This document shows, one piece after another, positions 1 through 64,000 of a stretch of DNA of 64,000 nucleotides (positions are counted from its first letter, which is position 1; each line of letters opens with the position of its first letter). The translations under genes were made by a program, and so were the position numbers. The DNA is from Lutibacter sp. (GTDB taxonomy: Bacteria > Bacteroidota > Bacteroidia > Flavobacteriales > Flavobacteriaceae), in contig NZ_JAEINV010000014.1 in NCBI RefSeq assembly GCF_016342705.1, positions 1 to 64,000 of the forward strand. The letters are read 5' to 3'. The notes beneath the pieces were generated by a model. It searched no databases, had not been told where the DNA came from, and was given only the letters and a program-made list of their open reading frames with translations.

Positions 1-1
1 A

Positions 2-31
2 AAAACCTGTGAAGATATCTTCACAGGTTTT
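2..31 (-). terminator. Rho-independent terminator of the efflux operon
   Basis: A perfect 22-base palindrome (6-27, arms CCTGTGAAGAT/ATCTTCACAGG) is flanked by A4 on the left and T4 on the right. It can therefore work in both directions. It lies just downstream of the TolC-like gene, the last gene of the minus-strand efflux operon. Confidence 0.85.
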
Positions 32-85
32 CATTATTTTTTTTAATAATCGTCAACCTATTTTAGGACGACTCAAACTCAAAAA

Positions 86-1483
86 TTATCTCCAACCACC
101 ACCCAATGCTTTGTATAAAGCAATGGTATATTTTAGCTGGTTGTATTGCGAATTTACCAATCCTAATTGCGAATTCAAAGCATTTTCTTGAGCGTTAAGC
201 ACTTCTAAATAATTGGCTAAACCGTTATTTAACAATTCTTGTGAATAGCTGCTTGCCGTATTGTACGCATTAAACTCTTTTTCTTTAATTTTAATTTTAT
301 CAGTTGCTGATTTGTAACTATACATAGAATCAGAAACGTCTTTACCTGCATTTAATAGTGTTTCTTTAAATCTTAATAATGCTTGCTCTTGTTGTGCTTT
401 TGAAACTTCAAACTGAGTTTTAATTTTTCTACCGTTAAAAATAGGCTGTGTTAAACCACCAATCAGCGATGAAAAAAGCGAACTTGCATTAAAAAAATTA
501 TCAAATTCTAAACTTTGCAAACCTCCTGAAGCGGATAATGTCAACGTTGGATAAAAGTTGCTTTTTGCAACATTTGTTAATTCAAAAGCTTGTACAAAAC
601 GAGATTCCGCAGCAATAACATCGGGTCTGTTGCTTAATAACAGCGCAGGAACACCAATTTCTAATGAAGTTGTAATTTTTTGCGCGTTAAAAGTACTTCT
701 TTCAATAGAGGTTGATGGTTTACCTAATAAAATAGCCATCGTATTTTCTAACAAATGAATTTGCTCATTTAAATCTATTAAAATAGCTTTTGCCGTATAT
801 AATTGAGCTTCAGTTTGTTTTACTGCAACTTCAGTAACATATCCAGACTCTTTTAAGGCTTCTGTTGTTGTTAGTCCTTTTTCACGAGTTCCAATAGTTT
901 CTTTTGTAATTCGCACTTGTTCATCTAATGATAACAATTGATAATAAACATCTGCTATTTGAGAAACCAACGTTGTTTTAATAGCTTGGTGCGCTGCTAC
1001 CGTTTGTAAATACGATGCTTCAAAAGCACGTTTATTACTTCTTATTTTTCCCCACACATCCGCTTCCCAAGAAAGGTTTGCACCTAAACTATATTGATCT
1101 AAAGAAGAAACTCCTGCATATTGACCATTTTCAGAAAACTCCTGATGGCTAAATTGTGCATTTCCATTTAAAGTAGGTAAATAACTTGCTTTTCCTTGTT
1201 TTACATATGCTTGTGCTGCTATAATTTGCTGCAACGCAACTCTGTTATCAATATTATTTTCTAATCCTTCACTAATATATTTTTGAAGCAAAGGATCTGT
1301 AAATAATTCTTTCCAAGAAACCATAGCCATTGATAAACTATCTTTGGAGATGGCATCAGTTCTAAAACTATTTTCCGAAACAATAGATGTTGGTCTAACA
1401 TACTCTTTTGCTGTAAAACACGATGCTAATAACATCGGTAAACTAGCAATTAAAAGTATTTTATATATTTTTTGTGTTTTCAT
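86..1483 (-). CDS. TolC/OprM-like outer-membrane efflux lipoprotein
   Basis: This is the outer-membrane channel of a tripartite RND efflux pump and should carry substrates from the periplasmic adaptor out of the cell. The 465-residue protein starts with a signal peptide ending in the lipobox LLASC (Cys22), so it should be a lipidated OprM/NodT-type factor. Two internally similar halves rich in Ala, Gln and Leu match the coiled-coil barrel repeats of the family, and the length is normal. The gene lies 2 bases after the RND permease and is the last of the operon, before a terminator. The substrate cannot be read from sequence. Confidence 0.93.
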   Translation of the reverse strand: MKTQKIYKILLIASLPMLLASCFTAKEYVRPTSIVSENSFRTDAISKDSLSMAMVSWKELFTDPLLQKYISEGLENNIDNRVALQQIIAAQAYVKQGKASYLPTLNGNAQFSHQEFSENGQYAGVSSLDQYSLGANLSWEADVWGKIRSNKRAFEASYLQTVAAHQAIKTTLVSQIADVYYQLLSLDEQVRITKETIGTREKGLTTTEALKESGYVTEVAVKQTEAQLYTAKAILIDLNEQIHLLENTMAILLGKPSTSIERSTFNAQKITTSLEIGVPALLLSNRPDVIAAESRFVQAFELTNVAKSNFYPTLTLSASGGLQSLEFDNFFNASSLFSSLIGGLTQPIFNGRKIKTQFEVSKAQQEQALLRFKETLLNAGKDVSDSMYSYKSATDKIKIKEKEFNAYNTASSYSQELLNNGLANYLEVLNAQENALNSQLGLVNSQYNQLKYTIALYKALGGGWR

Positions 1484-1485
1484 TT

Positions 1486-4400
1486 TTAAATGTTTTCTTC
1501 TGAATTTTCAACAATAATTGGGGTTGGTACACCAGTAATTTTTTCTTGTAACCATTGAAATACAACAAACAATACTGGAATTACAAAAATTCCAAAAATA
1601 GTACCAATCAACAAGCCGCCAGCAGCACCCGTACCAATAGAATTATTTCCTTCTGCTCCTACTCCTTTCGCTAACACTAATGGCAATAACCCCAAAATAA
1701 AAGCAAATGATGTCATTAAAATTGGGCGTAATCTTACTTTTGCACCTTCTATAGCTGCATCGGTTAACGTAAATCCTTGTTTACGTTTTAGTATTGCGAA
1801 CTCTACAATTAAAATGGCATTTTTAGCTAATAAACCAATTAACATAATTAAAGCAATTTGAAAGTAAATGTTGTTTTCTAATCCTGAGAAATAGGTGGTT
1901 AAATATGCTCCGGCAATACCTACTGGCAATGAAAATATAACTGATAATGGCAATAAATAACTTTCATATTGCGCTGCAAGTAAAAAGTAAACAAATAGTA
2001 TACTAATAATAAAAATAATAATACTTTGCCCAGCAGAAGCAATTTCTTCACGTGTAATTCCAGAATAAGCAATTGAATAGCCATCAGGTAATTCTGTTTC
2101 TGCCAATTTATTAATAACCTTAATTGCATCACCTGAACTATATCCAGGAACTGGTGATCCGTTTACAGTTACAGAATTAAATAAGTTAAAACGATTGATG
2201 GATTGAGGACCATATACCCTATTTAAAGTGACAAATTGAGAGATAGGCGCCATTTCTCCACTTGGAGTTTTAACAAACATACTGTTTAAACTATCTTCAT
2301 TCGTTCTATCTTCTGGCAATGCCTGAATAAATACTCTAAATTGTTTTCCAAACCTGCTAAAATCAGCAGCATAATAACCACCTATATATCCTTGTATGGT
2401 GGCTAAAATAGTATTAATAGACACTCCCGCTTGTTTGGCTCTTTCTTCATTTATATTTAATTCTAATTGCGGGTAATTTGTACTAAATGAATTTGAAACA
2501 AAGGCAATTTCAGGCTGCTGTCTTAAAGTGTTTAAAAAGCTTTTAGATGTTTCATCTAATTTACTTAATTCACCAGCCGACTTATCTAAAATACGCATTT
2601 CAAAACCTTCAGACGAACCAAAACCTGGAACACTTGGCGGTGTAAAGAAAATAATATTGGCTTCACTTATAGTGGCTGTTTTCTGAAAAAGTTGGCCTAC
2701 AATAGCATTAACTGATTCTTCAGCCGATTTTCTATCCGCCCAATCTTCTAAAATAATAAATCCTAACGCGTTTGAACTTCCAGATCCTGCAAAAAAGTTA
2801 CTACCATTTACGAATGAACCTGTTTTAATTCCTTTTACGGTTTTAATTATTTTAGAAAGTTCTTCTGTTACTTGAAAAGTTCTATCTAAAGAAGAACCAG
2901 CTGGTAGCTCAATATTTGCAAAAATAACTCCACGATCTTCTGTTGGCACAAATCCTGTTGGAATAATTTTACCAATAAAAATAATTGCAGCGATGCTAGC
3001 TCCTAAAACACCTGCGGTTACCCATTTATTTTTAATTAAAAAACCTAAAGATTTTGCATACTTGTTTGCTGTTGCATTAAAGCCCGTATTAAATGCAGCA
3101 TAAAAACGTTGCAATAAACTTTGATTTTTTTCATCGGCATGTTTATATTTCCTTAAAAATATTGCACATAATGCAGGTGTTAATGTTAGTGCATTTAAGG
3201 CCGAAATAAATATAGCAATCATAAGTGTTACACCAAACTGTTTATAAAACACACCAGAAGGTCCTGTTATAAAAGTAATTGGTAAAAACACAGCAATCAT
3301 AACCAATGTAATAGAAACAATTGCTCCACTTATTTCGCTCATAGCAGAAACTGATGCTTTTCGAGCATCTTTCATTCCTCCTTCTAATTTTACGTGAACA
3401 GCCTCCACAACAACAATAGCATCATCAACAACAATACCTATAGATAATATTAAAGCAAACAGCGTTAATAAATTTATGGAATATCCGAATAAGTTTAAGA
3501 AAAAGAACGTTCCGATAATTGAAACAGGCACAGCAATTGCTGGTATTAAAGTAGATTTTAAATCTTGTAAAAAAATAAACACCACCACAAAAACCAATAA
3601 AAATGCTTCAATTATGGTTGTTTTAACTTTACCTATAGATGCTGTTAAAAATTTATTAGTATCATAATTTACTAAATAATGAACTCCTTCAGGAAAATCT
3701 TTTTCCAGTTCATCTAATTTTGTATAAAGATTCTGAATAATTTCTTGTGCATTAGATCCTGGCGTTTGAAAAACACCAAAATTTAAGGAGGGAAAACCTT
3801 TAGAGCGAGATGTATTAGAATATGAAAAAGCATCTAGCTCTATTTTAGCAACATCTTTAACTCTTAAAAACTGACCGTTTTCTAAAGCTTTAATAATGAC
3901 ATCACCGTATTCTGTAGCTGTTTTATAACGCCCTTTATATTTTATCACATATTCAAATGATTTACCTGAATTTTGACCTAAAGAACCTGCAGCAGCTTCT
4001 AAACTTTGTTCATTTATGGCTGCAATTACAGCTGTTGGTACTAATTGATAATTGGCCATTTTATTTGGATCTAACCATACACGCATAGCGTAATCCTTAG
4101 CTCCAAAAACGTTTAAGGCTCCTACTCCATTAATACGTAGTAATTCTGGCTTAATATTTATATTCAAATAGTTTTGAAGATATGTTTCATCAAATTCAGG
4201 GTTTTCAGAATAGATAGCTGCATACAACAATGCTGAATTTTGTTGTTTTGCTGTTGTTACACCAGCTCTAATTACTTCCGAAGGTAATGATGAATTGGCT
4301 CTTGAAACTCTGTTTTGTACGTTTACTGCTGCAATATCAGCATCATAGCCTTGTTCAAAAAACACTTGAATACTTGCTCCTCCAGAATTACTTGCTGTTG

Positions 4401-4638
4401 AAGTTATGTATGTCATACCTTCTACACCATTAATTTGTTCTTCAATTGGAATAATAACGCTTTCTAATATTGTTTCTGCATTGGCTCCCGGATAAGACGC
4501 TGTAACTTGAACTGTTGGCGGCGCAATATCTGGATATTGAGTTACGGGTAACTGCGATAAACCTAACACCCCTAGTATAACTATTATAATAGAGATAACT
4601 GTTGAAAGAACTGGTCTTTCAATAAATGTCTTTAACAT
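1486..4638 (-). CDS. RND multidrug efflux permease, HAE1 (AcrB-like) family
   Basis: This inner-membrane proton/drug antiporter is the motor of the efflux pump. At 1050 residues it has the standard AcrB length, with one N-terminal TM helix, two large periplasmic loops and two blocks of TM helices. Proton-relay residues are visible as GIVVDDAIVVVEA in TM4 and the Lys in LLAKNAILIVEF in TM10. This pattern marks the hydrophobic/amphiphilic drug (HAE1) branch rather than the heavy-metal branch. It sits between the adaptor and the channel genes with gaps of 14 and 2 bases, so the three are surely co-transcribed. Confidence 0.95.
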   Translation of the reverse strand: MLKTFIERPVLSTVISIIIVILGVLGLSQLPVTQYPDIAPPTVQVTASYPGANAETILESVIIPIEEQINGVEGMTYITSTASNSGGASIQVFFEQGYDADIAAVNVQNRVSRANSSLPSEVIRAGVTTAKQQNSALLYAAIYSENPEFDETYLQNYLNINIKPELLRINGVGALNVFGAKDYAMRVWLDPNKMANYQLVPTAVIAAINEQSLEAAAGSLGQNSGKSFEYVIKYKGRYKTATEYGDVIIKALENGQFLRVKDVAKIELDAFSYSNTSRSKGFPSLNFGVFQTPGSNAQEIIQNLYTKLDELEKDFPEGVHYLVNYDTNKFLTASIGKVKTTIIEAFLLVFVVVFIFLQDLKSTLIPAIAVPVSIIGTFFFLNLFGYSINLLTLFALILSIGIVVDDAIVVVEAVHVKLEGGMKDARKASVSAMSEISGAIVSITLVMIAVFLPITFITGPSGVFYKQFGVTLMIAIFISALNALTLTPALCAIFLRKYKHADEKNQSLLQRFYAAFNTGFNATANKYAKSLGFLIKNKWVTAGVLGASIAAIIFIGKIIPTGFVPTEDRGVIFANIELPAGSSLDRTFQVTEELSKIIKTVKGIKTGSFVNGSNFFAGSGSSNALGFIILEDWADRKSAEESVNAIVGQLFQKTATISEANIIFFTPPSVPGFGSSEGFEMRILDKSAGELSKLDETSKSFLNTLRQQPEIAFVSNSFSTNYPQLELNINEERAKQAGVSINTILATIQGYIGGYYAADFSRFGKQFRVFIQALPEDRTNEDSLNSMFVKTPSGEMAPISQFVTLNRVYGPQSINRFNLFNSVTVNGSPVPGYSSGDAIKVINKLAETELPDGYSIAYSGITREEIASAGQSIIIFIISILFVYFLLAAQYESYLLPLSVIFSLPVGIAGAYLTTYFSGLENNIYFQIALIMLIGLLAKNAILIVEFAILKRKQGFTLTDAAIEGAKVRLRPILMTSFAFILGLLPLVLAKGVGAEGNNSIGTGAAGGLLIGTIFGIFVIPVLFVVFQWLQEKITGVPTPIIVENSEENI

Positions 4639-4652
4639 ACGTGTTTAATTAA

Positions 4653-5792
4653 TTATTTAAATACTGTTTGAAATGAGTTGGTAATACTATCTAGGGGAGT
4701 TAAAACTGGCACAATTTTCATTCCTGGTCTTACTTTACCAACACCTTTTGCCAAAATTATAGTTCCTTCTTGCAAACCACTTTCAACGATGTATAGTTTA
4801 TCTGAAGTATCTGAGATAGTAATAGCATTGTTTACCAATGAATCGCCTTGAACAGTATAAACAAACGTTTTACCTTGATTTTCAAAAGTTGATTCAGAAG
4901 GAATAACCAATGCATTTTTGTAAATTTTTGGAACTGAAATTGTACCACTACTTCCATTTCTTAATAAGCCAGCTTCATTATTAAATTTAGCTCTAAAAGT
5001 AACAGAACCCGTTTGTTGATTTATATCACCAGTAATGGTTTCAATGGTTCCTTGTTGGTTATAAACTTTACCATTCGCCAACTCTAATTGTACTTTTGGA
5101 AGTACTTTAATTTTTTGTTCAATAGTGGTCCCTTCTGCATTTTGAATAAATTCTATAAATGCTTTTTCATTCATTGAGAAATAAGCATACACATTTTTTA
5201 TAGAAGAGACACTTGTTAAAGGTAAAGAGTTTGAAGCACTAACCAAAGCTCCTTTGCGGTAATTAATTGAACCTACAACACCATTAACTGGACTTTTTAC
5301 ATTGGCATAATTAATAGTTGCAATTACACTATAATAGGCGCTTTTAGCTTGTTCTAACTGAGCTTTTGCTGTTTCAAGTTGAATATTGCTTATAATATTT
5401 TTTTCAACTAATGGAATTAACTTGTTCACTGCTAATTGTGCTGTATTAACATTCGCTTTTGCAGCTGCAGCATCTTGACTTAAAGATTGGGTTTCTAATT
5501 TAAATAACAACTGACCTTGTTTAACAATATCACCTTCATCAACTAATACGTCTTGTATATATCCTGTTACTTTTGGTCTAACTTCACTATTAATTTCTCC
5601 CTCAATACTTGCTGGAAATTTTTGAAAACTTGTAGTATTTTGTTGCATAACTTTAACAACAGGAAATGGCAAAACCATACTTTTTGGTGGTGCTATTTGA
5701 GTATTTTCACTTCCGTAACTACTAATACTTATTACGATACCTAAAATAATGATTACACTAGGTATTAAATAATAAATGATTTTATTTTTCAT
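4653..5792 (-). CDS. RND efflux periplasmic adaptor (membrane fusion protein)
   Basis: This AcrA/MexA-type adaptor links the RND permease to the outer-membrane channel. The 379 residues begin with a hydrophobic anchor (about residues 5-25). A lipoyl/biotinyl-like half-motif follows (KVTGYIQDVLVDEGDIVKQG), then an alpha-helical hairpin around 105-150, the second lipoyl half (INYANVKSPVNGVVG), and beta-barrel and membrane-proximal domains. Gene order adaptor-permease-channel is the usual one. The regulator gene lies 37 bases upstream, suggesting a single transcript from the regulator's promoter. Confidence 0.94.
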   Translation of the reverse strand: MKNKIIYYLIPSVIIILGIVISISSYGSENTQIAPPKSMVLPFPVVKVMQQNTTSFQKFPASIEGEINSEVRPKVTGYIQDVLVDEGDIVKQGQLLFKLETQSLSQDAAAAKANVNTAQLAVNKLIPLVEKNIISNIQLETAKAQLEQAKSAYYSVIATINYANVKSPVNGVVGSINYRKGALVSASNSLPLTSVSSIKNVYAYFSMNEKAFIEFIQNAEGTTIEQKIKVLPKVQLELANGKVYNQQGTIETITGDINQQTGSVTFRAKFNNEAGLLRNGSSGTISVPKIYKNALVIPSESTFENQGKTFVYTVQGDSLVNNAITISDTSDKLYIVESGLQEGTIILAKGVGKVRPGMKIVPVLTPLDSITNSFQTVFK

Positions 5793-5829
5793 AATGTTTA
5801 ATTTCTATAATTGTTTTAAATTTTTTGTT

Positions 5830-6330
5830 TTAAATAATGTGTTTTTCAATTAATTTTTTTCTTAATATTGAAATTGAGGCAGTAGCTTCATTTAAAAAAG
5901 TAATGTAATCTGTATGAAATTCTAAATCGAATTTAGATTCTTTTTTTGTTGTTTCCAGCTGATTAAAAGAATGTTTGAATTCTTTAATTTCTTCGTGTAA
6001 TAATTTTTGTGAATTCCAAGTATCAATCATATCATCAATATTTTGGACAATTCTATCTTTATTCACTACAAAATACTTTTTTCTATCACCTGTTTTCGTA
6101 AAATATGACAATTTTTTTAAGCTTTGTAAATGTGTTAAATGTGTAGAAATTGTACTTTTACTGGCACATAAATTTGTAACCAACTGTTCAAAAGTTGCTC
6201 CTTTTCTTCCATTTAAAATTATAAAAGCAACAATTCTAGCGGCTAAAGGAGCAAAATGATCTACTTCTTCTAAATGCACTCCTAACTTTTCTACAAGTTC
6301 TTTCTTTTTTAAATCAAAATCTTTTACCAT
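5830..6330 (-). CDS. GbsR/MarR family transcriptional regulator
   Basis: This 166-residue winged-helix regulator is the first gene of the efflux operon. The HTH region reads GATFEQLVTNLCASKSTISTH, followed by a wing (KLSYFTKTGDRKKYFVV) and a C-terminal helical dimerisation part. This layout fits the GbsR-like branch of MarR proteins. Such proteins usually repress the pump operon they head and release DNA on binding a ligand. A palindrome in its own promoter supports autoregulation here. The inducer is unknown. Confidence 0.88.
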   Translation of the reverse strand: MVKDFDLKKKELVEKLGVHLEEVDHFAPLAARIVAFIILNGRKGATFEQLVTNLCASKSTISTHLTHLQSLKKLSYFTKTGDRKKYFVVNKDRIVQNIDDMIDTWNSQKLLHEEIKEFKHSFNQLETTKKESKFDLEFHTDYITFLNEATASISILRKKLIEKHII

Positions 6331-6347
6331 ACCTTAAAATATTTCAG

Positions 6348-6383
6348 CAAAGGTACGATTAGTTCGTATATTTCCGAACCAAA
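6348..6383 (-). promoter_or_regulatory. Efflux-operon promoter with overlapping inverted repeat (candidate operator)
   Basis: On the minus strand TACCTTTG (6348-6355) matches the Bacteroidota -7 box TAnnTTTG. A TTTG at 6380-6383 could be the -33 box, although the 24-base spacing is slightly long. Between them lies the inverted repeat GTTCG-N8-CGAAC (6362-6379), placed so that a bound dimer would block the sigma factor. This is the expected site for the GbsR/MarR protein encoded directly downstream. Confidence 0.6.
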
Positions 6384-6551
6384 CAAACTAAAAACTTGTT
6401 AAATTTTTATTAAAACAATTCAAAACCCTGTTTTACTGATACTTAAAACCTATATTACAAGTTATTTTTTATTTTAAACCCTTGTTTACATACAATTTCC
6501 TATCAAAAAAAGCACACCGTTAGCTTATAAAAGAAGAATTATTTCAACAAA

Positions 6552-6594
6552 AAAGTTGAATTAAATTCTAAATTTCAGAATCTAATTCAACTTT
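6552..6594 (-). terminator. Terminator after the THUMP methyltransferase gene
   Basis: An 18-base stem with one mismatch (6552-6569 with 6577-6594) is followed by a T-run on the minus strand. It lies 20 bases past the stop of the minus-strand methyltransferase gene and separates it from the efflux operon. Confidence 0.75.
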
Positions 6595-6614
6595 ATAAAA
6601 AAAATAAAAGTATG

Positions 6615-7799
6615 TTACTCTTCCTCTTCTGAAGAATTAGAGTTCATTTTTTTTGCTTTCCTACTTCCTTCGTACATATCATAACGCACATAAATACAAT
6701 CTAAATCCCCATTTTTTAATGGTATTCTTCTAGAAGTTCTTAATCCAACATGTTTTATTGCATCAAGGTTAGAGGTAATAAACCAAACTGTAGAATCTGG
6801 ATATCCACTTTTTAGCGTATCTCCAATATTTTTATAAAAAGCTTGCATATCAATGTCTAAACGCTCACCATAAGGAGGATTAAATAAGATTGTTGTTTGT
6901 CCGAAAACTTCTTTCATAGAATTGAAAAAATTAACGTGGTGCACACCAATAAACTCACTTAAATTAGCATTTTCTATATTATCTTTTGCTTTTCTAACGG
7001 CAGATGGCGCTTTATCAAACCCCATAATTTTAAAATGAGAACTTCTAATTTTCTTCAATAACACTTCTTGAATGGTAAAAAATAAATCTTCATCAAAATC
7101 TTTCCATTTTTCAAATCCAAACTCTTTTCTATTAATATTTGCAGGAATATTGTTTGCAATCATGGCTGCTTCAATTAAAATTGTACCAGAACCACACATT
7201 GGATCAATAAAATTACATTCGCCTGTATAGCCAGATAATAATACCAAACCAGCTGCTAACACTTCGTTTATTGGCGCAATATTGGTAGCACTTCTATAAC
7301 CACGTTTATGTAAAGAATCTCCTGAACTATCTAAAGAAACGGTACATAAATCATTTTGAATATGTACGTGAATTTTTAAATCTGGATACTTCACATCTAC
7401 ATTGGGTCTTTTATGGTATTTATGACGAAAATAATCGGCAATAGCATCTTTAGATTTTAAAGAAATATAATGCGAATTTGTTGTAAAGTTTTTTGAATTT
7501 ACAACTGCTCCAATAGCAAATGTGCTATCTACATCCATTTCTCTTTCCCATTCAATGGTTTGCAGTTTTTTATATAAATCATCTTCATCGCCAACTTTAA
7601 ATCTTTTAATTGGTTTTAACACTCGAATAGCTGTTCGTAGAGCAATATTTGCTTTGTACATAAAGCCTTTATCTCCTGAAAAAGAAACGTTTCTTACTCC
7701 TGTTTCAACATCTTGCGCTCCTAAGTTTTTTAACTCTTCAGCTAAAACTTCTTCTAAACCAAAAATTGTGGTGGCCACCATTTTAAAATTACGACTCAT
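6615..7799 (-). CDS. THUMP-domain class I RNA methyltransferase (RlmL/YcbY N-terminal type)
   Basis: This is a probable 23S rRNA guanine-N2 methyltransferase, like the RlmL half of E. coli YcbY. Residues of about 45-160 form the RNA-binding THUMP domain. The Rossmann methyltransferase domain follows, with a SAM motif (DPMCGSGTILIEAA) and the catalytic NPPYGERL motif of N-methyltransferases acting on exocyclic amines. The 394-residue length fits the single-activity form without the RlmK domain. The acidic/Ser-rich C-terminus (NSNSSEEEE) is a short tail. It is transcribed alone, divergently from the next methyltransferase gene. Confidence 0.88.
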   Translation of the reverse strand: MSRNFKMVATTIFGLEEVLAEELKNLGAQDVETGVRNVSFSGDKGFMYKANIALRTAIRVLKPIKRFKVGDEDDLYKKLQTIEWEREMDVDSTFAIGAVVNSKNFTTNSHYISLKSKDAIADYFRHKYHKRPNVDVKYPDLKIHVHIQNDLCTVSLDSSGDSLHKRGYRSATNIAPINEVLAAGLVLLSGYTGECNFIDPMCGSGTILIEAAMIANNIPANINRKEFGFEKWKDFDEDLFFTIQEVLLKKIRSSHFKIMGFDKAPSAVRKAKDNIENANLSEFIGVHHVNFFNSMKEVFGQTTILFNPPYGERLDIDMQAFYKNIGDTLKSGYPDSTVWFITSNLDAIKHVGLRTSRRIPLKNGDLDCIYVRYDMYEGSRKAKKMNSNSSEEEE

Positions 7800-7813
7800 A
7801 TAAAATATTTTTG

Positions 7814-7821
7814 CAAAAGTA
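7814..7821 (-). promoter_or_regulatory. -7 box upstream of the THUMP methyltransferase gene
   Basis: TACTTTTG on the minus strand fits TAnnTTTG and lies 15 bases upstream of the start codon at 7799. No clear TTTG -33 box was seen. Confidence 0.45.
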
Positions 7822-7905
7822 CTTAAATAATAACTTTTAACATACTCTAGGAAATTTTAAAGTTTAAATACACCTTAAAATTTCTACTTTCCCAAAACAA
7901 ATCGT

Positions 7906-7913
7906 TATTTTTG
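7906..7913 (+). promoter_or_regulatory. -7 box upstream of the SAM methyltransferase/ZIP operon
   Basis: TATTTTTG fits TAnnTTTG and ends 16 bases before the ATG at 7930. The -33 region has only a weak TTTC. The position is right for a promoter with a short leader, as is common in Bacteroidota. Confidence 0.5.
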
Positions 7914-7929
7914 CACGTATTTTATAATT

Positions 7930-8658
7930 ATGACAAAAAATAAAGAATGGTTTGTTTCTTGGTTTGATACCAATTATTACCACACCTTATACAAACACAG
8001 AGATTATAAAGAAGCGGAACTATTTATGCGAAATTTAGTTTCTTTTTTAAAAATTGACAAAAATGATTTATTGCTTGATTTGGCATGTGGTAAAGGAAGG
8101 CATTCTATTTATTTGAACTCTTTAGGATTTAACGTAATTGGCGCAGATTTATCTAAAAACAGTATAAAAAGGGCAAAAAAACATGAAAATGACCGATTAC
8201 ATTTTGTTGAACATGATATGCGAAATACTTTTAAAACTAAATTTGACTTTATTTTAAATTTATTTACAAGTTTTGGTTTTTTTGAAGATGATGCAGTTGA
8301 TATAGCGATCTTAAAAAATATTAAAAATGGCTTAAAAGAAAATGGTATTGCTGTGATAGATTTTATGAATTGTAAAAATGTAGTTCCTAATTTAGTGGCC
8401 GAAGAAATGCTTACCATTGATGAAATTACTTTTAAAATAAATCGCTATTTAAAAAATGGTTTTATAGTGAAAGAAATAAATTTTGATTTAGATGGTACAC
8501 ATCACACGTATTTTGAAAAAGTTAAAAATTTAGATCTTCCAAAAATTAATTTATATTTAAATTCTGTTGGTTTTAGAATTAAACATACTTTTGGGAACTA
8601 TCAATTAGATACTTTTAACGAAGAAACCTCTGATCGATTAATATTAGTTTTAGAATGA
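7930..8658 (+). CDS. Class I SAM-dependent methyltransferase
   Basis: This is a small-molecule or unknown-substrate methyltransferase of the Methyltransf_11/25 type. The 242-residue protein has SAM motif I (LLDLACGKGRHSIYL), motif II (GADLS) and a later beta-strand with VIDFMNC. The C-terminal beta region is typical of a family common in Bacteroidota whose substrate is not known. Its stop overlaps the start of the ZIP transporter gene by four bases (ATGA), so the two are translationally coupled. Confidence 0.85.
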   Translation: MTKNKEWFVSWFDTNYYHTLYKHRDYKEAELFMRNLVSFLKIDKNDLLLDLACGKGRHSIYLNSLGFNVIGADLSKNSIKRAKKHENDRLHFVEHDMRNTFKTKFDFILNLFTSFGFFEDDAVDIAILKNIKNGLKENGIAVIDFMNCKNVVPNLVAEEMLTIDEITFKINRYLKNGFIVKEINFDLDGTHHTYFEKVKNLDLPKINLYLNSVGFRIKHTFGNYQLDTFNEETSDRLILVLE

Positions 8659-9329
8659 CATATATAGCGCTTATTTCATCTGTTTTAGTAGGTATTTTAA
8701 TTGTTTTTGGTTTAAAACCAGGAAATAAAACAGTTCAATTATCGCTTGCGTTTAGTGGCGCTTATTTACTATCTATCACTATTTTACATTTATTTCCTGA
8801 GGTTTATTTAGCAACTAATAATTCAAATGCAGGTTTATTTATATTGTTAGGTTTGTTATTGCAACTTATTTTAGACTTTTTCTCAAAAGGGGCAGAACAC
8901 GGCCATATTCATATACAAGAAAACACTATTTTTCCTTGGGCATTGTTTATTAGTATTTGTATTCACGCTTTTATGGAAGGAATTCCGTTGGCACACAATC
9001 ATAACCATGAGTTTTTACTTTGGGCTATTGTAATTCATAAAGTTCCAATTGCAATTATATTAGGTACTTTCTTTGTAAAGTCTAATATTCCAAAAATGAA
9101 CGCTATTATATTTTTGCTGCTGTTTTCTTTAATGTCTCCGTTAGGAAGTTTAGCTGGTGAAAACATTACTATTTTAACAACCTATAAAAGGGAAATTACG
9201 GCAATAATAATTGGAATATTTTTACATATTTCTACCATTATACTTTTTGAAACTTCAAAAGATCATAAATTTAATCTATTAAAGTTTATTGCTATTTTAG
9301 TAGGTATGTTTGTTGCCTATTTAGCATAA
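8655..9329 (+). CDS. ZIP family divalent metal transporter
   Basis: This inner-membrane protein of 224 residues has about seven or eight TM helices. It carries the ZIP metal-binding signature in two helices: HAFMEGIPLAHNHNHE and AIVIHKVPIAI. His-rich segments (GAEHGHIHIQ) are also typical. It should import Zn2+ or a related metal. Start and stop are clear: ATG overlaps the previous stop, and a bidirectional terminator follows. Confidence 0.87.
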   Translation: MTYIALISSVLVGILIVFGLKPGNKTVQLSLAFSGAYLLSITILHLFPEVYLATNNSNAGLFILLGLLLQLILDFFSKGAEHGHIHIQENTIFPWALFISICIHAFMEGIPLAHNHNHEFLLWAIVIHKVPIAIILGTFFVKSNIPKMNAIIFLLLFSLMSPLGSLAGENITILTTYKREITAIIIGIFLHISTIILFETSKDHKFNLLKFIAILVGMFVAYLA

Positions 9330-9338
9330 AATAAGAAT

Positions 9339-9369
9339 AAAAAAAATCCTGCCAAGCAGGATTTTTTTT
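9339..9369. terminator. Bidirectional terminator between ZIP gene and recQ
   Basis: AATCCTGCC/GGCAGGATT-type arms (ATCCTGC-CAA-GCAGGAT) with A-run to the left and T-run to the right. It lies between two convergent genes and can stop both. Confidence 0.88.
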
Positions 9370-9371
9370 AT

Positions 9372-11570
9372 TTAATTAGCTACTTTGCTAATAAATTTTA
9401 TTCGCATTAAACGTAATTCATCTTCATCATAATCGCCATCAAATTCATCTAACGCATCTTGAATTCTATCACTTTCAGATTCCATAAAATAATCAAATAT
9501 TTCTTCTTGTTGATCTTCATCTAACAATTCATCAATACAGTAATCAATATTTAATTTAGTACCACTATATACTATACGCTGCATCTCTTCAATTAACTCA
9601 TTAAAAGCTAAACCTTTAGACTTCGCAATATCTTGCAACGGAATTTTTCTATCTGTATTTTGTATGATATATAACTTTAATCCAGAATTTTCACCCGTAC
9701 TTTTTACAATAAAATCATCGGGTCTTAGAATGTCATTTTCTTCAACATATTTTGCAATTAAATCAACAAAAGGTTTTCCAAATTTGGCTGCTTTTCCTTC
9801 ACCAACACCATAAATTCCTTTTAACTCATCTATAGTAATTGGATATTTTAATGCCATATCTTCTAACGAAGTTTCCTGAAAAACTGCATAAGGAGGTACT
9901 CCATTCTTTTTTGCAACAGATTTTTGTAATTCTTTTAATAATTTAATTAAAACTTCATCAGCAATTCCGCCACCTCCTTTGGTATTTAAAGCAATAGATG
10001 GATTGTCAGTTTCACTATAAATATGGTCTTCAGACATCATAAATGAACTTGATTTCTTTATAAAATCTAATCCTTTGTCTGTAATTTTTACAACACCGTA
10101 CTGCTCAATTTCCTTCCTAATAAAGCCTGCTACCAATGCTTGTCTCACCAAAGCCATCCAATATTTATCGTCATGATTTTTTCCAGAACCAAAAAATTCT
10201 TTTTCATCCGTTTTGTGAGACTTTAATAAGGCATTTACTTTTCCTATTAAAGTGTTTACCAACTCTTTAGACTTGTATTTCTGATTGGTATCTCTAACAA
10301 CTTCCAATAAGTTTACGAGTTCCATTTTTGCTTCTTTTTTTACTTTAGGATTTCTAACATTATCATCCATATTAGCACCTAAACCATGCACATCATCAAA
10401 TTCTTCACCAAAATAATGTAATAAATATTTACGGCGAGACATAGATGTTTCTGCATAACCAACAACTTCTTGCAACAATGCATTTCCAATTTCTTGTTCT
10501 GCAATTGGTTTGCCTGATAAGAATTTTTCTAATTTTTCAATATCTTTATATGCATAATACGCTAAACAATAGCCTTCTCCTCCATCTCTACCTGCTCTAC
10601 CAGTTTCTTGATAATAACTTTCTAAACTTTTAGGTATGTCATGATGTATTACAAACCGCACATCGGGTTTGTCAATTCCCATTCCAAAAGCAATAGTTGC
10701 TACAACCACATCAACATCTTCCATCAAAAACATGTCTTGATGTTTTGATCGTGTTTTTGCATCTAAACCCGCATGATATGGAACAGCTTTTATACCATTT
10801 ACTTGTAACAATTGAGCAATATCTTCTACTTTTTTTCTGCTTAAACAGTAAATAATTCCTGATTTTCCCTTGTGTTCATTTATAAAACGGATAATATCAG
10901 AATTAATATTGGTTGTTTTAGGACGCACATCGTAAAAAAGATTCGGTCTATTAAATGATGCTTTAAAAGTTTTAGCATCACTCATTCCCAACGTTTTTAA
11001 AATATCTTCTTGTACTTTTTGTGTAGCAGTTGCAGTTAAACCAATAATAGGAACATCATCAATTTTTTCAATAATTGTTCTTAAATTTCGGTATTCTGGT
11101 CTAAAATCGTGTCCCCATTCTGAGATACAATGCGCTTCATCAATTGCTACAAACGATATTTTTTGAGCTTTTAAAAATTCTATATATTCTTCTTTTATAA
11201 GCGATTCGGGAGCAACATATAGTAATTTTGTAATACCTTTTTCAATATCAGATTTTACAATATTTACTTCCGTTTTATTTAAAGAAGAGTTTAAAACGTG
11301 CGCAATGCCATACTCTGAAGAAATTCCTCTTATAGCATCTACCTGATTCTTCATTAATGCTATTAATGGTGAAACCACTATTGCTGTTCCTTCTTTTGCC
11401 AATGCAGGCAATTGATAACATAACGATTTCCCCCCTCCCGTTGGCATAATAACAAATGTATCATTGCCTTCCATTATACTTTTAATAACATCTTCTTGTA
11501 AACCTTTGAATTTATTAAATCCAAAATACTTTTTCAAAGCGCCGTGTAAATCAATTTCTTTGTTGTTCAT
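9372..11570 (-). CDS. recQ: RecQ family ATP-dependent DNA helicase
   Basis: This 3'-5' DNA helicase acts in recombination and fork repair. The 732 residues hold a Walker A motif (PTGGGKSLCYQLP), a DEAH box (AIDEAHCISEWGHDFRPEYR), helicase motif VI (YYQETGRAGRDG), a RecQ-C-terminal winged helix around 410-520 and an HRDC domain around 545-620. The C-terminus is acidic. The four cysteines that bind zinc after the helicase core in E. coli RecQ are absent: the region reads SMSRRKYLLHYFGEEF and then lacks a CxxC. The start at 11570 is supported by the domain boundary. Confidence 0.94.
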   Translation of the reverse strand: MNNKEIDLHGALKKYFGFNKFKGLQEDVIKSIMEGNDTFVIMPTGGGKSLCYQLPALAKEGTAIVVSPLIALMKNQVDAIRGISSEYGIAHVLNSSLNKTEVNIVKSDIEKGITKLLYVAPESLIKEEYIEFLKAQKISFVAIDEAHCISEWGHDFRPEYRNLRTIIEKIDDVPIIGLTATATQKVQEDILKTLGMSDAKTFKASFNRPNLFYDVRPKTTNINSDIIRFINEHKGKSGIIYCLSRKKVEDIAQLLQVNGIKAVPYHAGLDAKTRSKHQDMFLMEDVDVVVATIAFGMGIDKPDVRFVIHHDIPKSLESYYQETGRAGRDGGEGYCLAYYAYKDIEKLEKFLSGKPIAEQEIGNALLQEVVGYAETSMSRRKYLLHYFGEEFDDVHGLGANMDDNVRNPKVKKEAKMELVNLLEVVRDTNQKYKSKELVNTLIGKVNALLKSHKTDEKEFFGSGKNHDDKYWMALVRQALVAGFIRKEIEQYGVVKITDKGLDFIKKSSSFMMSEDHIYSETDNPSIALNTKGGGGIADEVLIKLLKELQKSVAKKNGVPPYAVFQETSLEDMALKYPITIDELKGIYGVGEGKAAKFGKPFVDLIAKYVEENDILRPDDFIVKSTGENSGLKLYIIQNTDRKIPLQDIAKSKGLAFNELIEEMQRIVYSGTKLNIDYCIDELLDEDQQEEIFDYFMESESDRIQDALDEFDGDYDEDELRLMRIKFISKVAN

Positions 11571-11674
11571 TCTTATTTTTAAGTTATCTACTTACTTTAG
11601 CAATGCGCAAAGTAAATTTAACATATTACTTTTATTTTTTTTAACAGATTTCTATTTTACTAACTTAATTAATT

Positions 11675-11682
11675 TAATTTTG
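11675..11682 (+). promoter_or_regulatory. -7 box upstream of kdsD
   Basis: TAATTTTG fits TAnnTTTG. It lies about 50 bases upstream of the TTG start proposed for kdsD and outside the divergent recQ gene, which supports that start. Confidence 0.45.
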
Positions 11683-11730
11683 TTAGCTATTAAATATAAA
11701 ACAATTTTTTTAATTCAAAAACCTAAACTT

Positions 11731-12699
11731 TTGAAAAAAAATAAAAATACAATTTTACAAAATGCGCAGCAAACTATTTTAGCTGAATCTAACGCAATAG
11801 CAAATTTAGTTAATTTTTTAAATGAAGATTTTGAAAACGCTGTTAATTATATTCATAATTCTAAAGGAAGAGTTATTATTACGGGTATTGGTAAAAGTGG
11901 TTTAATTGCTACAAAAATTGTAGCTACATTTAATTCTACCGGAACTCCTGCTATATACATGCATGCGGCAGATGCTATTCATGGTGATTTAGGGACCATT
12001 CAAAAAAATGATGTGGTTATATGTATTTCAAAGAGTGGAAATACTCCAGAAATTAAAGTGTTAGTACCATTTATTAAAAATTATGGTAACAAAATAATTG
12101 CAATAACAGGAAATACGGAATCATTTTTAGGGAAGAATGCCGATTTTTGTTTAAATGCATATGTTGAAAAAGAAGCATGCCCAAATAATTTAGCGCCAAC
12201 ATCAAGCACTACTGCGCAATTAGTTATTGGTGATGCTCTGGCTGTTTGCTTATTAGATATGAATCATTTTTCAAATGAAGATTTTGCAAAATACCATCCT
12301 GGTGGTGCATTAGGTAAAAAATTATATTTACGTGTAAGCGATTTAATTAGTAAAAATGAAGTACCAATGGTTACATCTACAACTTTAATTAAAGATGTTA
12401 TTATTGAAATATCTAAAAAACGTTTAGGAACTACTGCTGTAGTTGAAAATGAAAAACTTATTGGAATTATTACGGATGGAGATTTAAGACGCATGTTAAA
12501 AGATAATTCCGATATTAGCCAACTAGTAGCTAAAGATATTATGAGTTTAAACCCAAAAACAATTTCTATTGAAGCCATGGCTATTGAAGCCCTTGAAGCA
12601 ATGGAAAATAGCAATATTACACAAATATTAGCTGTTGACAATACTAAGTATGTTGGTGTTGTTCACTTACATGATTTATTAAAAGAAGGAATATTTTAG
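11731..12699 (+). CDS. kdsD: D-arabinose-5-phosphate isomerase, KpsF/GutQ/KdsD family
   Basis: This enzyme converts ribulose-5-phosphate to arabinose-5-phosphate, the first step of Kdo synthesis for LPS. The protein has an N-terminal SIS domain (GIGKSGLIATKIVATFNSTGTPAIYMHAAD is its core; see also SKSGNTPEI) and two C-terminal CBS domains from about residue 200. The open frame extends back to 11464 inside recQ, which is implausible. The TTG at 11731 gives 322 residues, the family length, and begins at the usual KKNK start of clade homologues. tatC follows after one base. Confidence 0.88.
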   Translation: MKKNKNTILQNAQQTILAESNAIANLVNFLNEDFENAVNYIHNSKGRVIITGIGKSGLIATKIVATFNSTGTPAIYMHAADAIHGDLGTIQKNDVVICISKSGNTPEIKVLVPFIKNYGNKIIAITGNTESFLGKNADFCLNAYVEKEACPNNLAPTSSTTAQLVIGDALAVCLLDMNHFSNEDFAKYHPGGALGKKLYLRVSDLISKNEVPMVTSTTLIKDVIIEISKKRLGTTAVVENEKLIGIITDGDLRRMLKDNSDISQLVAKDIMSLNPKTISIEAMAIEALEAMENSNITQILAVDNTKYVGVVHLHDLLKEGIF

Positions 12700-12700
12700 T

Positions 12701-13516
12701 ATGGCAAAAGAGTTAAAGGACATGTCTTTTTTAGACCATGTTGAAGAATTAAGATGGCATTTGGTAAGATCATCATTAGCAATAATGATATTAGCTACTG
12801 TTGCCTTTTTTTTTAAGGATTTAATTTTCAATCAAATATTATTTGCTCCAAAAGATCCAAATTTTATTACGTATCGTTTTTTCTGTAAAGTATCACAGTT
12901 TTTTGGAACTGATGGTTTATGCATTACAGAAATGCCGTTTACTTTTCAAAGTTTGGCCATGGGAGAACAATTTAATGTACATATTTGGACATCGGTTACG
13001 GTTGGTTTCATCATAGCTTTTCCTTTTATTATATGGGAATTTTGGAAATTTATTAGCCCTGCTTTGTACGAAAATGAACGTAAAAACGCTCGAAGTTTTA
13101 TCATAATTTCATCCTTTTTATTCTTTGTGGGAGTATTATTTGGTTATTATGTGGTAACACCTCTTTCTGTTAATTTTTTAGGAAATTATTCTATAAGTGA
13201 TTTGGTGGAACGAAATATTAAAATTGATTCCTATATATCCTTAGTTCGTTCTTCCTTATTAGCGTGCGGGCTGGTTTTTGAATTACCAATTATTATGTAC
13301 TTTTTAACAAAAATTGGTTTAGTTACACCAACTTTCTTAAAAAAATATAGAAAACATGCACTCGTTGTTGTATTAATTTTGGCTGCAGTAATAACACCAC
13401 CAGACGTTATTAGTCAAATTATTGTGGCTATTCCAATCCTATTATTATACGAAGTGAGTATCCTCATTTCAAAAATTGTTGTTAAACGTCAATTAAAAAG
13501 AGAAAAAAATGCCTAA
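12701..13516 (+). CDS. tatC: Twin-arginine translocase subunit TatC
   Basis: TatC is the integral membrane receptor of the Tat pathway for folded proteins. The 271 residues contain six TM helices and the family start (MSFLDHVEELRWHLVRS), in which the conserved Glu-Leu-Arg region binds twin-arginine signals. A Phe-Pro-rich loop (FPFIIWEFWKFISPALYENE) is also standard. The stop overlaps the next start by eight bases. No TatA gene is in the window. Confidence 0.95.
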   Translation: MAKELKDMSFLDHVEELRWHLVRSSLAIMILATVAFFFKDLIFNQILFAPKDPNFITYRFFCKVSQFFGTDGLCITEMPFTFQSLAMGEQFNVHIWTSVTVGFIIAFPFIIWEFWKFISPALYENERKNARSFIIISSFLFFVGVLFGYYVVTPLSVNFLGNYSISDLVERNIKIDSYISLVRSSLLACGLVFELPIIMYFLTKIGLVTPTFLKKYRKHALVVVLILAAVITPPDVISQIIVAIPILLLYEVSILISKIVVKRQLKREKNA

Positions 13517-13856
13517 TCAAATAGAAGAGTTTAATGCATATCGCAAAAAAATGAATGAAAAAATTTTGGGCGATGACAATAAAGTAATCAAACGAATTTT
13601 TAATTTAGATACCAATGCCTATGCAAAAGGTCATTTAGATGTAAAAACCAAAGAATTGTTAGGCTTAGTGGCATCAGCCGTTTTAAGATGTGATGATTGT
13701 GTTAAATATCATTTAGAAACTTGTTATAAGGAAGGAGCTACAAAACAGGAAGTTATGGAAACATTATCTATTGCTACATTAGTTGGAGGAACTATTGTAA
13801 TTCCTCACCTAAGAAGAGCTTATGAATTTTGGGAAGAATTAGAAAACCAAAAATAG
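13509..13856 (+). CDS. Carboxymuconolactone decarboxylase family protein (AhpD-like)
   Basis: This 115-residue protein has the AhpD/CMD fold. The motif CDDCVKYH supplies a CxxC pair and the nearby His of a peroxidase/disulfide reductase centre, which suggests a thiol-redox role rather than true decarboxylation. It overlaps tatC by eight bases and precedes lptB, a neighbourhood common in Flavobacteriaceae. The exact substrate is unknown. Confidence 0.85.
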   Translation: MPNQIEEFNAYRKKMNEKILGDDNKVIKRIFNLDTNAYAKGHLDVKTKELLGLVASAVLRCDDCVKYHLETCYKEGATKQEVMETLSIATLVGGTIVIPHLRRAYEFWEELENQK

Positions 13857-13898
13857 GAACGTAATTTTAAAAAATAAAACATAAACATTTCAACAAAA

Positions 13899-14633
13899 AT
13901 GATTTTAAGAGCTGAAAATATAAAAAAGAAATACGGAAGTAGGTATGTTGTAAAAGGCATTTCATTAGAAGTAAAACAAGGTGAAATTGTGGGATTATTA
14001 GGTCCAAATGGTGCTGGAAAAACAACTTCGTTTTACATGATTGTTGGAATGATAAAGCCTAATGAAGGCAAGATTTTTTTAGATGATCAGGATATTACTA
14101 ATTTTCCAATGTATAAAAGAGCCCAAGAAGGTGTGGGATATTTGGCTCAGGAAGCATCTGTTTTTAGAAAACTTTCTGTGGAAGATAATATTATGTCTGT
14201 ATTAGAATTTACAGATTTATCTAAACAAGCACAAAAAGAAAAATTAGAATCTTTAATAGCTGAATTTAGTTTAGGACATGTACGTAAAAACAGAGGTGAT
14301 TTATTGTCTGGTGGGGAACGAAGAAGAACAGAAATTGCACGTGCATTAGCATCTGATCCAAAATTTATTTTATTAGATGAACCTTTTGCAGGAGTTGACC
14401 CAATTGCTGTAGAAGATATACAAAGTATTGTAGCACATTTAAAAGATAGAAATATTGGTATTTTAATTACAGACCATAACGTGCAAGAAACGTTGGCAAT
14501 TACAGACAAAACATATTTAATGTTTGAAGGTGGAATTTTAAAAGAAGGAACTCCACAAGAACTTGCTGAAGATGAAACTGTTAGACGAGTTTATTTAGGA
14601 AAAGACTTTGAGCTTAAAAAGAGAAAATTCTAG
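13899..14633 (+). CDS. lptB: LPS export ABC transporter ATP-binding protein LptB
   Basis: This cytoplasmic ATPase powers LPS extraction from the inner membrane (LptB2FG). The 244 residues show a Walker A motif ([10 protein letters not shown]), a Q-loop ([17 protein letters not shown]), the ABC signature LSGGERRR, Walker B ([12 protein letters not shown]) and the switch His (TDHN). The LptB-specific tail (YLGKDF) is present. The position beside kdsD fits a shared link to LPS. Confidence 0.95.
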
Positions 14634-14645
14634 CTTTTTCTTACC

Positions 14646-15560
14646 ATGAAATACAACAAAGTATTTAAAAAAGTAAATGAGCAACTTGTTGATTTTGAAA
14701 ATTTAGGGAATGTTGCTTCTTATATTCCAGAATTGAGTTGTGTTGATAATTCAAAATTTGGTGTACACTTAACTACTATTGCAAACAAACATTTTAATTT
14801 TGGTGATGCCGATGAAAAATTTTCGATTCAAAGTATTTCAAAAGTAGTATCATTAACTTTAGCCTATAAAATTGAAGGAGAGAATTTATGGAAACGCGTT
14901 GGTGTTGAACCTTCAGGAACTCCTTTTAATTCATTAGTGCAATTAGAGCACGATTTAGGAATTCCAAGAAATCCGCTCATAAACGCGGGAGCACTAGTTA
15001 TTTGCGATATTTTGGTGAGTCACTTAAACAACCCAAAAGAAGATTTTATTGCTTTTATCAGAAAAATTTCTGGCATCCCAACTATTGATTTTTGTAGTAG
15101 AATAGCAGATTCAGAAAAATCTGTGGGTTACAAAAATGCCGCCTTAATTAATTTAATGAAATCCTTCGGAAATATTAAAAATGATATTGATGTTGTCCTA
15201 GATTTTTATTTTAACCTTTGCTCTATTGAAATGACTTGCAAAGAGTTATCTCAAACTTTTTTATTTTTAGCCAATTATGGTGTTTGTCCGTTTTCAAAAG
15301 AAATAATTCTAAACAGAAGTAAATCTAAACGTATTAACGCAATAATGCAGTTATGTGGTTTTTATGATGAAGCGGGCGATTTTTCTTTCAAAGTAGGTTT
15401 GCCTGGCAAAAGTGGTGTTGGAGGTGGTATTGTTGCTATTCACCCCAACAAATACTGCATAGCCGTTTGGAGTCCTAAATTAAATGAAAAAGGAAATTCT
15501 TATAAAGGCATTAAATTTTTAGAGCTTTTTACTTCAGAAACCGAAGTCTCTATTTTTTAA
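14646..15560 (+). CDS. glsA: Glutaminase
   Basis: This enzyme hydrolyses L-glutamine to glutamate and ammonia. The 304 residues match the serine-dependent beta-lactamase-like glutaminase family: the catalytic Ser-Lys pair is in FSIQSISKVVSL, and further conserved stretches are NAGALV, the middle Tyr region (ANYGVCPF) and GLPGKSGVGGGI. There are no ankyrin or STAS extensions. It starts 12 bases after lptB. Confidence 0.93.
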   Translation: MKYNKVFKKVNEQLVDFENLGNVASYIPELSCVDNSKFGVHLTTIANKHFNFGDADEKFSIQSISKVVSLTLAYKIEGENLWKRVGVEPSGTPFNSLVQLEHDLGIPRNPLINAGALVICDILVSHLNNPKEDFIAFIRKISGIPTIDFCSRIADSEKSVGYKNAALINLMKSFGNIKNDIDVVLDFYFNLCSIEMTCKELSQTFLFLANYGVCPFSKEIILNRSKSKRINAIMQLCGFYDEAGDFSFKVGLPGKSGVGGGIVAIHPNKYCIAVWSPKLNEKGNSYKGIKFLELFTSETEVSIF

Positions 15561-15582
15561 ATCAATATGTATTAAAATCACT

Positions 15583-15951
15583 ATGAAATCAGTTGTAACA
15601 ATTGTACTGCTTATTTTGTCGAATACTTTTATGACACTAGCTTGGTATGGACATTTAAAATTTGCTGAATGGAAATGGTTTAATAAACTGGGCTTAATTG
15701 CCATTGTGCTTATTAGTTGGGGAATTGCTTTTTTTGAATATTGTTTTCAAGTGCCCGCGAATAAAATTGGTTTTAAAGGCAACGGCGGATCTTTTTCGTT
15801 AATTCAATTAAAAGTTATTCAGGAAGTAATTACATTGGTGATTTTTGTGATTTTCACCATCCTTGTTTTTAAAAAGGAAACTTTTAGGGTAAACCATGCA
15901 ATAGGTTTTGTATTTTTAATTTTAGCTGTTTATTTTATTTTTAAAAAGTAA
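15583..15951 (+). CDS. DUF486 family membrane protein
   Basis: This 122-residue protein has four predicted TM helices and resembles the DUF486 family, which is related to small multidrug/DMT transporters. The conserved features seen are NTFMTLAWYGHLKF near the start, FEYCFQVPANKIG and a C-terminal hydrophobic helix. The function is unknown. The gene lies 22 bases after glsA and directly abuts the convergent pssA gene. Confidence 0.8.
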   Translation: MKSVVTIVLLILSNTFMTLAWYGHLKFAEWKWFNKLGLIAIVLISWGIAFFEYCFQVPANKIGFKGNGGSFSLIQLKVIQEVITLVIFVIFTILVFKKETFRVNHAIGFVFLILAVYFIFKK

Positions 15952-16692
15952 TTACAACTTATTTTCTTTATAAAACAACGATAAAAATATATATAATAAA
16001 ATAACTATCGGAATTGCAATAAACTGAAAAACAGCAACTAACAAAACAGTGACTGCTACAAAAATAAATTTTATTTTATTATCTTTCCAAGTATATTTTT
16101 TAAATTTTAATGAAAATAATGGTATTTCTGCATTCATTAAAAAACTTAAAATTAGTGTTACAGCAACCAAAACCCATTTATTTTCAATTACTGATACGGC
16201 AAAATCAAAAGAGCTAAATTCTAAAATTAATGGTAACGATAAAACTACCAATGATGCCGCTGGTGTTGGTAAGCCAATAAATGAACTTGTTTGGCGTACA
16301 TCAATATTAAATTTTGCCAACCTATACGCTGCGGCTAATGTAATTAGCAAACCAACATAAGGTAAAAATTCAATTTTTTGAGATTCCCAAGAAATAATTG
16401 CTGTATTAAAAATTTCAAGCGTATTTTTTGTTTTTAACAATTGAAACATGACTATTCCGGGTACTACTCCACTTGTTACTACATCAGCCAATGAATCTAA
16501 TTGTTTACCTAATTCTCCTTGAACATTCAATAATCTAGCTGCAAAACCATCAAAAAAATCGAAAAATATCCCTAAAAACACTAAATATGCTGCTAAAACT
16601 AATTCACCTTGCACCGCAAAAATAACAGCTATAGTGCCTGATAATAAGTTTAATAAGGTTAAAATATTTGGAATCGATTTTTTAATATTCAT
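15952..16692 (-). CDS. pssA: CDP-diacylglycerol-serine O-phosphatidyltransferase
   Basis: This membrane enzyme makes phosphatidylserine, the precursor of phosphatidylethanolamine. The CDP-alcohol phosphatidyltransferase signature DG-x2-AR-x8-G-x3-D-x3-D is complete in FFDGFAARLLNVQGELGKQL plus DSLAD. The 246 residues with about six to eight TM helices fit the class II (Bacillus-like) enzyme. It ends one base from the convergent DUF486 gene, with no terminator between. Confidence 0.92.
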   Translation of the reverse strand: MNIKKSIPNILTLLNLLSGTIAVIFAVQGELVLAAYLVFLGIFFDFFDGFAARLLNVQGELGKQLDSLADVVTSGVVPGIVMFQLLKTKNTLEIFNTAIISWESQKIEFLPYVGLLITLAAAYRLAKFNIDVRQTSSFIGLPTPAASLVVLSLPLILEFSSFDFAVSVIENKWVLVAVTLILSFLMNAEIPLFSLKFKKYTWKDNKIKFIFVAVTVLLVAVFQFIAIPIVILLYIFLSLFYKENKL

Positions 16693-16769
16693 TAGTTTTT
16701 GTTTCTGGTAAATTTAATAAACTATTTTTTAGTTAGATTTATTTATATTTATTTTTTAAAAAAATAGCA

Positions 16770-17735
16770 ATGCCACTCATTAATTCAACATATCAACCTT
16801 CATTTTTATTTAAAAATGCACATTTAAATACAGCCTATAAAACGTTATTTTATAAGATTAATAACCACTACAAAAGGACAAGGATTATTACGCCTGATAA
16901 CGATTTTTTGGATTTAGATTTCTCTTGTGTAGGCTCAGATACGCTTGTAATTGCATCGCATGGTTTAGAAGGAAGTTCAAAATCTAAATACATACTTTCA
17001 TTAGTTAATTTTTTAAATTCTAAAGATATAGATGCTGTTGCCGTAAATTTTAGAGGTTGTAGCGGTGAAGATAATAACCATGTTTATTCCTATAATAGTG
17101 GAAAAACTGATGACCTAAATACTATTATTAATTATATATCAAGCAATTTCAATTATAAAAACATAGTGTTGGTTGGTTATAGTATGGGTGGAAATATTAC
17201 GCTTAAATATTTGGGAGAAAGTACACTACTCCCTGCAGAAATAAAAGGAGCGATTACTATTTCTGTACCTACAGATTTAGAAGGATCGTCAAACGCACTG
17301 TCTCTCTGGGAAAACAAAATTTACATACAACGTTTTTTAATCTCATTAATTAAAAAAAGCTTGGCAAAACAACAAAAGTTTCCAAATTCAACGTTGGATC
17401 CTATCGCCATAAAAAATGCTAAAAATTTTATTGATTTTGACAATGCTGTAACAGCCCCATTATTTGGTTATAAAAACGCACAAGATTATTGGACCAAATG
17501 TAGTTCCAAACAATTTTTATCGGCTATACAAGTACCAACATTGCTTATTAACGCTTTAGATGATACTTTTTTATCTGAAAGTTGTTTTCCTTTTAAAGAA
17601 GCAACAGAAAATAAGCGTCTTTATCTTGAAACACCAAAATATGGTGGTCATGTTGGTTTTAATTCTCATATTGGGAAAAGCGATAAACTTTGGAGCGAAA
17701 ACCGAGTTTTAGAATTTATTCAACATATAATTTGA
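16770..17735 (+). CDS. YheT-family alpha/beta hydrolase
   Basis: This 321-residue hydrolase belongs to the AB-hydrolase-4 (YheT/ABHD1-like) group. The oxyanion region is SHGLEGSSKSKY, the nucleophile elbow is GYSMGGN, and the C-terminal part holds the acid (ALDDTF) and the catalytic His (GGHVGF). These enzymes are thought to be esterases or lipases; the natural substrate is unknown. It is divergent from pssA and appears monocistronic. Confidence 0.88.
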   Translation: MPLINSTYQPSFLFKNAHLNTAYKTLFYKINNHYKRTRIITPDNDFLDLDFSCVGSDTLVIASHGLEGSSKSKYILSLVNFLNSKDIDAVAVNFRGCSGEDNNHVYSYNSGKTDDLNTIINYISSNFNYKNIVLVGYSMGGNITLKYLGESTLLPAEIKGAITISVPTDLEGSSNALSLWENKIYIQRFLISLIKKSLAKQQKFPNSTLDPIAIKNAKNFIDFDNAVTAPLFGYKNAQDYWTKCSSKQFLSAIQVPTLLINALDDTFLSESCFPFKEATENKRLYLETPKYGGHVGFNSHIGKSDKLWSENRVLEFIQHII

Positions 17736-17792
17736 TTATTTTAAATGGAATCTTACAAAGTTTTTTTACATTCGCTTTAAAATTTATATTTC

Positions 17793-18857
17793 TTGAAAAA
17801 AAGTTTATTTCTTGCACTCTTCATTTCACAACTAGCTTTTAACCAATCTGTTAGAAAATATTCTAACGAATTTTTAAATATTGGGGTGGATGCAGCTGCT
17901 TTTGGGATGAGTAAAGCTGTTGTTGCAACAAGTAATGATGTAAACTCCATTTATTGGAATCCTTCAGGTTTAATTGGAATTAAAGATTACCAAGGCTCTA
18001 TAATGCATGCGGAATATTTTGCCGGAATTGCAAAATATGATTATGCAGGTTTTGCAATGCCTATCGATGATAGAAGCGTTTTAGGAATCTCATTAATTAG
18101 ATTTGGAGTTGATGATATTTTAAACACTACAGAACTTATTGACAGCAATGGAAATATAGATTATAATAGAATAAGTTTATTTTCTGCCGCCGATTATGCT
18201 TTAAATTTTGCATATGCTAGAAGCTTGCCTGTAAAAGGCTTAAATGTTGGCTTTAATACAAAAATAGTTCGAAGAATTATTGGTGATTTTGCCACTTCTT
18301 GGGGCTTTGGATTTGACGCAGGAATTCAATTTGAAAGAAATAATTGGCAATTTGGAGTTATGGTAAGAGATATTACAACTACTTTTAATAGTTGGAGTAT
18401 TGATGCACAAGAATTTGAAAAAATAAAAAATTCCATTCCAGATCAAAACCAAGAATTACCAGAAACTACCGAATTAACACCTCCAAAAGCGCAAATTGGT
18501 GTTGCCAGAAAGTTTGAACTTTCTAGAGATTTTAAGTTGCTTTCGGAAATTGATTTAAATCTTCGTTTTGCTAAAACAAATGATATTATTTCTTCAGATT
18601 TTGTAAGTATTGATCCTGCTATTGGATTTCAGGCTGATTATTTAAATACGGTATTTTTGCGCGCAGGCATTGGAAACATTCAAAATGAATTACAATTTGA
18701 CAATAGTAAAGAGATTTCTTTTCAACCAAATTTTGGTGTTGGTTTTAAATATAAAGGAATTCAAATAGATTATGCCTTAACAAACATTGCTAGCATTGGA
18801 AATGCCTTATATTCAAATGTTTTTTCCATAAAATTAGATGTTGATTATTTCAGATAA
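17793..18857 (+). CDS. PorV2-like type IX secretion outer-membrane protein
   Basis: The 354-residue protein starts (TTG) with a signal peptide, MKKSLFLALFISQLAFNQS. It shows the PorV/PorQ pattern of a FadL-like beta-barrel: the N-terminal ISVGVDAAAFGM-type segment (here NIGVDAAAFGMSKAVVA), the VNSIYWNPSGL motif and alternating beta strands to the end. PorV proteins act as shuttle or anchor in type IX secretion; the PorV2 paralogue's exact role is not settled. The DUF4105 gene follows after four bases and is probably co-transcribed. Confidence 0.8.
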   Translation: MKKSLFLALFISQLAFNQSVRKYSNEFLNIGVDAAAFGMSKAVVATSNDVNSIYWNPSGLIGIKDYQGSIMHAEYFAGIAKYDYAGFAMPIDDRSVLGISLIRFGVDDILNTTELIDSNGNIDYNRISLFSAADYALNFAYARSLPVKGLNVGFNTKIVRRIIGDFATSWGFGFDAGIQFERNNWQFGVMVRDITTTFNSWSIDAQEFEKIKNSIPDQNQELPETTELTPPKAQIGVARKFELSRDFKLLSEIDLNLRFAKTNDIISSDFVSIDPAIGFQADYLNTVFLRAGIGNIQNELQFDNSKEISFQPNFGVGFKYKGIQIDYALTNIASIGNALYSNVFSIKLDVDYFR

Positions 18858-18861
18858 GACT

Positions 18862-20046
18862 ATGTTCAAAAAAATTATTTTAACTCAAATTTTAGTATTC
18901 ACGTTCTTTTTTGGTTTTACCCAATCAATTTTAACCAATAAAGCAACGTTAAGTGTGTTAACTTGTGGTCCTGGAGATCAACTTTACAGTACGTTTGGCC
19001 ATAGCGCTTTTAGAATTCACGATGCTTCTACAGGATTTGATAAAATTTATAATTACGGTACATTTGATTTTAACGCCCCGAATTTTTATTTAAATTTTGC
19101 CAAAGGTAAACTTACATACCAGCTTTCAACAACCCGATTCCAATATTTTTTAGCAGAATATAGATACGAAAATAGATGGGTAAAAGAGCAACTATTAAAT
19201 TTAAATCCAGAAGAGGTACAACGGGTATTTGACTATTTAGAAAATAACGCAAAACCTGAAAATAAAAACTATCAATACGATTTCTTTTTTGATAATTGTT
19301 CTACTAAAATTGAAACTGTTTTAGTGGCTGCATTGCCTGATAAAATAGAATTTAGCAACACTCATATTACAACACATAAAACTCATCGGGATTTAATTGC
19401 GGATTATACTAAAAATCAAAAATGGGCAAAATTTGGAATTGATTTAGCTCTGGGCTCTGTAATTGATAGAGAAGCCACCAAAGATGAATATAAGTTTATA
19501 CCTGATTATATTTTTAAAGCTTTTGAAAATGCCACTATTAAAACAGCTTCTTTAAAAATTCCATTAGTTAAAAAAGAGTACACTATTTTAGATGCAAGAC
19601 CAATCCATGTGGCTTCTTTATCTTTAAGTCCAACACCTTTTTTTACACTGCTATTTTTAAGTTTGGTAATATTATTTATTACCTATAAGAATTTTAAATC
19701 CAACAAAAGAACAAAGTTCCTAGATTTTTTAATTTTATTAGCTACTGGAATTATTGGAATTGTTGTTTTATTATTGTGGTTTGCAACATCGCATACAGCA
19801 ACCTATAAAAATTTGAACTTTTTATGGGCTTTTGCACCTAATTTTATAATTTCTTTTTACTTATTAAAATCTAAATTAGCAAACTGGTTAAAAACTTATT
19901 TCATTGTATTAGTCTTACTTTTGGTGACAACCTTTGTTGTATGGATTGCAAAAGTTCAAATTTTTAATGGAGCCTTGTTGATATTTATGGTGTCCTTATT
20001 AATCAGATATTTATACATTATTTCAACTTTTCAAAAAAAACAATAA
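18862..20046 (+). CDS. DUF4105 membrane protein
   Basis: This 394-residue protein has a signal-anchor and a periplasmic N-terminal DUF4105 (Lnb-like) domain. Visible features are TCGPGDQLYSTFGHSAFR, a YNYGTFDF segment and FFFDNCSTKI, which contain the His/Asn/Cys positions of a likely hydrolase centre. Four or five C-terminal TM helices follow from about residue 250. The frame is open from 18838, but the ATG at 18862 gives a proper signal peptide and avoids overlap with the previous gene. The enzymatic role is unproven. Confidence 0.85.
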   Translation: MFKKIILTQILVFTFFFGFTQSILTNKATLSVLTCGPGDQLYSTFGHSAFRIHDASTGFDKIYNYGTFDFNAPNFYLNFAKGKLTYQLSTTRFQYFLAEYRYENRWVKEQLLNLNPEEVQRVFDYLENNAKPENKNYQYDFFFDNCSTKIETVLVAALPDKIEFSNTHITTHKTHRDLIADYTKNQKWAKFGIDLALGSVIDREATKDEYKFIPDYIFKAFENATIKTASLKIPLVKKEYTILDARPIHVASLSLSPTPFFTLLFLSLVILFITYKNFKSNKRTKFLDFLILLATGIIGIVVLLLWFATSHTATYKNLNFLWAFAPNFIISFYLLKSKLANWLKTYFIVLVLLLVTTFVVWIAKVQIFNGALLIFMVSLLIRYLYIISTFQKKQ

Positions 20047-20072
20047 CAATTAGCATTCTATATTTTTAGTGT

Positions 20073-20771
20073 TTAAAACAACATTGTAATCGTTTTTATT
20101 TTTTGCTCATCAATTACATGCTGTGCGCCCATAGAAAATAGTTCATTGGTATTTAAAGTTTTATGTGCACTAAAATGTAAGTTATTAATTCCTGAAGACG
20201 CCATTTTTAATGCATTTAATGAATTCACGCCGCTACCAGCCATAATTTGAATTTGTTTACCATAATTAGCTTGTAAATAGTTAATTACCTCCAACCCTTC
20301 TTCTGCAGTTTTCTGTAATCCAGCAGTTAATAAACGGTCAAAACCTAACGCAATTATTTGTTCCACTCCTTTTTTATAATCTTTAATAAAATCAAAAGCT
20401 CTATGAAAAGTGACTCCTAAATTTAAAGATTTAGCATACGCTACTAATTCTTTGTTGAATTCTGACAGTGTTAAATCTGCTTTCAAAACACCAAAAACTA
20501 CACCTGAAGCTCCTACCCTTTTTGCTTCAAAAATATCGGTTTTCATAATCGCTATTTCGTCAGAGTTATACTCAAAATTTCCTGGTCTAGGTCTAATTAA
20601 AACATGGACTTCTACAGCCGTATTTTTAACACAATTAGAAATTAATCCTATACTTGGTGTTAAACCTCCAACGGATAAGGCTGAACATAGTTCAATACGT
20701 TTAATTTTATATTTTTGAGCAATCATGGCTCCTTCAATACTTTCTGTACAAATTTCAAAATTCATGGTCAT
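20073..20771 (-). CDS. cutC: Copper homeostasis protein CutC
   Basis: This 232-residue TIM-barrel protein matches CutC. Conserved segments are EICTESIEGAMIA at the start, RIELCSALSVGGLTPS, VLIRPRPGNFEY, FHRAFD and IMAGSGVN. CutC has been linked to copper tolerance, but its biochemical activity is uncertain. A second ATG two codons in (MNFEICTES) is an equally good start. Confidence 0.93.
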   Translation of the reverse strand: MTMNFEICTESIEGAMIAQKYKIKRIELCSALSVGGLTPSIGLISNCVKNTAVEVHVLIRPRPGNFEYNSDEIAIMKTDIFEAKRVGASGVVFGVLKADLTLSEFNKELVAYAKSLNLGVTFHRAFDFIKDYKKGVEQIIALGFDRLLTAGLQKTAEEGLEVINYLQANYGKQIQIMAGSGVNSLNALKMASSGINNLHFSAHKTLNTNELFSMGAQHVIDEQKIKTITMLF

Positions 20772-20830
20772 GTTTTTAAAACTATGGTTCTTTAAAAATA
20801 AATATTATTTTTAATTATATATTTATAAAA

Positions 20831-20854
20831 TAATAATAATAATAATAATAATAA
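20831..20854. repeat. TAA microsatellite, eight units
   Basis: Eight exact TAA units lie between the divergent cutC and SGNH-hydrolase genes, 19-42 bases upstream of the ATG at 20873. Slippage would change promoter or leader spacing of the lipoprotein gene. Confidence 0.95.
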
Positions 20855-20872
20855 AACTAAGTATTCTAAAAA

Positions 20873-21571
20873 ATGTATCAATCATACTCTATTTTAATTA
20901 GTATCTTGCTCATGTTTTCTTGCTCGGATGATAGCAGTAGCATAAAACCTTATCAAATGGAATTTCAAACACAAATAGCTAAAAATTATTTAGCACTTGG
21001 AGATAGTTATACTATTGGGGAAAGTGTTGCTGAAAATGAGCGCTTTCCAATGATTCTTGTTAACGATTTAAATGCTAAAAATTACCTTTTTAACACTCCA
21101 AAAATTGTGGCTAAAACGGGATGGACAACCGGTGAACTTAAAGAAGCTATTTTAAAAGAAAATATTCAAAATAATTACGATGTGGTAACACTTTTAATTG
21201 GTGTTAACAATCAATACCGAGGATATGATTTGGAAGAATTTAGAACCGAATTCGCCGAATTATTAAATATGGCTATTACTTTTGCCAAAAAAAACACGAG
21301 TAATGTTGTGGTCGTTTCAATTCCAGATTGGTCTGTAAGTCCATTTGCCAAAAATAGAGATCGTACTAAAATTAGTGCTGAAATTGATGCTTTTAATACC
21401 ATTAAAAAAGAAGAAACCTTAAAAAGAAATGTGAAATTTATTGATATTACACCTATTTCCAGACTTGGTTTAAATAACAATACATATTTTGCTTCAGACG
21501 GACTTCATTTTTCTGGTAGCATGCATCAATTATGGGTGAATGAAATCATTCAACAAAATTTCAATAAATAA
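20873..21571 (+). CDS. SGNH/GDSL hydrolase, lipoprotein
   Basis: This secreted lipid-anchored hydrolase has 232 residues. The N-terminal signal ends in the lipobox MFSC (Cys17), followed by SDDSSS. Block I is LALGDSYTIGE (nucleophile Ser), block III is GVNNQYRG, and block V is SDGLHFSG with the Asp-x-x-His pair. The family includes esterases and deacetylases. The kynureninase gene follows after four bases, although a metabolic link is not obvious. Confidence 0.87.
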   Translation: MYQSYSILISILLMFSCSDDSSSIKPYQMEFQTQIAKNYLALGDSYTIGESVAENERFPMILVNDLNAKNYLFNTPKIVAKTGWTTGELKEAILKENIQNNYDVVTLLIGVNNQYRGYDLEEFRTEFAELLNMAITFAKKNTSNVVVVSIPDWSVSPFAKNRDRTKISAEIDAFNTIKKEETLKRNVKFIDITPISRLGLNNNTYFASDGLHFSGSMHQLWVNEIIQQNFNK

Positions 21572-21575
21572 AATT

Positions 21576-22850
21576 ATGAGTACTTTTTTTGAAAAAGCCG
21601 CTGCATTAGACAAAAATGATGAATTAGCGCACTTTAAAAATCATTTTGAGAATGATCCCGAAATGATTTATTTAGATGGAAATTCTTTAGGTAAATTACC
21701 TTTAAAAACTATTGAAACATCTGCAAATATTGTTAAAAACCAATGGGGAAAAAGGCTGATTAGAAGTTGGAATGAAAATTGGATGAATCTTTCTAGTGAT
21801 ATTGCTAAAAAAATTGCACAAATTGTTGGCGCTCAACCCGATGAGATTTTTGTTGGAGATACTACTTCAATTAATTTATATAAATTATTATTTGCATCCC
21901 TTTCACTTCAAAAAGAAAAAACCGACATTATTACTGATGACCTTAATTTTCCATCAGATTTATATATCATTCAAGGGCTTATTGAACAACAATTTAAAAA
22001 TCATTCCTTAAAAATTTTAAAAAGTGAACAAGAGGTTTTTATGGATACGCAAAAAATTAATGCCGCAATAAATACCAATACGGCACTAGTTACATTGAGT
22101 TTAGTAAGCTATAAAAGTTCTTTTTTATATGATATGGAAGCTATTAATAAGATAGTTCATAAAAATAAAAGCCTCATTATTTGGGATATATCTCATGCGG
22201 CCGGCGCAACCACTATTCAATTAAATAAAACCAATGCAGATATGGCCGTTGGCTGTACCTATAAATATTTAAATGGCGGACCTGGTTCACCTGCTTTTTT
22301 GTACGTTAGAAAAGATTTACAAGAAAAACTAAACAACCCCATTTGGTCTTGGTTTGCGCATCAGAATCCTTTTGATTTTAACACCAATTTTGTGCCAGAT
22401 ACTGGAATTCAAAAATTTGCAATTAGCACGCCTTCCATCCTTTCATTAGGCGCTATTGTTCCAGGATTGGATCTTCTTTTAGAAGCTGGAATAGAGAATA
22501 TTCAGACCAAAAGTAACCAGCAAAGTGCTTTTTTAATAGCGTTAATTCAGCATTATTTAGTTCCATTAGGTTTTGAACTGGTTTCACCCCTAAATGAAAA
22601 ACAAAGAGGTTCGCATATTTCTATTAAACATCCTGAAAGTTACCGAATTAACTTGGCGATGATTAATCCTGTAAATAAAAATGAAAAATTGGTAATTCCA
22701 GATTTTAGACCTCCAAACTTTATTAGAATTGGTATAACGCCACTTTACACTTCCTATTTAGATTTGTACGAAGCAGTTGTAAGAATTTCAGAAATAACCA
22801 AAACCAAAGAATATGAAACTTTTTCTACTAAAAGACTCAAGGTTACTTAA
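21576..22850 (+). CDS. kynU: Kynureninase
   Basis: This PLP enzyme cleaves kynurenine to anthranilate and alanine in tryptophan degradation. The protein shows LDGNSLG near the start, the PLP-Asp region IIWDISHAAGA and the Schiff-base Lys in CTYKYLNGGPGSPAF. The ATG at 21576 is preferred over the upstream in-frame 21540 because homologues start near FEKAAALD and the earlier one lies inside the previous gene. It gives 424 residues, the normal length. A bidirectional terminator follows. Confidence 0.93.
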   Translation: MSTFFEKAAALDKNDELAHFKNHFENDPEMIYLDGNSLGKLPLKTIETSANIVKNQWGKRLIRSWNENWMNLSSDIAKKIAQIVGAQPDEIFVGDTTSINLYKLLFASLSLQKEKTDIITDDLNFPSDLYIIQGLIEQQFKNHSLKILKSEQEVFMDTQKINAAINTNTALVTLSLVSYKSSFLYDMEAINKIVHKNKSLIIWDISHAAGATTIQLNKTNADMAVGCTYKYLNGGPGSPAFLYVRKDLQEKLNNPIWSWFAHQNPFDFNTNFVPDTGIQKFAISTPSILSLGAIVPGLDLLLEAGIENIQTKSNQQSAFLIALIQHYLVPLGFELVSPLNEKQRGSHISIKHPESYRINLAMINPVNKNEKLVIPDFRPPNFIRIGITPLYTSYLDLYEAVVRISEITKTKEYETFSTKRLKVT

Positions 22851-22861
22851 ATAGTAAGCAT

Positions 22862-22898
22862 AAAAAATCCCCAAAAGAAATGTCTTTTGGGGATTTTC
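22862..22898. terminator. Bidirectional terminator between kynU and the PEGA gene
   Basis: The stem AAATCCCCAAAAG/CTTTTGGGGATTT with a short loop has A- and T-runs at its ends. It sits between convergent genes. Confidence 0.85.
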
Positions 22899-22978
22899 TA
22901 AATTTATCAATCGTATTTTAAAACGAATCTTTGTGTAAAAAACATTGTTTTTAAAATTGACATTCTTCCTGAAATAAA

Positions 22979-24283
22979 TTAAAGCCTAGATTGCGCTTCT
23001 TCTATAATATTTTTATACTTTTTTAATATTCTACCCCATTCATCAAACTTCTGATCATCTTTAACGCTTACGGGCCCATCTGCCCTTTCACTGCTAATTT
23101 TCATAACGTATTTTAATGGATTAGAATCTCCTAATTTAACAATAATTCTTGTCCTAATCGTACTACCACTAAAACCTTCTACTTGCCATGCAGTTCTCAT
23201 ATAACCTGTTTCTTTATCAATTACTTCTAAAACATCAAATTCCGTTGTAACAATAGAACTTAATAACTTCCACGCATCATCTTCAGAAACATCAGGATTA
23301 ACCACAATTGTAAAATTTACATTCGCTAAATCTGTAGCAATTGACTGTTTATAAGCCTCGTCTTCTACTAATTCTAAATGATCTCTAAAAGGCGGTGCTT
23401 GATAATCATTTGAATTGCAATAATTTTTTTTAATAGATAAAAAACTTTCTTTACTAACAATTACTTCTACGCACGTATTTTCTGGTACTTTCAAATCATA
23501 TACACCTACACCTACAACTTTTCCATCAACAAAAATTTCTGAATCATTAGGTGTAACTTCTAACTTTACTAATCTATCAATTAAACCAAATTGATAATTA
23601 ACTGGGGGTTCTGTATCATTTTCTTTATTACAAAAAACTTTTTCTTCAGAAACAAAACCATCTTTTTTTACTTGCACAACAACACATTCTCCTTTAGGTA
23701 TAATAACTTCTGAATACCCCATTCCTTGAGAATTTTGATTTACAAAAATTTCTGAATCAGCTGGAGAAACTTTAACTTGCACCATTCTATCAGTTAATAA
23801 TAAATTTGCATTAAATGGTGGAACTTCTTTATTATTGGTATTATAATAAGTCTTTATTATAGTTTTATATCCTTTCTTTTTAATTTCAACAGTTGCATTA
23901 AAATCCTTCTTAACTACTAAACTGTATTTTTTATTACCAACAAAATGACCATCTACATAAATTCCAGCATCATATGGCTCAACATTAAGTTCAATTAATC
24001 TATTTTCAAGGTTAACTTGAACATTTTTTGGCCATTTTCTGGTTCTTGGAAATTCTTGAATTACTGATTGAAATCCTTCTTTAACAACAATAATTTTATT
24101 CAGCTCATTTTTTTCTAGTTTTAGAACTATTGAACCAACTCCTAATGCAGGTTTTATAATATCATTTCCTACAACTTTATAAAAAGTTGCATCAGTATAA
24201 TTTGCAGTAATTGTAATTTTACTTTGAGAATATGACAAAGAAAATGTTAAAAATAGTATAGAAAAAATATAATTCTTCAACAT
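22979..24283 (-). CDS. Secreted PEGA-domain protein
   Basis: The 434-residue protein has a signal peptide (about residues 1-20, ending SYSQ). Three tandem PEGA-like beta units follow with a 70-residue period (about 95-164, 165-234, 235-304). Each begins with a VxVxPxDxEIFV strand and ends near a PPxN/PPFR step. PEGA domains usually bind surface or cell-wall components. The last 130 residues form a separate alpha/beta region with no clear family. Its transcription is probably independent of the ferredoxin gene 43 bases upstream, but this is not certain. Confidence 0.75.
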   Translation of the reverse strand: MLKNYIFSILFLTFSLSYSQSKITITANYTDATFYKVVGNDIIKPALGVGSIVLKLEKNELNKIIVVKEGFQSVIQEFPRTRKWPKNVQVNLENRLIELNVEPYDAGIYVDGHFVGNKKYSLVVKKDFNATVEIKKKGYKTIIKTYYNTNNKEVPPFNANLLLTDRMVQVKVSPADSEIFVNQNSQGMGYSEVIIPKGECVVVQVKKDGFVSEEKVFCNKENDTEPPVNYQFGLIDRLVKLEVTPNDSEIFVDGKVVGVGVYDLKVPENTCVEVIVSKESFLSIKKNYCNSNDYQAPPFRDHLELVEDEAYKQSIATDLANVNFTIVVNPDVSEDDAWKLLSSIVTTEFDVLEVIDKETGYMRTAWQVEGFSGSTIRTRIIVKLGDSNPLKYVMKISSERADGPVSVKDDQKFDEWGRILKKYKNIIEEAQSRL

Positions 24284-24326
24284 AATTTATAAAATTTGAA
24301 ATTTTTAATTAGGCGAATATAATAAA

Positions 24327-24677
24327 TTATTCTTTATGCAAAAAACGTTGTTTATTTAATAATTGTTCTTCTGTTTCAACCGCAGCTTCGTCCGGAACAC
24401 AACAGTCAACAGGACAAACAGCTGCACATTGAGGCTCGTCATGAAAACCTTTACACTCCGTACATTTATCAGTTACTATAAAATAATATTCATCACTTAC
24501 CGGTTCTTGAGAATCATCTGCATTTACAGCATTTCCATTCGGTAATACTAACTTTCCAGAAAGCGCAGTTCCATCGGAATAACGCCATTCTTCAGAAGCT
24601 TCATAAATGGCATTGTTCGGACATTCAGGTTCACAAGCGCCACAATTAATACATTCATCGGTTATTTTTATTGCCAT
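24327..24677 (-). CDS. 4Fe-4S dicluster ferredoxin
   Basis: This small electron carrier of 116 residues has two cluster-binding motifs: CINCGACEPECPNNAI near the N-terminus, and CTECKG with CAAVCPVDCC after a 45-residue insert. The second site is split (C-x2-C-x8-C-x3-C), as in the YfhL-like ferredoxins common in Bacteroidota. It is divergent from, and shares a promoter region with, the acyl-CoA reductase gene. This pairing is conserved in the clade and suggests a functional link. Confidence 0.9.
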   Translation of the reverse strand: MAIKITDECINCGACEPECPNNAIYEASEEWRYSDGTALSGKLVLPNGNAVNADDSQEPVSDEYYFIVTDKCTECKGFHDEPQCAAVCPVDCCVPDEAAVETEEQLLNKQRFLHKE

Positions 24678-24710
24678 ACTATTATTTAGATTATTTTTGT
24701 TGCAAATATA
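24671..24710. promoter_or_regulatory. Divergent promoters of the ferredoxin and acyl-CoA reductase genes
   Basis: On the plus strand TTG (24671-24673), 18 bases, then TATTTTTG (24692-24699) points to the reductase/serC/serA side. On the minus strand TATATTTG (24703-24710) points to the ferredoxin. The two -7 boxes are four bases apart, so initiation in one direction could affect the other. Confidence 0.55.
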
Positions 24711-24736
24711 AAATTTTAAATCTAAAAATTATTTCA

Positions 24737-25798
24737 ATGAATTTAGAGCAACGAATTGATGCATTTCAAAAATTGGGTATTTTCTTCAAACAATTTTCAA
24801 CTTCAAAAATTGAAAAATTTGATAATTCTGAAATAAATACACTATTTTTTGATGCTTTTAAAATGCAAATTGAAAGAGCTCAGGAATTTAATGGTTGGTT
24901 TACCAAAGAAAATGTGTTAAGAGCCTTTGAAAGTTGGAGTGAAGCTTTAAGTTTAGAAAATTTAAAAAAATGGACTTCAAACTATCAATTTTCTGAAAAA
25001 CCTGAACCAAAAAAAGTCGCTATTATTATGGCTGGAAATATTCCATTGGTTGGTTTTCATGATTTTTTAGCCGTTTTAATTTCAGGAAATAATGCACTTG
25101 TAAAACAATCCTCTAACGATAAGCATTTTTTACCTTTAATCGCCAAATTTTTAGAATATACCAATCCAAATTTCAAAAATAGAATAACGTTTAACGATCG
25201 TAATTTAACTGATTTTGATGCTGTTATAGCTACAGGAAGTAATAATACAGCACGCTATTTTGAGCATTATTTTGGAAAATATCCAGCTATTATTCGTCAA
25301 AACAGAAATTCAGCCGCTATTTTAACAGGCAAAGAAACCAAAGAAGAATTAGAATTGTTAGGAGAAGATATTTTTCATTTTTTTGGATTAGGATGCAGAA
25401 GTGTTTCTAAATTATTTATTCCAACGGATTATAACTTCGACCTACTTTTTAATGCTCTCTATAAGTTTAATGACATTATAAATTATAAAAAATACGAGAA
25501 CAATTACGATTATAATAAGGCTGTTTATATTATGAGTTTATTCAACGTTCTGGAGAATGGATTTGTAATGTTAAAAGAAGATAAAAGTTATGCATCTCCA
25601 ATAGCAACAGTGTTTTACGAATATTATGACGATTTTGAAAATTTGCTACTTAAACTAGAGACTGAAAAATCAGATATTCAATGCATTGTAAGTAACGAAA
25701 ACGTTGTAGATTTCGTAAAATTCGGTCAAACTCAACATCCTAAATTATGGAATTATGCTGATAATGTCGATACAATTTCATTTTTACTAAAATTATAA
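24737..25798 (+). CDS. LuxC-like acyl-CoA reductase family protein
   Basis: This 353-residue protein resembles the LuxC acyl-CoA reductase (aldehyde dehydrogenase superfamily). Visible are AIIMAGNIPLVGFHDFLAVL, the NTARYF region and a catalytic-Cys segment FHFFGLGCRSVSKLF. No lux genes are near, so bioluminescence is not implied. The ATG at 24737 (MNLEQR) is preferred to the in-frame 24671, which lies across the divergent promoter. It stands between the ferredoxin and serC, a fixed arrangement in Flavobacteriaceae. The true substrate is unknown. Confidence 0.85.
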   Translation: MNLEQRIDAFQKLGIFFKQFSTSKIEKFDNSEINTLFFDAFKMQIERAQEFNGWFTKENVLRAFESWSEALSLENLKKWTSNYQFSEKPEPKKVAIIMAGNIPLVGFHDFLAVLISGNNALVKQSSNDKHFLPLIAKFLEYTNPNFKNRITFNDRNLTDFDAVIATGSNNTARYFEHYFGKYPAIIRQNRNSAAILTGKETKEELELLGEDIFHFFGLGCRSVSKLFIPTDYNFDLLFNALYKFNDIINYKKYENNYDYNKAVYIMSLFNVLENGFVMLKEDKSYASPIATVFYEYYDDFENLLLKLETEKSDIQCIVSNENVVDFVKFGQTQHPKLWNYADNVDTISFLLKL

Positions 25799-25880
25799 TC
25801 TTTTTTTTAGTAAATAAATCAAGGCTATTTCTCTTTTTTTTACGAAATTTGTGTGAACTAAACTCATATTTTATAAAAAA

Positions 25881-26954
25881 ATGAAAAAACATAATTTTAG
25901 TGCAGGTCCTTGTATTTTACCGCAAGAAGTTTTAAAAAAATCAGCTGAAGCTGTTCTTAATTTCAACAATTTAAATTTATCCTTAATTGAAATATCACAC
26001 AGAAGCAAAGAATTTGTTGAAGTGATGGAAAATGCGCGCAGTTTAGTAAAAGAATTATTAAACTTACCAGAAGGCTATTCTGTATTATTTTTACAAGGTG
26101 GTGCTAGTTTAGAATTTTTAATGGTTCCTTACAATATCTTAAAAGTTGGTGGAAAATCTGCTTATTTTGATACCGGTGTTTGGGCAGCAAAAGCCTTAAA
26201 AGAAGCTAAATTACTAGGCGAAGTTGAAGTATTTGCTTCATCAAAAGATAAAGTTTACAACTATATTCCAAAAAACTATACAGTTCCTACAGATGTAGAT
26301 TATGTGCACTGCACATCAAATAACACTATTTATGGTACTCAAATTAAAGATTTCCCTAAAACGGATGCTTTATTGGTTTGTGATATGAGTTCTGATATTT
26401 TTTCTCGTCAATTAGATTTTTCTAAATTTGATATCATTTATGCTGGTGCACAAAAAAATATGGGCCCTGCAGGAACAACTTTAGTAGTTGTAAAAGATGA
26501 AATTTTAGGAAAAACGGGTCGTACTATTCCTGCAATGTTAGATTATCAATCACATATAAATGCAGATAGTATGTTTAATACGCCGGCTGTTTTCCCTGTA
26601 TACGTTTCCATGTTAACATTACAATGGTTAAAAGATTTAGGTGGTATTCCAGCTATTGAAAAACTAAATGAAGCTAAAGCTGCGTTGTTATATGCTGAAA
26701 TTGATAGAAATCCTTGTTTTAAAGGTTTTGCTGAAAAAGAAGATCGTTCTTTAATGAATGTTACTTTTAATTTAACTGATGAAGCCGACAAAGAAGCGTT
26801 TGATAAACTTTGGAATGCCGCTGGAATTAGTGGAATAAAAGGTCACAGATCCGTTGGAGGTTATAGAGCAAGTATTTATAACGCAATGCCAATTGAAAGT
26901 ATTCAAGTATTGGTAGATGCAATGCAACAACTTGAAAAGCAAACTAAGAACTAA
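25881..26954 (+). CDS. serC: Phosphoserine aminotransferase
   Basis: This PLP enzyme makes phosphoserine from 3-phosphohydroxypyruvate (and can act in pyridoxine synthesis). The 357-residue protein has the typical start KHNFSAGPCILP, the segment IEISHRSKEF, the PLP-Lys in YAGAQKNMGPAG and the substrate-binding HRSVGGYRASIYNA near the end. serA follows after 11 bases, giving two consecutive steps of serine synthesis in one operon. Confidence 0.96.
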   Translation: MKKHNFSAGPCILPQEVLKKSAEAVLNFNNLNLSLIEISHRSKEFVEVMENARSLVKELLNLPEGYSVLFLQGGASLEFLMVPYNILKVGGKSAYFDTGVWAAKALKEAKLLGEVEVFASSKDKVYNYIPKNYTVPTDVDYVHCTSNNTIYGTQIKDFPKTDALLVCDMSSDIFSRQLDFSKFDIIYAGAQKNMGPAGTTLVVVKDEILGKTGRTIPAMLDYQSHINADSMFNTPAVFPVYVSMLTLQWLKDLGGIPAIEKLNEAKAALLYAEIDRNPCFKGFAEKEDRSLMNVTFNLTDEADKEAFDKLWNAAGISGIKGHRSVGGYRASIYNAMPIESIQVLVDAMQQLEKQTKN

Positions 26955-26965
26955 AAATAAACACA

Positions 26966-27916
26966 ATGAAAGTATTAGCAAATGACGGATTAGCCAAAAG
27001 TGGAATAGCTGCACTTGGTTTAAATGGTTTTGAAGTAGATTTAACTACAGTAGCGCAAGATCAGTTAGTAGAGTATATCAACAAAAATAATATTGTTGTA
27101 TTACTAGTGAGAAGTGCCACAAAAGTTAGAAAAGATATTATAGATAATTGCCCTTCTTTAAAAATTATTGGTCGTGGTGGCGTTGGAATGGATAATATTG
27201 ATGTTGAGTATGCACGCGAAAAAGGATTAAAAGTGATCAATACTCCTGCTGCATCATCACATTCTGTAGGTGAATTAGTTTTTGCTCACCTTTTTGGTTT
27301 GGTTCGTTTTTTACACGAATCAAACAGAAATATGCCGTTAGAAGGAGATACTAAATTTGGAGCTTTTAAAAAGAGTTACGGAAAAGGTATTGAATTAAAA
27401 GGAAAAACATTAGGTGTTTTAGGCTTTGGAAGAATTGGACAAGCTACTGCAAAAATTGCCTTAGGTTTAGGAATGAAAGTAATTGCTTTTGATCCTTTTA
27501 TGGATGCTGTTAATTTAGAAGTTGAATTTTTTGATGGACAAGCGTTATTCTTTAATGTGAATACTATTTCTAAAGAAGAAGTTTTAAAAGAAGCCGATTT
27601 TATTACATTACACGTGCCTGCTCAAAAAGAATATGTAATTTCTACCAAAGAGTTTGAAATAATGAAAGATGGTGCATTTATTGTAAATGCTGCCCGTGGA
27701 GGTGTTATTGATGAAGTTTCTTTAGTAAAAGCAATTGAATCTGGTAAAATTGCCGGTGCTGCGTTAGATGTTTATGAAAAAGAACCAACACCAGAAATTC
27801 AATTATTAATGAATCCTGCATTATCTTTAACGCCACATATTGGTGCTGCCACTGGTGAAGCTCAAGATAGAATTGGAACAGAACTAGCACAACAAATTAT
27901 TGAAATTTTAAAATAA
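26966..27916 (+). CDS. serA: D-3-phosphoglycerate dehydrogenase
   Basis: This enzyme performs the first step of serine synthesis using NAD. The 316 residues have the NAD-binding GFGRIGQATAKIAL motif, the active-site Arg (NAARGGVIDE), Glu (EKEP) and His (LTPHIGAATGEAQ). It lacks the ACT regulatory domain, as do many short SerA proteins in Bacteroidota. Placement after serC and before a terminator supports the assignment over a general 2-hydroxyacid dehydrogenase. Confidence 0.92.
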   Translation: MKVLANDGLAKSGIAALGLNGFEVDLTTVAQDQLVEYINKNNIVVLLVRSATKVRKDIIDNCPSLKIIGRGGVGMDNIDVEYAREKGLKVINTPAASSHSVGELVFAHLFGLVRFLHESNRNMPLEGDTKFGAFKKSYGKGIELKGKTLGVLGFGRIGQATAKIALGLGMKVIAFDPFMDAVNLEVEFFDGQALFFNVNTISKEEVLKEADFITLHVPAQKEYVISTKEFEIMKDGAFIVNAARGGVIDEVSLVKAIESGKIAGAALDVYEKEPTPEIQLLMNPALSLTPHIGAATGEAQDRIGTELAQQIIEILK

Positions 27917-27936
27917 TTTTGTTGTATATATATTTT

Positions 27937-27968
27937 TAAAAAGACTGTTAAATTAACAGTCTTTTTTT
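27937..27968 (+). terminator. Terminator of the serC-serA operon
   Basis: The stem AAAAAGACTGTTAA/TTAACAGTCTTTTT with a T-run lies 20 bases after the serA stop. Confidence 0.85.
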
Positions 27969-27998
27969 GTTTTAAAAAAACCAAAAATTGTAACTTTG
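27966..27998 (+). promoter_or_regulatory. Promoter of the DUF1015 gene
   Basis: TTTG (27966-27969), 21 bases, then TAACTTTG (27991-27998), matching the Bacteroidota consensus. The -33 box is formed by the tail of the serA terminator. Confidence 0.6.
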
Positions 27999-28034
27999 AA
28001 ATTATAAAAGTATCAAAATAATAGATTTAATCCT

Positions 28035-29285
28035 ATGGCAATAATAAAACCTTTTAAAGGACTTCGTCCTCCAACAAATATAGTAGAAGAAGTAGCATGT
28101 TTACCTTACGATGTTATGAATTCTGAAGAAGCTGCAAAAATGGCTGCAGGCAAAAAAGCATCTTTACTACGTATTACGCGTGCTGAAATTGAATTTGATC
28201 CAAATACAGATTCTCACGATGAAAAAGTGTACGTGCATGCAAGAGCTAACTTTGATGCTTTTCAAGAAAAAGGCTATTTAATACAAGATAGTGAAGCTAA
28301 ATATTATATTTACGCACAAACAATGAACAACAAAACACAATATGGAATTGTGGGCGCAGCGTCTTGTCAAGATTACGTAAATGGAATCATAAAAAAACAT
28401 GAATTAACACGTCCAGATAAAGAAGAAGATCGTAAAGTACTTTCAAGAATATTGGAAGCGAATATTGAACCCGTATTCTTTACCTATAGAGCTGTTCCAG
28501 AAATTGATGAAATAGTTTCAAATATTACAACAAACAATGCTCCTGAATATGATTTTACCGCTGAAGATGGCTTTGGACATCATTTTTGGGTAATCAATGA
28601 TGCTGCTATTAACAAAAGAATAGAACAACTTTTTAAAGAAAAAGTACCTTTTACGTATGTAGCTGATGGTCATCATAGAACTGCCGCTGCTGCTGGTATG
28701 AGTGAAGAATTCAGTATGAAAAATCCAAATCATACGGGCAATGAAGATTACAACTTCTTTATGGCCGTACATTTTCCAGATACACAACTTCAAATTATTG
28801 ATTATAACCGTGTTGTAAAAGATTTAAACGGATTAACTGCTGATGAATTTATAGCTAAGGTTAAAGAAAATTTTATTGTTAATGAAATTAGTGAAGCTAT
28901 TGTAAAACCATCAAAATTACATGATTTATCAATGTATGTAAATGGTAAATGGATGGGTTTAACGGCGAAAGAAGGTACATTTAACGATAATGATCCTATT
29001 GGAAGTTTAGATGTTAGTGTGTTATCAAAATACATTTTAGAACCTATTTTAAATATTAAAGATTTAAGAACAGATACTCGTATTGACTTTGTTGGAGGTA
29101 TTAGAGGTTTAGGCGAATTAAGTAAACGCGTAGACTCTGGTGAAATGGCGGTTGCCTTTGCTTTATTTCCTGTAAGCATGCATCAATTAATGAACATTGC
29201 AGATACTGGAAATATTATGCCTCCTAAAGTAACTTGGTTTGAACCAAAATTACGTTCAGGTTTAGTAATCAATAAAATAAATTAA
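28035..29285 (+). CDS. DUF1015 family protein
   Basis: This 416-residue cytoplasmic protein matches DUF1015 throughout. Typical stretches are KPFKGLRPP at the start, ACLPYDVMNSEEA, YVADGHHRTAAA in the middle and the conserved end segment around VTWFEPKLRSGLV. The His-rich DGHHR motif may be catalytic or nucleotide-binding. In this clade it always follows serC-serA, so a role near serine or one-carbon metabolism has been suspected, but no activity can be read from sequence. Confidence 0.88.
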   Translation: MAIIKPFKGLRPPTNIVEEVACLPYDVMNSEEAAKMAAGKKASLLRITRAEIEFDPNTDSHDEKVYVHARANFDAFQEKGYLIQDSEAKYYIYAQTMNNKTQYGIVGAASCQDYVNGIIKKHELTRPDKEEDRKVLSRILEANIEPVFFTYRAVPEIDEIVSNITTNNAPEYDFTAEDGFGHHFWVINDAAINKRIEQLFKEKVPFTYVADGHHRTAAAAGMSEEFSMKNPNHTGNEDYNFFMAVHFPDTQLQIIDYNRVVKDLNGLTADEFIAKVKENFIVNEISEAIVKPSKLHDLSMYVNGKWMGLTAKEGTFNDNDPIGSLDVSVLSKYILEPILNIKDLRTDTRIDFVGGIRGLGELSKRVDSGEMAVAFALFPVSMHQLMNIADTGNIMPPKVTWFEPKLRSGLVINKIN

Positions 29286-29290
29286 GTTTA

Positions 29291-29959
29291 GTGAGCATTC
29301 AAAACAATTTACAGTCCATTCTACATTCAATTCCTAAGAACGTTACCTTAGTTGCTGTTTCAAAAACAAAGCCTGTGGCCGCTATTTTAGAAGCTTACAA
29401 TGCCGGACAACGGGTTTTTGGAGAAAATAAAATTCAGGAAATGGCTGAAAAACAAGCAGTGCTTCCTAAAGATATTGAATGGCACATGATTGGCCATTTG
29501 CAAAGCAATAAGGTAAAATATCTGGCGCCTTTTGTAAGTTTAATTCACGGTGTTGATAGCCTTAAAAAATTAGAGGAAATTAATAAACAAGCCATAAAAA
29601 ATAACCGAATTATTGATTGTTTGCTTCAAATAAAAATTGCAAGCGAAGAAACAAAATTTGGTTTATCAACATCAGATGCTACTGCTTTAGTAACATCTGA
29701 TGTTCTTAAAAATTTAAAAAACATCTGTATAAAAGGGTTTATGGGAATGGCTACTTTTACAGATGATGAAACTATTATAAAAAATGAGTTTAGATTATTA
29801 AAAAATTACTTAAATTCATCAAAAAAATACAAATCAAGCAATTTTAACCCAACAATACTCTCTATGGGAATGAGTGGCGATTATGAAATAGCCATTGAAG
29901 AAGGTAGTACTATGGTAAGAATTGGAAGTTCAATTTTTGGAACAAGAAACTATATTTAA
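29291..29959 (+). CDS. YggS family PLP homeostasis protein
   Basis: This 222-residue PLP-binding TIM-barrel protein (formerly UPF0001, PLPBP) buffers the cell's PLP pool. The PLP Lys is in VAVSKTKPV. Other conserved segments are FGENKIQEM, WHMIGHLQSNKVKY and SMGMSGDYEIAIEEGSTMVR. The start codon is GTG at 29291, five bases after the DUF1015 stop. The family link to PLP fits its neighbours, serC in particular. Confidence 0.93.
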   Translation: MSIQNNLQSILHSIPKNVTLVAVSKTKPVAAILEAYNAGQRVFGENKIQEMAEKQAVLPKDIEWHMIGHLQSNKVKYLAPFVSLIHGVDSLKKLEEINKQAIKNNRIIDCLLQIKIASEETKFGLSTSDATALVTSDVLKNLKNICIKGFMGMATFTDDETIIKNEFRLLKNYLNSSKKYKSSNFNPTILSMGMSGDYEIAIEEGSTMVRIGSSIFGTRNYI

Positions 29960-29962
29960 TTT

Positions 29963-31042
29963 TTGTACGCAATACTAGACATAGAAACCACAGGAGGTAA
30001 ATTCAACCAAGAGGGAATTACAGAAATTGCTATCTACAAATTTGATGGCCATCAAATTGTTGATCAATTCATAAGTTTAATTAATCCTGAAAGGGAAATA
30101 CAACCTTTTGTAGTAAATTTAACCGGTATCAATAGCGGAATGCTTAAAAATGCACCAAAATTTTACGAGGTTGCCAAACGTATTGTTGAAATAACAACCG
30201 ATTGTGTTTTAGTGGCGCATAATGCCAATTTTGATAATAGAATTTTAACTACAGAATTTAGACGTTTAGGTTTTGAATTTGAAAGAAAAACCTTGTGTAC
30301 GGTTGAATTAAGTCAAAAATTAATTCCCGAACAAGCTTCTTATAAATTAGGTAAACTTTGTAGAGCCTTAGGAATTCCTGTTTCCAGCAGACATAGAGCT
30401 GAAGGAGATGCTATTGCCACTGTTCAATTATTTAAACTTTTACTGAATAAAGACATTCATAAAGAAATAATTAAAAGTGCTATTAAAATTGATACTAGCA
30501 AAAAACTAGCTCCTAAATTATTAAACATTTTAGATGAGTTGCCAAAACATATTGGATTATTTTATGTGCACAATTGTACCAGTAACATACTTTATATTGG
30601 CAAAGGTTTAAACATACAAAAAGCCGTAAATCAGTTATTTTTAAGAACTTCCAAAAAAGCCGAAATTATTCAAAATAGTGTTGTTTCTGTTTCCTATGAA
30701 GAAACTGGAAACGAATTAATTGCACAACTAAAGTATTTAGAAGAAATTAAAACCAACAAACCAAAATTCAATTTTTCTAAAAAACAACAATTCTCTGAAA
30801 TTGAATTCAGCAATGAAAATTTATTAGTAGTAGATAAAGGAAGAACCATTGGTGAAAAATCTGTTTTACTGATTGAAAACAATCAATTTAAAGGGTATTG
30901 TTATGTAAATCTAGAATACCAAATTAACAATATAGAAATCCTTCGAACCCTAATTTCACCTATGGAGAACTCTATTGAAAATAGATTCATCATAAAAAAT
31001 TACCTTCAAAAAAATAAAGTCGAAAAACTAATTAGATTTTAA
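29963..31042 (+). CDS. DnaQ-type exonuclease fused to a GIY-YIG domain
   Basis: This 359-residue protein joins two nuclease domains. Residues 1-165 form a DEDDh 3'-5' exonuclease (DIETTGG, HNANFDNRI, HRAEGDA). Residues of about 195-275 form a UvrC/Cho-like GIY-YIG domain (GLFYVHN to LYIGKG). A C-terminal part of about 80 residues has no clear motif. Such fusions are known in Bacteroidota and resemble bacterial DNA polymerase III epsilon plus Cho-type repair nucleases. The start is TTG at 29963, three bases after yggS. Confidence 0.88.
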   Translation: MYAILDIETTGGKFNQEGITEIAIYKFDGHQIVDQFISLINPEREIQPFVVNLTGINSGMLKNAPKFYEVAKRIVEITTDCVLVAHNANFDNRILTTEFRRLGFEFERKTLCTVELSQKLIPEQASYKLGKLCRALGIPVSSRHRAEGDAIATVQLFKLLLNKDIHKEIIKSAIKIDTSKKLAPKLLNILDELPKHIGLFYVHNCTSNILYIGKGLNIQKAVNQLFLRTSKKAEIIQNSVVSVSYEETGNELIAQLKYLEEIKTNKPKFNFSKKQQFSEIEFSNENLLVVDKGRTIGEKSVLLIENNQFKGYCYVNLEYQINNIEILRTLISPMENSIENRFIIKNYLQKNKVEKLIRF

Positions 31043-31069
31043 AAATACGTCATATAGCGTATTTTTTTT
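31041..31069 (+). terminator. Terminator after the exonuclease fusion gene
   Basis: The stem AAAATACG/CGTATTTT with an eight-base loop and a T-run directly follows the stop codon. Confidence 0.75.
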
Positions 31070-31084
31070 AATTCCTGAGGCATT

Positions 31085-31092
31085 TATATTTG
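31085..31092 (+). promoter_or_regulatory. -7 box of the secreted-protease operon
   Basis: TATATTTG fits TAnnTTTG and lies 60 bases upstream of the ATG at 31153, right after a terminator. The -33 region is only T-rich. Confidence 0.5.
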
Positions 31093-31152
31093 TAAATGAG
31101 CATATTAAATATGTTCAACTTTACATAAATAACTAATATATATGCTTTCACC

Positions 31153-32574
31153 ATGAAAAATCTAACACTTTTATTTGTATGCTTTACTTCTTTTATTTTT
31201 AGTCAAGAACAATTTACTACCGGATTATTATTAGACAAAGAAAAATATGAAGCTATTGAATTAACAGCTCCTTTAACCACAAGAAGCTTAGACGATTTAC
31301 CCAAATATTATAGTTTAAAAGCCTACTGCCCTACTCCTCAAAGTCAAGGAACTCAGCCTTCCTGTGTTGGATGGGCAAGTGGTTTTGGTGCAAGAACAAT
31401 TTCAAATGCCATAAAAAATAAATGGGCAAATAACATTGCTAAAATTAATGAAAACACCTTTTCGCCTGCTTTTGTTTATAATTTAATTAAAGGTCCTACA
31501 GATACTGCTTGTCAAAATGGCTCGTATGTTTCTGATGCTATGATGCTTATTAAAAAGTATGGAATTTTAAAATTAAGTGATTTTAACTACAATCAACAAG
31601 CCTGTACAACTTTACCTACAGATAGTGCTTTTGAAATTGCAGGATTAAATAAAATTGAAAACTTTGAAAGGTTGGCAAATTGGGATAATCCATCCAACTT
31701 GGCTTTAAAGGTTAAAAAAGCCATTGCAAACAACAATCCAGTAGTCATTGGTATGCAAATTTCAGATACCTTTCATTATACAAAAGGAACTTGGAGTGGC
31801 TTACAATCTGGAAATGTTGGTGGTCACGCTATGGTAGTTGTAGGATATGATGACAACAAAGATGGTGGCGCTTTTGAAATTATGAACTCTTGGGGTGCTA
31901 CTTGGGGAAATAATGGATTTATTTGGGTGAAATATAACAACTTTGAGAGTTACGTAAAAACAGCCTATGTAATGATTGATGAAATTGAAGCGCCAAAACC
32001 TGAAACCATTGCTTTACAAGGATCTATGAAACTTCAATTAAGCAATGGCACTGCCATGAAAGCCTCTCTTTTACCAGATGCCACACGTAATTTTAATATT
32101 GTAGCGGCTAGTAAAAGCACGTATAAAATTATGGATTCTTATAATTCTGGCACTCAATTTAGAATTTATTTTGATAGCCAACAAGCAGCCTATATTTACT
32201 TAATTGGATATGGAGGAAGCGATAAATCTATCAATCAATTATACCCTTTTGACAACTATAGCGCTTATTTTGGATACTCAAAAAGTGAAATTGCCATACC
32301 TAATGAAAATTATTTTATTGAATTTGACAACAAACCGGGTACAGATATTTTATGCTTATTATATAGCACACGAATGCTCGATTTAAATGCCATTCTCACG
32401 TCGCTAAAACAAATGAAAGGAGAATTTACTAGCAATCTAAAAACCATCTTACAACCGTATTTATATGCTGGAAAAGATTTACAATTAGACCAAAATAATA
32501 TTGCATTTAAGGCAACTTCCACAAACAAAAATGCAGCTATTGTCCCTCTTTTTATTGAAGTAAACCATAAATAA
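31153..32574 (+). CDS. Secreted papain-like (C1 family) cysteine protease
   Basis: The 473-residue protein has a signal peptide (ending FIFSQ, about residue 18). The papain-type catalytic set is complete: oxyanion Gln65 and Cys71 in SQGTQPSCVGWASG, His225 in GGHAMVVVGYDD, and Asn245 in NSWGATWG. There is only a very short pro-region. A C-terminal domain from about residue 285 has no family I recognise; it is beta-rich and may bind cell surface or partner. The caspase-like gene follows after seven bases, so the two exported proteases are probably made together. Confidence 0.9.
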   Translation: MKNLTLLFVCFTSFIFSQEQFTTGLLLDKEKYEAIELTAPLTTRSLDDLPKYYSLKAYCPTPQSQGTQPSCVGWASGFGARTISNAIKNKWANNIAKINENTFSPAFVYNLIKGPTDTACQNGSYVSDAMMLIKKYGILKLSDFNYNQQACTTLPTDSAFEIAGLNKIENFERLANWDNPSNLALKVKKAIANNNPVVIGMQISDTFHYTKGTWSGLQSGNVGGHAMVVVGYDDNKDGGAFEIMNSWGATWGNNGFIWVKYNNFESYVKTAYVMIDEIEAPKPETIALQGSMKLQLSNGTAMKASLLPDATRNFNIVAASKSTYKIMDSYNSGTQFRIYFDSQQAAYIYLIGYGGSDKSINQLYPFDNYSAYFGYSKSEIAIPNENYFIEFDNKPGTDILCLLYSTRMLDLNAILTSLKQMKGEFTSNLKTILQPYLYAGKDLQLDQNNIAFKATSTNKNAAIVPLFIEVNHK

Positions 32575-32581
32575 AAACAGT

Positions 32582-35380
32582 ATGAAACTAAAGGTACTTA
32601 TTCCAATATTATGTAGCTTTTACATAGGCTTCGCTCAAAATACGGAAATTTTTTCTGATAATTTCAATTCAAACATTCACAATTGGTACGAAGGAAGTGA
32701 TGCTAAAAGAACATTTTCTGTAAGAGATGGCTATTATTATTTTGAACACAAGCAGAAAACTGGTAGCTGGCTATCTACACAAAATATCACTATTGATACC
32801 CAAAGAGATTATAAAATAGAGGCTACCATTAAAAAAATAAGTGGCGTTCAAAATGCTGGTTATGGAATAGACTGGGGTACAAATGATGAATATTTTGAAT
32901 TTTTAATTACCAGTCAAGGTTATTTTTCTTTATACAACTATTCAAAAGCTACTAATCAATTTATAGCTGTAAAAGATTGGGAATTCACCAATACCACCTA
33001 TAATACAGAAGAATCATCCAATATTTTATCTATCACTAAAATAGGAAACACCACCACTTTTTATGTGAATAACCAATTAATTTATACGGCTACTTTAAAA
33101 ACAATTGAGGTAGACAGAGTTGGGTTTGTTGTAAATCAACATCAAAAAATAGGCATTGACAATTTAACTGTATCCTATTTATCGGGCGGTAAAAATTATG
33201 CATTTAATGAGCAATTTAGTTCAAATTCAAATTATTGGCCTACTGGTTCTAATGAATACATTAACACGTATTTACAAGATGGCAATTATTATTTTAATCA
33301 ATTTCAAAAATCTGCAGGTCAATATAAAACCATATACGCTCCTATAGATAGTTACAAAGATTTTGAAATTGAAACGGAATTAACAAAACTTTCAGGGGAA
33401 GATAATAGTGGATACGGGCTAATTTTTGGAAGGAAAGATGCGAATAATCAATACCTATTTAATATTTCTGGAACGGGATTTTATAGAATTTCTAAATATG
33501 ATAACGGTACGTATACCAACATTATAGATTGGACTGCTTCAGAGACCATTCATAAAAATAACGGAATTGCAAATAAACTCACTATAAAAAAAGAAAACAA
33601 CAAGTACTTATTTTATATAAACGACACTTTTATAAATGAAATTCCATACACAGCTTTTTTTGGAAATAATATTGGTTTTGTTGCCTTTACAGAACAAAAA
33701 TTTGCTGTTAATTATGTAACCATTCAATATCTTGACGGTAAAAAAGATGTTATTGTAACTAATAACAACACTAGTAAAGATTATATTATGAATGAAGATT
33801 TTAATAATAACAATGCTTTATGGATCTCCGGAAATTCGGAGAATTACAATTCATACGTAGCAAATGGAAAATATCATATTGAACACAAAAGAGAAACGGG
33901 CGGTTATTATTTTGGCAAAAATGTAACCATCAACCAATCTAGAGATTTTGAAATTGAAACCACGTTAGAAAGAAAAACCGCTACAAATACAAGTTTAGCA
34001 TTTGTTTTTGGAAAAAAAGATGATAATAACAAATATGAATTTTTCATTTCAAATAATGGCAGTTATTTGCTTCGGAAATATATAAATGGTGAAAAAACAA
34101 TAGTTTTTGATTGGACAGAAAGTCCATATATTGCAACAGGTACAGCAGCAAACCGCATCAGTATTCGTAAAAACGGAAATCAATATCGCTTTTTTATCAA
34201 CAATCAATATTTAGATAAAATTGAAATGAATTCCTTACCAGGCACAAGTTTTGGTTGGGTTATTTATGATAAAACAATCTTGGAAATTGATGATTTAAAA
34301 ATTAAATATCTTCAAGAAGATTTTAATAATCCTCCAGAAATTGAAATTATAGAACCTGAAGTAGTTTCAAGAGGTTTTAAAATTGTGAAAACAAAAAACA
34401 TTCAGGTAAAAGGAAAAGCCACAGACAAAGATGGAATTTATTTTGTAAAAATTAATGATATTGATGCCTACGTAGCTGCAAACGGTGATTTTAATGCCGA
34501 TGTTCCTTTAAAATTTGGAGATAATGAATTAGTGGTAACCGCATCAGATATTAAAGGAAAAACAACCACTAAAAAGTTCTATTTTAAACGAGAATCGCCT
34601 GTAATTGTTGTAAATAATAACAATAATGACGATATTGACGACACGACTAACGATAACATTGTCACTACCAATAATGGTGAATATTACGCTCTTTTAATAG
34701 GTGTTAGTGATTATGGAGATGCCAAAATTGTAGATTTAGAAGATTTACCTAATAAAGATGCCGAAGGTTTAGCCACTATATTAAAAACATTTTATAATTT
34801 TAAGCCTGAAAATGTAAAAGTGTTGGTAAACGCTAAAAGAGTAGAAATTTTAAACGCTTTTGACGATTTGCGTAAAAAATTAACCGATGAAGATAATTTA
34901 TTAATTTTTTATGCAGGGCATGGAGTTTACGAAGAAGATTCTGAAGTTGGGTATTGGTTGCCTTCAGATGCTGAAAAGGAATATACGGCAAATTGGATTC
35001 AGAACTCAGTAATTGTATCCACTATTAAAAGAATTAAATCGAAGCATACCTTGTTAATTTCCGATGCTTGTTTTAGTGGAAGTATTTTTAAATCAAGAGC
35101 ATTAACCGAGGATGCTCCATTGGCATTTAAAAAATTATATGAATTACCAAGTAAAAAAGCAATTACTAGCGGAACTTTAAAAACAGTTCCTAATAAAAGC
35201 GTATTTTACAAATACTTAACAGATCGATTGAAAAGTAATAATGAAAAATATATGTCTGCATTAGACTTATTTAGCGCCATTAAAACACCTGTTGCCAACA
35301 ACAGTTCAACCGTACCGCAATATGGTGTTATTCATGGGATTGGTGATGAAGGTGGAGATTTTATATTTATTAAAAAATAA
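32582..35380 (+). CDS. Secreted caspase-family (C14) protein with three beta-sandwich repeats
   Basis: The 932-residue protein starts with a signal peptide (to about residue 18). Three repeats of about 185 residues (roughly 22-205, 206-390, 395-585) follow, each starting NEDFNNN/DNFNSN-x-W and resembling LamG/concanavalin-like lectin sandwiches. Next comes a bacterial Ig-like domain (590-675), an Asn/Asp-rich linker (about 677-697) and a C-terminal caspase domain. The catalytic dyad is intact: His780 in FYAGHGVYEE and Cys830 in ISDACFSGS. The sandwiches probably bind glycans and hold the protease at a surface. The target is unknown. Confidence 0.88.
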   Translation: MKLKVLIPILCSFYIGFAQNTEIFSDNFNSNIHNWYEGSDAKRTFSVRDGYYYFEHKQKTGSWLSTQNITIDTQRDYKIEATIKKISGVQNAGYGIDWGTNDEYFEFLITSQGYFSLYNYSKATNQFIAVKDWEFTNTTYNTEESSNILSITKIGNTTTFYVNNQLIYTATLKTIEVDRVGFVVNQHQKIGIDNLTVSYLSGGKNYAFNEQFSSNSNYWPTGSNEYINTYLQDGNYYFNQFQKSAGQYKTIYAPIDSYKDFEIETELTKLSGEDNSGYGLIFGRKDANNQYLFNISGTGFYRISKYDNGTYTNIIDWTASETIHKNNGIANKLTIKKENNKYLFYINDTFINEIPYTAFFGNNIGFVAFTEQKFAVNYVTIQYLDGKKDVIVTNNNTSKDYIMNEDFNNNNALWISGNSENYNSYVANGKYHIEHKRETGGYYFGKNVTINQSRDFEIETTLERKTATNTSLAFVFGKKDDNNKYEFFISNNGSYLLRKYINGEKTIVFDWTESPYIATGTAANRISIRKNGNQYRFFINNQYLDKIEMNSLPGTSFGWVIYDKTILEIDDLKIKYLQEDFNNPPEIEIIEPEVVSRGFKIVKTKNIQVKGKATDKDGIYFVKINDIDAYVAANGDFNADVPLKFGDNELVVTASDIKGKTTTKKFYFKRESPVIVVNNNNNDDIDDTTNDNIVTTNNGEYYALLIGVSDYGDAKIVDLEDLPNKDAEGLATILKTFYNFKPENVKVLVNAKRVEILNAFDDLRKKLTDEDNLLIFYAGHGVYEEDSEVGYWLPSDAEKEYTANWIQNSVIVSTIKRIKSKHTLLISDACFSGSIFKSRALTEDAPLAFKKLYELPSKKAITSGTLKTVPNKSVFYKYLTDRLKSNNEKYMSALDLFSAIKTPVANNSSTVPQYGVIHGIGDEGGDFIFIKK

Positions 35381-35383
35381 TCA

Positions 35384-36211
35384 TTGGAAGAACCTAAATC
35401 AACGTTTCAAAAAAGAAAGGAAAAAATACATCAAATTATTTACGAAGCAGATACGCCTGCTGGGAAATGGTTTGACATTATACTGATACTCACTATTATA
35501 GTGAGTATCATTTTAGTCATGTTAGAAAGTGTGGTAAGTTTTGATGCTAAATACCATAATTTCTTAAACATTGCAGAATGGGTGATTACTATTTTATTTA
35601 CCATTGAATATTTTTTAAGAGTGTACACCATTAAAAAACCCAGTTCCTACATTTTTAGTTTTTATGGTATTATAGATTTGTTAGCCACCATTCCAAAATA
35701 TATTTCATTGGTTTTTGTCGGCACACACGCACTAATCGCCTTGCGAGCATTGCGTCTTTTAAGAGTGTTTCGAATCTTAAAATTAGCGCGATATTTAGGG
35801 GCTTCAAAAATATTAAGCACCGCTTTAAAAGCAAGTAAAATAAAAATTATTGTTTTTTTATTATCTGTATTAATATTAACCATTATTTTAGGAACTATTA
35901 TGTACTTAATAGAAGGTCCTGTAAATGGTTTTACAAGTATTCCATACAGTATGTATTGGGCAATAGTCACCTTAACCACAGTGGGTTACGGCGATATTTC
36001 TCCACAAACACCATTAGGCCAATTTATTGCAAGTATTGTTATGATTTTAGGATATGGTATTATTGCAGTTCCAACAGGAATTGTAACTTCTGAAATGAGT
36101 AAAGTAGATCCCGTAATTAAAAACACACAGCATTGTTCCCATTGCGGCTCAGACAAGCATTTAGACCATTCAAAATACTGTAATAACTGTGGTGAAAAAT
36201 TAAATATATGA
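35384..36211 (+). CDS. Voltage-gated potassium channel with C-terminal zinc ribbon
   Basis: This 275-residue inner-membrane channel has six TM helices. S4 carries the regular basic pattern RALRLLRVFRILKLARYL. The pore helix is followed by the K+ selectivity filter TTVGYGD. The last 25 residues form a zinc-ribbon-like CxxC...CxxC (CSHCGSDK and CNNCGEK), an unusual cytoplasmic ending. The start is TTG at 35384, only three bases after the caspase gene, and the stop overlaps miaA by four bases. Confidence 0.9.
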   Translation: MEEPKSTFQKRKEKIHQIIYEADTPAGKWFDIILILTIIVSIILVMLESVVSFDAKYHNFLNIAEWVITILFTIEYFLRVYTIKKPSSYIFSFYGIIDLLATIPKYISLVFVGTHALIALRALRLLRVFRILKLARYLGASKILSTALKASKIKIIVFLLSVLILTIILGTIMYLIEGPVNGFTSIPYSMYWAIVTLTTVGYGDISPQTPLGQFIASIVMILGYGIIAVPTGIVTSEMSKVDPVIKNTQHCSHCGSDKHLDHSKYCNNCGEKLNI

Positions 36212-37119
36212 ATAAGTACTTAATTGCAGTTGTTGGTGCTACTGCCATTGGAAAAACAGCTTTAAGCATTCAATTAGCAAAGCATTTTCAAGCAGAAATT
36301 ATTTCATGCGATTCTCGTCAGTTTTACAAAGAAATGGAAATTGGTACAGCTGTTCCCAACAATGAAGAATTGGCTGCTGCACAGCATCATTTTATTCAAA
36401 ACAGATCAATTTTTGATAATTACAGCGTGGGCGATTTTGAAAAAGATGCCATTTCGCAACTAAACGAACTCTTTAAAACAAGCAATGTTGTTATTATGGT
36501 GGGCGGAAGTGGCTTGTATGCAAACGCCGTTATTGATGGTTTAGATTATTTTCCAGAAGTTTCACCAACCATTAGAGCCGAATTAAATTCCCGGATAAAA
36601 AATGGCGAATTAGCACAGCTTCAAGAACAATTAAAGCAATTAGATGTTGAAAGTTATCAAACTATTGAAATTGAAAATCCACATAGACTTATAAGAGCTT
36701 TAGAAATCTGCATTGGCACAGGAAAACCCTATGCTTCCTTTAAAAATAAAAATAAGCAGTTACGAAATTTTACAACCATTAAAGTGGGATTAACCGCTCC
36801 CAGAGAAATCATGTACCAACGTATCAATCAACGTGTTGATATCATGATGCAACAAGGATTGCTGGAAGAAGCTAAAAAATTAGCACCTCATAAAAACCTA
36901 AACGCATTACAAACAGTGGGCTACAAAGAATTGTTCCAATATTTTAATGGGGAAATCACTTTGGATGTTGCGGTAGAAGAAATTAAAAAAAATACCCGAA
37001 GATTTGCCAAAAGACAAGTTACTTGGAATAAAAAGGATACTGCGATTCATTGGTTTAATTTTGAAGATGACACTGCTGACATCATAAAAAAAATAACAGC
37101 ATTGCTCCATGTTGCATAA
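36208..37119 (+). CDS. miaA: tRNA dimethylallyltransferase
   Basis: MiaA adds a dimethylallyl group to A37 of tRNAs reading UNN codons. The 303 residues show the P-loop GATAIGKTALS, the SCDSRQFYKEMEIGTA motif and the tRNA-binding part with RFAKRQVTWNKKD. ATG overlaps the channel gene's stop by four bases (ATGA), and the next gene begins inside miaA's last codons, so it is part of the operon. Confidence 0.96.
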   Translation: MNKYLIAVVGATAIGKTALSIQLAKHFQAEIISCDSRQFYKEMEIGTAVPNNEELAAAQHHFIQNRSIFDNYSVGDFEKDAISQLNELFKTSNVVIMVGGSGLYANAVIDGLDYFPEVSPTIRAELNSRIKNGELAQLQEQLKQLDVESYQTIEIENPHRLIRALEICIGTGKPYASFKNKNKQLRNFTTIKVGLTAPREIMYQRINQRVDIMMQQGLLEEAKKLAPHKNLNALQTVGYKELFQYFNGEITLDVAVEEIKKNTRRFAKRQVTWNKKDTAIHWFNFEDDTADIIKKITALLHVA

Positions 37120-37876
37120 AGAAGAACTCAAACAATTTTTAGACGAAAAAGTAATTCAATATAACCATCCAACATTTATTGAAAGTGATCCCATTCAAAT
37201 TCCTCATTTATTTACGGTAAAAGAAGATATTGAAATTGCAGGTTTTTTAACGGCAACTATTGCCTGGGGAAATAGAAAAATGATTATTAAGAATGCACAT
37301 CAAATGATGGATCTTATGGGAAATTCTCCCTACGATTTTGTGATGCATCATAAAAATCATGAGTTAAATACTTTTGATAATTTTGTGCACCGTACCTATA
37401 ACAGTTCCGATTTTAGATATTTTATAACTGCTTTACGCCATATTTATAAAAATCACCATGGCTTAGAAGCTATCTTTCAAAAAGCCGCTACTAAAGATTC
37501 TTTGCAACCAGCCATACATCAGTTTAAAAAAATATTTTTTGAACTTGAGCATTTAAATCGTACTGAAAAACACATTTCAGATCCCTTAAATGGTTCTGCG
37601 GCAAAACGCATCAACATGTTTTTACGATGGATGGTGAGAAAAGATACTACTGGGGTTGACTTTGGGATTTGGAACAGCCTCTCTCCCTCGCAATTATCAT
37701 GTCCCTTAGATGTGCATTCTGGAAATGTTGCCAGAAAATTAGGATTGCTTACCAGAAAACAAAATGATGCAAAGGCTTTGCTAGAATTAGATTTGAACTT
37801 ACGAAATATGGATAAAAACGATCCTGTTAAATATGATTTTGCCTTATTTGGATTAGGAGTGTTTGAGAAATTTTGA
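37109..37876 (+). CDS. TIGR02757 family protein
   Basis: The 255-residue cytoplasmic protein matches the TIGR02757/DUF2400 family throughout: ATIAWGNRKMIIKNA, FLRWMVRKDTTGVDFGIW, CPLDVHSGNVARKLGL and the end motif DPVKYDFALFGLG. The sequence has a helix-rich, HhH-glycosylase-like appearance, which hints at a nucleic-acid role, but no activity has been assigned. It overlaps miaA by 11 bases and ends the operon. Confidence 0.87.
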   Translation: MLHKEELKQFLDEKVIQYNHPTFIESDPIQIPHLFTVKEDIEIAGFLTATIAWGNRKMIIKNAHQMMDLMGNSPYDFVMHHKNHELNTFDNFVHRTYNSSDFRYFITALRHIYKNHHGLEAIFQKAATKDSLQPAIHQFKKIFFELEHLNRTEKHISDPLNGSAAKRINMFLRWMVRKDTTGVDFGIWNSLSPSQLSCPLDVHSGNVARKLGLLTRKQNDAKALLELDLNLRNMDKNDPVKYDFALFGLGVFEKF

Positions 37877-38243
37877 TTTTTTTACACGTAGAAATTAATC
37901 TACTCTTTTTTCTTTCTACTTTATTTTGTTTCATTTATAAGTTTTTTAATTAAACATTCTTGCGAATCTATATTTGTAAATTATGTATCATTTAAACAAT
38001 CACTATTTTGATGGACTTCATAATTCATAAATCAAGTCTTTTTGCGATGTATATACCTTCATAAAGGTATTTACCCACCTATTTTATCAGATTTTAAAAA
38101 TTTCAATAGGTTTAAGTTATAGCCCATAAATTTATATTATCATCAATATTTTTCATATATTTAAGTGTATTTTAATGTATTCTCACATAAAAAGCCTTTT
38201 TAATGAATATATAGTTAAATATTTGTTAATAGGCATTTTCAAT
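37877..38243 (+). other. Long AT-rich intergenic region with an extra promoter-like box
   Basis: No gene longer than 15 codons was found. A TATATTTG at 37969-37976 fits the -7 consensus but lacks a TTTG at -33. A small hairpin (TACCTT-CATA-AAGGTA, near 38052) follows about 80 bases later. The region could hold a leader or small RNA, but nothing more can be supported. Confidence 0.35.
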
Positions 38244-38274
38244 TTTGTACACATCCAATGAAATCTTATATTTG
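38244..38274 (+). promoter_or_regulatory. Near-perfect Bacteroidota promoter
   Basis: TTTG (38244-38247), exactly 19 bases, then TATATTTG (38267-38274). This is the best match to the sigma-ABfr consensus in the window. It lies 45 bases upstream of a 36-codon ORF and 195 bases upstream of the secreted 109-residue protein gene. Confidence 0.75.
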
Positions 38275-38318
38275 TCTAACAAATAAAGATAATAGTTAAA
38301 CAATAAAAAAGAACACAT

Positions 38319-38429
38319 ATGAAAACAATGATTATACTTAACCAATCCGATAAAAAAAGATTATTACAATTAAGCATTACCTATACCCGAAGAGCGCAAT
38401 GGAATAACCAAAGAAGATATGAATATTAA
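38319..38429 (+). CDS. Small ORF of 36 codons, highly basic peptide
   Basis: An ATG 45 bases after a consensus promoter opens a 36-residue frame (MKTMIILNQSDKKRLL..., ending RRYEY). It contains many Arg/Lys/Gln/Asn residues and no TM helix. It is the first possible product of the transcript that also carries the secreted 109-residue protein gene 39 bases downstream. It could be a real small protein or a leader peptide. I do not recognise a family. Confidence 0.45.
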   Translation: MKTMIILNQSDKKRLLQLSITYTRRAQWNNQRRYEY

Positions 38430-38468
38430 TTAAGATCAATTTTTACAAAACCTTTAAAAACTAACAAG

Positions 38469-38798
38469 ATGAAAAAATTAAAATTAATAGCAGTAGCCCT
38501 TTTATTTGGGATGACAAGCATGTTTGCTTCAGAAAAAGTAGAAAAAACAACTACAGAAATTAGAAATCAAATTGTAAACTTATTTGATGATGCTAAATTT
38601 ATAGCAGAAAGTGATTTTAAGGTGAACTTCAGTTTTACGTTCAATGCCAACGGAGAAATTATTGTCTTAAATGTAGATTCTACAAGAGCAGATATTAAAG
38701 ATTACCTTCGAAAAAATGTAAATTACAAAAAATTAGACAATCCCGGGATTCCAAACGAGGTTTATACAATGCCCATAAAAGTGAAAGTAATTTCTTAA
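38469..38798 (+). CDS. Small secreted protein of unknown function
   Basis: The 109-residue protein has a clear signal peptide (MKKLKLIAVALLFGMTSMFA, cleavage after Ala20). The mature part of about 89 residues is alternately hydrophobic and charged (VNFSFTFNANGEIIVLNVD), followed by an end (YTMPIKVKVIS) that looks beta-rich, as in a small TonB-C-like or plug fold. Similar small secreted proteins are common in Flavobacteriaceae, but no function is known to me. It ends before a strong terminator. Confidence 0.8.
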   Translation: MKKLKLIAVALLFGMTSMFASEKVEKTTTEIRNQIVNLFDDAKFIAESDFKVNFSFTFNANGEIIVLNVDSTRADIKDYLRKNVNYKKLDNPGIPNEVYTMPIKVKVIS

Positions 38799-38818
38799 AA
38801 AGAGAAACAGTCACCATT

Positions 38819-38848
38819 AAAAACTCAGACACAAACGTCTGAGTTTTT
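38819..38848. terminator. Terminator, bidirectional
   Basis: The stem AAACTCAGAC/GTCTGAGTTT with a six-base loop is followed by T6. The A-run on the left lets it also stop the minus-strand polysaccharide operon, whose last gene ends at 38909. Confidence 0.85.
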
Positions 38849-38908
38849 TGTTGCTCCTATATTTCATTATTTGTAATGCCTTTAAAATCTCTCATCTTTT
38901 AAAGAATT

Positions 38909-40291
38909 TTAAGTACCTCTAAAAAACAAAACAGTACTAATGGTTTTAACAATAATTTTAAAATCCATCAACAAATTTCGTTCTTTAATATAATACAAAT
39001 CATACATTAACTTATCCTGCTGATCTTTAACAGTACTTGCGTACGGATGCATAACTTGTGCCCAACCCGTTAATCCTGGCTTAATCACATGGCGCATCGC
39101 ATAGTATGGAAGATCCTGCTCTAACTGTTGTACAAACTCAGGTCGTTCTGGCCTCGGACCTATTAAACTCATGTCTCCTTTTAATACGTTTATAAACTGA
39201 GGAATTTCATCAATTCTTGATTTTCGCAATAACCTACCAAATTTTGTCACACGCATGTCATTCTTTTTTGCCCAAACCGCGCCATGCTCCTCAGCATTTG
39301 TAACCATAGAGCGAAATTTTATAATTTTAAACTCCTTCCCTCTTTTCCCCACACGATTTTGCGTATAAAATAAGCCTCCCCAATTCCCTGCTAAATTTCC
39401 TAAAACCACAAACGGTACTAAAAAAACAAGGGTCACAATCCCCAAAAGTGAAATACCTATATCTAAAATTCTATGAAAGGACATGTATACATTATTCTCT
39501 TGGCTTTTACTAAAAGTAAAATAACTATAAAAATTATGCGTCAGCTTATTCTCTGATACTCTAAAAGTTTCATTTTCAATAAAGCTGTCTACACTTTTTA
39601 TATTCAAACCTTTTTCAAAAATTGCAATCAGCTGATTGTTAATTTTTTTGGTAATTAACGCACTATTGGTAGAGGATACAATAATTTCATTAATCGCATA
39701 TTCCTTCACTAACTCTGCAATATTTGCGTGTTGTATGTCTATAAATTTTAACGTGTCGTTTTTTATATTTTCATCAGACACGTAACATTTAATCATATTA
39801 ATTTCTTGATGTTGCTCACAGGCTAGTATTTTTTCAATTTCTGCTTCCTCTGCAATAATCAAAATATTTTTTAAAAACCGTGGTGAAAAAATAAATTGAA
39901 TATAAATAAACCTATTGCATAAAATTGAGATTAAAATAACTCCAAAAAAATAGAGGATTTGCAGCCTATTTTGTGGAAGTAATGGTGAATAATAGGGTGT
40001 AAATACATAAAAGATAGTTGCAAAAAGTACGGTAAGCACTGTACTTCTTAAGGTTAAATACTTATCACTCGCTACTTTTAAATTGTACATTTCAAATATT
40101 TCACCAAAAAAAAGCACATAAATACTCAATGAAATACTCCAAGTAAGAATTTGTGGATTCTTAAAATTAAAGTATTGATATTCTGTGACTAAGCTAATTA
40201 CATAAAAGCTTAAAATTGGTAATAATACATCTAACAAACGTAAATATAATTTACGCTCAGAGAGGGAGAAATGTATTTTTGTATTTGGCAT
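38909..40291 (-). CDS. Undecaprenyl-phosphate sugar phosphotransferase (WcaJ-like)
   Basis: This polyprenyl glycosylphosphotransferase starts the assembly of a repeat unit by placing a sugar-1-phosphate on undecaprenyl phosphate. The 460 residues contain four N-terminal TM helices, a CoA-binding/Rossmann-like middle part and a fifth TM helix before the catalytic domain. Its signatures are KIIKFRSMVTNAE, RKSRIDEIPQFINVLKGDMS and IGPRPERPEF. The sugar (usually glucose or GalNAc type) cannot be told. Being last in a long minus-strand locus is normal for the initiating enzyme. Confidence 0.93.
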   Translation of the reverse strand: MPNTKIHFSLSERKLYLRLLDVLLPILSFYVISLVTEYQYFNFKNPQILTWSISLSIYVLFFGEIFEMYNLKVASDKYLTLRSTVLTVLFATIFYVFTPYYSPLLPQNRLQILYFFGVILISILCNRFIYIQFIFSPRFLKNILIIAEEAEIEKILACEQHQEINMIKCYVSDENIKNDTLKFIDIQHANIAELVKEYAINEIIVSSTNSALITKKINNQLIAIFEKGLNIKSVDSFIENETFRVSENKLTHNFYSYFTFSKSQENNVYMSFHRILDIGISLLGIVTLVFLVPFVVLGNLAGNWGGLFYTQNRVGKRGKEFKIIKFRSMVTNAEEHGAVWAKKNDMRVTKFGRLLRKSRIDEIPQFINVLKGDMSLIGPRPERPEFVQQLEQDLPYYAMRHVIKPGLTGWAQVMHPYASTVKDQQDKLMYDLYYIKERNLLMDFKIIVKTISTVLFFRGT

Positions 40292-40322
40292 TTAATGTTA
40301 ATGAATTACTAGCAAAAAATAA

Positions 40323-41066
40323 TTATTTCAGTATCTTTTTTAGAATTAGAATAACCATTAATTTTAATGATTTTAACAGTTTAATATTTTCAAATTTACG
40401 ATAAACTATCCAATTATATTTTAATAAAAAAAATTTATTACTAGAAACAGAATTCCTTCTTTTTGTGTAATACGCCAAAGGGATATCGATTCCTACAGCA
40501 GGAACTCCTTTTTTTGTAATTGACAACCACAATGCCCAATCTTGCCTTTTCAATAGCGCTGGAAAATAAACTTTTCCTAAAGATGTAACGGAATACATAG
40601 CCGTTAAACAACCTATATAATTATTGGTCAATAAATCATTATAGCTAACTAAAGGCTTCGCTTTTTGTATGTTAATAAATTCATTCGCTTCATTTACAAT
40701 GGAATACCCCGTGAATGAAAAGGACAAACGACCTTCAATCATAGTTTTTGTTTGAATTGCCAATTTATTTTCATCCCAATAATCATCACTATCTAAAAAA
40801 GCAATAAAACTCCCAGATGCCTTTTCAATTCCTGTATTTCTACAAATTGCCGGACCTGAATTAATTGATAATTTAATTAATTTAATACGTGCATCCTCCG
40901 CACTAAACTTCTCAATAATTTCAACGGAGTTATCTGTAGAACCATCATCAATAATTAATAATTCCCAATTTTTATACGTCTGCTGTAACACACTTTCTAT
41001 ACTGCGCGAAATATATTTATCGGCATTAAAATTGGGTGTTATAATGGAAACTAAGGGATCATTCAT
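40323..41066 (-). CDS. Glycosyltransferase family 2
   Basis: This 247-residue GT-A enzyme adds one sugar to the growing lipid-linked unit. The start VSIITPNFNADKYISRSIES and the segment ELLIIDDGSTDNSVEI bind the nucleotide, and FLDSDDYW is the metal-binding DxD. A short C-terminal basic helix may contact the membrane. It lies three bases after the CapK-like gene. Sugar specificity is unknown. Confidence 0.9.
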   Translation of the reverse strand: MNDPLVSIITPNFNADKYISRSIESVLQQTYKNWELLIIDDGSTDNSVEIIEKFSAEDARIKLIKLSINSGPAICRNTGIEKASGSFIAFLDSDDYWDENKLAIQTKTMIEGRLSFSFTGYSIVNEANEFINIQKAKPLVSYNDLLTNNYIGCLTAMYSVTSLGKVYFPALLKRQDWALWLSITKKGVPAVGIDIPLAYYTKRRNSVSSNKFFLLKYNWIVYRKFENIKLLKSLKLMVILILKKILK

Positions 41067-41069
41067 AGC

Positions 41070-42353
41070 TTAAATGGTTGAAATAAAACTTTCTTGCTTT
41101 TTTAAATTTGCCGAAATAACCTGCTTACTTTTAATTTCAACATGCATATCATTTTTAAAATAACTTGTTATTTCTTTTTTAACAAGTGCCAATTGAAGGT
41201 CTGTCAACGCCTGCTCAATTAAAAATAGTAAAGTTCCTTTGGTATGCTGTTGCACCTGATAATTTAAATACAATTGCTGCTGTTGCCCCAAATTTTTAAA
41301 AATATAGTAAAAATACAAACTTGGATACTGTTCTTCAATACCATGCACCACTTTCCCAATTCTGCCTGTAACCTCTTTCAGTATCGTATGTTGCATACCA
41401 CAAGTACAGTGCTCGGAAGCATCACCTAATGCTATATAATCCCCTAATTGATAACGTAGAATTGGAAATGATGTTTGTTGCAAATTTGTCACCAAAATTT
41501 CATTGTTAATTGCCTCCACAAGCACACCTTCCATATTGATATGCATACTTCCTTTTGGGCATTCAAAAGCAATAATTCCAGATTCGGCTGCACCATATTC
41601 GTTGATCATTTTTAAACCAAACGCTTTTTCTATTTCATGCTGATAGGCTGGAAACACTTTTTCTGAAGTCCCTTTAATCATTTTTAATTGGGTGGGCTTT
41701 TCCAACTGCCATTGGTTATATAGTTTAGCCACTTCATATATCATAGAGGAATAGCCGTGCATAAATGAAACTTTTTTTAATTTTGGAATCATTCTTTTTA
41801 AGGAATTTTCTTGGTAACTAAAAATTCTAAACCTATTTTGCAAGGCGTCTAAAATACCGTATTTCAATTTTGAAAATACCGAAAACTGAAATCCCCAAAA
41901 ATATAAATTTCGTTCCCATGGCTGTACATCATACCATGAATACCCTCTAAAAATACTAGCTCTATTAAAAGAATCGGCATGTTCATCTTTCCAAAATGTT
42001 AAAGAACTTCCTGAAGTACCGGAAGTAGATGCTTTAAATTTTTTGTTCCCTTTTTTGAACGTATGAATTTCAGTGGCGTATTGAATCAATTCTTGCTTTG
42101 AAACGATGGGTAGTTTTTTAATATCCTCTAACGATTCGATATCACTTGGTTTCAATCCAATAGCATCGAACGCAGTTTTATAGTAGGATGAATGGTGGTA
42201 AGAAAACGCTACCAATTCTTGCAATTTCAACAATTGATACGCCTTGAGCTTTTCTAAAGACCAGTGCTCAGACTCCTTCAAAAACAAATAATTTTTTGTT
42301 AATGATGGATTTCTAAAGTTTTGTCCTATTTTAAAAATTAATTTATAACTCAT
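41070..42353 (-). CDS. CapK/PaaK-like adenylate-forming protein
   Basis: This member of the phenylacetate-CoA ligase-like superfamily appears in capsule loci as CapK. The phosphate-binding loop ASTSGTSGSSLTFWKD and the segments NEYGAAESGIIAFEC and LRYQLGDYI (motif near the adenylate) are intact. In polysaccharide loci such enzymes are thought to activate an acid or amino acid that decorates a sugar; this is inference. I chose the ATG at 42353, which overlaps the upstream stop by four bases (ATGA), rather than the in-frame start at 42374. This gives 427 residues. Confidence 0.85.
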   Translation of the reverse strand: MSYKLIFKIGQNFRNPSLTKNYLFLKESEHWSLEKLKAYQLLKLQELVAFSYHHSSYYKTAFDAIGLKPSDIESLEDIKKLPIVSKQELIQYATEIHTFKKGNKKFKASTSGTSGSSLTFWKDEHADSFNRASIFRGYSWYDVQPWERNLYFWGFQFSVFSKLKYGILDALQNRFRIFSYQENSLKRMIPKLKKVSFMHGYSSMIYEVAKLYNQWQLEKPTQLKMIKGTSEKVFPAYQHEIEKAFGLKMINEYGAAESGIIAFECPKGSMHINMEGVLVEAINNEILVTNLQQTSFPILRYQLGDYIALGDASEHCTCGMQHTILKEVTGRIGKVVHGIEEQYPSLYFYYIFKNLGQQQQLYLNYQVQQHTKGTLLFLIEQALTDLQLALVKKEITSYFKNDMHVEIKSKQVISANLKKQESFISTI

Positions 42354-43375
42354 TTCTGCACTACTTTTAGCCACATTTTCAGCACTTCTCTTTCATCAAA
42401 CAATTCCACTTGTTTTCTAGCATTCTTTGCGATATTCAAACCTTCCAAAGGATTTTCCAATATGCTTCTTATAACTTCCGCCATTTCTACAGCATTATTT
42501 TTAGCCACCAATTTTCCAGTGTTCCCATCCGCTATGAGATATGAAATGCCCCCCACGTTTGTTGAAATTACAGGTAAACCCAATGCCATCGCTTCAATTA
42601 CACTTACGGGCATATTATCAAAATTACTCGTATTTATAAAAATATCATAGTTTTTAGATTTCTGAATCCAATCCTCTTTACTTAATCCTCCAGTAAATTC
42701 AATCGCGGCTGCTACATTTTTAAATTTTGCAAATTCCATGACTTCTTGTAAGGAGCCATCTTTATCAGGCCCCACCATACACAAGGTAGCATTGGGAAAG
42801 CTCTTCTTTAATTCAACAAGCACTGCTACTGCCATTGTTGGATTGTAAATTTTATCAAAAGCACGCACCCATAATACCTTGGGAGCAAATGTAGTTCTTT
42901 CTGTAACTGCATAGGCATCTATGGCAATGGCATTGGGAATTACCATGGTAGGAAAGCCCGCTTTTGAAAATACTTCCAACAAATAGTGAGAAGGTGAAAC
43001 ATTGATCACCGAATTTTTAAAAATACAAGCAGCTAAAAAAGGATTTTTTTGAAGTCGCTGCGGTAAGTTTCCCCCATGTAAAATAGGAATGTATTTTATT
43101 TGAAATACCCTTGCTAGCTGTGAAATAATAAAAGCATAATAAAAATTGTTGGTACTATACGTATCTATTAAGATATAGGAGGCCTTGTAATTTTTTAGGA
43201 CGCCCCAACACATATCCAAGAGTCTAATTATCCTATTTTTTTTATTGGAAAATACCAGCATATGAAAACCCGCACCTGCTAATGCAATAGATAGTTGTTG
43301 AATAGTGGTTGGATTTCCTTCTGATAGATTATTCCCTATGTATACAATTTTCTTCAAGTTCTTCTTCTTTATCAA
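42350..43375 (-). CDS. Glycosyltransferase family 4
   Basis: This GT-B enzyme has 341 residues. The start (KKIVYIGNNLSEGNPTTIQQLS) resembles the GT4 N-terminal fold. The C-terminal nucleotide-sugar site shows FINTSNFDNMPVSVIEAMALGLPVIS and an E-x7-E type pattern. The start is TTG at 43375 inside the end of the polymerase gene (47-base overlap); a second TTG at 43357 would begin MKKIVYIG and is also plausible. Confidence 0.87.
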   Translation of the reverse strand: MIKKKNLKKIVYIGNNLSEGNPTTIQQLSIALAGAGFHMLVFSNKKNRIIRLLDMCWGVLKNYKASYILIDTYSTNNFYYAFIISQLARVFQIKYIPILHGGNLPQRLQKNPFLAACIFKNSVINVSPSHYLLEVFSKAGFPTMVIPNAIAIDAYAVTERTTFAPKVLWVRAFDKIYNPTMAVAVLVELKKSFPNATLCMVGPDKDGSLQEVMEFAKFKNVAAAIEFTGGLSKEDWIQKSKNYDIFINTSNFDNMPVSVIEAMALGLPVISTNVGGISYLIADGNTGKLVAKNNAVEMAEVIRSILENPLEGLNIAKNARKQVELFDEREVLKMWLKVVQK

Positions 43376-44681
43376 TGATCATCACACTCAATCCATAAAT
43401 AAATGCAGGAAATGCAATCCTCATGGCTGAATGATTGATGGTTAAAAACCAAAATATTAAAAACGCACTTAAAAATGCGCGTGCAAACATGGGTTGCTTT
43501 AGAATGGTACGCATAGGAATAATTACCAAAAGAAATAAAATGAACAAACCAATCATCCCATGCTCTCCTAAAAGACGACTCACTTCATTATGAGAAGCTG
43601 CCACAATATCCGATTCTTCCATTCTTTTATATTTAGAACCTCCAACCCCAATACCAAAGAAAGGATGTTCAAAAAAAGCTTCCAATTCACTTTCAAATAA
43701 ATCCACTCTTCCCGTACTAATATCTTCCTTCACTACCCCAGCCGCATTTTTGTTCTGATATCTATTGGTTAACATCCCACCCGTTAAATCAGAAGAATAG
43801 ATCCAAGTTCCCACTATAAATAAAAACCCGAATCCAACATATTTAAAAAAGCTATAGAATTTGTCTTCTTTTGATAAAATATAGAAAAATAGAAAGGCTA
43901 CAAAAGCCGCAAAAGCAGTCATCATCCCTCCTCGTGATAAGGTTATTAAACCTCTAAATACCAAATACATCAATAATAATACATCCAAGGTAAATAGATA
44001 CAAAAACCTTTTATTTGAAAACAAATGCACGGCCGCAATAAAAACACCCAAGCCTAAAATGGTCGCTACCTGATTAGGTCCAAACCCACCAGAAGTATCA
44101 AAATTTGCACCCCCTCCAAATGCAATTTCCTTTAAATTGGGAGTTTTAAAAAATAAATAACTCAACATAGATACAATGGGTAAACACATCACAAACAAGG
44201 CGTTTAACAGTGTTGCTACTTTTATTTTTCTTCCGTAAAAATAAATAGCCGATACGCCTAATAAAACAGGGCCACTTAAATTAAAAGCCACTGCCTTACG
44301 TATAGATTCCGTAAAAGGAATGTCTACAAATGCAATGCCAATCAATAATAATAAGATATAGATCAGGTAACTTACGGACACATGATGTCGTTTATCCTCC
44401 ACCAGCAACCCTACAAATAAAAAAAGTAATACGGTATATTTTGGTAGTTCATGAAATATCATGCCGCCAGACATTCTAAACAGCACTTCTCCCCCCACCA
44501 AATAAGCACTCCAAAACATGGCTTCATCATGCTTGTTTTTTGTTTTATAAATAACAATTAAGCCAATAAATAAAAGCAGCGTAGAGTAAATTTTACTAAA
44601 GGAACCTATTAACAATAATACACCCAATCCCAAATGCAGCAATGTAAATAGTAACCTTGTATATTTTGAAAAATTATACAC
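43329..44681 (-). CDS. O-antigen ligase/polymerase family membrane protein (Wzy-like)
   Basis: This 450-residue membrane protein has about 11-12 TM helices and one large periplasmic loop (about residues 310-370). The loop contains RVDLFESELEAFFEHPFFGIGVGGSKYK, a pattern typical of the Wzy_C domain, followed by the conserved SHNEVSRLLGEHGMIG. It should either polymerise repeat units (Wzy) or ligate them (WaaL-like); the sequence does not decide. The start is GTG at 44681, overlapping the previous stop by eight bases. Confidence 0.9.
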   Translation of the reverse strand: MYNFSKYTRLLFTLLHLGLGVLLLIGSFSKIYSTLLLFIGLIVIYKTKNKHDEAMFWSAYLVGGEVLFRMSGGMIFHELPKYTVLLFLFVGLLVEDKRHHVSVSYLIYILLLLIGIAFVDIPFTESIRKAVAFNLSGPVLLGVSAIYFYGRKIKVATLLNALFVMCLPIVSMLSYLFFKTPNLKEIAFGGGANFDTSGGFGPNQVATILGLGVFIAAVHLFSNKRFLYLFTLDVLLLMYLVFRGLITLSRGGMMTAFAAFVAFLFFYILSKEDKFYSFFKYVGFGFLFIVGTWIYSSDLTGGMLTNRYQNKNAAGVVKEDISTGRVDLFESELEAFFEHPFFGIGVGGSKYKRMEESDIVAASHNEVSRLLGEHGMIGLFILFLLVIIPMRTILKQPMFARAFLSAFLIFWFLTINHSAMRIAFPAFIYGLSVMIIDKEEELEENCIHRE

Positions 44682-45759
44682 GCTGATAGATTTTAATTAA
44701 TTCCTCCATATAGGCCGCTTTTGAAAAATACGTAGTGACAAATATATGCAATGCTCCCCCAAGTTGTAGGCTGATTGGTTTGTTATTTATCAAAAATAAG
44801 ATTGCTCCACTCAACGCTTGATGGTTTTCAGGAGCCACCAACACCCCTGTTTCATTCGGAACAATCACTTGAGGAATCGCTCCAACAGCAGTTGCAACTA
44901 CTGGTAAAGAAGTCAATCCATATTCCAATAAACTCACCGGTAACCCTTCCGATTTTGATGCTAATACGCCTATCGTCGTTTGTTTTAAAATTTGGTAGGT
45001 ATCCGAGCAATTTCCATAGATAAATACTGCATCTTGTAGCCCTTCTTTTTGAATCCATTCTTTTAATGTGGAAGCATAGCTATCATTTAAATCCGTTCCT
45101 ACTAAATGTAGTGTCCAATCTGGAAAATGTACGTGCACTATTTTAAACGCTTTTACTAAATTAAAATGATCTTTTTGAGGGCGTAAATTGGCTAAACATA
45201 GGATTCGTTTTCCATCACCTCCCTTTAAAATAGTTTTCTTTTTTATAGTGGTATTTAAATGGGCAAAATTAACCAAATAGGTGCTATAAGCACTATGCAA
45301 ATGACGCTTAGCCCAATCCAATAATAAGGCATTCACCGCAATACTGCTTTTAAAAAAGTAAGAACATATTTTTAGTGCTAAACGCTTTCTTTCTGCCAAC
45401 AATTCACTATTTCCATAATGATCGTGCCAAATAATTTGAACCGATGGTTTCAGGAGTTTTACCAATACCGCGCTAAAAAATGAAGAGGAATGCGCATGAA
45501 TGGTTGTAATTTCATGGTGAACTATATAAACCCGCAACCTCCATAGGGCTTTCAAATCCAGTGTTCCTTTTTTATGTAAAAACAAATATCCTACACCTTC
45601 CGAAATATTATTTTTTAAAGCCCCTTCCACACGCGTAGTACAAATATGAGAAGCTATACCTAACTCATATAAGCCATTCGCAATATTTACAGCCATCATT
45701 TCAGCTCCACCTGGCGTTAAAGAATCTATAATTTGTAGGACTTTTATGTGTTTGTTCAT
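44674..45759 (-). CDS. Glycosyltransferase family 4
   Basis: This GT-B enzyme shows the N-terminal KVLQIIDSLTPGGAEMMAVN motif, the middle ILCLANLRPQKDHFNLVKAF and the C-terminal SKSEGLPVSLLEYGLTSLPVV donor site. An in-frame open stretch extends to 45873, but those 38 residues (with HPKGEL and MKRVKLDD) derive from decayed palindromic repeats. The ATG at 45759 (MNKHIKV) gives 361 residues, normal for GT4, so I place the start there. The upstream repeat arrays separate it from the next glycosyltransferase. Confidence 0.87.
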   Translation of the reverse strand: MNKHIKVLQIIDSLTPGGAEMMAVNIANGLYELGIASHICTTRVEGALKNNISEGVGYLFLHKKGTLDLKALWRLRVYIVHHEITTIHAHSSSFFSAVLVKLLKPSVQIIWHDHYGNSELLAERKRLALKICSYFFKSSIAVNALLLDWAKRHLHSAYSTYLVNFAHLNTTIKKKTILKGGDGKRILCLANLRPQKDHFNLVKAFKIVHVHFPDWTLHLVGTDLNDSYASTLKEWIQKEGLQDAVFIYGNCSDTYQILKQTTIGVLASKSEGLPVSLLEYGLTSLPVVATAVGAIPQVIVPNETGVLVAPENHQALSGAILFLINNKPISLQLGGALHIFVTTYFSKAAYMEELIKIYQRV

Positions 45760-45773
45760 ATCATTTAATTCAC

Positions 45774-46375
45774 CCTTCGGATGTCTGTTTAAATCCGTCA
45801 TCTCAGCCCTGAGGTTAGATTCGTCATGCTGATTGACGTTCTGCTTCGCATCATCAAGCTTAACTCGTTTCAATAGCTCATCTTCATTCCGTTATGCTGA
45901 TCTCGTTTCAATAGCTCATCTTCATTCCGTCATGCTGAACTTGTTTCAGCATCTCATTCTTGTACTCCAAACCACCAGACCCTGAACTAAATTCAGGGTG
46001 ACGCTTGTTTTCGTCATGCTGAACTTGTTTCAGCATCTCATCGTTCATTCCGTCATGCTGAACTTGTTTCAGCACCCCATCCTTGTACTCCAAACCACCA
46101 GACCCTAAACTAAATTCAAGGTGACAGTTCATTGCGCTATGTCCAGAGTCGTCATGCTGAACTCGTTTCAATAGCTCATCTTCATTCCGTCATGCTGAAC
46201 TTGTTTCAGCATCTCATCCTTGTGTTCTAAATCATCAGACGCATAAACAAGTTCAAGGTGACAGTTCATTGCGCGATGTCCAGAGTCGTCATGCTGAACT
46301 TGTTTCAGCATCTCATCCTTGTGTTCTAAATCACCAGACCCTGAACTAAATTCAGGGTGACGATTGGTTATAACT
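45774..46375. repeat. Palindromic repeat array, family 1 (left of the GIY-YIG gene)
   Basis: This is an array of two 19-base hairpin modules: TGCTGAACTTGTTTCAGCA and CCCTGAACTAAATTCAGGG. Both have seven-base arms, five-base loops and the shared inner arms CTGAA/TTCAG. They are joined by 9- or about 22-base linkers. Copies between 45774 and 45900 are decayed. Read on the minus strand the array encodes HPEFSSGS and MLKQVQHD-like peptides (an open frame at 45908-46171), which I do not regard as a gene. Confidence 0.92.
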
Positions 46376-46385
46376 TATTATAATT

Positions 46386-46676
46386 TTATAAACTCAAATC
46401 GTCATACAAATCTAATAAATTTGGGTTTTTTTTCTTTATTAAATTCCACTTCCAATCCTTGTGCCACCTTTTTAACTGTTTTTCCCTTTCAATAGCTATT
46501 TCTATATCGCTAAACACTTCAAAATATAATAAATCCCAAACATTATATTTTTTTGTGAAGGTTGAACCTATCCCTTTTTTATGATTTTCAATTCTTTCTA
46601 TCAAATTTGAAGTTACTCCAATATATAAAGTGGTTCTTTTTTCATTGCTTAATATATAAATGTAACTTTCTTTCAT
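46386..46676 (-). CDS. Stand-alone GIY-YIG nuclease (UPF0213-like)
   Basis: The 96-residue protein is a single GIY-YIG domain. The two Tyr motifs are YIYILSN and LYIGVT, the catalytic Arg is in NLIERIENH and the metal-binding Glu is in AIEREKQLKRWHKDWK. It lacks a DNA-binding domain. The gene lies inside a gap between two arrays of the family 1 palindromes, with only about 10-20 bases on either side. Its role is unknown; a link to movement or repair of the repeats is my inference. It is unrelated to polysaccharide synthesis. Confidence 0.88.
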   Translation of the reverse strand: MKESYIYILSNEKRTTLYIGVTSNLIERIENHKKGIGSTFTKKYNVWDLLYFEVFSDIEIAIEREKQLKRWHKDWKWNLIKKKNPNLLDLYDDLSL

Positions 46677-46694
46677 CTATTTTTTTCCAATAAC

Positions 46695-47405
46695 TTCGTC
46701 ATGCTATTCTTGTTTCAATAGCTCATCGATCATTCCGTCATGCTGAACTCGTTTCAACATCCCTCTGTTCATTCCGTCATGCTGAACTTGTTTCAGCATC
46801 TTATCTTTGATTTCTAAATTTCCAGACCCTGAACTAAATTCAGGGTGACGCTTGTTTTCGTCATGCTGAACTTGTTTCAGCATCTCATCCTTCATTTCGT
46901 CATGCTGAACTCGTTTCAGCACCCCATCATTGTGCTCCAAATCACCAGACCCTGAACTAAATTCAGGGTGACGGTTCGTTGCGTCATGCTGAGAGTCGTC
47001 ATGCTGAACTTGTTTCAGTATCTCATCCTTCATTTCGTCATGCTGAACTTGTTTCAGCATCTCATCGTTTATTCCGTCATGCTGAGAGTCGTCATGCTGA
47101 ACTTGTTTCAGCATCTCATCGTTCATTCCGTCATGCTGAACTCGTTTCAGCACCCCATCATTGTGCTCCAAATCACCAGACCCTGAACTAAATTCAGGGT
47201 GACGCTTGTTTTCGTCATGCTGAACTTGTTTCAGCATCTCATCCTTCATTTCGTCATGCTGAACTTGTTTCAGTATCTCATCCTTCATTTCGTCATGCTG
47301 AACTTGTTTCAGCATCTCATCGTTTATTTCGTCATGCTGAACTCGTTTCAGCATCTCATCCTTACATTCCAAATTATGAGACCCTGAACTAAATTCAGGG
47401 AGACG
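46695..47405. repeat. Palindromic repeat array, family 1 (right of the GIY-YIG gene)
   Basis: About 710 bases of the same two hairpin modules, many at an exact 39-base step. Linkers include CATTGTGCTCCAAATCACCA-like spacers before the CCCTGAA module. Long frames stay open on both strands (for example 46704-47372 on minus), because 39 is a multiple of three. These frames are repeat by-products, not genes. The array ends five bases before the stop of the next glycosyltransferase. Confidence 0.92.
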
Positions 47406-47409
47406 TCCT

Positions 47410-49419
47410 TTATAACAACCTCCCTATTTCCTCTTTAAACCGTTCTAAGGTAAATGCTCTCGACCATTCCATCGCATTTTCCGCGTGCCTTTTATATGTT
47501 TCTTCATTGTTTATATAACCTTCAACAACTCGTACAATAGCTGCTACATTTGTAGAAACTAAGGTTCCTCTACTCCCATTCCCTAACATTTCTGGAACAC
47601 AAGAAACGGCACTGGATAAAGGAACACATCCCCAAAACATGGCTTCTGCAACCACTTTTGGCCAACCCTCAGATTTTGATATAAACACTAAAAAATGTGC
47701 TTGCTGGTAGGCTTTCTTTACGATTTCTTTATGTGCATTTCCATGTAAAAAAACCACTTCTTCTAAGGAATTATCTAATATATAGTCTGAAATTTTAGTT
47801 CTTTCTATACCTTCACCATACATATCTAACTGAACGTTATAGCCTTTCCTTTTTAATTCGTGTACCACTTGCACACTTAATAAGGGTTGTTTTCCAGGTA
47901 CTAAACCTCCTACGTATATAAATTTTAGTTTGTTAGCTGGAAACCCTGAACTAAATTCAGGGTGACGGTTCGTTGCGCCATGCTGAACTTGTTTCAGCAT
48001 CTCATCGTTCATTCCGTCATGCTGAACTTGTTTCAGCATCTCATCCTTTATTTCGTCATGCTGAACTTGTTTCAGCATCTCATCCTTTATTTCGTCATGC
48101 TGAACTTGTTTCAGCATCTCATCCTTCATTTCGTCATACTGAACTTGTTTCAGCATCTCATCCTTCATTCCGTCAGGCTGAACTTGTTTCAGTATCTCAT
48201 CATTGTACTCCACACCATGAGACCCTGAACTAAATTCAGGGTGACGTTTGTTTTCGTCATACTGAACTTGTTTCAACATCTCATCATTGTGCTCCAAACC
48301 ATCAGACCCTGAAATAAATTCAGGGTGACGGTTCATTGCGCCATGTCCAGAATCGTCATGCTGAACTTGTTTCAGCATCCCATCCTTATTTTGTGAAATG
48401 TTTCTAATTTCAACCGCTTCAATTTCTTCCTCCGAATAACTCGCAGTAAAAAAAGGGACAATATTTTTGCTTTGATTTGGCCAATCCCCATATACCAATA
48501 CTTTACAATTACGGGTCAAAAAAGTATTGGAAACGATCCATTTTTGAAGCCGATAACTCCTAGGTTGTGCACTCTTAGGATCCCAATTACCAGCATATTT
48601 TACGGTTTTTGGTTTGTTCATAAATAATAGTTGCACAACACAACCCAACAATCCAATATTTCCAGGACACCGCAGATGAATATGATCAGCCCATTGCATG
48701 GCTTTATAAATAGTATAGCAGATGTTAGGGATTTTTAAAATTGCATCTATACTGTTCTTTATGGAAGTAATAGCAAATGCAGGTATTTTAATTAATTGAA
48801 TATCTTTCTTTTTGTTATCCAGAGAGTCGACATGCTGAACTTGCTTCAGCATCTCATCTTTCATTTCGTCATGCTGAACTTGTTTCAGCATCTCATTATT
48901 GTGTTCTAAATCATCAGACCCTGAACTAAATTCAGGGTGACGGTTCGTTGTATCGTTTTGCGAATCACTTTCTATCGCATCGTCATGCTGAACTTGTTTC
49001 AGAATCCCATCATTGTGCTCCACACCATCAGACCCTGAACTAAATTCAGGGTGACGGTTCGTTGCGTCATGCAGAGAGTCGTCATGCTGAACTTGTTTCA
49101 GCATCTCATCATCGTTCTCCACATCATCAGACCCTGAACTAAATTCAGGGTGACGGTTCATCGCGTCATGCTGAGAGTCGTCATTGCGAGGAGTGTGCGA
49201 CGTGGCAATCTCTTCATGCTGAGCTTTATTGAAACCTTGTTTCCTAAATTCATACATTACATCTATCGCACTAACTTCATCCTCTGAAACTGGCGCAACA
49301 ATCTGCACTTCATCCACATATTGCAACCACAAATTCATTTCCTTTACATAAGGCTCATAGCCAAAAATTTCATTTTCATGAAGTTTATGTTCGGCATGTG
49401 TAATGATTACGAATTTCAT
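47410..49419 (-). CDS. Glycosyltransferase family 4 with two in-frame palindromic-repeat insertions
   Basis: Outside the repeats this is a normal GT4 enzyme. It starts MKFVIITHAEHKL and contains MNLWLQYVDEVQIVAP, a central acceptor part (ADHIHLRCPGNIGLLG, KYAGNWDP) and a donor domain (FIYVGGLVPGKQPLLSV and SKSEGWPKVVAEAMFWGCVP). Counting from the upstream in-frame ATG at 49437, residues of about 72-207 and 349-499 consist only of HPEFSSGS/MLKQVQHD repeats. Without them the protein is about 390 residues, the family length. No stop or frameshift interrupts the 669 codons, so the gene may still be expressed. I prefer the ATG at 49419, six codons downstream, as the start. Whether the enzyme is active is unknown. 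Confidence 0.85.
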   Translation of the reverse strand: MKFVIITHAEHKLHENEIFGYEPYVKEMNLWLQYVDEVQIVAPVSEDEVSAIDVMYEFRKQGFNKAQHEEIATSHTPRNDDSQHDAMNRHPEFSSGSDDVENDDEMLKQVQHDDSLHDATNRHPEFSSGSDGVEHNDGILKQVQHDDAIESDSQNDTTNRHPEFSSGSDDLEHNNEMLKQVQHDEMKDEMLKQVQHVDSLDNKKKDIQLIKIPAFAITSIKNSIDAILKIPNICYTIYKAMQWADHIHLRCPGNIGLLGCVVQLLFMNKPKTVKYAGNWDPKSAQPRSYRLQKWIVSNTFLTRNCKVLVYGDWPNQSKNIVPFFTASYSEEEIEAVEIRNISQNKDGMLKQVQHDDSGHGAMNRHPEFISGSDGLEHNDEMLKQVQYDENKRHPEFSSGSHGVEYNDEILKQVQPDGMKDEMLKQVQYDEMKDEMLKQVQHDEIKDEMLKQVQHDEIKDEMLKQVQHDGMNDEMLKQVQHGATNRHPEFSSGFPANKLKFIYVGGLVPGKQPLLSVQVVHELKRKGYNVQLDMYGEGIERTKISDYILDNSLEEVVFLHGNAHKEIVKKAYQQAHFLVFISKSEGWPKVVAEAMFWGCVPLSSAVSCVPEMLGNGSRGTLVSTNVAAIVRVVEGYINNEETYKRHAENAMEWSRAFTLERFKEEIGRLL
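47941..48393. repeat. Family 1 repeat insertion inside the GT4 gene, interdomain site
   Basis: About 453 bases of family 1 modules fall between the acceptor half and the donor half of the glycosyltransferase (residues of about 349-499). Six MLKQVQ-type units from residue 415 to 480 are spaced exactly 13 residues (39 bases). It begins with CCCTGAACTAAATTCAGGG and ends in a CATCCCATCC variant. Confidence 0.92.
48817..49224. repeat. Family 1 repeat insertion inside the GT4 gene, N-terminal site
   Basis: About 408 bases of family 1 modules interrupt the N-terminal domain (residues of about 72-207). At its right end (about 49180-49215) is a fragment resembling the second repeat family (GTCATTGCGAGGAG...GGCAATCTC), so elements of two families have landed side by side here. 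Confidence 0.9.
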
Positions 49420-49487
49420 AGGATTGTTTCGGTGCATTCAAAAATAAGATTAAAAAGTAATATCTAAGAATATTTTTCTACTTTTTA

Positions 49488-49505
49488 CCCCTCCCTAAAG
49501 GGTGA
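49488..49505 (+). repeat. 18-bp direct repeat, left copy
   Basis: CCCCTCCCTAAAGGGTGA, preceded by a CTTTTTA run. An identical copy in the same orientation lies at 50039-50056. The pair brackets the DUF559 gene. The core CCCTAAAGGG is nearly palindromic. Confidence 0.9.
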
Positions 49506-49565
49506 AGCCGAAAAATTATCAAATTTAGAACTCATATATTGAAAAAAGAACGCAATAGTTTTAGA

Positions 49566-49973
49566 TTAGCTATTTTTCAATTCAATCTTTCTTATTTGAT
49601 TTTTAATTTGATCTATGACATTCGAAATATCTTTTTCCACTTCTTGATTCGTACATCGGAATACTATAAGTCCATTAAATTCTAAAAAAGTGGTTCTTTC
49701 TTTATCTTTAAGTATTTGCGCTTGTTTTTCATGGTATCTACCATCTATTTCAATGACTAATTTTAGTTTATGAATATAAAAATCAACAATATATTTTCCA
49801 ATGGGATGTTGTCTTCTAATTTTATACCCCAATACTTTAGCATCTTTTAACTTTTCCCACAATAGATATTCAGAATTAGTCATATGTGCTCTTAGATTTT
49901 GAGCCTTTTGAAAGGTATCACATTTAGCCCCTTTCCACATACTTACATCTAATTGATTTTTATCTATTTTCAT
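49566..49973 (-). CDS. DUF559 endonuclease-fold protein (Vsr-like)
   Basis: The 135-residue protein belongs to the DUF559/endonuclease-like family of the restriction-endonuclease fold. Conserved features are NSEYLLWEKLKDAKVLGYKIRRQHPIG, IVDFYIHKLKLVIEIDGRYH with the Asp/Glu metal site, and LEFNGLIVFRCTNQEV. The resemblance is to very-short-patch repair nucleases, but activity is unproven. The gene is a passenger in the polysaccharide locus and is flanked by two identical 18-bp repeats. Confidence 0.88.
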   Translation of the reverse strand: MKIDKNQLDVSMWKGAKCDTFQKAQNLRAHMTNSEYLLWEKLKDAKVLGYKIRRQHPIGKYIVDFYIHKLKLVIEIDGRYHEKQAQILKDKERTTFLEFNGLIVFRCTNQEVEKDISNVIDQIKNQIRKIELKNS

Positions 49974-50038
49974 TTGTACTCTTATAACTATAATTTTAAA
50001 ATTGAGTTTTATTTGTCATAGGCTTTTCCGCTTTTATC

Positions 50039-50056
50039 CCCTCCCTAAAGGGTGAG
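50039..50056 (+). repeat. 18-bp direct repeat, right copy
   Basis: Exact copy of 49488-49505, 551 bases away. Related CCCTTTAGGG-type palindromes continue to 50163. Confidence 0.9.
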
Positions 50057-50139
50057 CGATAAAACTATAATAGACCTTCTTTGTTGATATTAAAAAATAA
50101 CTCCCTTTAGAGTTACATTCCTCTATTATCATTGAAAAA

Positions 50140-50163
50140 TAGCCCCCTTTAGGGTTGGGGCTA
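50140..50163 (-). terminator. Hairpin built from a CCCTTTAGGG-type repeat, possible terminator
   Basis: TAGCCCC/GGGGCTA arms around a ten-base loop are followed on the minus strand by T5. It lies 11 bases past the stop of the GT2 gene, so the repeat may act as its terminator. Confidence 0.55.
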
Positions 50164-50174
50164 ACTATTTTTCA

Positions 50175-51158
50175 TTACATAGGCCTATTCAAAAATAAGG
50201 AAAACCACCCTACTAACCTACCCAATGCTTCTGTAAACGCTTCTTTTTTATGACTTCCAGTCATACTATTGATAAAACGAAGTTTTAATAATACGATTAC
50301 ATTAAAGTGAAATAACAACTTGGCTTTTAATGTAGGTTTTGGATATTTTACACGCCATACATACCAACCATTCCGCACGACCATTTTACCGTAATTATAT
50401 TTATTAGGTCTCCCAGCCTCATGATGATGATGCTCTAATTGAGCAGCGGTATTCACATATAAATTCCCTAATTTCGCAACTCTTAAACAAAAATCCATAT
50501 CTTCATACAAACCATAGCCCTCAAAATAGGTGGAAAATTGAATCTTTTCAAAAATTGTTGTTTTATAAGAAGCAACACCTCCCATAAAAAATTCTACAGG
50601 GTAAATTTTATTGCTAGGAGGTAAATGACCAATGGAGCGACCATGAGAAAATATAGGCATAAAACCAGGTAAGGTATCATCCATTAAACCTAAAATCTTT
50701 CGTAACTTAAACCGTGCACTCTCTTTTCGGCAATAACCATCTAAACAATATCCGTTAGCTATAGGAGTTGTTTGCCATTTCACCTCATTAGTAATATACC
50801 CTCCAACACCTAATGCATTCGCTTTTAGCTGATAAGTTCCAATTAAAGATTCAAAATACGAAGGTTCTAAAATGGTATCATCATCTAAAAAGCAAACTAC
50901 TTCACTTTCTTTTGCTATTTTTAAGATACCAAAATTCCGTTGTTTTGTTAAGCCTCTATTTTCTTTTGAAACCAAATAGTAGTGTAGATTTTTATAGTTT
51001 TTTTCAGCCAATACTATTTCAGTAGCAGTATCAAGTGAACCATCCACTACAATAATTTCATTGGGATATACGGTTTGTTGCAACACCGAGTCTAACAATG
51101 TAATCATCGCCTCCGGACGCTGGTACGTGCATATAATAAGACTAAATTTCATTTTCAT
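50175..51158 (-). CDS. Glycosyltransferase family 2
   Basis: This 327-residue GT-A enzyme is typical of rhamnosyl- or similar transferases. Sequence features are FSLIICTYQRPEAMITLLDSV, NEIIVVDGS, a DDD metal site in VVCFLDDDTILEP, and a YGLYEDMDFCLRVAKLG acceptor/catalytic segment (the ED of family 2). It overlaps the upstream membrane-protein gene by 17 bases; an ATG two codons later (MKFSLI) is equally likely as start. Confidence 0.9.
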   Translation of the reverse strand: MKMKFSLIICTYQRPEAMITLLDSVLQQTVYPNEIIVVDGSLDTATEIVLAEKNYKNLHYYLVSKENRGLTKQRNFGILKIAKESEVVCFLDDDTILEPSYFESLIGTYQLKANALGVGGYITNEVKWQTTPIANGYCLDGYCRKESARFKLRKILGLMDDTLPGFMPIFSHGRSIGHLPPSNKIYPVEFFMGGVASYKTTIFEKIQFSTYFEGYGLYEDMDFCLRVAKLGNLYVNTAAQLEHHHHEAGRPNKYNYGKMVVRNGWYVWRVKYPKPTLKAKLLFHFNVIVLLKLRFINSMTGSHKKEAFTEALGRLVGWFSLFLNRPM

Positions 51159-52449
51159 GTTTTGAGGGAAGTATTTTTGACATAAGCTTAAATAAAAAAT
51201 TATAATTTAATTGAATAAAACAAAATAACATTGTAAGTGAATATATTGAATTAAATCTTAATCCTGTATATATATACGCAGACATTATAATCTGACCAAC
51301 AAATACTGCTAGAATAACTAAATAAATTTTATCATCTTTAGAATTATAATCTATTTTATTTTTTTTAATTACCCTAAATATCAATTGAAGAAAAGTAAAC
51401 ACGTATAAAATTCTAAATAAAATTGAAAGTGTTTCCAAAAATCCTGGTTTTGGTTTTTCCGGAAAAGGATTGAAATTTGATCTTAATTTTTTAATGACGA
51501 TATTAAATTTCTCTTTAAAGCTAATACTATTGATAAAATTTTTAGTTCCTTCTAAATATAATTTACTTCTGGTTAATATACTTTTATCTATATCTTTCAA
51601 TAAATTATCATCAACATATTTTAAATTTAAAGTTTCATTAGCCAAATCACCATCAGTATTTGTAAATTCTTTAGCCACTTTTTCATTCCATCCTTTTGAT
51701 AGTGTTGCTCCTTGAGAAGCTGTTAAATATAAACCTTTATTAAATGTCGCTTGATTTCTATATGGCCAAGCTAGCAATAATAACGAAAATAAAATACCAT
51801 GAACTAAAACAATTGAAAAATTTGATCTTAGGTTAAAAATCAAATAAATAATAAAAAGTGTAACTACAAAAAAAATAGATACAGGATGGCATAAAATTAT
51901 AAATGCAGACAAAATTGGAATCGCAATATGATAATTTTTAGTCTTATTTAGTGAAATAAAATATATTGTAAGTAATAATATTAGTATTGCTGTTAAACTT
52001 TCTGATAAAAAAGTAACAGAATATTTTAAATATTGTGGTTCAATAAAAACTAAAAAGAAAGGCAACAAATAAATTAATTTTAATTTTGACTTATTTTTAT
52101 ATTTCAATAATGCAAAAATGATAAGACCAATTTCAAGAATAGATTTTAAAAAAATTAAATTCAATACGTCCGTCGTGAATCTAAAGAAGAATGAGAGTAT
52201 AAATGGCCAAAAAGGCGGTCTCCAAGTTGCTAATTCTGATGCTTCACTCGAATTGGTGTCAGAATAAACATTATAATCAGCAATATTTTTACCAATCCTT
52301 AAATAATGACTTGCATCTCCATTATTGTAAGCTGCAACATCTTTATAAGAGTTATTAAGTTTCGATAAATATAAGTAATAAAATTTCACTGAAATTAAAC
52401 TGATAATAATAAGTAATACAATCCAATTTTTAGAAAAAAAATATTTCAT
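51142..52449 (-). CDS. GT39-like polytopic glycosyltransferase
   Basis: The 435-residue integral membrane protein has about 10-11 TM helices. An extracytoplasmic loop after the first helix contains NGDASHYLRIGKNIADYNVYSD and TWRPPFWPFILSFF, which resembles the acidic motif of ArnT/PMT-type (GT39/83) enzymes. Such enzymes use a polyprenyl-phosphate sugar as donor. The upstream neighbour is a DPM1-like GT2 that would make this donor, which supports the call. Confidence 0.75.
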   Translation of the reverse strand: MKYFFSKNWIVLLIIISLISVKFYYLYLSKLNNSYKDVAAYNNGDASHYLRIGKNIADYNVYSDTNSSEASELATWRPPFWPFILSFFFRFTTDVLNLIFLKSILEIGLIIFALLKYKNKSKLKLIYLLPFFLVFIEPQYLKYSVTFLSESLTAILILLLTIYFISLNKTKNYHIAIPILSAFIILCHPVSIFFVVTLFIIYLIFNLRSNFSIVLVHGILFSLLLLAWPYRNQATFNKGLYLTASQGATLSKGWNEKVAKEFTNTDGDLANETLNLKYVDDNLLKDIDKSILTRSKLYLEGTKNFINSISFKEKFNIVIKKLRSNFNPFPEKPKPGFLETLSILFRILYVFTFLQLIFRVIKKNKIDYNSKDDKIYLVILAVFVGQIIMSAYIYTGLRFNSIYSLTMLFCFIQLNYNFLFKLMSKILPSKHENEI

Positions 52450-52451
52450 AG

Positions 52452-53177
52452 TTATTTTAATATTTTATATTTCAGTATACAATATAAAGCCCTAACTCCA
52501 TCTTTCCAACTAATCTTTTTTCCCTCTTCAAAAGTTCTTCCGTAATAACTAATTCCTACTTCATAAATTCTAATACAAGGTATTCTTGCTATTTTTGCGG
52601 TAACCTCAGGTTCAAAACCAAATCTTTTTTCTTTAAGATCCAATGATCTAATTATATCTGTTCTAAACATTTTGTAACAGGTTTCCATATCTGTTAAATT
52701 TAAATTTGTCAACATATTACTCAAAAATGTAAGAAATTTATTTCCTATACTATGCCAAAAAAACAAAATCCGATGAGGGTTGCCTCCTATAAACCTACTT
52801 CCATAAACTACATCCGCAAAATCATCTACAAAAGGCTTTAAAAGCATATTAAATTCATTTGGGTCATATTCCAAATCTGCATCTTGAATTACAAGAATTT
52901 CTCCAGTTGCATTTTTAATACCTGTATGCAATGCTGCTCCTTTACCCCTATTTTTATTATGTTCTAAATATAAAATATTATGTTCTAAATTATTATTCAT
53001 ATAAACATTGATTTTATCATAAGTATTATCTTTGCTAAAATCATTAACGATAATTATTTCTTTTTGAATATTATTAATTAATTTAACTTGATTTATTTTA
53101 TTCAAAATTTCATAAATAGTTGATTCCTCGTTAAATACAGGTACTACAATCGATAATTTCTTAATATTATTATTCAT
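52452..53177 (-). CDS. Polyprenyl-phosphate glycosyltransferase (DPM1-like GT2)
   Basis: This 241-residue GT2 protein resembles dolichol-phosphate mannosyltransferase: IVVPVFNEESTIYEIL, DFSKDNTYDK, LEHNKNRGKGAALHTGIKNA, ILVIQDADLEYDPNE with the DAD metal site, and VYGSRF. It should load a sugar onto undecaprenyl phosphate for use by a membrane GT. It lies two bases before the GT39-like gene, giving a plausible two-gene module. Confidence 0.9.
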   Translation of the reverse strand: MNNNIKKLSIVVPVFNEESTIYEILNKINQVKLINNIQKEIIIVNDFSKDNTYDKINVYMNNNLEHNILYLEHNKNRGKGAALHTGIKNATGEILVIQDADLEYDPNEFNMLLKPFVDDFADVVYGSRFIGGNPHRILFFWHSIGNKFLTFLSNMLTNLNLTDMETCYKMFRTDIIRSLDLKEKRFGFEPEVTAKIARIPCIRIYEVGISYYGRTFEEGKKISWKDGVRALYCILKYKILK

Positions 53178-53205
53178 GAGGTTTTAATAATTAATTTGTA
53201 GCCAT

Positions 53206-54753
53206 TTAAAATTTTGATTTAGCCATTAATTCATTAGCCCAAAATATACTTTTGTTCCATTGTTGATGTAAACTAAAAAAATAGGTAATTGGATTCTTTA
53301 TTTTTTGAACTTTATAATATTTGAAAAACAAAATAGTTTTATACCCTTTCAACTGTTCAATAGTATTATGCTTTAAATTAAAAAGCATCACTGTAGGTGA
53401 AGGTTTTGGCTGTATTATTTCATCACTCCATAGTAATGTAGGTTTGGTTCTAAAACCACCGATAGGGGCTTTAAGGTGACTTATATAAGGAGAAGGCAAA
53501 TAATATATATCGACTCCTAACTTTCTAAGTTGCATTCCAAAATCTGCATCCTCACCAAAACCAAATTCATATCCTACTTCAAACTTGCATTGTTCAATAC
53601 TAGTTGATTTTGCAATACTGCAGCCTGAGCCAAAACTATTCCACTGAAAATAATTTGTAAACGGTACTATCTCATGTTGCTGAATACATGCAAATGAAGC
53701 TACTTCCACACCAATAGAAGACATATTATTCATTGCCATTGAAATGAATTTATTATCAAACCGAATATCATCATCCGCAAAAAATACCCATTCACTTTCT
53801 ATTTCACGCAAGGCAATATTACGCGCATTGCAAGCACCTGCCTGATGCGTAAAGGTATGTTTAATCTCAAATGGCCAATTTTCATTCGTCAAATAATCCA
53901 ACTCCGAAACGCTGTCTTCTAAAGGGTTTTGCTCTACAATAATCACATTTTTAGGTAGGTGCGTTTGCTTACGTAAATCACACAATACATCATATAAATA
54001 GGCTTTACGCCCAATAGTTGGAATAATAACATCTATGGTTGCCGTTTCCAGTGTTTTTAAAGAACTCTCTATACTAATTTTATCTAAATCTACCTCAACC
54101 TTACGGTTCGATGTATAAAAAAGTGCGACTATAAATGGAATGACTGAACATTTCTTTTCAAAGATCAATTCATTCAAAAACAATAAAAATAACCAACGTA
54201 ATTTATAATGTTGCTTTACAAACTTATACACCGTCATTCTTGAACTTTTGGGTGCTTGTTTTACATATTCCCCCTGTAATAAATTAGGTTCAGAATAACA
54301 AAACAAACCTTTTGGCATCGATAATTTTGCAAATGAATTTAAAAAATAATCAAAATCTTGTGTAGGTGTTATCTCCTTTTTTAAGGCAAGCAATACGGAT
54401 GCATGTATTGCTCCCACAGCACTACTCATTTGCCAAGTTGGATACCGAACCAATTTATTTATGTTCATAAATGGAGACTGCTCTACATACCCCATAGTGG
54501 ATGAAAAATAATGATGATCCGTAGGATTAAATGAAAGTATCATTTTATGATGGTGAAAGTAGTTGGGAAGATCCGCACTGTTTAAATTGTCCTTATACCA
54601 TTCATGACACCAAACGATGAGTTCTTCCGGAAATTGGGAAGCAACCGCTTTCAATATAAATGCAATACTCTTTTTCAGTGGAAATGGAATATTTCCATTG
54701 CTTTCAGATACAATTTTTGAAACGTTCTTATTTTTATGATAAATAATAATCAT
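53206..54753 (-). CDS. Glycosyltransferase family 2 with an extra N-terminal domain
   Basis: The 515-residue protein has a GT2 domain from about residue 237: VIIPTIGRKAYLYDVLCDL, NVIIVEQNP, the metal-binding FFADDDIRFD and an EDADFGMQLRKLG segment. The first 230 residues (IAFILKAVASQFPEELIVWC...) form a domain that I do not recognise; it has a Rossmann-like look with an ILSFNPTDHHYF segment. A second activity on the same chain is possible. The ATG starts immediately after the previous stop. Confidence 0.83.
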   Translation of the reverse strand: MIIIYHKNKNVSKIVSESNGNIPFPLKKSIAFILKAVASQFPEELIVWCHEWYKDNLNSADLPNYFHHHKMILSFNPTDHHYFSSTMGYVEQSPFMNINKLVRYPTWQMSSAVGAIHASVLLALKKEITPTQDFDYFLNSFAKLSMPKGLFCYSEPNLLQGEYVKQAPKSSRMTVYKFVKQHYKLRWLFLLFLNELIFEKKCSVIPFIVALFYTSNRKVEVDLDKISIESSLKTLETATIDVIIPTIGRKAYLYDVLCDLRKQTHLPKNVIIVEQNPLEDSVSELDYLTNENWPFEIKHTFTHQAGACNARNIALREIESEWVFFADDDIRFDNKFISMAMNNMSSIGVEVASFACIQQHEIVPFTNYFQWNSFGSGCSIAKSTSIEQCKFEVGYEFGFGEDADFGMQLRKLGVDIYYLPSPYISHLKAPIGGFRTKPTLLWSDEIIQPKPSPTVMLFNLKHNTIEQLKGYKTILFFKYYKVQKIKNPITYFFSLHQQWNKSIFWANELMAKSKF

Positions 54754-55980
54754 CTAATCTATTAAGGTTTTGTAAAACTCAATATTCTCCATCACTTTTT
54801 TATCAATGTCAAACAACTGCTCAACACGATTTCTGGCATAAATCCCCATGGTTGCACGAAGTTCATCATTTTTTAACAACTCCACAATTTTTGAAGCATA
54901 TTCTTGATGGTTTGCCGGATGCACTAAAAAACCACTTTCACCGTCTATAATCAATTCTTGCGCCCAACCTATATTACTATTTACCACTGCTTTCTGCATG
55001 GCCATAGACTCAATAGTGACCATCCCTAAAGTTTCAGCATAGGTAGGAAACACACATACATGGGCTTTTTTAATATACGCTTGTACAGCTTCATACGGCA
55101 CTTTCCCTAAATAGGTAACGTTTAATTCAGTTGTAGGAACTTTCACTACACTTGAACCTTCTACCGCTTTCGATTGCATCGTAGCTGTATGTGTCACTTC
55201 AAGCGCAGTTGAGAAGTGTTTAAACTGTTGTTCCAACAATTTCCATGTGGAGAGCGCATTGGTTGTAATATCAGGAGCATCTCCTCCAATTAATACCAAA
55301 TGAGCTTTAGGATATTTTCCGTGCACTTGTTTCAATATTTCAGGCAATTCCAATACGCCTTTTTTACGAATAATCGTCCCTAAATAAAGTATTAAACCAT
55401 CTTCAAATTGACTCGCTGGAACTTTTTCAAAATTATCCAATTTTAAACCGTAATGAATAGTTTTAATTTCTTTATTCTTAATATGAAACAAGCGTTTTGA
55501 AACGGTGCCTGCATAAGAAGTTGGCGCAATAAATGCTTTCGCTTTCCGAATGGCTAATTTTTCGAACCAATAATTCTTTACTTTTTGTTTTCGCTGTTCT
55601 AAATGACAAAAATAAGTGTCACTTCCATGAAACCGAATCACTAAAGGAATCTTAAATTTCATAAAAGCGGTAATACCTGTCCAATCAGGTGCTTCAATAA
55701 TAGCAATTTGTTGTTCTGTGATTACTTTGTTACAATAGTTTTGAAGGTGTTTTCTGTAGCGATACCATTTACCAAAAGTATAGGCTTTATTTTCAATCTT
55801 GTGAATGGTTACCCCATTATCATCAAAAATTTCATTGTTCTTTTGGGAATACACAAAAACTGTTATCTCATGACCTGCGCGCACTAATGCTTGCACCAGG
55901 TTTTTAATACTTGAACCTAACCCCGCTGAATGCCCCGTTTTTTCATGTGGATATTCTGGTGTTAAATAGGCTATTTTCAT
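54754..55980 (-). CDS. Glycosyltransferase family 4
   Basis: This GT-B enzyme starts MKIAYLTPEYPHEKTGHSAGLGSSIKN, a classic GT4 N-terminal (glycogen-synthase-like) loop. The donor site reads VFPTYAETLGMVTIESMAMQKAVVNS. An insert of about 35 residues rich in Thr and Ala lies near residue 250. I chose the ATG at 55980, which overlaps the previous stop by four bases (TCATGA), over 56007. This gives 408 residues. Confidence 0.9.
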   Translation of the reverse strand: MKIAYLTPEYPHEKTGHSAGLGSSIKNLVQALVRAGHEITVFVYSQKNNEIFDDNGVTIHKIENKAYTFGKWYRYRKHLQNYCNKVITEQQIAIIEAPDWTGITAFMKFKIPLVIRFHGSDTYFCHLEQRKQKVKNYWFEKLAIRKAKAFIAPTSYAGTVSKRLFHIKNKEIKTIHYGLKLDNFEKVPASQFEDGLILYLGTIIRKKGVLELPEILKQVHGKYPKAHLVLIGGDAPDITTNALSTWKLLEQQFKHFSTALEVTHTATMQSKAVEGSSVVKVPTTELNVTYLGKVPYEAVQAYIKKAHVCVFPTYAETLGMVTIESMAMQKAVVNSNIGWAQELIIDGESGFLVHPANHQEYASKIVELLKNDELRATMGIYARNRVEQLFDIDKKVMENIEFYKTLID

Positions 55981-57383
55981 GATAATAGTTGGTTTATATG
56001 TTCCCATATTCGCTCAGAAGCCTTCATGGGTTCTTTCCCTGCAACAATTTCAAACCATTGCTTACCTTCTTGTACATTTGATAATGATCCATTTAAAATA
56101 GCAGCCACCAAGCCTTCTAACTCTTTTTTATCTGTACAAAATACAGCAGCGCTCGTACTAGGCATACTTCTAAAATGCACGTATTTGTAATTTTGACCGA
56201 TATCCCGAATTCCTTTTTTTAATTGAGGCTGTTCATAATTATAATAAATACACGGTTTATTGTGCACTACAAAATCAAAAACTGTAGACGAGCAAACGTT
56301 GGTTACAAATTCACTATGCGCACAAACATTGTATAACATGTTAAAATCTTCTTTCTCTGGCAATACTTCATTCCATTGTTTTCCTACTTGTTTCCAAATG
56401 GGATCTAACACTTTAATAATATCCTTATGTTCCGCTAGCACTGTAGCATACCTGTTTGTAAAATCGACAGGGCACTTTCTGTATATAATCCCTAGGTTTG
56501 CTCCTTTTGAATTTAAATTCCTCACTGCCTTTGCCAAATCTTCTAAATAATACTGATCTAATGGTGAGGTTGTTTCATCATCCCCTGAAAAACAAATATA
56601 CTTTTTATCAATATCTAAATTGTATTGTTTAAAAAATGCTGCTTTAGATTGTTTTAACGCCGTATTAAAATGGGGTTCAAATTGCGGGGTACCCGTTACA
56701 AAAATTTGTTCAGCTTTTACAAAATCATAATATTTCAATACCTCTGCTTTCATTAAATCACTCCAAACCACATAATAATCAGTCTCTACCACCTGCATTG
56801 CTTTGGGTACATTGTCCCAAGAATATACAAATGTAACCGTGGGAATTCCCAAATCTTTGGCTGCCAATAAGGCACTTATTGCTTGGGTAGCTCTTTGCGT
56901 AGTACAAAATATTAAGGCAGGTTTATGCTGTTGTAATTGTGCTTTGCAATAGGCGTATTTAGGATTCTTTCGTTCCAAACTATGTATTCTTTTTCTGATA
57001 CGCACCAATCCACTTTCCGAATTGTTGAAGCCGATGAGTGTTTTTATAAAAAGAGTTTTGATACTGTTTTTAATTCCTTGGTAGCTAAACGGAAACTTAT
57101 ACGTTGCATATACCGAATCATTGAACTTTTTCTGAGAAATATTTAATTCAATATGCTTTTTTGCTCTTGCATATAAAGGTGTTAAAGGATGGATCTTATG
57201 ATTTTCTATTTTAACCTCCTTAAAACCTAAATTATCTTTTAAAGAAAACACCGTATTGTTCCAATACTGAATATCAAAACCCATGGATTCTCCTATTTCT
57301 TTAAAATTGGTAAATGCAAAATTTCGCAAGCCCACACCATCAGGAAAAAATACAAAAACTTTCTTTTTCATGCTATTATTCAC
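55977..57383 (-). CDS. GT-B-like glycosyltransferase, unassigned family
   Basis: The 468-residue soluble protein has a GT-B look. The N-terminal half starts KKKVFVFFPDGVGLRNFAFTN. A middle segment IFCTTQRATQAISALLAAKDLGIPTVTFVYSWDN and the later VTGTPQF, CFSGDDETTSP and VCSSTVFDFVVHNKPCIYY resemble UDP-glycosyltransferases and CDP-glycerol-type transferases. The product is unknown. An ATG four codons in (57371, MKKKVF) is a likely alternative start. It is the first gene downstream of the family 2 repeat block. Confidence 0.7.
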   Translation of the reverse strand: MNNSMKKKVFVFFPDGVGLRNFAFTNFKEIGESMGFDIQYWNNTVFSLKDNLGFKEVKIENHKIHPLTPLYARAKKHIELNISQKKFNDSVYATYKFPFSYQGIKNSIKTLFIKTLIGFNNSESGLVRIRKRIHSLERKNPKYAYCKAQLQQHKPALIFCTTQRATQAISALLAAKDLGIPTVTFVYSWDNVPKAMQVVETDYYVVWSDLMKAEVLKYYDFVKAEQIFVTGTPQFEPHFNTALKQSKAAFFKQYNLDIDKKYICFSGDDETTSPLDQYYLEDLAKAVRNLNSKGANLGIIYRKCPVDFTNRYATVLAEHKDIIKVLDPIWKQVGKQWNEVLPEKEDFNMLYNVCAHSEFVTNVCSSTVFDFVVHNKPCIYYNYEQPQLKKGIRDIGQNYKYVHFRSMPSTSAAVFCTDKKELEGLVAAILNGSLSNVQEGKQWFEIVAGKEPMKASERIWEHINQLLS

Positions 57384-57460
57384 TACTTTTTAATCAATTT
57401 ATATACGTTTTACAAACTTACAATTTAATTATTATTTCTTGAAGGGAATTCCTTTCCGAT

Positions 57461-58560
57461 ACACTTTTATTCCTTTTCATTTCATAAAACCACTGGAAGT
57501 GACGTTTCAATGAATCCGTCATTGCGAGGAGCGATAGCGACGAAGCAATCTGTAACTTTAGCATATCGATTCCCAACCAAAAGATTGCTTCAGTTATTTT
57601 TTCCGCTATGCTTCACAAATACCTTCGCAATGACGTTCCATTATCATGCTGAGCCCTTCGACTGCGCTCAGGACAGGCTAAAGTCGAGAACCAATTACCG
57701 ATTCGAGGGGCTAGGGGTTTGTTTTTCATAACAAAATTTTAGTTTAGTCGCTACAGATTGCTTCATTTCACGGTGTTTCATTCGCAATGACATTTCATCG
57801 TCAGTTCGAGTGACGCAGTGCAACGAAGGTGTATCGAGAACCAGTGCGCAATTCTTCTCGATACAGTTTTATTCCATTTCATTTCATAAAACCACTCGAA
57901 GTGACGTTTCAATGAATCCGTCATTGCGACGAAGCAATCTGTAACTTTAGCATATCGATTCCCAACCAAAAGATTACTTCAGTTATTTCTTCCGCTTTGC
58001 TTCACAAATACCTTCGCAATGACATTCCATCGTCATGTCGAGCCCTTCGACTACGTGCAGGACAGGCTAAAGTCGACATCCAATAACTGACTCCCGGCTG
58101 GAGAGGGGCTAGGGGTGTGTTTTTCATAACAAAGTTTAAGTTTAGTAGCGACAGATTGCTTCATTGCACTGCGTTTCATTCGCAATGACATTTCATCGTC
58201 AGTTCGAGTGCCGCAGTGCAACGAAGGTGTATCGAGAACCAGTGCGCAATACTTCTCGATACAGTTTTATTCCATTTCATTTCATAAAACCACTCGAAGT
58301 GACGTTTCATTGAATCCGTCATTGCGAGGAACGATAGCGACGAAGTAATCTGTAACTTTAGCAAATCTATTACCAACCAAAAGATTACTTCAGTTATTTC
58401 TTCCATTATGCTTCACAAATACCTTCGCAGTGACTTTTCATTGTCATGTCGAGCGCAGTCGAGACACTATAATATAACAAATATCTTTCAAGAAATACCA
58501 CTTCACGTCTTCAGCTTGTCCTGCAAGTAGTCCAAGGGCTCGAAGTGACAACAATAAACT
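57461..58560. repeat. Tandem 400-bp composite repeat, family 2 (2.5 copies)
   Basis: Copies start at about 57461, 57863 and 58261 (402 and 398 bases apart); the third is truncated near 58440. Each unit holds GTCATTGCGAGGA...CGACGAAGCAATCTG, its inverse near CTTCGCAATGAC, GAGCCCTTCGACT...CAGGACAGGCTAAAGTCGA, a GAGGGGCTAGGGGT box and CAGTTCGAGTG...GGTGTATCGAGAACC. These are mini-palindromes of several kinds. Three open frames (57510-57731 plus, 57778-57969 and 58176-58406 minus) are parts of the repeats, not genes. Confidence 0.88.
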
Positions 58561-58562
58561 AT

Positions 58563-59390
58563 TTAATTTTTTGATTTAAACGGACAAACATCCATAAGTC
58601 CTTTTTTTAATTGTTCAATAGTTTGTACGGTAGGTAAACTTGGGTAGTTTGTAAATAAGGCCTCCAATTCTAGTTGGGTATATTCAGTAGTTCTTATACT
58701 TGGTTGATAAAAAGGTAAAGCAACAGATTCCATATAATCTTCGTACTTAATATTATCTCCAAATACTTTATCTGAAAACTTTTGCCAAACCGCTGGAATT
58801 TGATAGGTATGCGCTACAATAATTCCATGCAACGAGGATGAAACTATTTTTTTACAACGCAGTATTTCATTGGTTTTAGACGCTACATCATTGGTCATAA
58901 GGTTGATAATACAAATTTTATCATTTCCTTTAAACCACTCCTTTACCAAATGCATATCATTATAATGAGGAATAATTCCGTATTCGTATTTTTTTTCAAT
59001 GGTGGGTTGATAATAATTGGGCAACAACAATGCTGGATCTCCATAAATTTCAGGCACATTACACCCCTTTTCTAATAAGAACGCTCTTGTTTTAGGGCCT
59101 CTAACAGCTAAAAACTGTGCGTTTTTCACATGATATTGTTTTGAAATTATACCACTACCCCATACAATACAATACCTATTTACATGCGTTAATATGCTGC
59201 CGGCTGTAACATAAATAGGACGTATCCAATTCCAAATTGAAAATGTAGACGGCTTTACCCAAACAACTTTTTTATTCGCTATTTTTTCAACTAAATAAGC
59301 GCCAATTAAATCGCCATAATTTTCATGTGTTTTCCCTTGAATTTTAATTTCATTCCACCAAAAGAGACGTATTTTATTTGAAAATAGCAT
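58563..59390 (-). CDS. Polysaccharide pyruvyl transferase family protein
   Basis: This 275-residue protein of the PS_pyruv_trans (CsaB-like) family would add a pyruvate ketal, or in some members a sugar, to a polysaccharide. Features are NYGDLIGAYLVEKIANKKVVWVK at the start, the AVRGPKTRAFLLEKGC segment, EIYGDPALLLP and the C-terminal CKKIVSSSLHGIIVAHTYQIPAVW with the conserved Ser-x-x-His. It starts two bases after the NeuB-like gene and is in the same operon. Confidence 0.85.
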   Translation of the reverse strand: MLFSNKIRLFWWNEIKIQGKTHENYGDLIGAYLVEKIANKKVVWVKPSTFSIWNWIRPIYVTAGSILTHVNRYCIVWGSGIISKQYHVKNAQFLAVRGPKTRAFLLEKGCNVPEIYGDPALLLPNYYQPTIEKKYEYGIIPHYNDMHLVKEWFKGNDKICIINLMTNDVASKTNEILRCKKIVSSSLHGIIVAHTYQIPAVWQKFSDKVFGDNIKYEDYMESVALPFYQPSIRTTEYTQLELEALFTNYPSLPTVQTIEQLKKGLMDVCPFKSKN

Positions 59391-59392
59391 TT

Positions 59393-60271
59393 TTAACCTT
59401 TCTTATTTTTAAGCTTTTCGCGCTGAACTTGTTCAATGGGAAGGATATCTTGACTTTTATAGGTCAATGCTTTATGCACCGCATTTAAATCTCTTGCTAG
59501 TTTTCGCAAGCCCATAGGTTCTAAGGATGCTGCATGGTCTGTGCCTTTCCAAGTTCTATCAATGGTATAGTGTCTTTCTATAATTGGAGCACCTAACGTA
59601 TAGGCTGCTATATCTACTGCAATCCCTAAATGATGACCAGAAAAACCTATATGCTTTACCTTATGGGTATAGTTCTCTAACAATAAAACAATATCCAACA
59701 AACATACATCTTCAAAAGGCACTGGATATCCAGAAGTACAATTATAAACCACTAGATCTTTATTTCTATTCTTTTCAATAAAAAACTCTATCAATGTATC
59801 AATTTCATCCTTTGTAGTCATCCCTGTGGAAATATGAATTTCTCCTTGGTAATGCTCACATAACCATCCTAACATCTCAAAATTATTATTACATGCGGAA
59901 GGTATTTTTATGAAGGAAGGATTTAAGGAGGTAATTTCTTTAGCTGAAGTTAAATCCCATACCGATGTTGAGTATATGATACCAATCTCCTCACAATACT
60001 GCATTAATTCTTTATGTTGTTCCACTGTAAATTCTAAATATTCTCTATGCAAACCATAGGTTTCTCCATAAGAATTTGAAGGATTGGGGTGTGGCTGATG
60101 GTATTGCTCCGGTGTTAATAACTCTTTATTGTTTCTTTTTTGAAACTTAACCGCATCAACATTGCAAAATATCTTTGCTACTTTAATTAGTTCTTTTGCT
60201 ATGTCTATATCCCCCTTATGGTTGCAGCCTATTTCGGCTATTACAAAGGGTTTTGTATATGTTTGAGGCAT
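59393..60271 (-). CDS. NeuB-family nonulosonic acid synthase lacking the SAF domain
   Basis: This PEP-dependent aldolase-type synthase joins PEP with a six-carbon sugar (or its 6-phosphate) to form a sialic-type acid. The TIM barrel shows FVIAEIGCNHKGDIDIAKELI, the PEP-binding VKFQKR and HISTGMTT, and FSGHHLGIAVDIAAYTLGAPIIERHYT. The usual family members have about 350 residues with a C-terminal antifreeze-like SAF domain. This one stops at 292 residues after the barrel, so the SAF lid is missing. The adjacent CMP-transferase fusion supports a role in nonulosonate synthesis. Confidence 0.87.
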   Translation of the reverse strand: MPQTYTKPFVIAEIGCNHKGDIDIAKELIKVAKIFCNVDAVKFQKRNNKELLTPEQYHQPHPNPSNSYGETYGLHREYLEFTVEQHKELMQYCEEIGIIYSTSVWDLTSAKEITSLNPSFIKIPSACNNNFEMLGWLCEHYQGEIHISTGMTTKDEIDTLIEFFIEKNRNKDLVVYNCTSGYPVPFEDVCLLDIVLLLENYTHKVKHIGFSGHHLGIAVDIAAYTLGAPIIERHYTIDRTWKGTDHAASLEPMGLRKLARDLNAVHKALTYKSQDILPIEQVQREKLKNKKG

Positions 60272-60329
60272 TTTGAAGTTTTTTTCAAATTTATTATTTT
60301 ATTATCAAGTGACAAGTTACTTTTAAATA

Positions 60330-60715
60330 AATAATTGCTAAAGTACTTCTCGATCGGGCTTGAAGTGACAACTTTAAATTATTTAACAATCAATAAAACA
60401 AAATGTCATGTCCAGCCCTTCGATGATGCTCAAGACAAACTAAAGTCGAGAGCGAGTTACTGATTTCCCCTCTTGAGAGGGGTTAGGGGTGTTAATTATA
60501 ACAAATTTAAAATTCATCAGGAGCAGATTGCTTCATTTCACGCTGTTTCATTCGCAATGACATTTCATTGTCAGTTCGAGTGCTTAAGTGTAACGTAAGT
60601 ATATCGACTTCTCGATACAATTTAGCTCCATTGCATTCTGCTAATTCACTCGAAGTGACGAACAAAAAACGTCAGTTCGAGTAGTTTTAGTAGGAATAGA
60701 ATTCGTACCAAAATT
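60330..60715. repeat. Diverged family 2 composite repeat
   Basis: One decayed copy of the 400-bp composite lies between the NeuB-like and NeuA-like genes: GTCCAGCCCTTCGATGATGC..., a CCCCTCTTGAGAGGGGTTAG box near 60466-60486, AGATTGCTTCATTTC...TTCGCAATGAC, and CAGTTCGAGTGCTTAAG...GTATATCGA. It is less conserved than the 57.5-58.5 kb copies. No gene is in this gap. Confidence 0.82.
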
Positions 60716-60719
60716 GCAT

Positions 60720-61880
60720 CTAGAACCGCTTATTATAATTTAAAATAAACTCACAAGCTTCACGAATTGCACCGCTACCAGAATTTTTAGTTAAAACCAC
60801 ATCCGCATGAAGTTTTACTATGTTAGTAGCATTATTTGGGGTTAATGACCATCCTACACTACACATATTGGCTAAATCGTTTACATCATCCCCCACATAC
60901 GCAATATTGCCTAGTGTTACTTTTTTATCAAGTATTAATTGTTGCACCAAGGCATATTTATCTTTTACTCCTAAAAATACGTCTTCAATTTTTAGCTTTT
61001 TCATACGCTGTGCCACCAATTCCGATTGCTCTGATGTCATAACAAGTACCTCAACACCTTGTTCTCTCAAAATTTCTAATCCCATTCCATCGCGCATATC
61101 AAAGTTTTTTGTATGCTCTCCATCTTTGGTATAGGTAATAGTCCCATCAGTAAAAACGCCATCCACATCTAATATGATATGCGTTATTTTAGCACTTTCT
61201 TTTTGTTTTTTTAATCTATGTATCAAAAGTTCTTCTACGATATGCCAATCGGTTTCTGAGTCAATTTCATATAGTGATTCTTCTGGCATTTTTACAATAC
61301 CTATATTTCCACTCACTCTATTTTTTGACGCTAAAAAAGCCGTTTTAGTGGTGCAATACACAGCCCCATTTTCTATTAACAAGCCTTCAAAATCTTGTCT
61401 GCGAGGACGTTTAAATACATCATAATTCAATGGTTTTGCATCACTACTCCATGTAAATCTATGGGTATTGACTACTGTTAATGATGAATCATAGCCATCA
61501 TTTATAATCGCCTCCAATGCTTTATTTATATCTAAAGAAGTGGTTAAAGGCGAGGTTGCTTGTAACAAGCATAGGATATCAAAATTAGTATTTAATTTTT
61601 CTGCAAACTCTAGCAACACACTTTCTGTTGATGCTGTATCATTGGCATTTTCAGGGTTTCTCAATAGCGCTTTTACTTTTTTAGACCAGCTATATTGGTT
61701 TTCAACGAAAGCCATAATTTCCACATCATCTGTAAATACATAAATTTCATCCAACTCTGAAAAAATGGCTTCCTTTAATACCCAAGTAAATAAGGGTCTC
61801 CCAACCATTTTACGTTTGTTTTTACCCTTAATACTTTTTGATCCTTTACGGAGTGGAATAATTCCTATTTTTTTTGACAT
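60720..61880 (-). CDS. Cytidylyltransferase (NeuA-like) fused to a KdsC-type HAD phosphatase
   Basis: The 386-residue protein joins two enzymes of sialic-type acid synthesis. Residues 1 to about 225 form a CMP-acylneuraminate synthetase (IGIIPLRKGSKSIKGKNKRKM, LLQATSPLTT). Residues of about 228-386 form an HAD-IIIC phosphatase like KdsC: nucleophile in LDVDGVFTDG, TSEQSE, and GDDVNDLANM. This domain order occurs in animal CMAS proteins and resembles separate genes for CMP-KDN synthetase and KDN-9-phosphate phosphatase in Bacteroides. It suggests that the upstream synthase makes a 9-phosphate acid. Confidence 0.9.
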   Translation of the reverse strand: MSKKIGIIPLRKGSKSIKGKNKRKMVGRPLFTWVLKEAIFSELDEIYVFTDDVEIMAFVENQYSWSKKVKALLRNPENANDTASTESVLLEFAEKLNTNFDILCLLQATSPLTTSLDINKALEAIINDGYDSSLTVVNTHRFTWSSDAKPLNYDVFKRPRRQDFEGLLIENGAVYCTTKTAFLASKNRVSGNIGIVKMPEESLYEIDSETDWHIVEELLIHRLKKQKESAKITHIILDVDGVFTDGTITYTKDGEHTKNFDMRDGMGLEILREQGVEVLVMTSEQSELVAQRMKKLKIEDVFLGVKDKYALVQQLILDKKVTLGNIAYVGDDVNDLANMCSVGWSLTPNNATNIVKLHADVVLTKNSGSGAIREACEFILNYNKRF

Positions 61881-61936
61881 AGTATTCTAAATAATTCAAT
61901 TATTAATCAAAAATATTAATATTTAAATATACTGCT

Positions 61937-63424
61937 TTAAATAAATGGATTAATATTTACGTTAGCTGTATGATTTACTAATATTTCACCTTTTATTAAA
62001 ATAGAATTTAATTTAGCTTTAAAATCTATTTCACTTCTATCCAAATAATAGATTAATTTAGAATCTATATATTCTTCATATGTTTCCTTTCCAATTTCAT
62101 GGATAATTATCGTAGGAACATTTAACATCATTGCTTCAATCAAACAACCAGAAAAATTAGTTATATGTACAACTGATTCACATAAAACTTTTGGTAATGG
62201 AATTTTAATTGAGTCTTGAATATCATAATTTTTATAAACACCATTCTTTTTCAAAAAATCTTTAATTGTTTGTCTTGAATAATGATTTCTAGGATGAAGT
62301 CTAAATATCCATAAAAAATCTAAATTTTTAATTACTTCCAAAACACAAAAAGGAATCATTTCCTCAAGTTCAAATAATTGCAAACTAAAAATAATTTGTT
62401 TCTTTTTTGAAACATTATTGTTTAATTTATTCATCCAATAATTAAGGTATGGTTGACCTATTAAATGTGAAGTAACAGCGTTTGTATGAGAAGCCCACAT
62501 TGTAATATTGTCTTTTGATTTTTCGTCCCAATTCCAGAAATCGTAAACCATTGTATTGAACCCATTCTTTGGCAATCTGCTCCAATTAGAAAAAGCTAAA
62601 TGATTGGTTTGCGGACCATGTTGTAAATCAACAGTTTTAATATTCAATTTATTAGCTGCATATACAGCCGCATTTATTGCATCCATTCCATAATACATTG
62701 AAAATACCACATGAGTTGGTTGAACCTTCCTAAATACTTTTGTAAAAAACCTACTTAAACTTTTAACTCTAAAAGACCATTGAATCATTTCACTTCTATT
62801 CAGATTTAAGTTTTTCACTATGGGAAAATCCTTTTCAATTTTTATATAAAAAACATCATAACCATCCAACGATAGGTTTAAATTCAGTTTTTGTTTAAAA
62901 ATACGTTGTTTAATTTTTGAAATTAATTTGAAGTCTGAAAGATAACTTTCTACATGAACAACAGCTTTTTTATTATACATTTTTTCAAATATTTTTTGAT
63001 ATTCAAACATGTATACTTCATTTTTTAAGGCATAAACATCCACCATTGAATCATAAAATCGATTAAAATATTCACCATTTATAACTACGCGATGCATGTG
63101 AGAACCAAATAGGATATACTTTTTATGCTTAAGTTTAAAATAAAAAACATTCAAATTAAAATAAGCTCGTATGATTTTAAGCAACTTATTGCCTAATTTA
63201 ATAGGTCTTTCTTTTAAAGTTGATTTATGGATTAAGTTTTCAGAATTTTGAAAATCATTTTTTAATAAAAAAAAACTCAAAAAGTGAATATATATTTTAA
63301 TACGTATATAAGGCCAAATATGAATTCCATTTATTTGCCATGTATCAACCTCAAATTTATTTTCTAGACTTAAAATATAATTTTTAATATCCGTTAACGA
63401 TTTAATGTCTGGTGGATTTGGCAT
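61937..63424 (-). CDS. Putative GT-B transferase of a surface-polysaccharide locus, unknown family
   Basis: The 495-residue cytoplasmic protein has no family that I can name with confidence. The C-terminal half has the look of a GT-B donor domain: KTVDLQHGPQTNHLAFSNW, a LHPRNHYSRQTI segment and NFSGCLIEAMMLNVPTIII followed by HEIGKET. Such QHG and xHPR motifs also occur in capsule polysialyl-, Kdo- and CDP-glycerol-type transferases. Next to nonulosonate genes, a sialyltransferase-like role is possible but is inference. The start MPNPPDIKSL is the only suitable ATG. Confidence 0.65.
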   Translation of the reverse strand: MPNPPDIKSLTDIKNYILSLENKFEVDTWQINGIHIWPYIRIKIYIHFLSFFLLKNDFQNSENLIHKSTLKERPIKLGNKLLKIIRAYFNLNVFYFKLKHKKYILFGSHMHRVVINGEYFNRFYDSMVDVYALKNEVYMFEYQKIFEKMYNKKAVVHVESYLSDFKLISKIKQRIFKQKLNLNLSLDGYDVFYIKIEKDFPIVKNLNLNRSEMIQWSFRVKSLSRFFTKVFRKVQPTHVVFSMYYGMDAINAAVYAANKLNIKTVDLQHGPQTNHLAFSNWSRLPKNGFNTMVYDFWNWDEKSKDNITMWASHTNAVTSHLIGQPYLNYWMNKLNNNVSKKKQIIFSLQLFELEEMIPFCVLEVIKNLDFLWIFRLHPRNHYSRQTIKDFLKKNGVYKNYDIQDSIKIPLPKVLCESVVHITNFSGCLIEAMMLNVPTIIIHEIGKETYEEYIDSKLIYYLDRSEIDFKAKLNSILIKGEILVNHTANVNINPFI

Positions 63425-63450
63425 TTGAATTTAGTTTATATATCAATTAT

Positions 63451-64000
63451 TTAAATTTCAATATTCTCATATTTTAATAGAACCTGTCTAGAAATACATT
63501 TTCGATTATAATTTGGTTTCATTTTATGCTGATTTATTTCAAACGCATTTTTTAATAATCTGCTATCGGATATCGCTTTTAATACTACATCCTTAATTTT
63601 CTGTATTGACTCACAATCGTTAATCAACAAGCCATTGATACCGTGTTCAATAACCTCTTCAGTTACGCCACCCGGATTTGATTGAATTGGAAAAGCGCCC
63701 ATACAAATAGCTTCTAATAATGTATTTGGTAATCCATCAGATTTGCTGTTTCCTATGTATACTAATGCTTGCCCCATTAATTTCAATACTTCAATATGAC
63801 TTATTTTACCACACACTGAAACATTCCTCCAATTTGTTAATTCTGATTGCTTTATGTACTGTTCTACTTCTTTATCTGCTCCAAACACCACTATTTTAAA
63901 TAGTTTAAGTTCAAACTGAATATGTTCCATAGCTTTTAATACTTCAATTGCCCTTCCTGATCTTCCTTGATAACCTTTTATTAATATAGTCTTTCTTTGT
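63451..64000 (-). CDS. Glycosyltransferase family 4, C-terminal part (continues past the window)
   Basis: The frame is open across the right edge. Residues before the first internal ATG (RKTILIKGYQGRSGRAIEVLKA) are clearly GT4-like, so the true start lies beyond 64000. The visible donor domain includes VVFGADKEVEQYI, VYIGNSKSDGLPNTLLEAICMGAFPIQS and the GVTEEVIEHGINGLLI segment. It ends 26 bases before the next gene of the same minus-strand locus. Confidence 0.88.
   Translation of the reverse strand, partial: QRKTILIKGYQGRSGRAIEVLKAMEHIQFELKLFKIVVFGADKEVEQYIKQSELTNWRNVSVCGKISHIEVLKLMGQALVYIGNSKSDGLPNTLLEAICMGAFPIQSNPGGVTEEVIEHGINGLLINDCESIQKIKDVVLKAISDSRLLKNAFEINQHKMKPNYNRKCISRQVLLKYENIEI

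What the first reader, a model, noticed from the sequence alone, without database searches (positions are those of the whole stretch)
47410..49437. Glycosyltransferase gene invaded twice by palindromic repeats, still open in frame
The GT4 sequence is continuous and of normal length only when two blocks of about 136 and 151 residues are removed. Both blocks are the same HPEFSSGS/MLKQVQHD repeats that lie between genes nearby. Neither introduces a stop or frameshift. One block lies in the N-terminal domain, the other between the two Rossmann halves, a site that may tolerate inserts. This recalls the Rickettsia palindromic elements that insert in frame into protein genes, but the family here is different and sits in a flavobacterial surface locus. 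The gene may be an active enzyme with disordered inserts, or a decaying one kept open by the repeats' frame.
Basis: partly seen in the sequence, partly recalled or inferred. Interest (0 to 1): 0.85.

Follow-up and report, generated by a model that had tools for sequence, protein, structure and literature searches.

The report
Sugar-transferase gene filled with DNA hairpins
A flavobacterium carries a sugar-transferase gene into which two large blocks of short hairpin-forming DNA repeats have been inserted without breaking the reading frame, and the same repeats surround a small nuclease gene that may be what moves them.

Summary
Observation confirmed. The minus-strand ORF 47410-49437 (675 aa) is a GT4 glycosyltransferase with two in-frame blocks (aa ~70-208 and ~350-501; 43% of the ORF). 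None of 29 aligned homologues has a residue in either. Both blocks are arrays of CGTC-tagged REPs (18 units). Di Nocera et al. 2013 place Rickettsia RPE-4 and RPE-6 in this super-family and report in-frame intragenic units, so the family is not 'different'; these blocks exceed the 43-82 aa given there. The core shows no decay: 88 of 91 near-invariant residues kept, within the homologues' range. The same genome has a second in-frame REP dimer, in mevalonate diphosphate decarboxylase (mvaD), a gene under purifying selection whose loop is re-invaded across the genus. Such inserts are therefore tolerated. New lead: small GIY-YIG nuclease genes, one of which lies inside this array, often lie beside CGTC REPs (34 of 105 loci; 9 of 30 loci from another class), unlike UvrC or DUF559 genes. 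They are candidates for the 'missing' CGTC-REP mobiliser. Expression, activity and mobilisation are untested.

The parts
47410..49437 (-). GT4 glycosyltransferase ORF, 675 aa, with two REP blocks
49231..49437 (-). GT N-terminal piece, aa 1-69 (native start probably Met7, 49419)
48814..49230 (-). Block 1, aa 70-208: 7 REP units (48828-49155) and one CGTCATTGCGAGGAG repeat (49179-49193)
48391..48813 (-). GT middle piece, aa 209-349
47935..48390 (-). Block 2, aa 350-501: 11 REP units (47942-48378)
47410..47934 (-). GT C-terminal Rossmann domain, aa 502-675 and stop
46736..47405 (.). Right intergenic REP array, 16 units, open in one frame
46386..46676 (-). GIY-YIG nuclease gene, 96 aa, between the two intergenic arrays
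   Evidence: PF01541, 7.6e-18
45928..46362 (.). Left intergenic REP array, 9 units, closed in all frames

Best explanation
A GT4 gene of a flavobacterial polysaccharide locus (genus Lutibacter by inference) was entered at two permissive sites by CGTC-tagged REP hairpins, which multiplied in whole units (mostly 39, 84 and 99 bp, multiples of three). SHOWN: two in-frame REP arrays absent from homologues; each open in one frame of six; conserved core intact; a second in-frame REP dimer in mvaD of the same genome, in a loop that is re-invaded across the genus. INFERRED: the REPs came from the neighbouring array around the GIY-YIG gene by local copying (recombination, slippage or a REP-specific nuclease); selection removed insertions that broke the frame or the fold; the enzyme is still made with two hydrophilic, acidic, probably unstructured inserts that are tolerated rather than useful.
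For: Site lengths constant in 29 homologues, 159 and 167 residues here. 88 of 91 conserved columns kept; homologues tested the same way miss 0-13. Inserts GRAVY -1.51 and -1.28, net charge -25 and -16, core -0.19 and +4. Block 2 lies just before the C-terminal domain, where PDB matches begin (profile positions 174-224). mvaD: in-frame dimer; loop of 16-57 residues in 29 aligned genomes, REP detected in 9; dN 0.029, dS 0.37 against the nearest relative, which shares the insert. In-frame REPs in other bacteria (PMC3733652, section 15).
Against: No expression or activity data. The arrays look recent (13 exact copies of one 26-mer), so an intact core may only mean too little time for decay. The right intergenic array is also open in one frame, so openness alone does not show selection. 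The direction of copying is not settled. The structure prediction was too poor to use (mean pLDDT 39.9).
Confidence: 0.7

Rival explanations
1. Very young pseudogene: the inserts already abolish activity, and the frame is open only because the arrays are recent and happen to be in frame.
For: Many units are identical; 43% of the ORF is insert; no close relative allows dN/dS for this gene: the two genus relatives matched (G047, G269) are only 32-39% identical.
Against: No change at the conserved core beyond the homologues' range; four junctions in frame; a REP-bearing mvaD is under purifying selection.
Confidence: 0.2
2. The inserts are useful: repeat number varies among cells and tunes the enzyme or its binding, giving surface-sugar variation.
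For: Unit lengths are multiples of three; the gene lies in a polysaccharide locus; many unit copies are identical.
Against: No strain comparison was possible; the mvaD inserts in a housekeeping enzyme suggest tolerance, not function; no other genome of 397 has the block in a frame longer than 180 aa.
Confidence: 0.07
3. Assembly artefact: repeats misjoined into the gene.
For: The genome is a draft of 35 contigs; repeats are hard for short reads.
Against: Four junctions are in frame, units differ from one another, and an independent in-frame case lies elsewhere in the genome and in its relatives.
Confidence: 0.03

Closest known systems
CGTC-tagged REPs (Di Nocera et al. 2013, PMC3733652; abstract, passages, section 15, part 1 of section 17)
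   Same: CGTC tag, 8-bp stem, 5-base loop, dimers with tags outside, in-frame intragenic units
   Different: Blocks of about 139 and 152 aa here against 43-82 aa for the larger clusters there; dense clusters, called rare for CGTC; a GIY-YIG gene in the array
Rickettsia palindromic elements RPE-4 and RPE-6 (as described in PMC3733652 and PMC10969869, passages; original papers not read)
   Same: In-frame palindromic repeats in protein genes; placed in the CGTC super-family by PMC3733652
   Different: Other host; arrays of many units; RPE sequences not compared here
GTAG REPtrons with TnpA-REP / RAYT (PMC8266576, passages)
   Same: A nuclease-type gene flanked by inverted tagged hairpins
   Different: GIY-YIG instead of an HuH tyrosine enzyme; CGTC instead of GTAG; no activity shown; the window's own gene has the opposite REP orientation
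PARCELs (PMC2996958, abstract)
   Same: Palindromic DNA repeats translated as tandem peptide repeats
   Different: 25-residue amphipathic domains in ORFs without assigned function; here REPs inside an identified enzyme

Membership tests
CGTC REP super-family | Unpaired CGTC tag at one end | tested here: met
CGTC REP super-family | Stem 8-9 bp, loop 4-5 | tested here: met
   8-bp stem, 5-base loop in both unit types
CGTC REP super-family | AT residues first and second in the stem, almost invariably | tested here: inconclusive
   One unit type starts AT, the other AC
CGTC REP super-family | Short unpaired tail, mostly CCA | tested here: inconclusive
   Tails here are mostly CTC or CCC
CGTC REP super-family | Dimers with tags outside predominate | tested here: met
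   Recurrent pair 50 bp start to start, tags outside; tandem units also occur
CGTC REP super-family | Dispersed in the genome | tested here: met
   76 core matches in this genome, 0 for the reversed control; 35 of 38 genus genomes
CGTC REP super-family | Not associated with transposase genes | tested here: inconclusive
   Association with GIY-YIG genes, which are not transposases
Rickettsia RPE-4/RPE-6 | Sequence of the RPE consensus | not tested
   Super-family membership rests on PMC3733652
GT4 glycosyltransferase | Glycos_transf_1 domain | tested here: met
GT4 glycosyltransferase | E-x7-E motif (recalled) | tested here: met
   Present at aa 590-598, both E invariant in 11 homologues
GT4 glycosyltransferase | Pfam N-terminal GT4 domain | tested here: not met
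   No hit in the whole ORF, the domain being split by block 1; the homologues were not scanned
REPtron | Gene between inverted tagged REPs | tested here: inconclusive
   15 of 20 two-sided GIY-YIG loci are inverted, 11 with tags outside; the window's own locus has tags inside
REPtron | HuH tyrosine enzyme | tested here: not met
   GIY-YIG domain
REPtron | Enzyme cuts its REP | not testable with these tools
   Needs biochemistry

The most novel reading that the evidence does not exclude
CGTC REPs, said in 2013 to lack a dedicated enzyme, are mobilised by (or are homing targets of) small GIY-YIG nucleases whose genes lie between CGTC REPs. This array is such a unit, which multiplied and threw its hairpins into the neighbouring glycosyltransferase; the same process keeps re-invading permissive loops of other enzymes such as mvaD.
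Probability: 0.3. Interest if true: 0.85.

Novelty: new variant of a known kind. Interest (0 to 1): 0.62.

Why it matters
It shows in-frame palindromic repeats in a flavobacterium, with blocks 1.7-1.9 times the largest named in the paper that defined the repeat family, and gives one genus-wide loop (mvaD) in which gain, exchange and decay of such inserts can be followed. It also offers a concrete candidate, GIY-YIG, for the open question of what moves CGTC REPs, testable with one purified protein and a hairpin oligonucleotide.

Tried and rejected
Rejected: that an open frame alone shows selection; the right intergenic array is open too. Rejected: DUF559 (49566-49973) as the REP-associated gene: 2 of 30 DUF559 loci hold a detector hit, one being this locus, the other about 660 bp away; most of the 30 are long fused proteins, so the control is imperfect. 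UvrC: 2 of 20 loci had a detector hit, both unlike the REP consensus by eye.

Led nowhere: Rfam, 0 matches in 44000-60000. AlphaFold on a four-row alignment of window proteins: mean pLDDT 39.9, not used. Other genomes with the block in a long ORF: 5 of 396 others match, longest frame 180 aa; single REPs would mostly be missed. L179 and L200 looked like a moved copy but share their whole 3.2 kb at 99.7%, so no moved unit is delimited.

Results against the GIY-YIG reading: 71 of 105 loci have no REP within 300 bp; the window's own gene has the minority orientation, tags inside (L172); the other three own-genome GIY-YIG loci fetched (L185-L187) have no REP; the CCGT control tag hit 6 of 30 loci, probably the same elements one base out of register, not checked; the orientation bias is weak (p about 0.02-0.03).

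Dropped rows: mvaD 34 of 38 genomes matched, 30 loci fetched, L301 failed my motif filter, 29 aligned. GIY-YIG: 112 loci, 6 duplicates dropped, 105 of 106 gave an ORF; start codons approximate. REP hits outside the array: 19 of 31 were fetched as loci, some overlapping. PMC9465073 holds 'GIY-YIG' and 'extragenic palindrom' once each (search listing only).

Mended since: the own-locus orientation and the L185-L187 result were added, with the novel-case probability lowered from 0.35 to 0.30 for them; the closed arrays are now counted by genome.

Full report
OBSERVATION. The ORF at 47410-49437 (minus strand) is 675 codons without a stop. Its C-terminal part is a GT4 domain (PF00534, aa 495-657, E 1.8e-24). 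The middle piece, searched alone, matches 157 of 299 Flavobacteriaceae genomes at E<=0.001; in the capped list most open frames are about 368-403 aa, a few 446-846. In an alignment with 29 homologues only the query has aa 63-208 and 350-502. None of the 29 has a residue in aa 70-208 or 350-501, and the two sites are otherwise nearly constant in length: 11-15 and 13-14 residues against 159 and 167 here.

WHAT THE BLOCKS ARE. Two hairpin types alternate: CGTC-ATGCTGAA-cttgt-TTCAGCAT and, inverted, CGTC-ACCCTGAA-tttag-TTCAGGGT. By sequence, 43 units lie in 45928-49155: 9 in the left spacer array, 16 in the right one, 11 in block 2, 7 in block 1. A detector that asks only for CGTC plus an 8-bp stem finds 37 in the window, all in this stretch; seven permuted tags give 0 or 1, none there. 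Typed unit consensus strands fold with the tag unpaired in the minimum-energy form. Tag, stem, loop and dimers with tags outside are features of the CGTC REP super-family of Di Nocera et al. 2013 (PMC3733652; abstract, passages, section 15, part 1 of section 17). Tail (mostly CTC or CCC, not CCA) and first stem bases (AT in one type, AC in the other) fit less well. That paper places Rickettsia RPE-4 and RPE-6 and neisserial dRS3 in the super-family, reports in-frame intragenic units, and gives 43-82 aa for the larger ones.

FRAME. Each block is open in one of six frames; the others hold 3 to 25 stops. Unit spacings add up to multiples of three inside the gene and, with one exception (46150 to 46188), outside it. 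The right intergenic array, not in the GT frame, is also open in one frame; the left one is closed. Arrays in three other genomes (L226, the same array as L233, and L236; L227; L228) are closed in all frames. I infer that the arrays here descend from copies of coding-compatible unit length. The direction of copying is not settled; the longest exact sharing with the spacer arrays is 44 bp (block 1) and 60 bp (block 2).

IS THE ENZYME ALIVE? Of 91 columns at least 90% conserved in 29 homologues the query keeps 88; homologues tested the same way miss 0 to 13 (gaps not counted for them). Block 2 lies just before the C-terminal Rossmann domain, where PDB matches to the profile begin (positions 174-224). 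Block 1 lies in an N-domain loop. The inserts are hydrophilic and acidic. There is no sign of decay, but the arrays look young (13 exact copies of one 26-mer), so this is not proof. Structure prediction was uninformative.

A SECOND CASE IN THE SAME GENOME. Of 31 REP hits outside this locus (20, 11), 19 were fetched as loci, some overlapping. One, L033, lies in a long ORF, diphosphomevalonate decarboxylase (PDB matches, the insert falling in an 18-residue gap of the two alignments shown). In the genus 34 of 38 genomes matched. In 29 aligned sequences the loop measures 16 to 57 residues. The detector (stem at least 6 of 8) marks a CGTC hairpin in 9 of 29, with different stems (AACC/GGTT, ATTC/GAAT, ATGC/GCAT) at the same place; by eye 6 carry an unrelated repeat of GAGCGGAGTCGAAG type there, one of them together with a REP. 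Against the nearest relative (G304), which shares the insert, dS is 0.37 and dN 0.029; inside the insert 1 synonymous difference in 13.5 sites against 59 in 194 elsewhere. A core-pathway enzyme thus keeps such an insert through speciation; that mvaD is essential is recalled, not tested. A 25-aa dimer query finds no third such ORF in this genome (23 matches: 22 in this locus, 1 in mvaD).

A CANDIDATE MOVER. The array surrounds a 96-aa GIY-YIG gene. In 62 named loci of relatives, 23 have a CGTC REP within 300 bp, against 0-3 for nine control tags; density is 1.12 per kb in the first 500 bp and 0.05-0.17 beyond. Of intergenic gaps in these loci, 26 of 77 beside the gene hold a REP against 12 of 272 others (p 7e-11, simple ORF caller). 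With genus loci added, 34 of 105 have one within 300 bp and 20 have them on both sides; 15 of these 20 are inverted, 11 with tags outside and 4, the window's own among them, with tags inside (p 0.02). In L097, L098, L099 and L108 the pair sits 9 bp before and 4-6 bp after the gene; the first three are syntenic and not independent. The trait clusters on the protein tree: 12 changes against a shuffled mean of 29, 0 of 500 as low; many forks are unresolved and near-copies help. Controls: of 20 genus loci (three of them repeats of loci in other sets), 6 have a REP within 300 bp, but the three from this genome have none; of 20 UvrC loci 2 have a hit, neither REP-like; DUF559 2 of 30. In the class of the genome behind L148 (a Rickettsiales record, so presumably Alphaproteobacteria), 76 of 190 genomes match; of the 30 loci fetched, 9 have a CGTC REP within 300 bp, control tags 0-2 except CCGT with 6. 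The 2013 paper states that CGTC REPs seem to lack a dedicated transposase. Searches of an open-licence library showed no paper linking GIY-YIG to REPs in title or abstract start; one paper holding both terms was not read. The nuclease could mobilise REPs, home into them, or merely be tolerated beside them.

VERDICT. It is a known kind, the in-frame intragenic CGTC REP, in an extreme form. The genus-wide mvaD loop and the GIY-YIG association are the parts most worth following.

Noticed in passing
L276-L305 (mvaD loci of the genus; own copy G000:C14:66687-67829): One loop of diphosphomevalonate decarboxylase carries in-frame inserts of at least two unrelated repeat families, with CGTC hairpins of different stems at the same place.
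   Followed up: partly
window 46386-46676 and GIY-YIG loci L093-L204, L314-L343: Small GIY-YIG nuclease genes often lie beside CGTC REPs.
   Followed up: partly
window 57400-58560: A spacer without a long ORF, built of direct repeats about 400 bp apart, with CGTCATTGCGAGGAG-type units at 57517, 57919 and 58317; the same unit sits once in block 1 at 49179.
   Followed up: no
window 45780-45873: The neighbouring GT4 ORF (44674-45873) has an N-terminal extension that looks like decayed REP peptide; its real start may be further in.
   Followed up: no
G432 (genome behind L148, a Rickettsiales record): A 2.2-Mb genome with 14 GIY-YIG matches, 12 of them in frames of 83-154 aa.
   Followed up: no
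window 49566-49973: A DUF559 nuclease-like gene directly beside the glycosyltransferase, without REPs of its own.
   Followed up: partly
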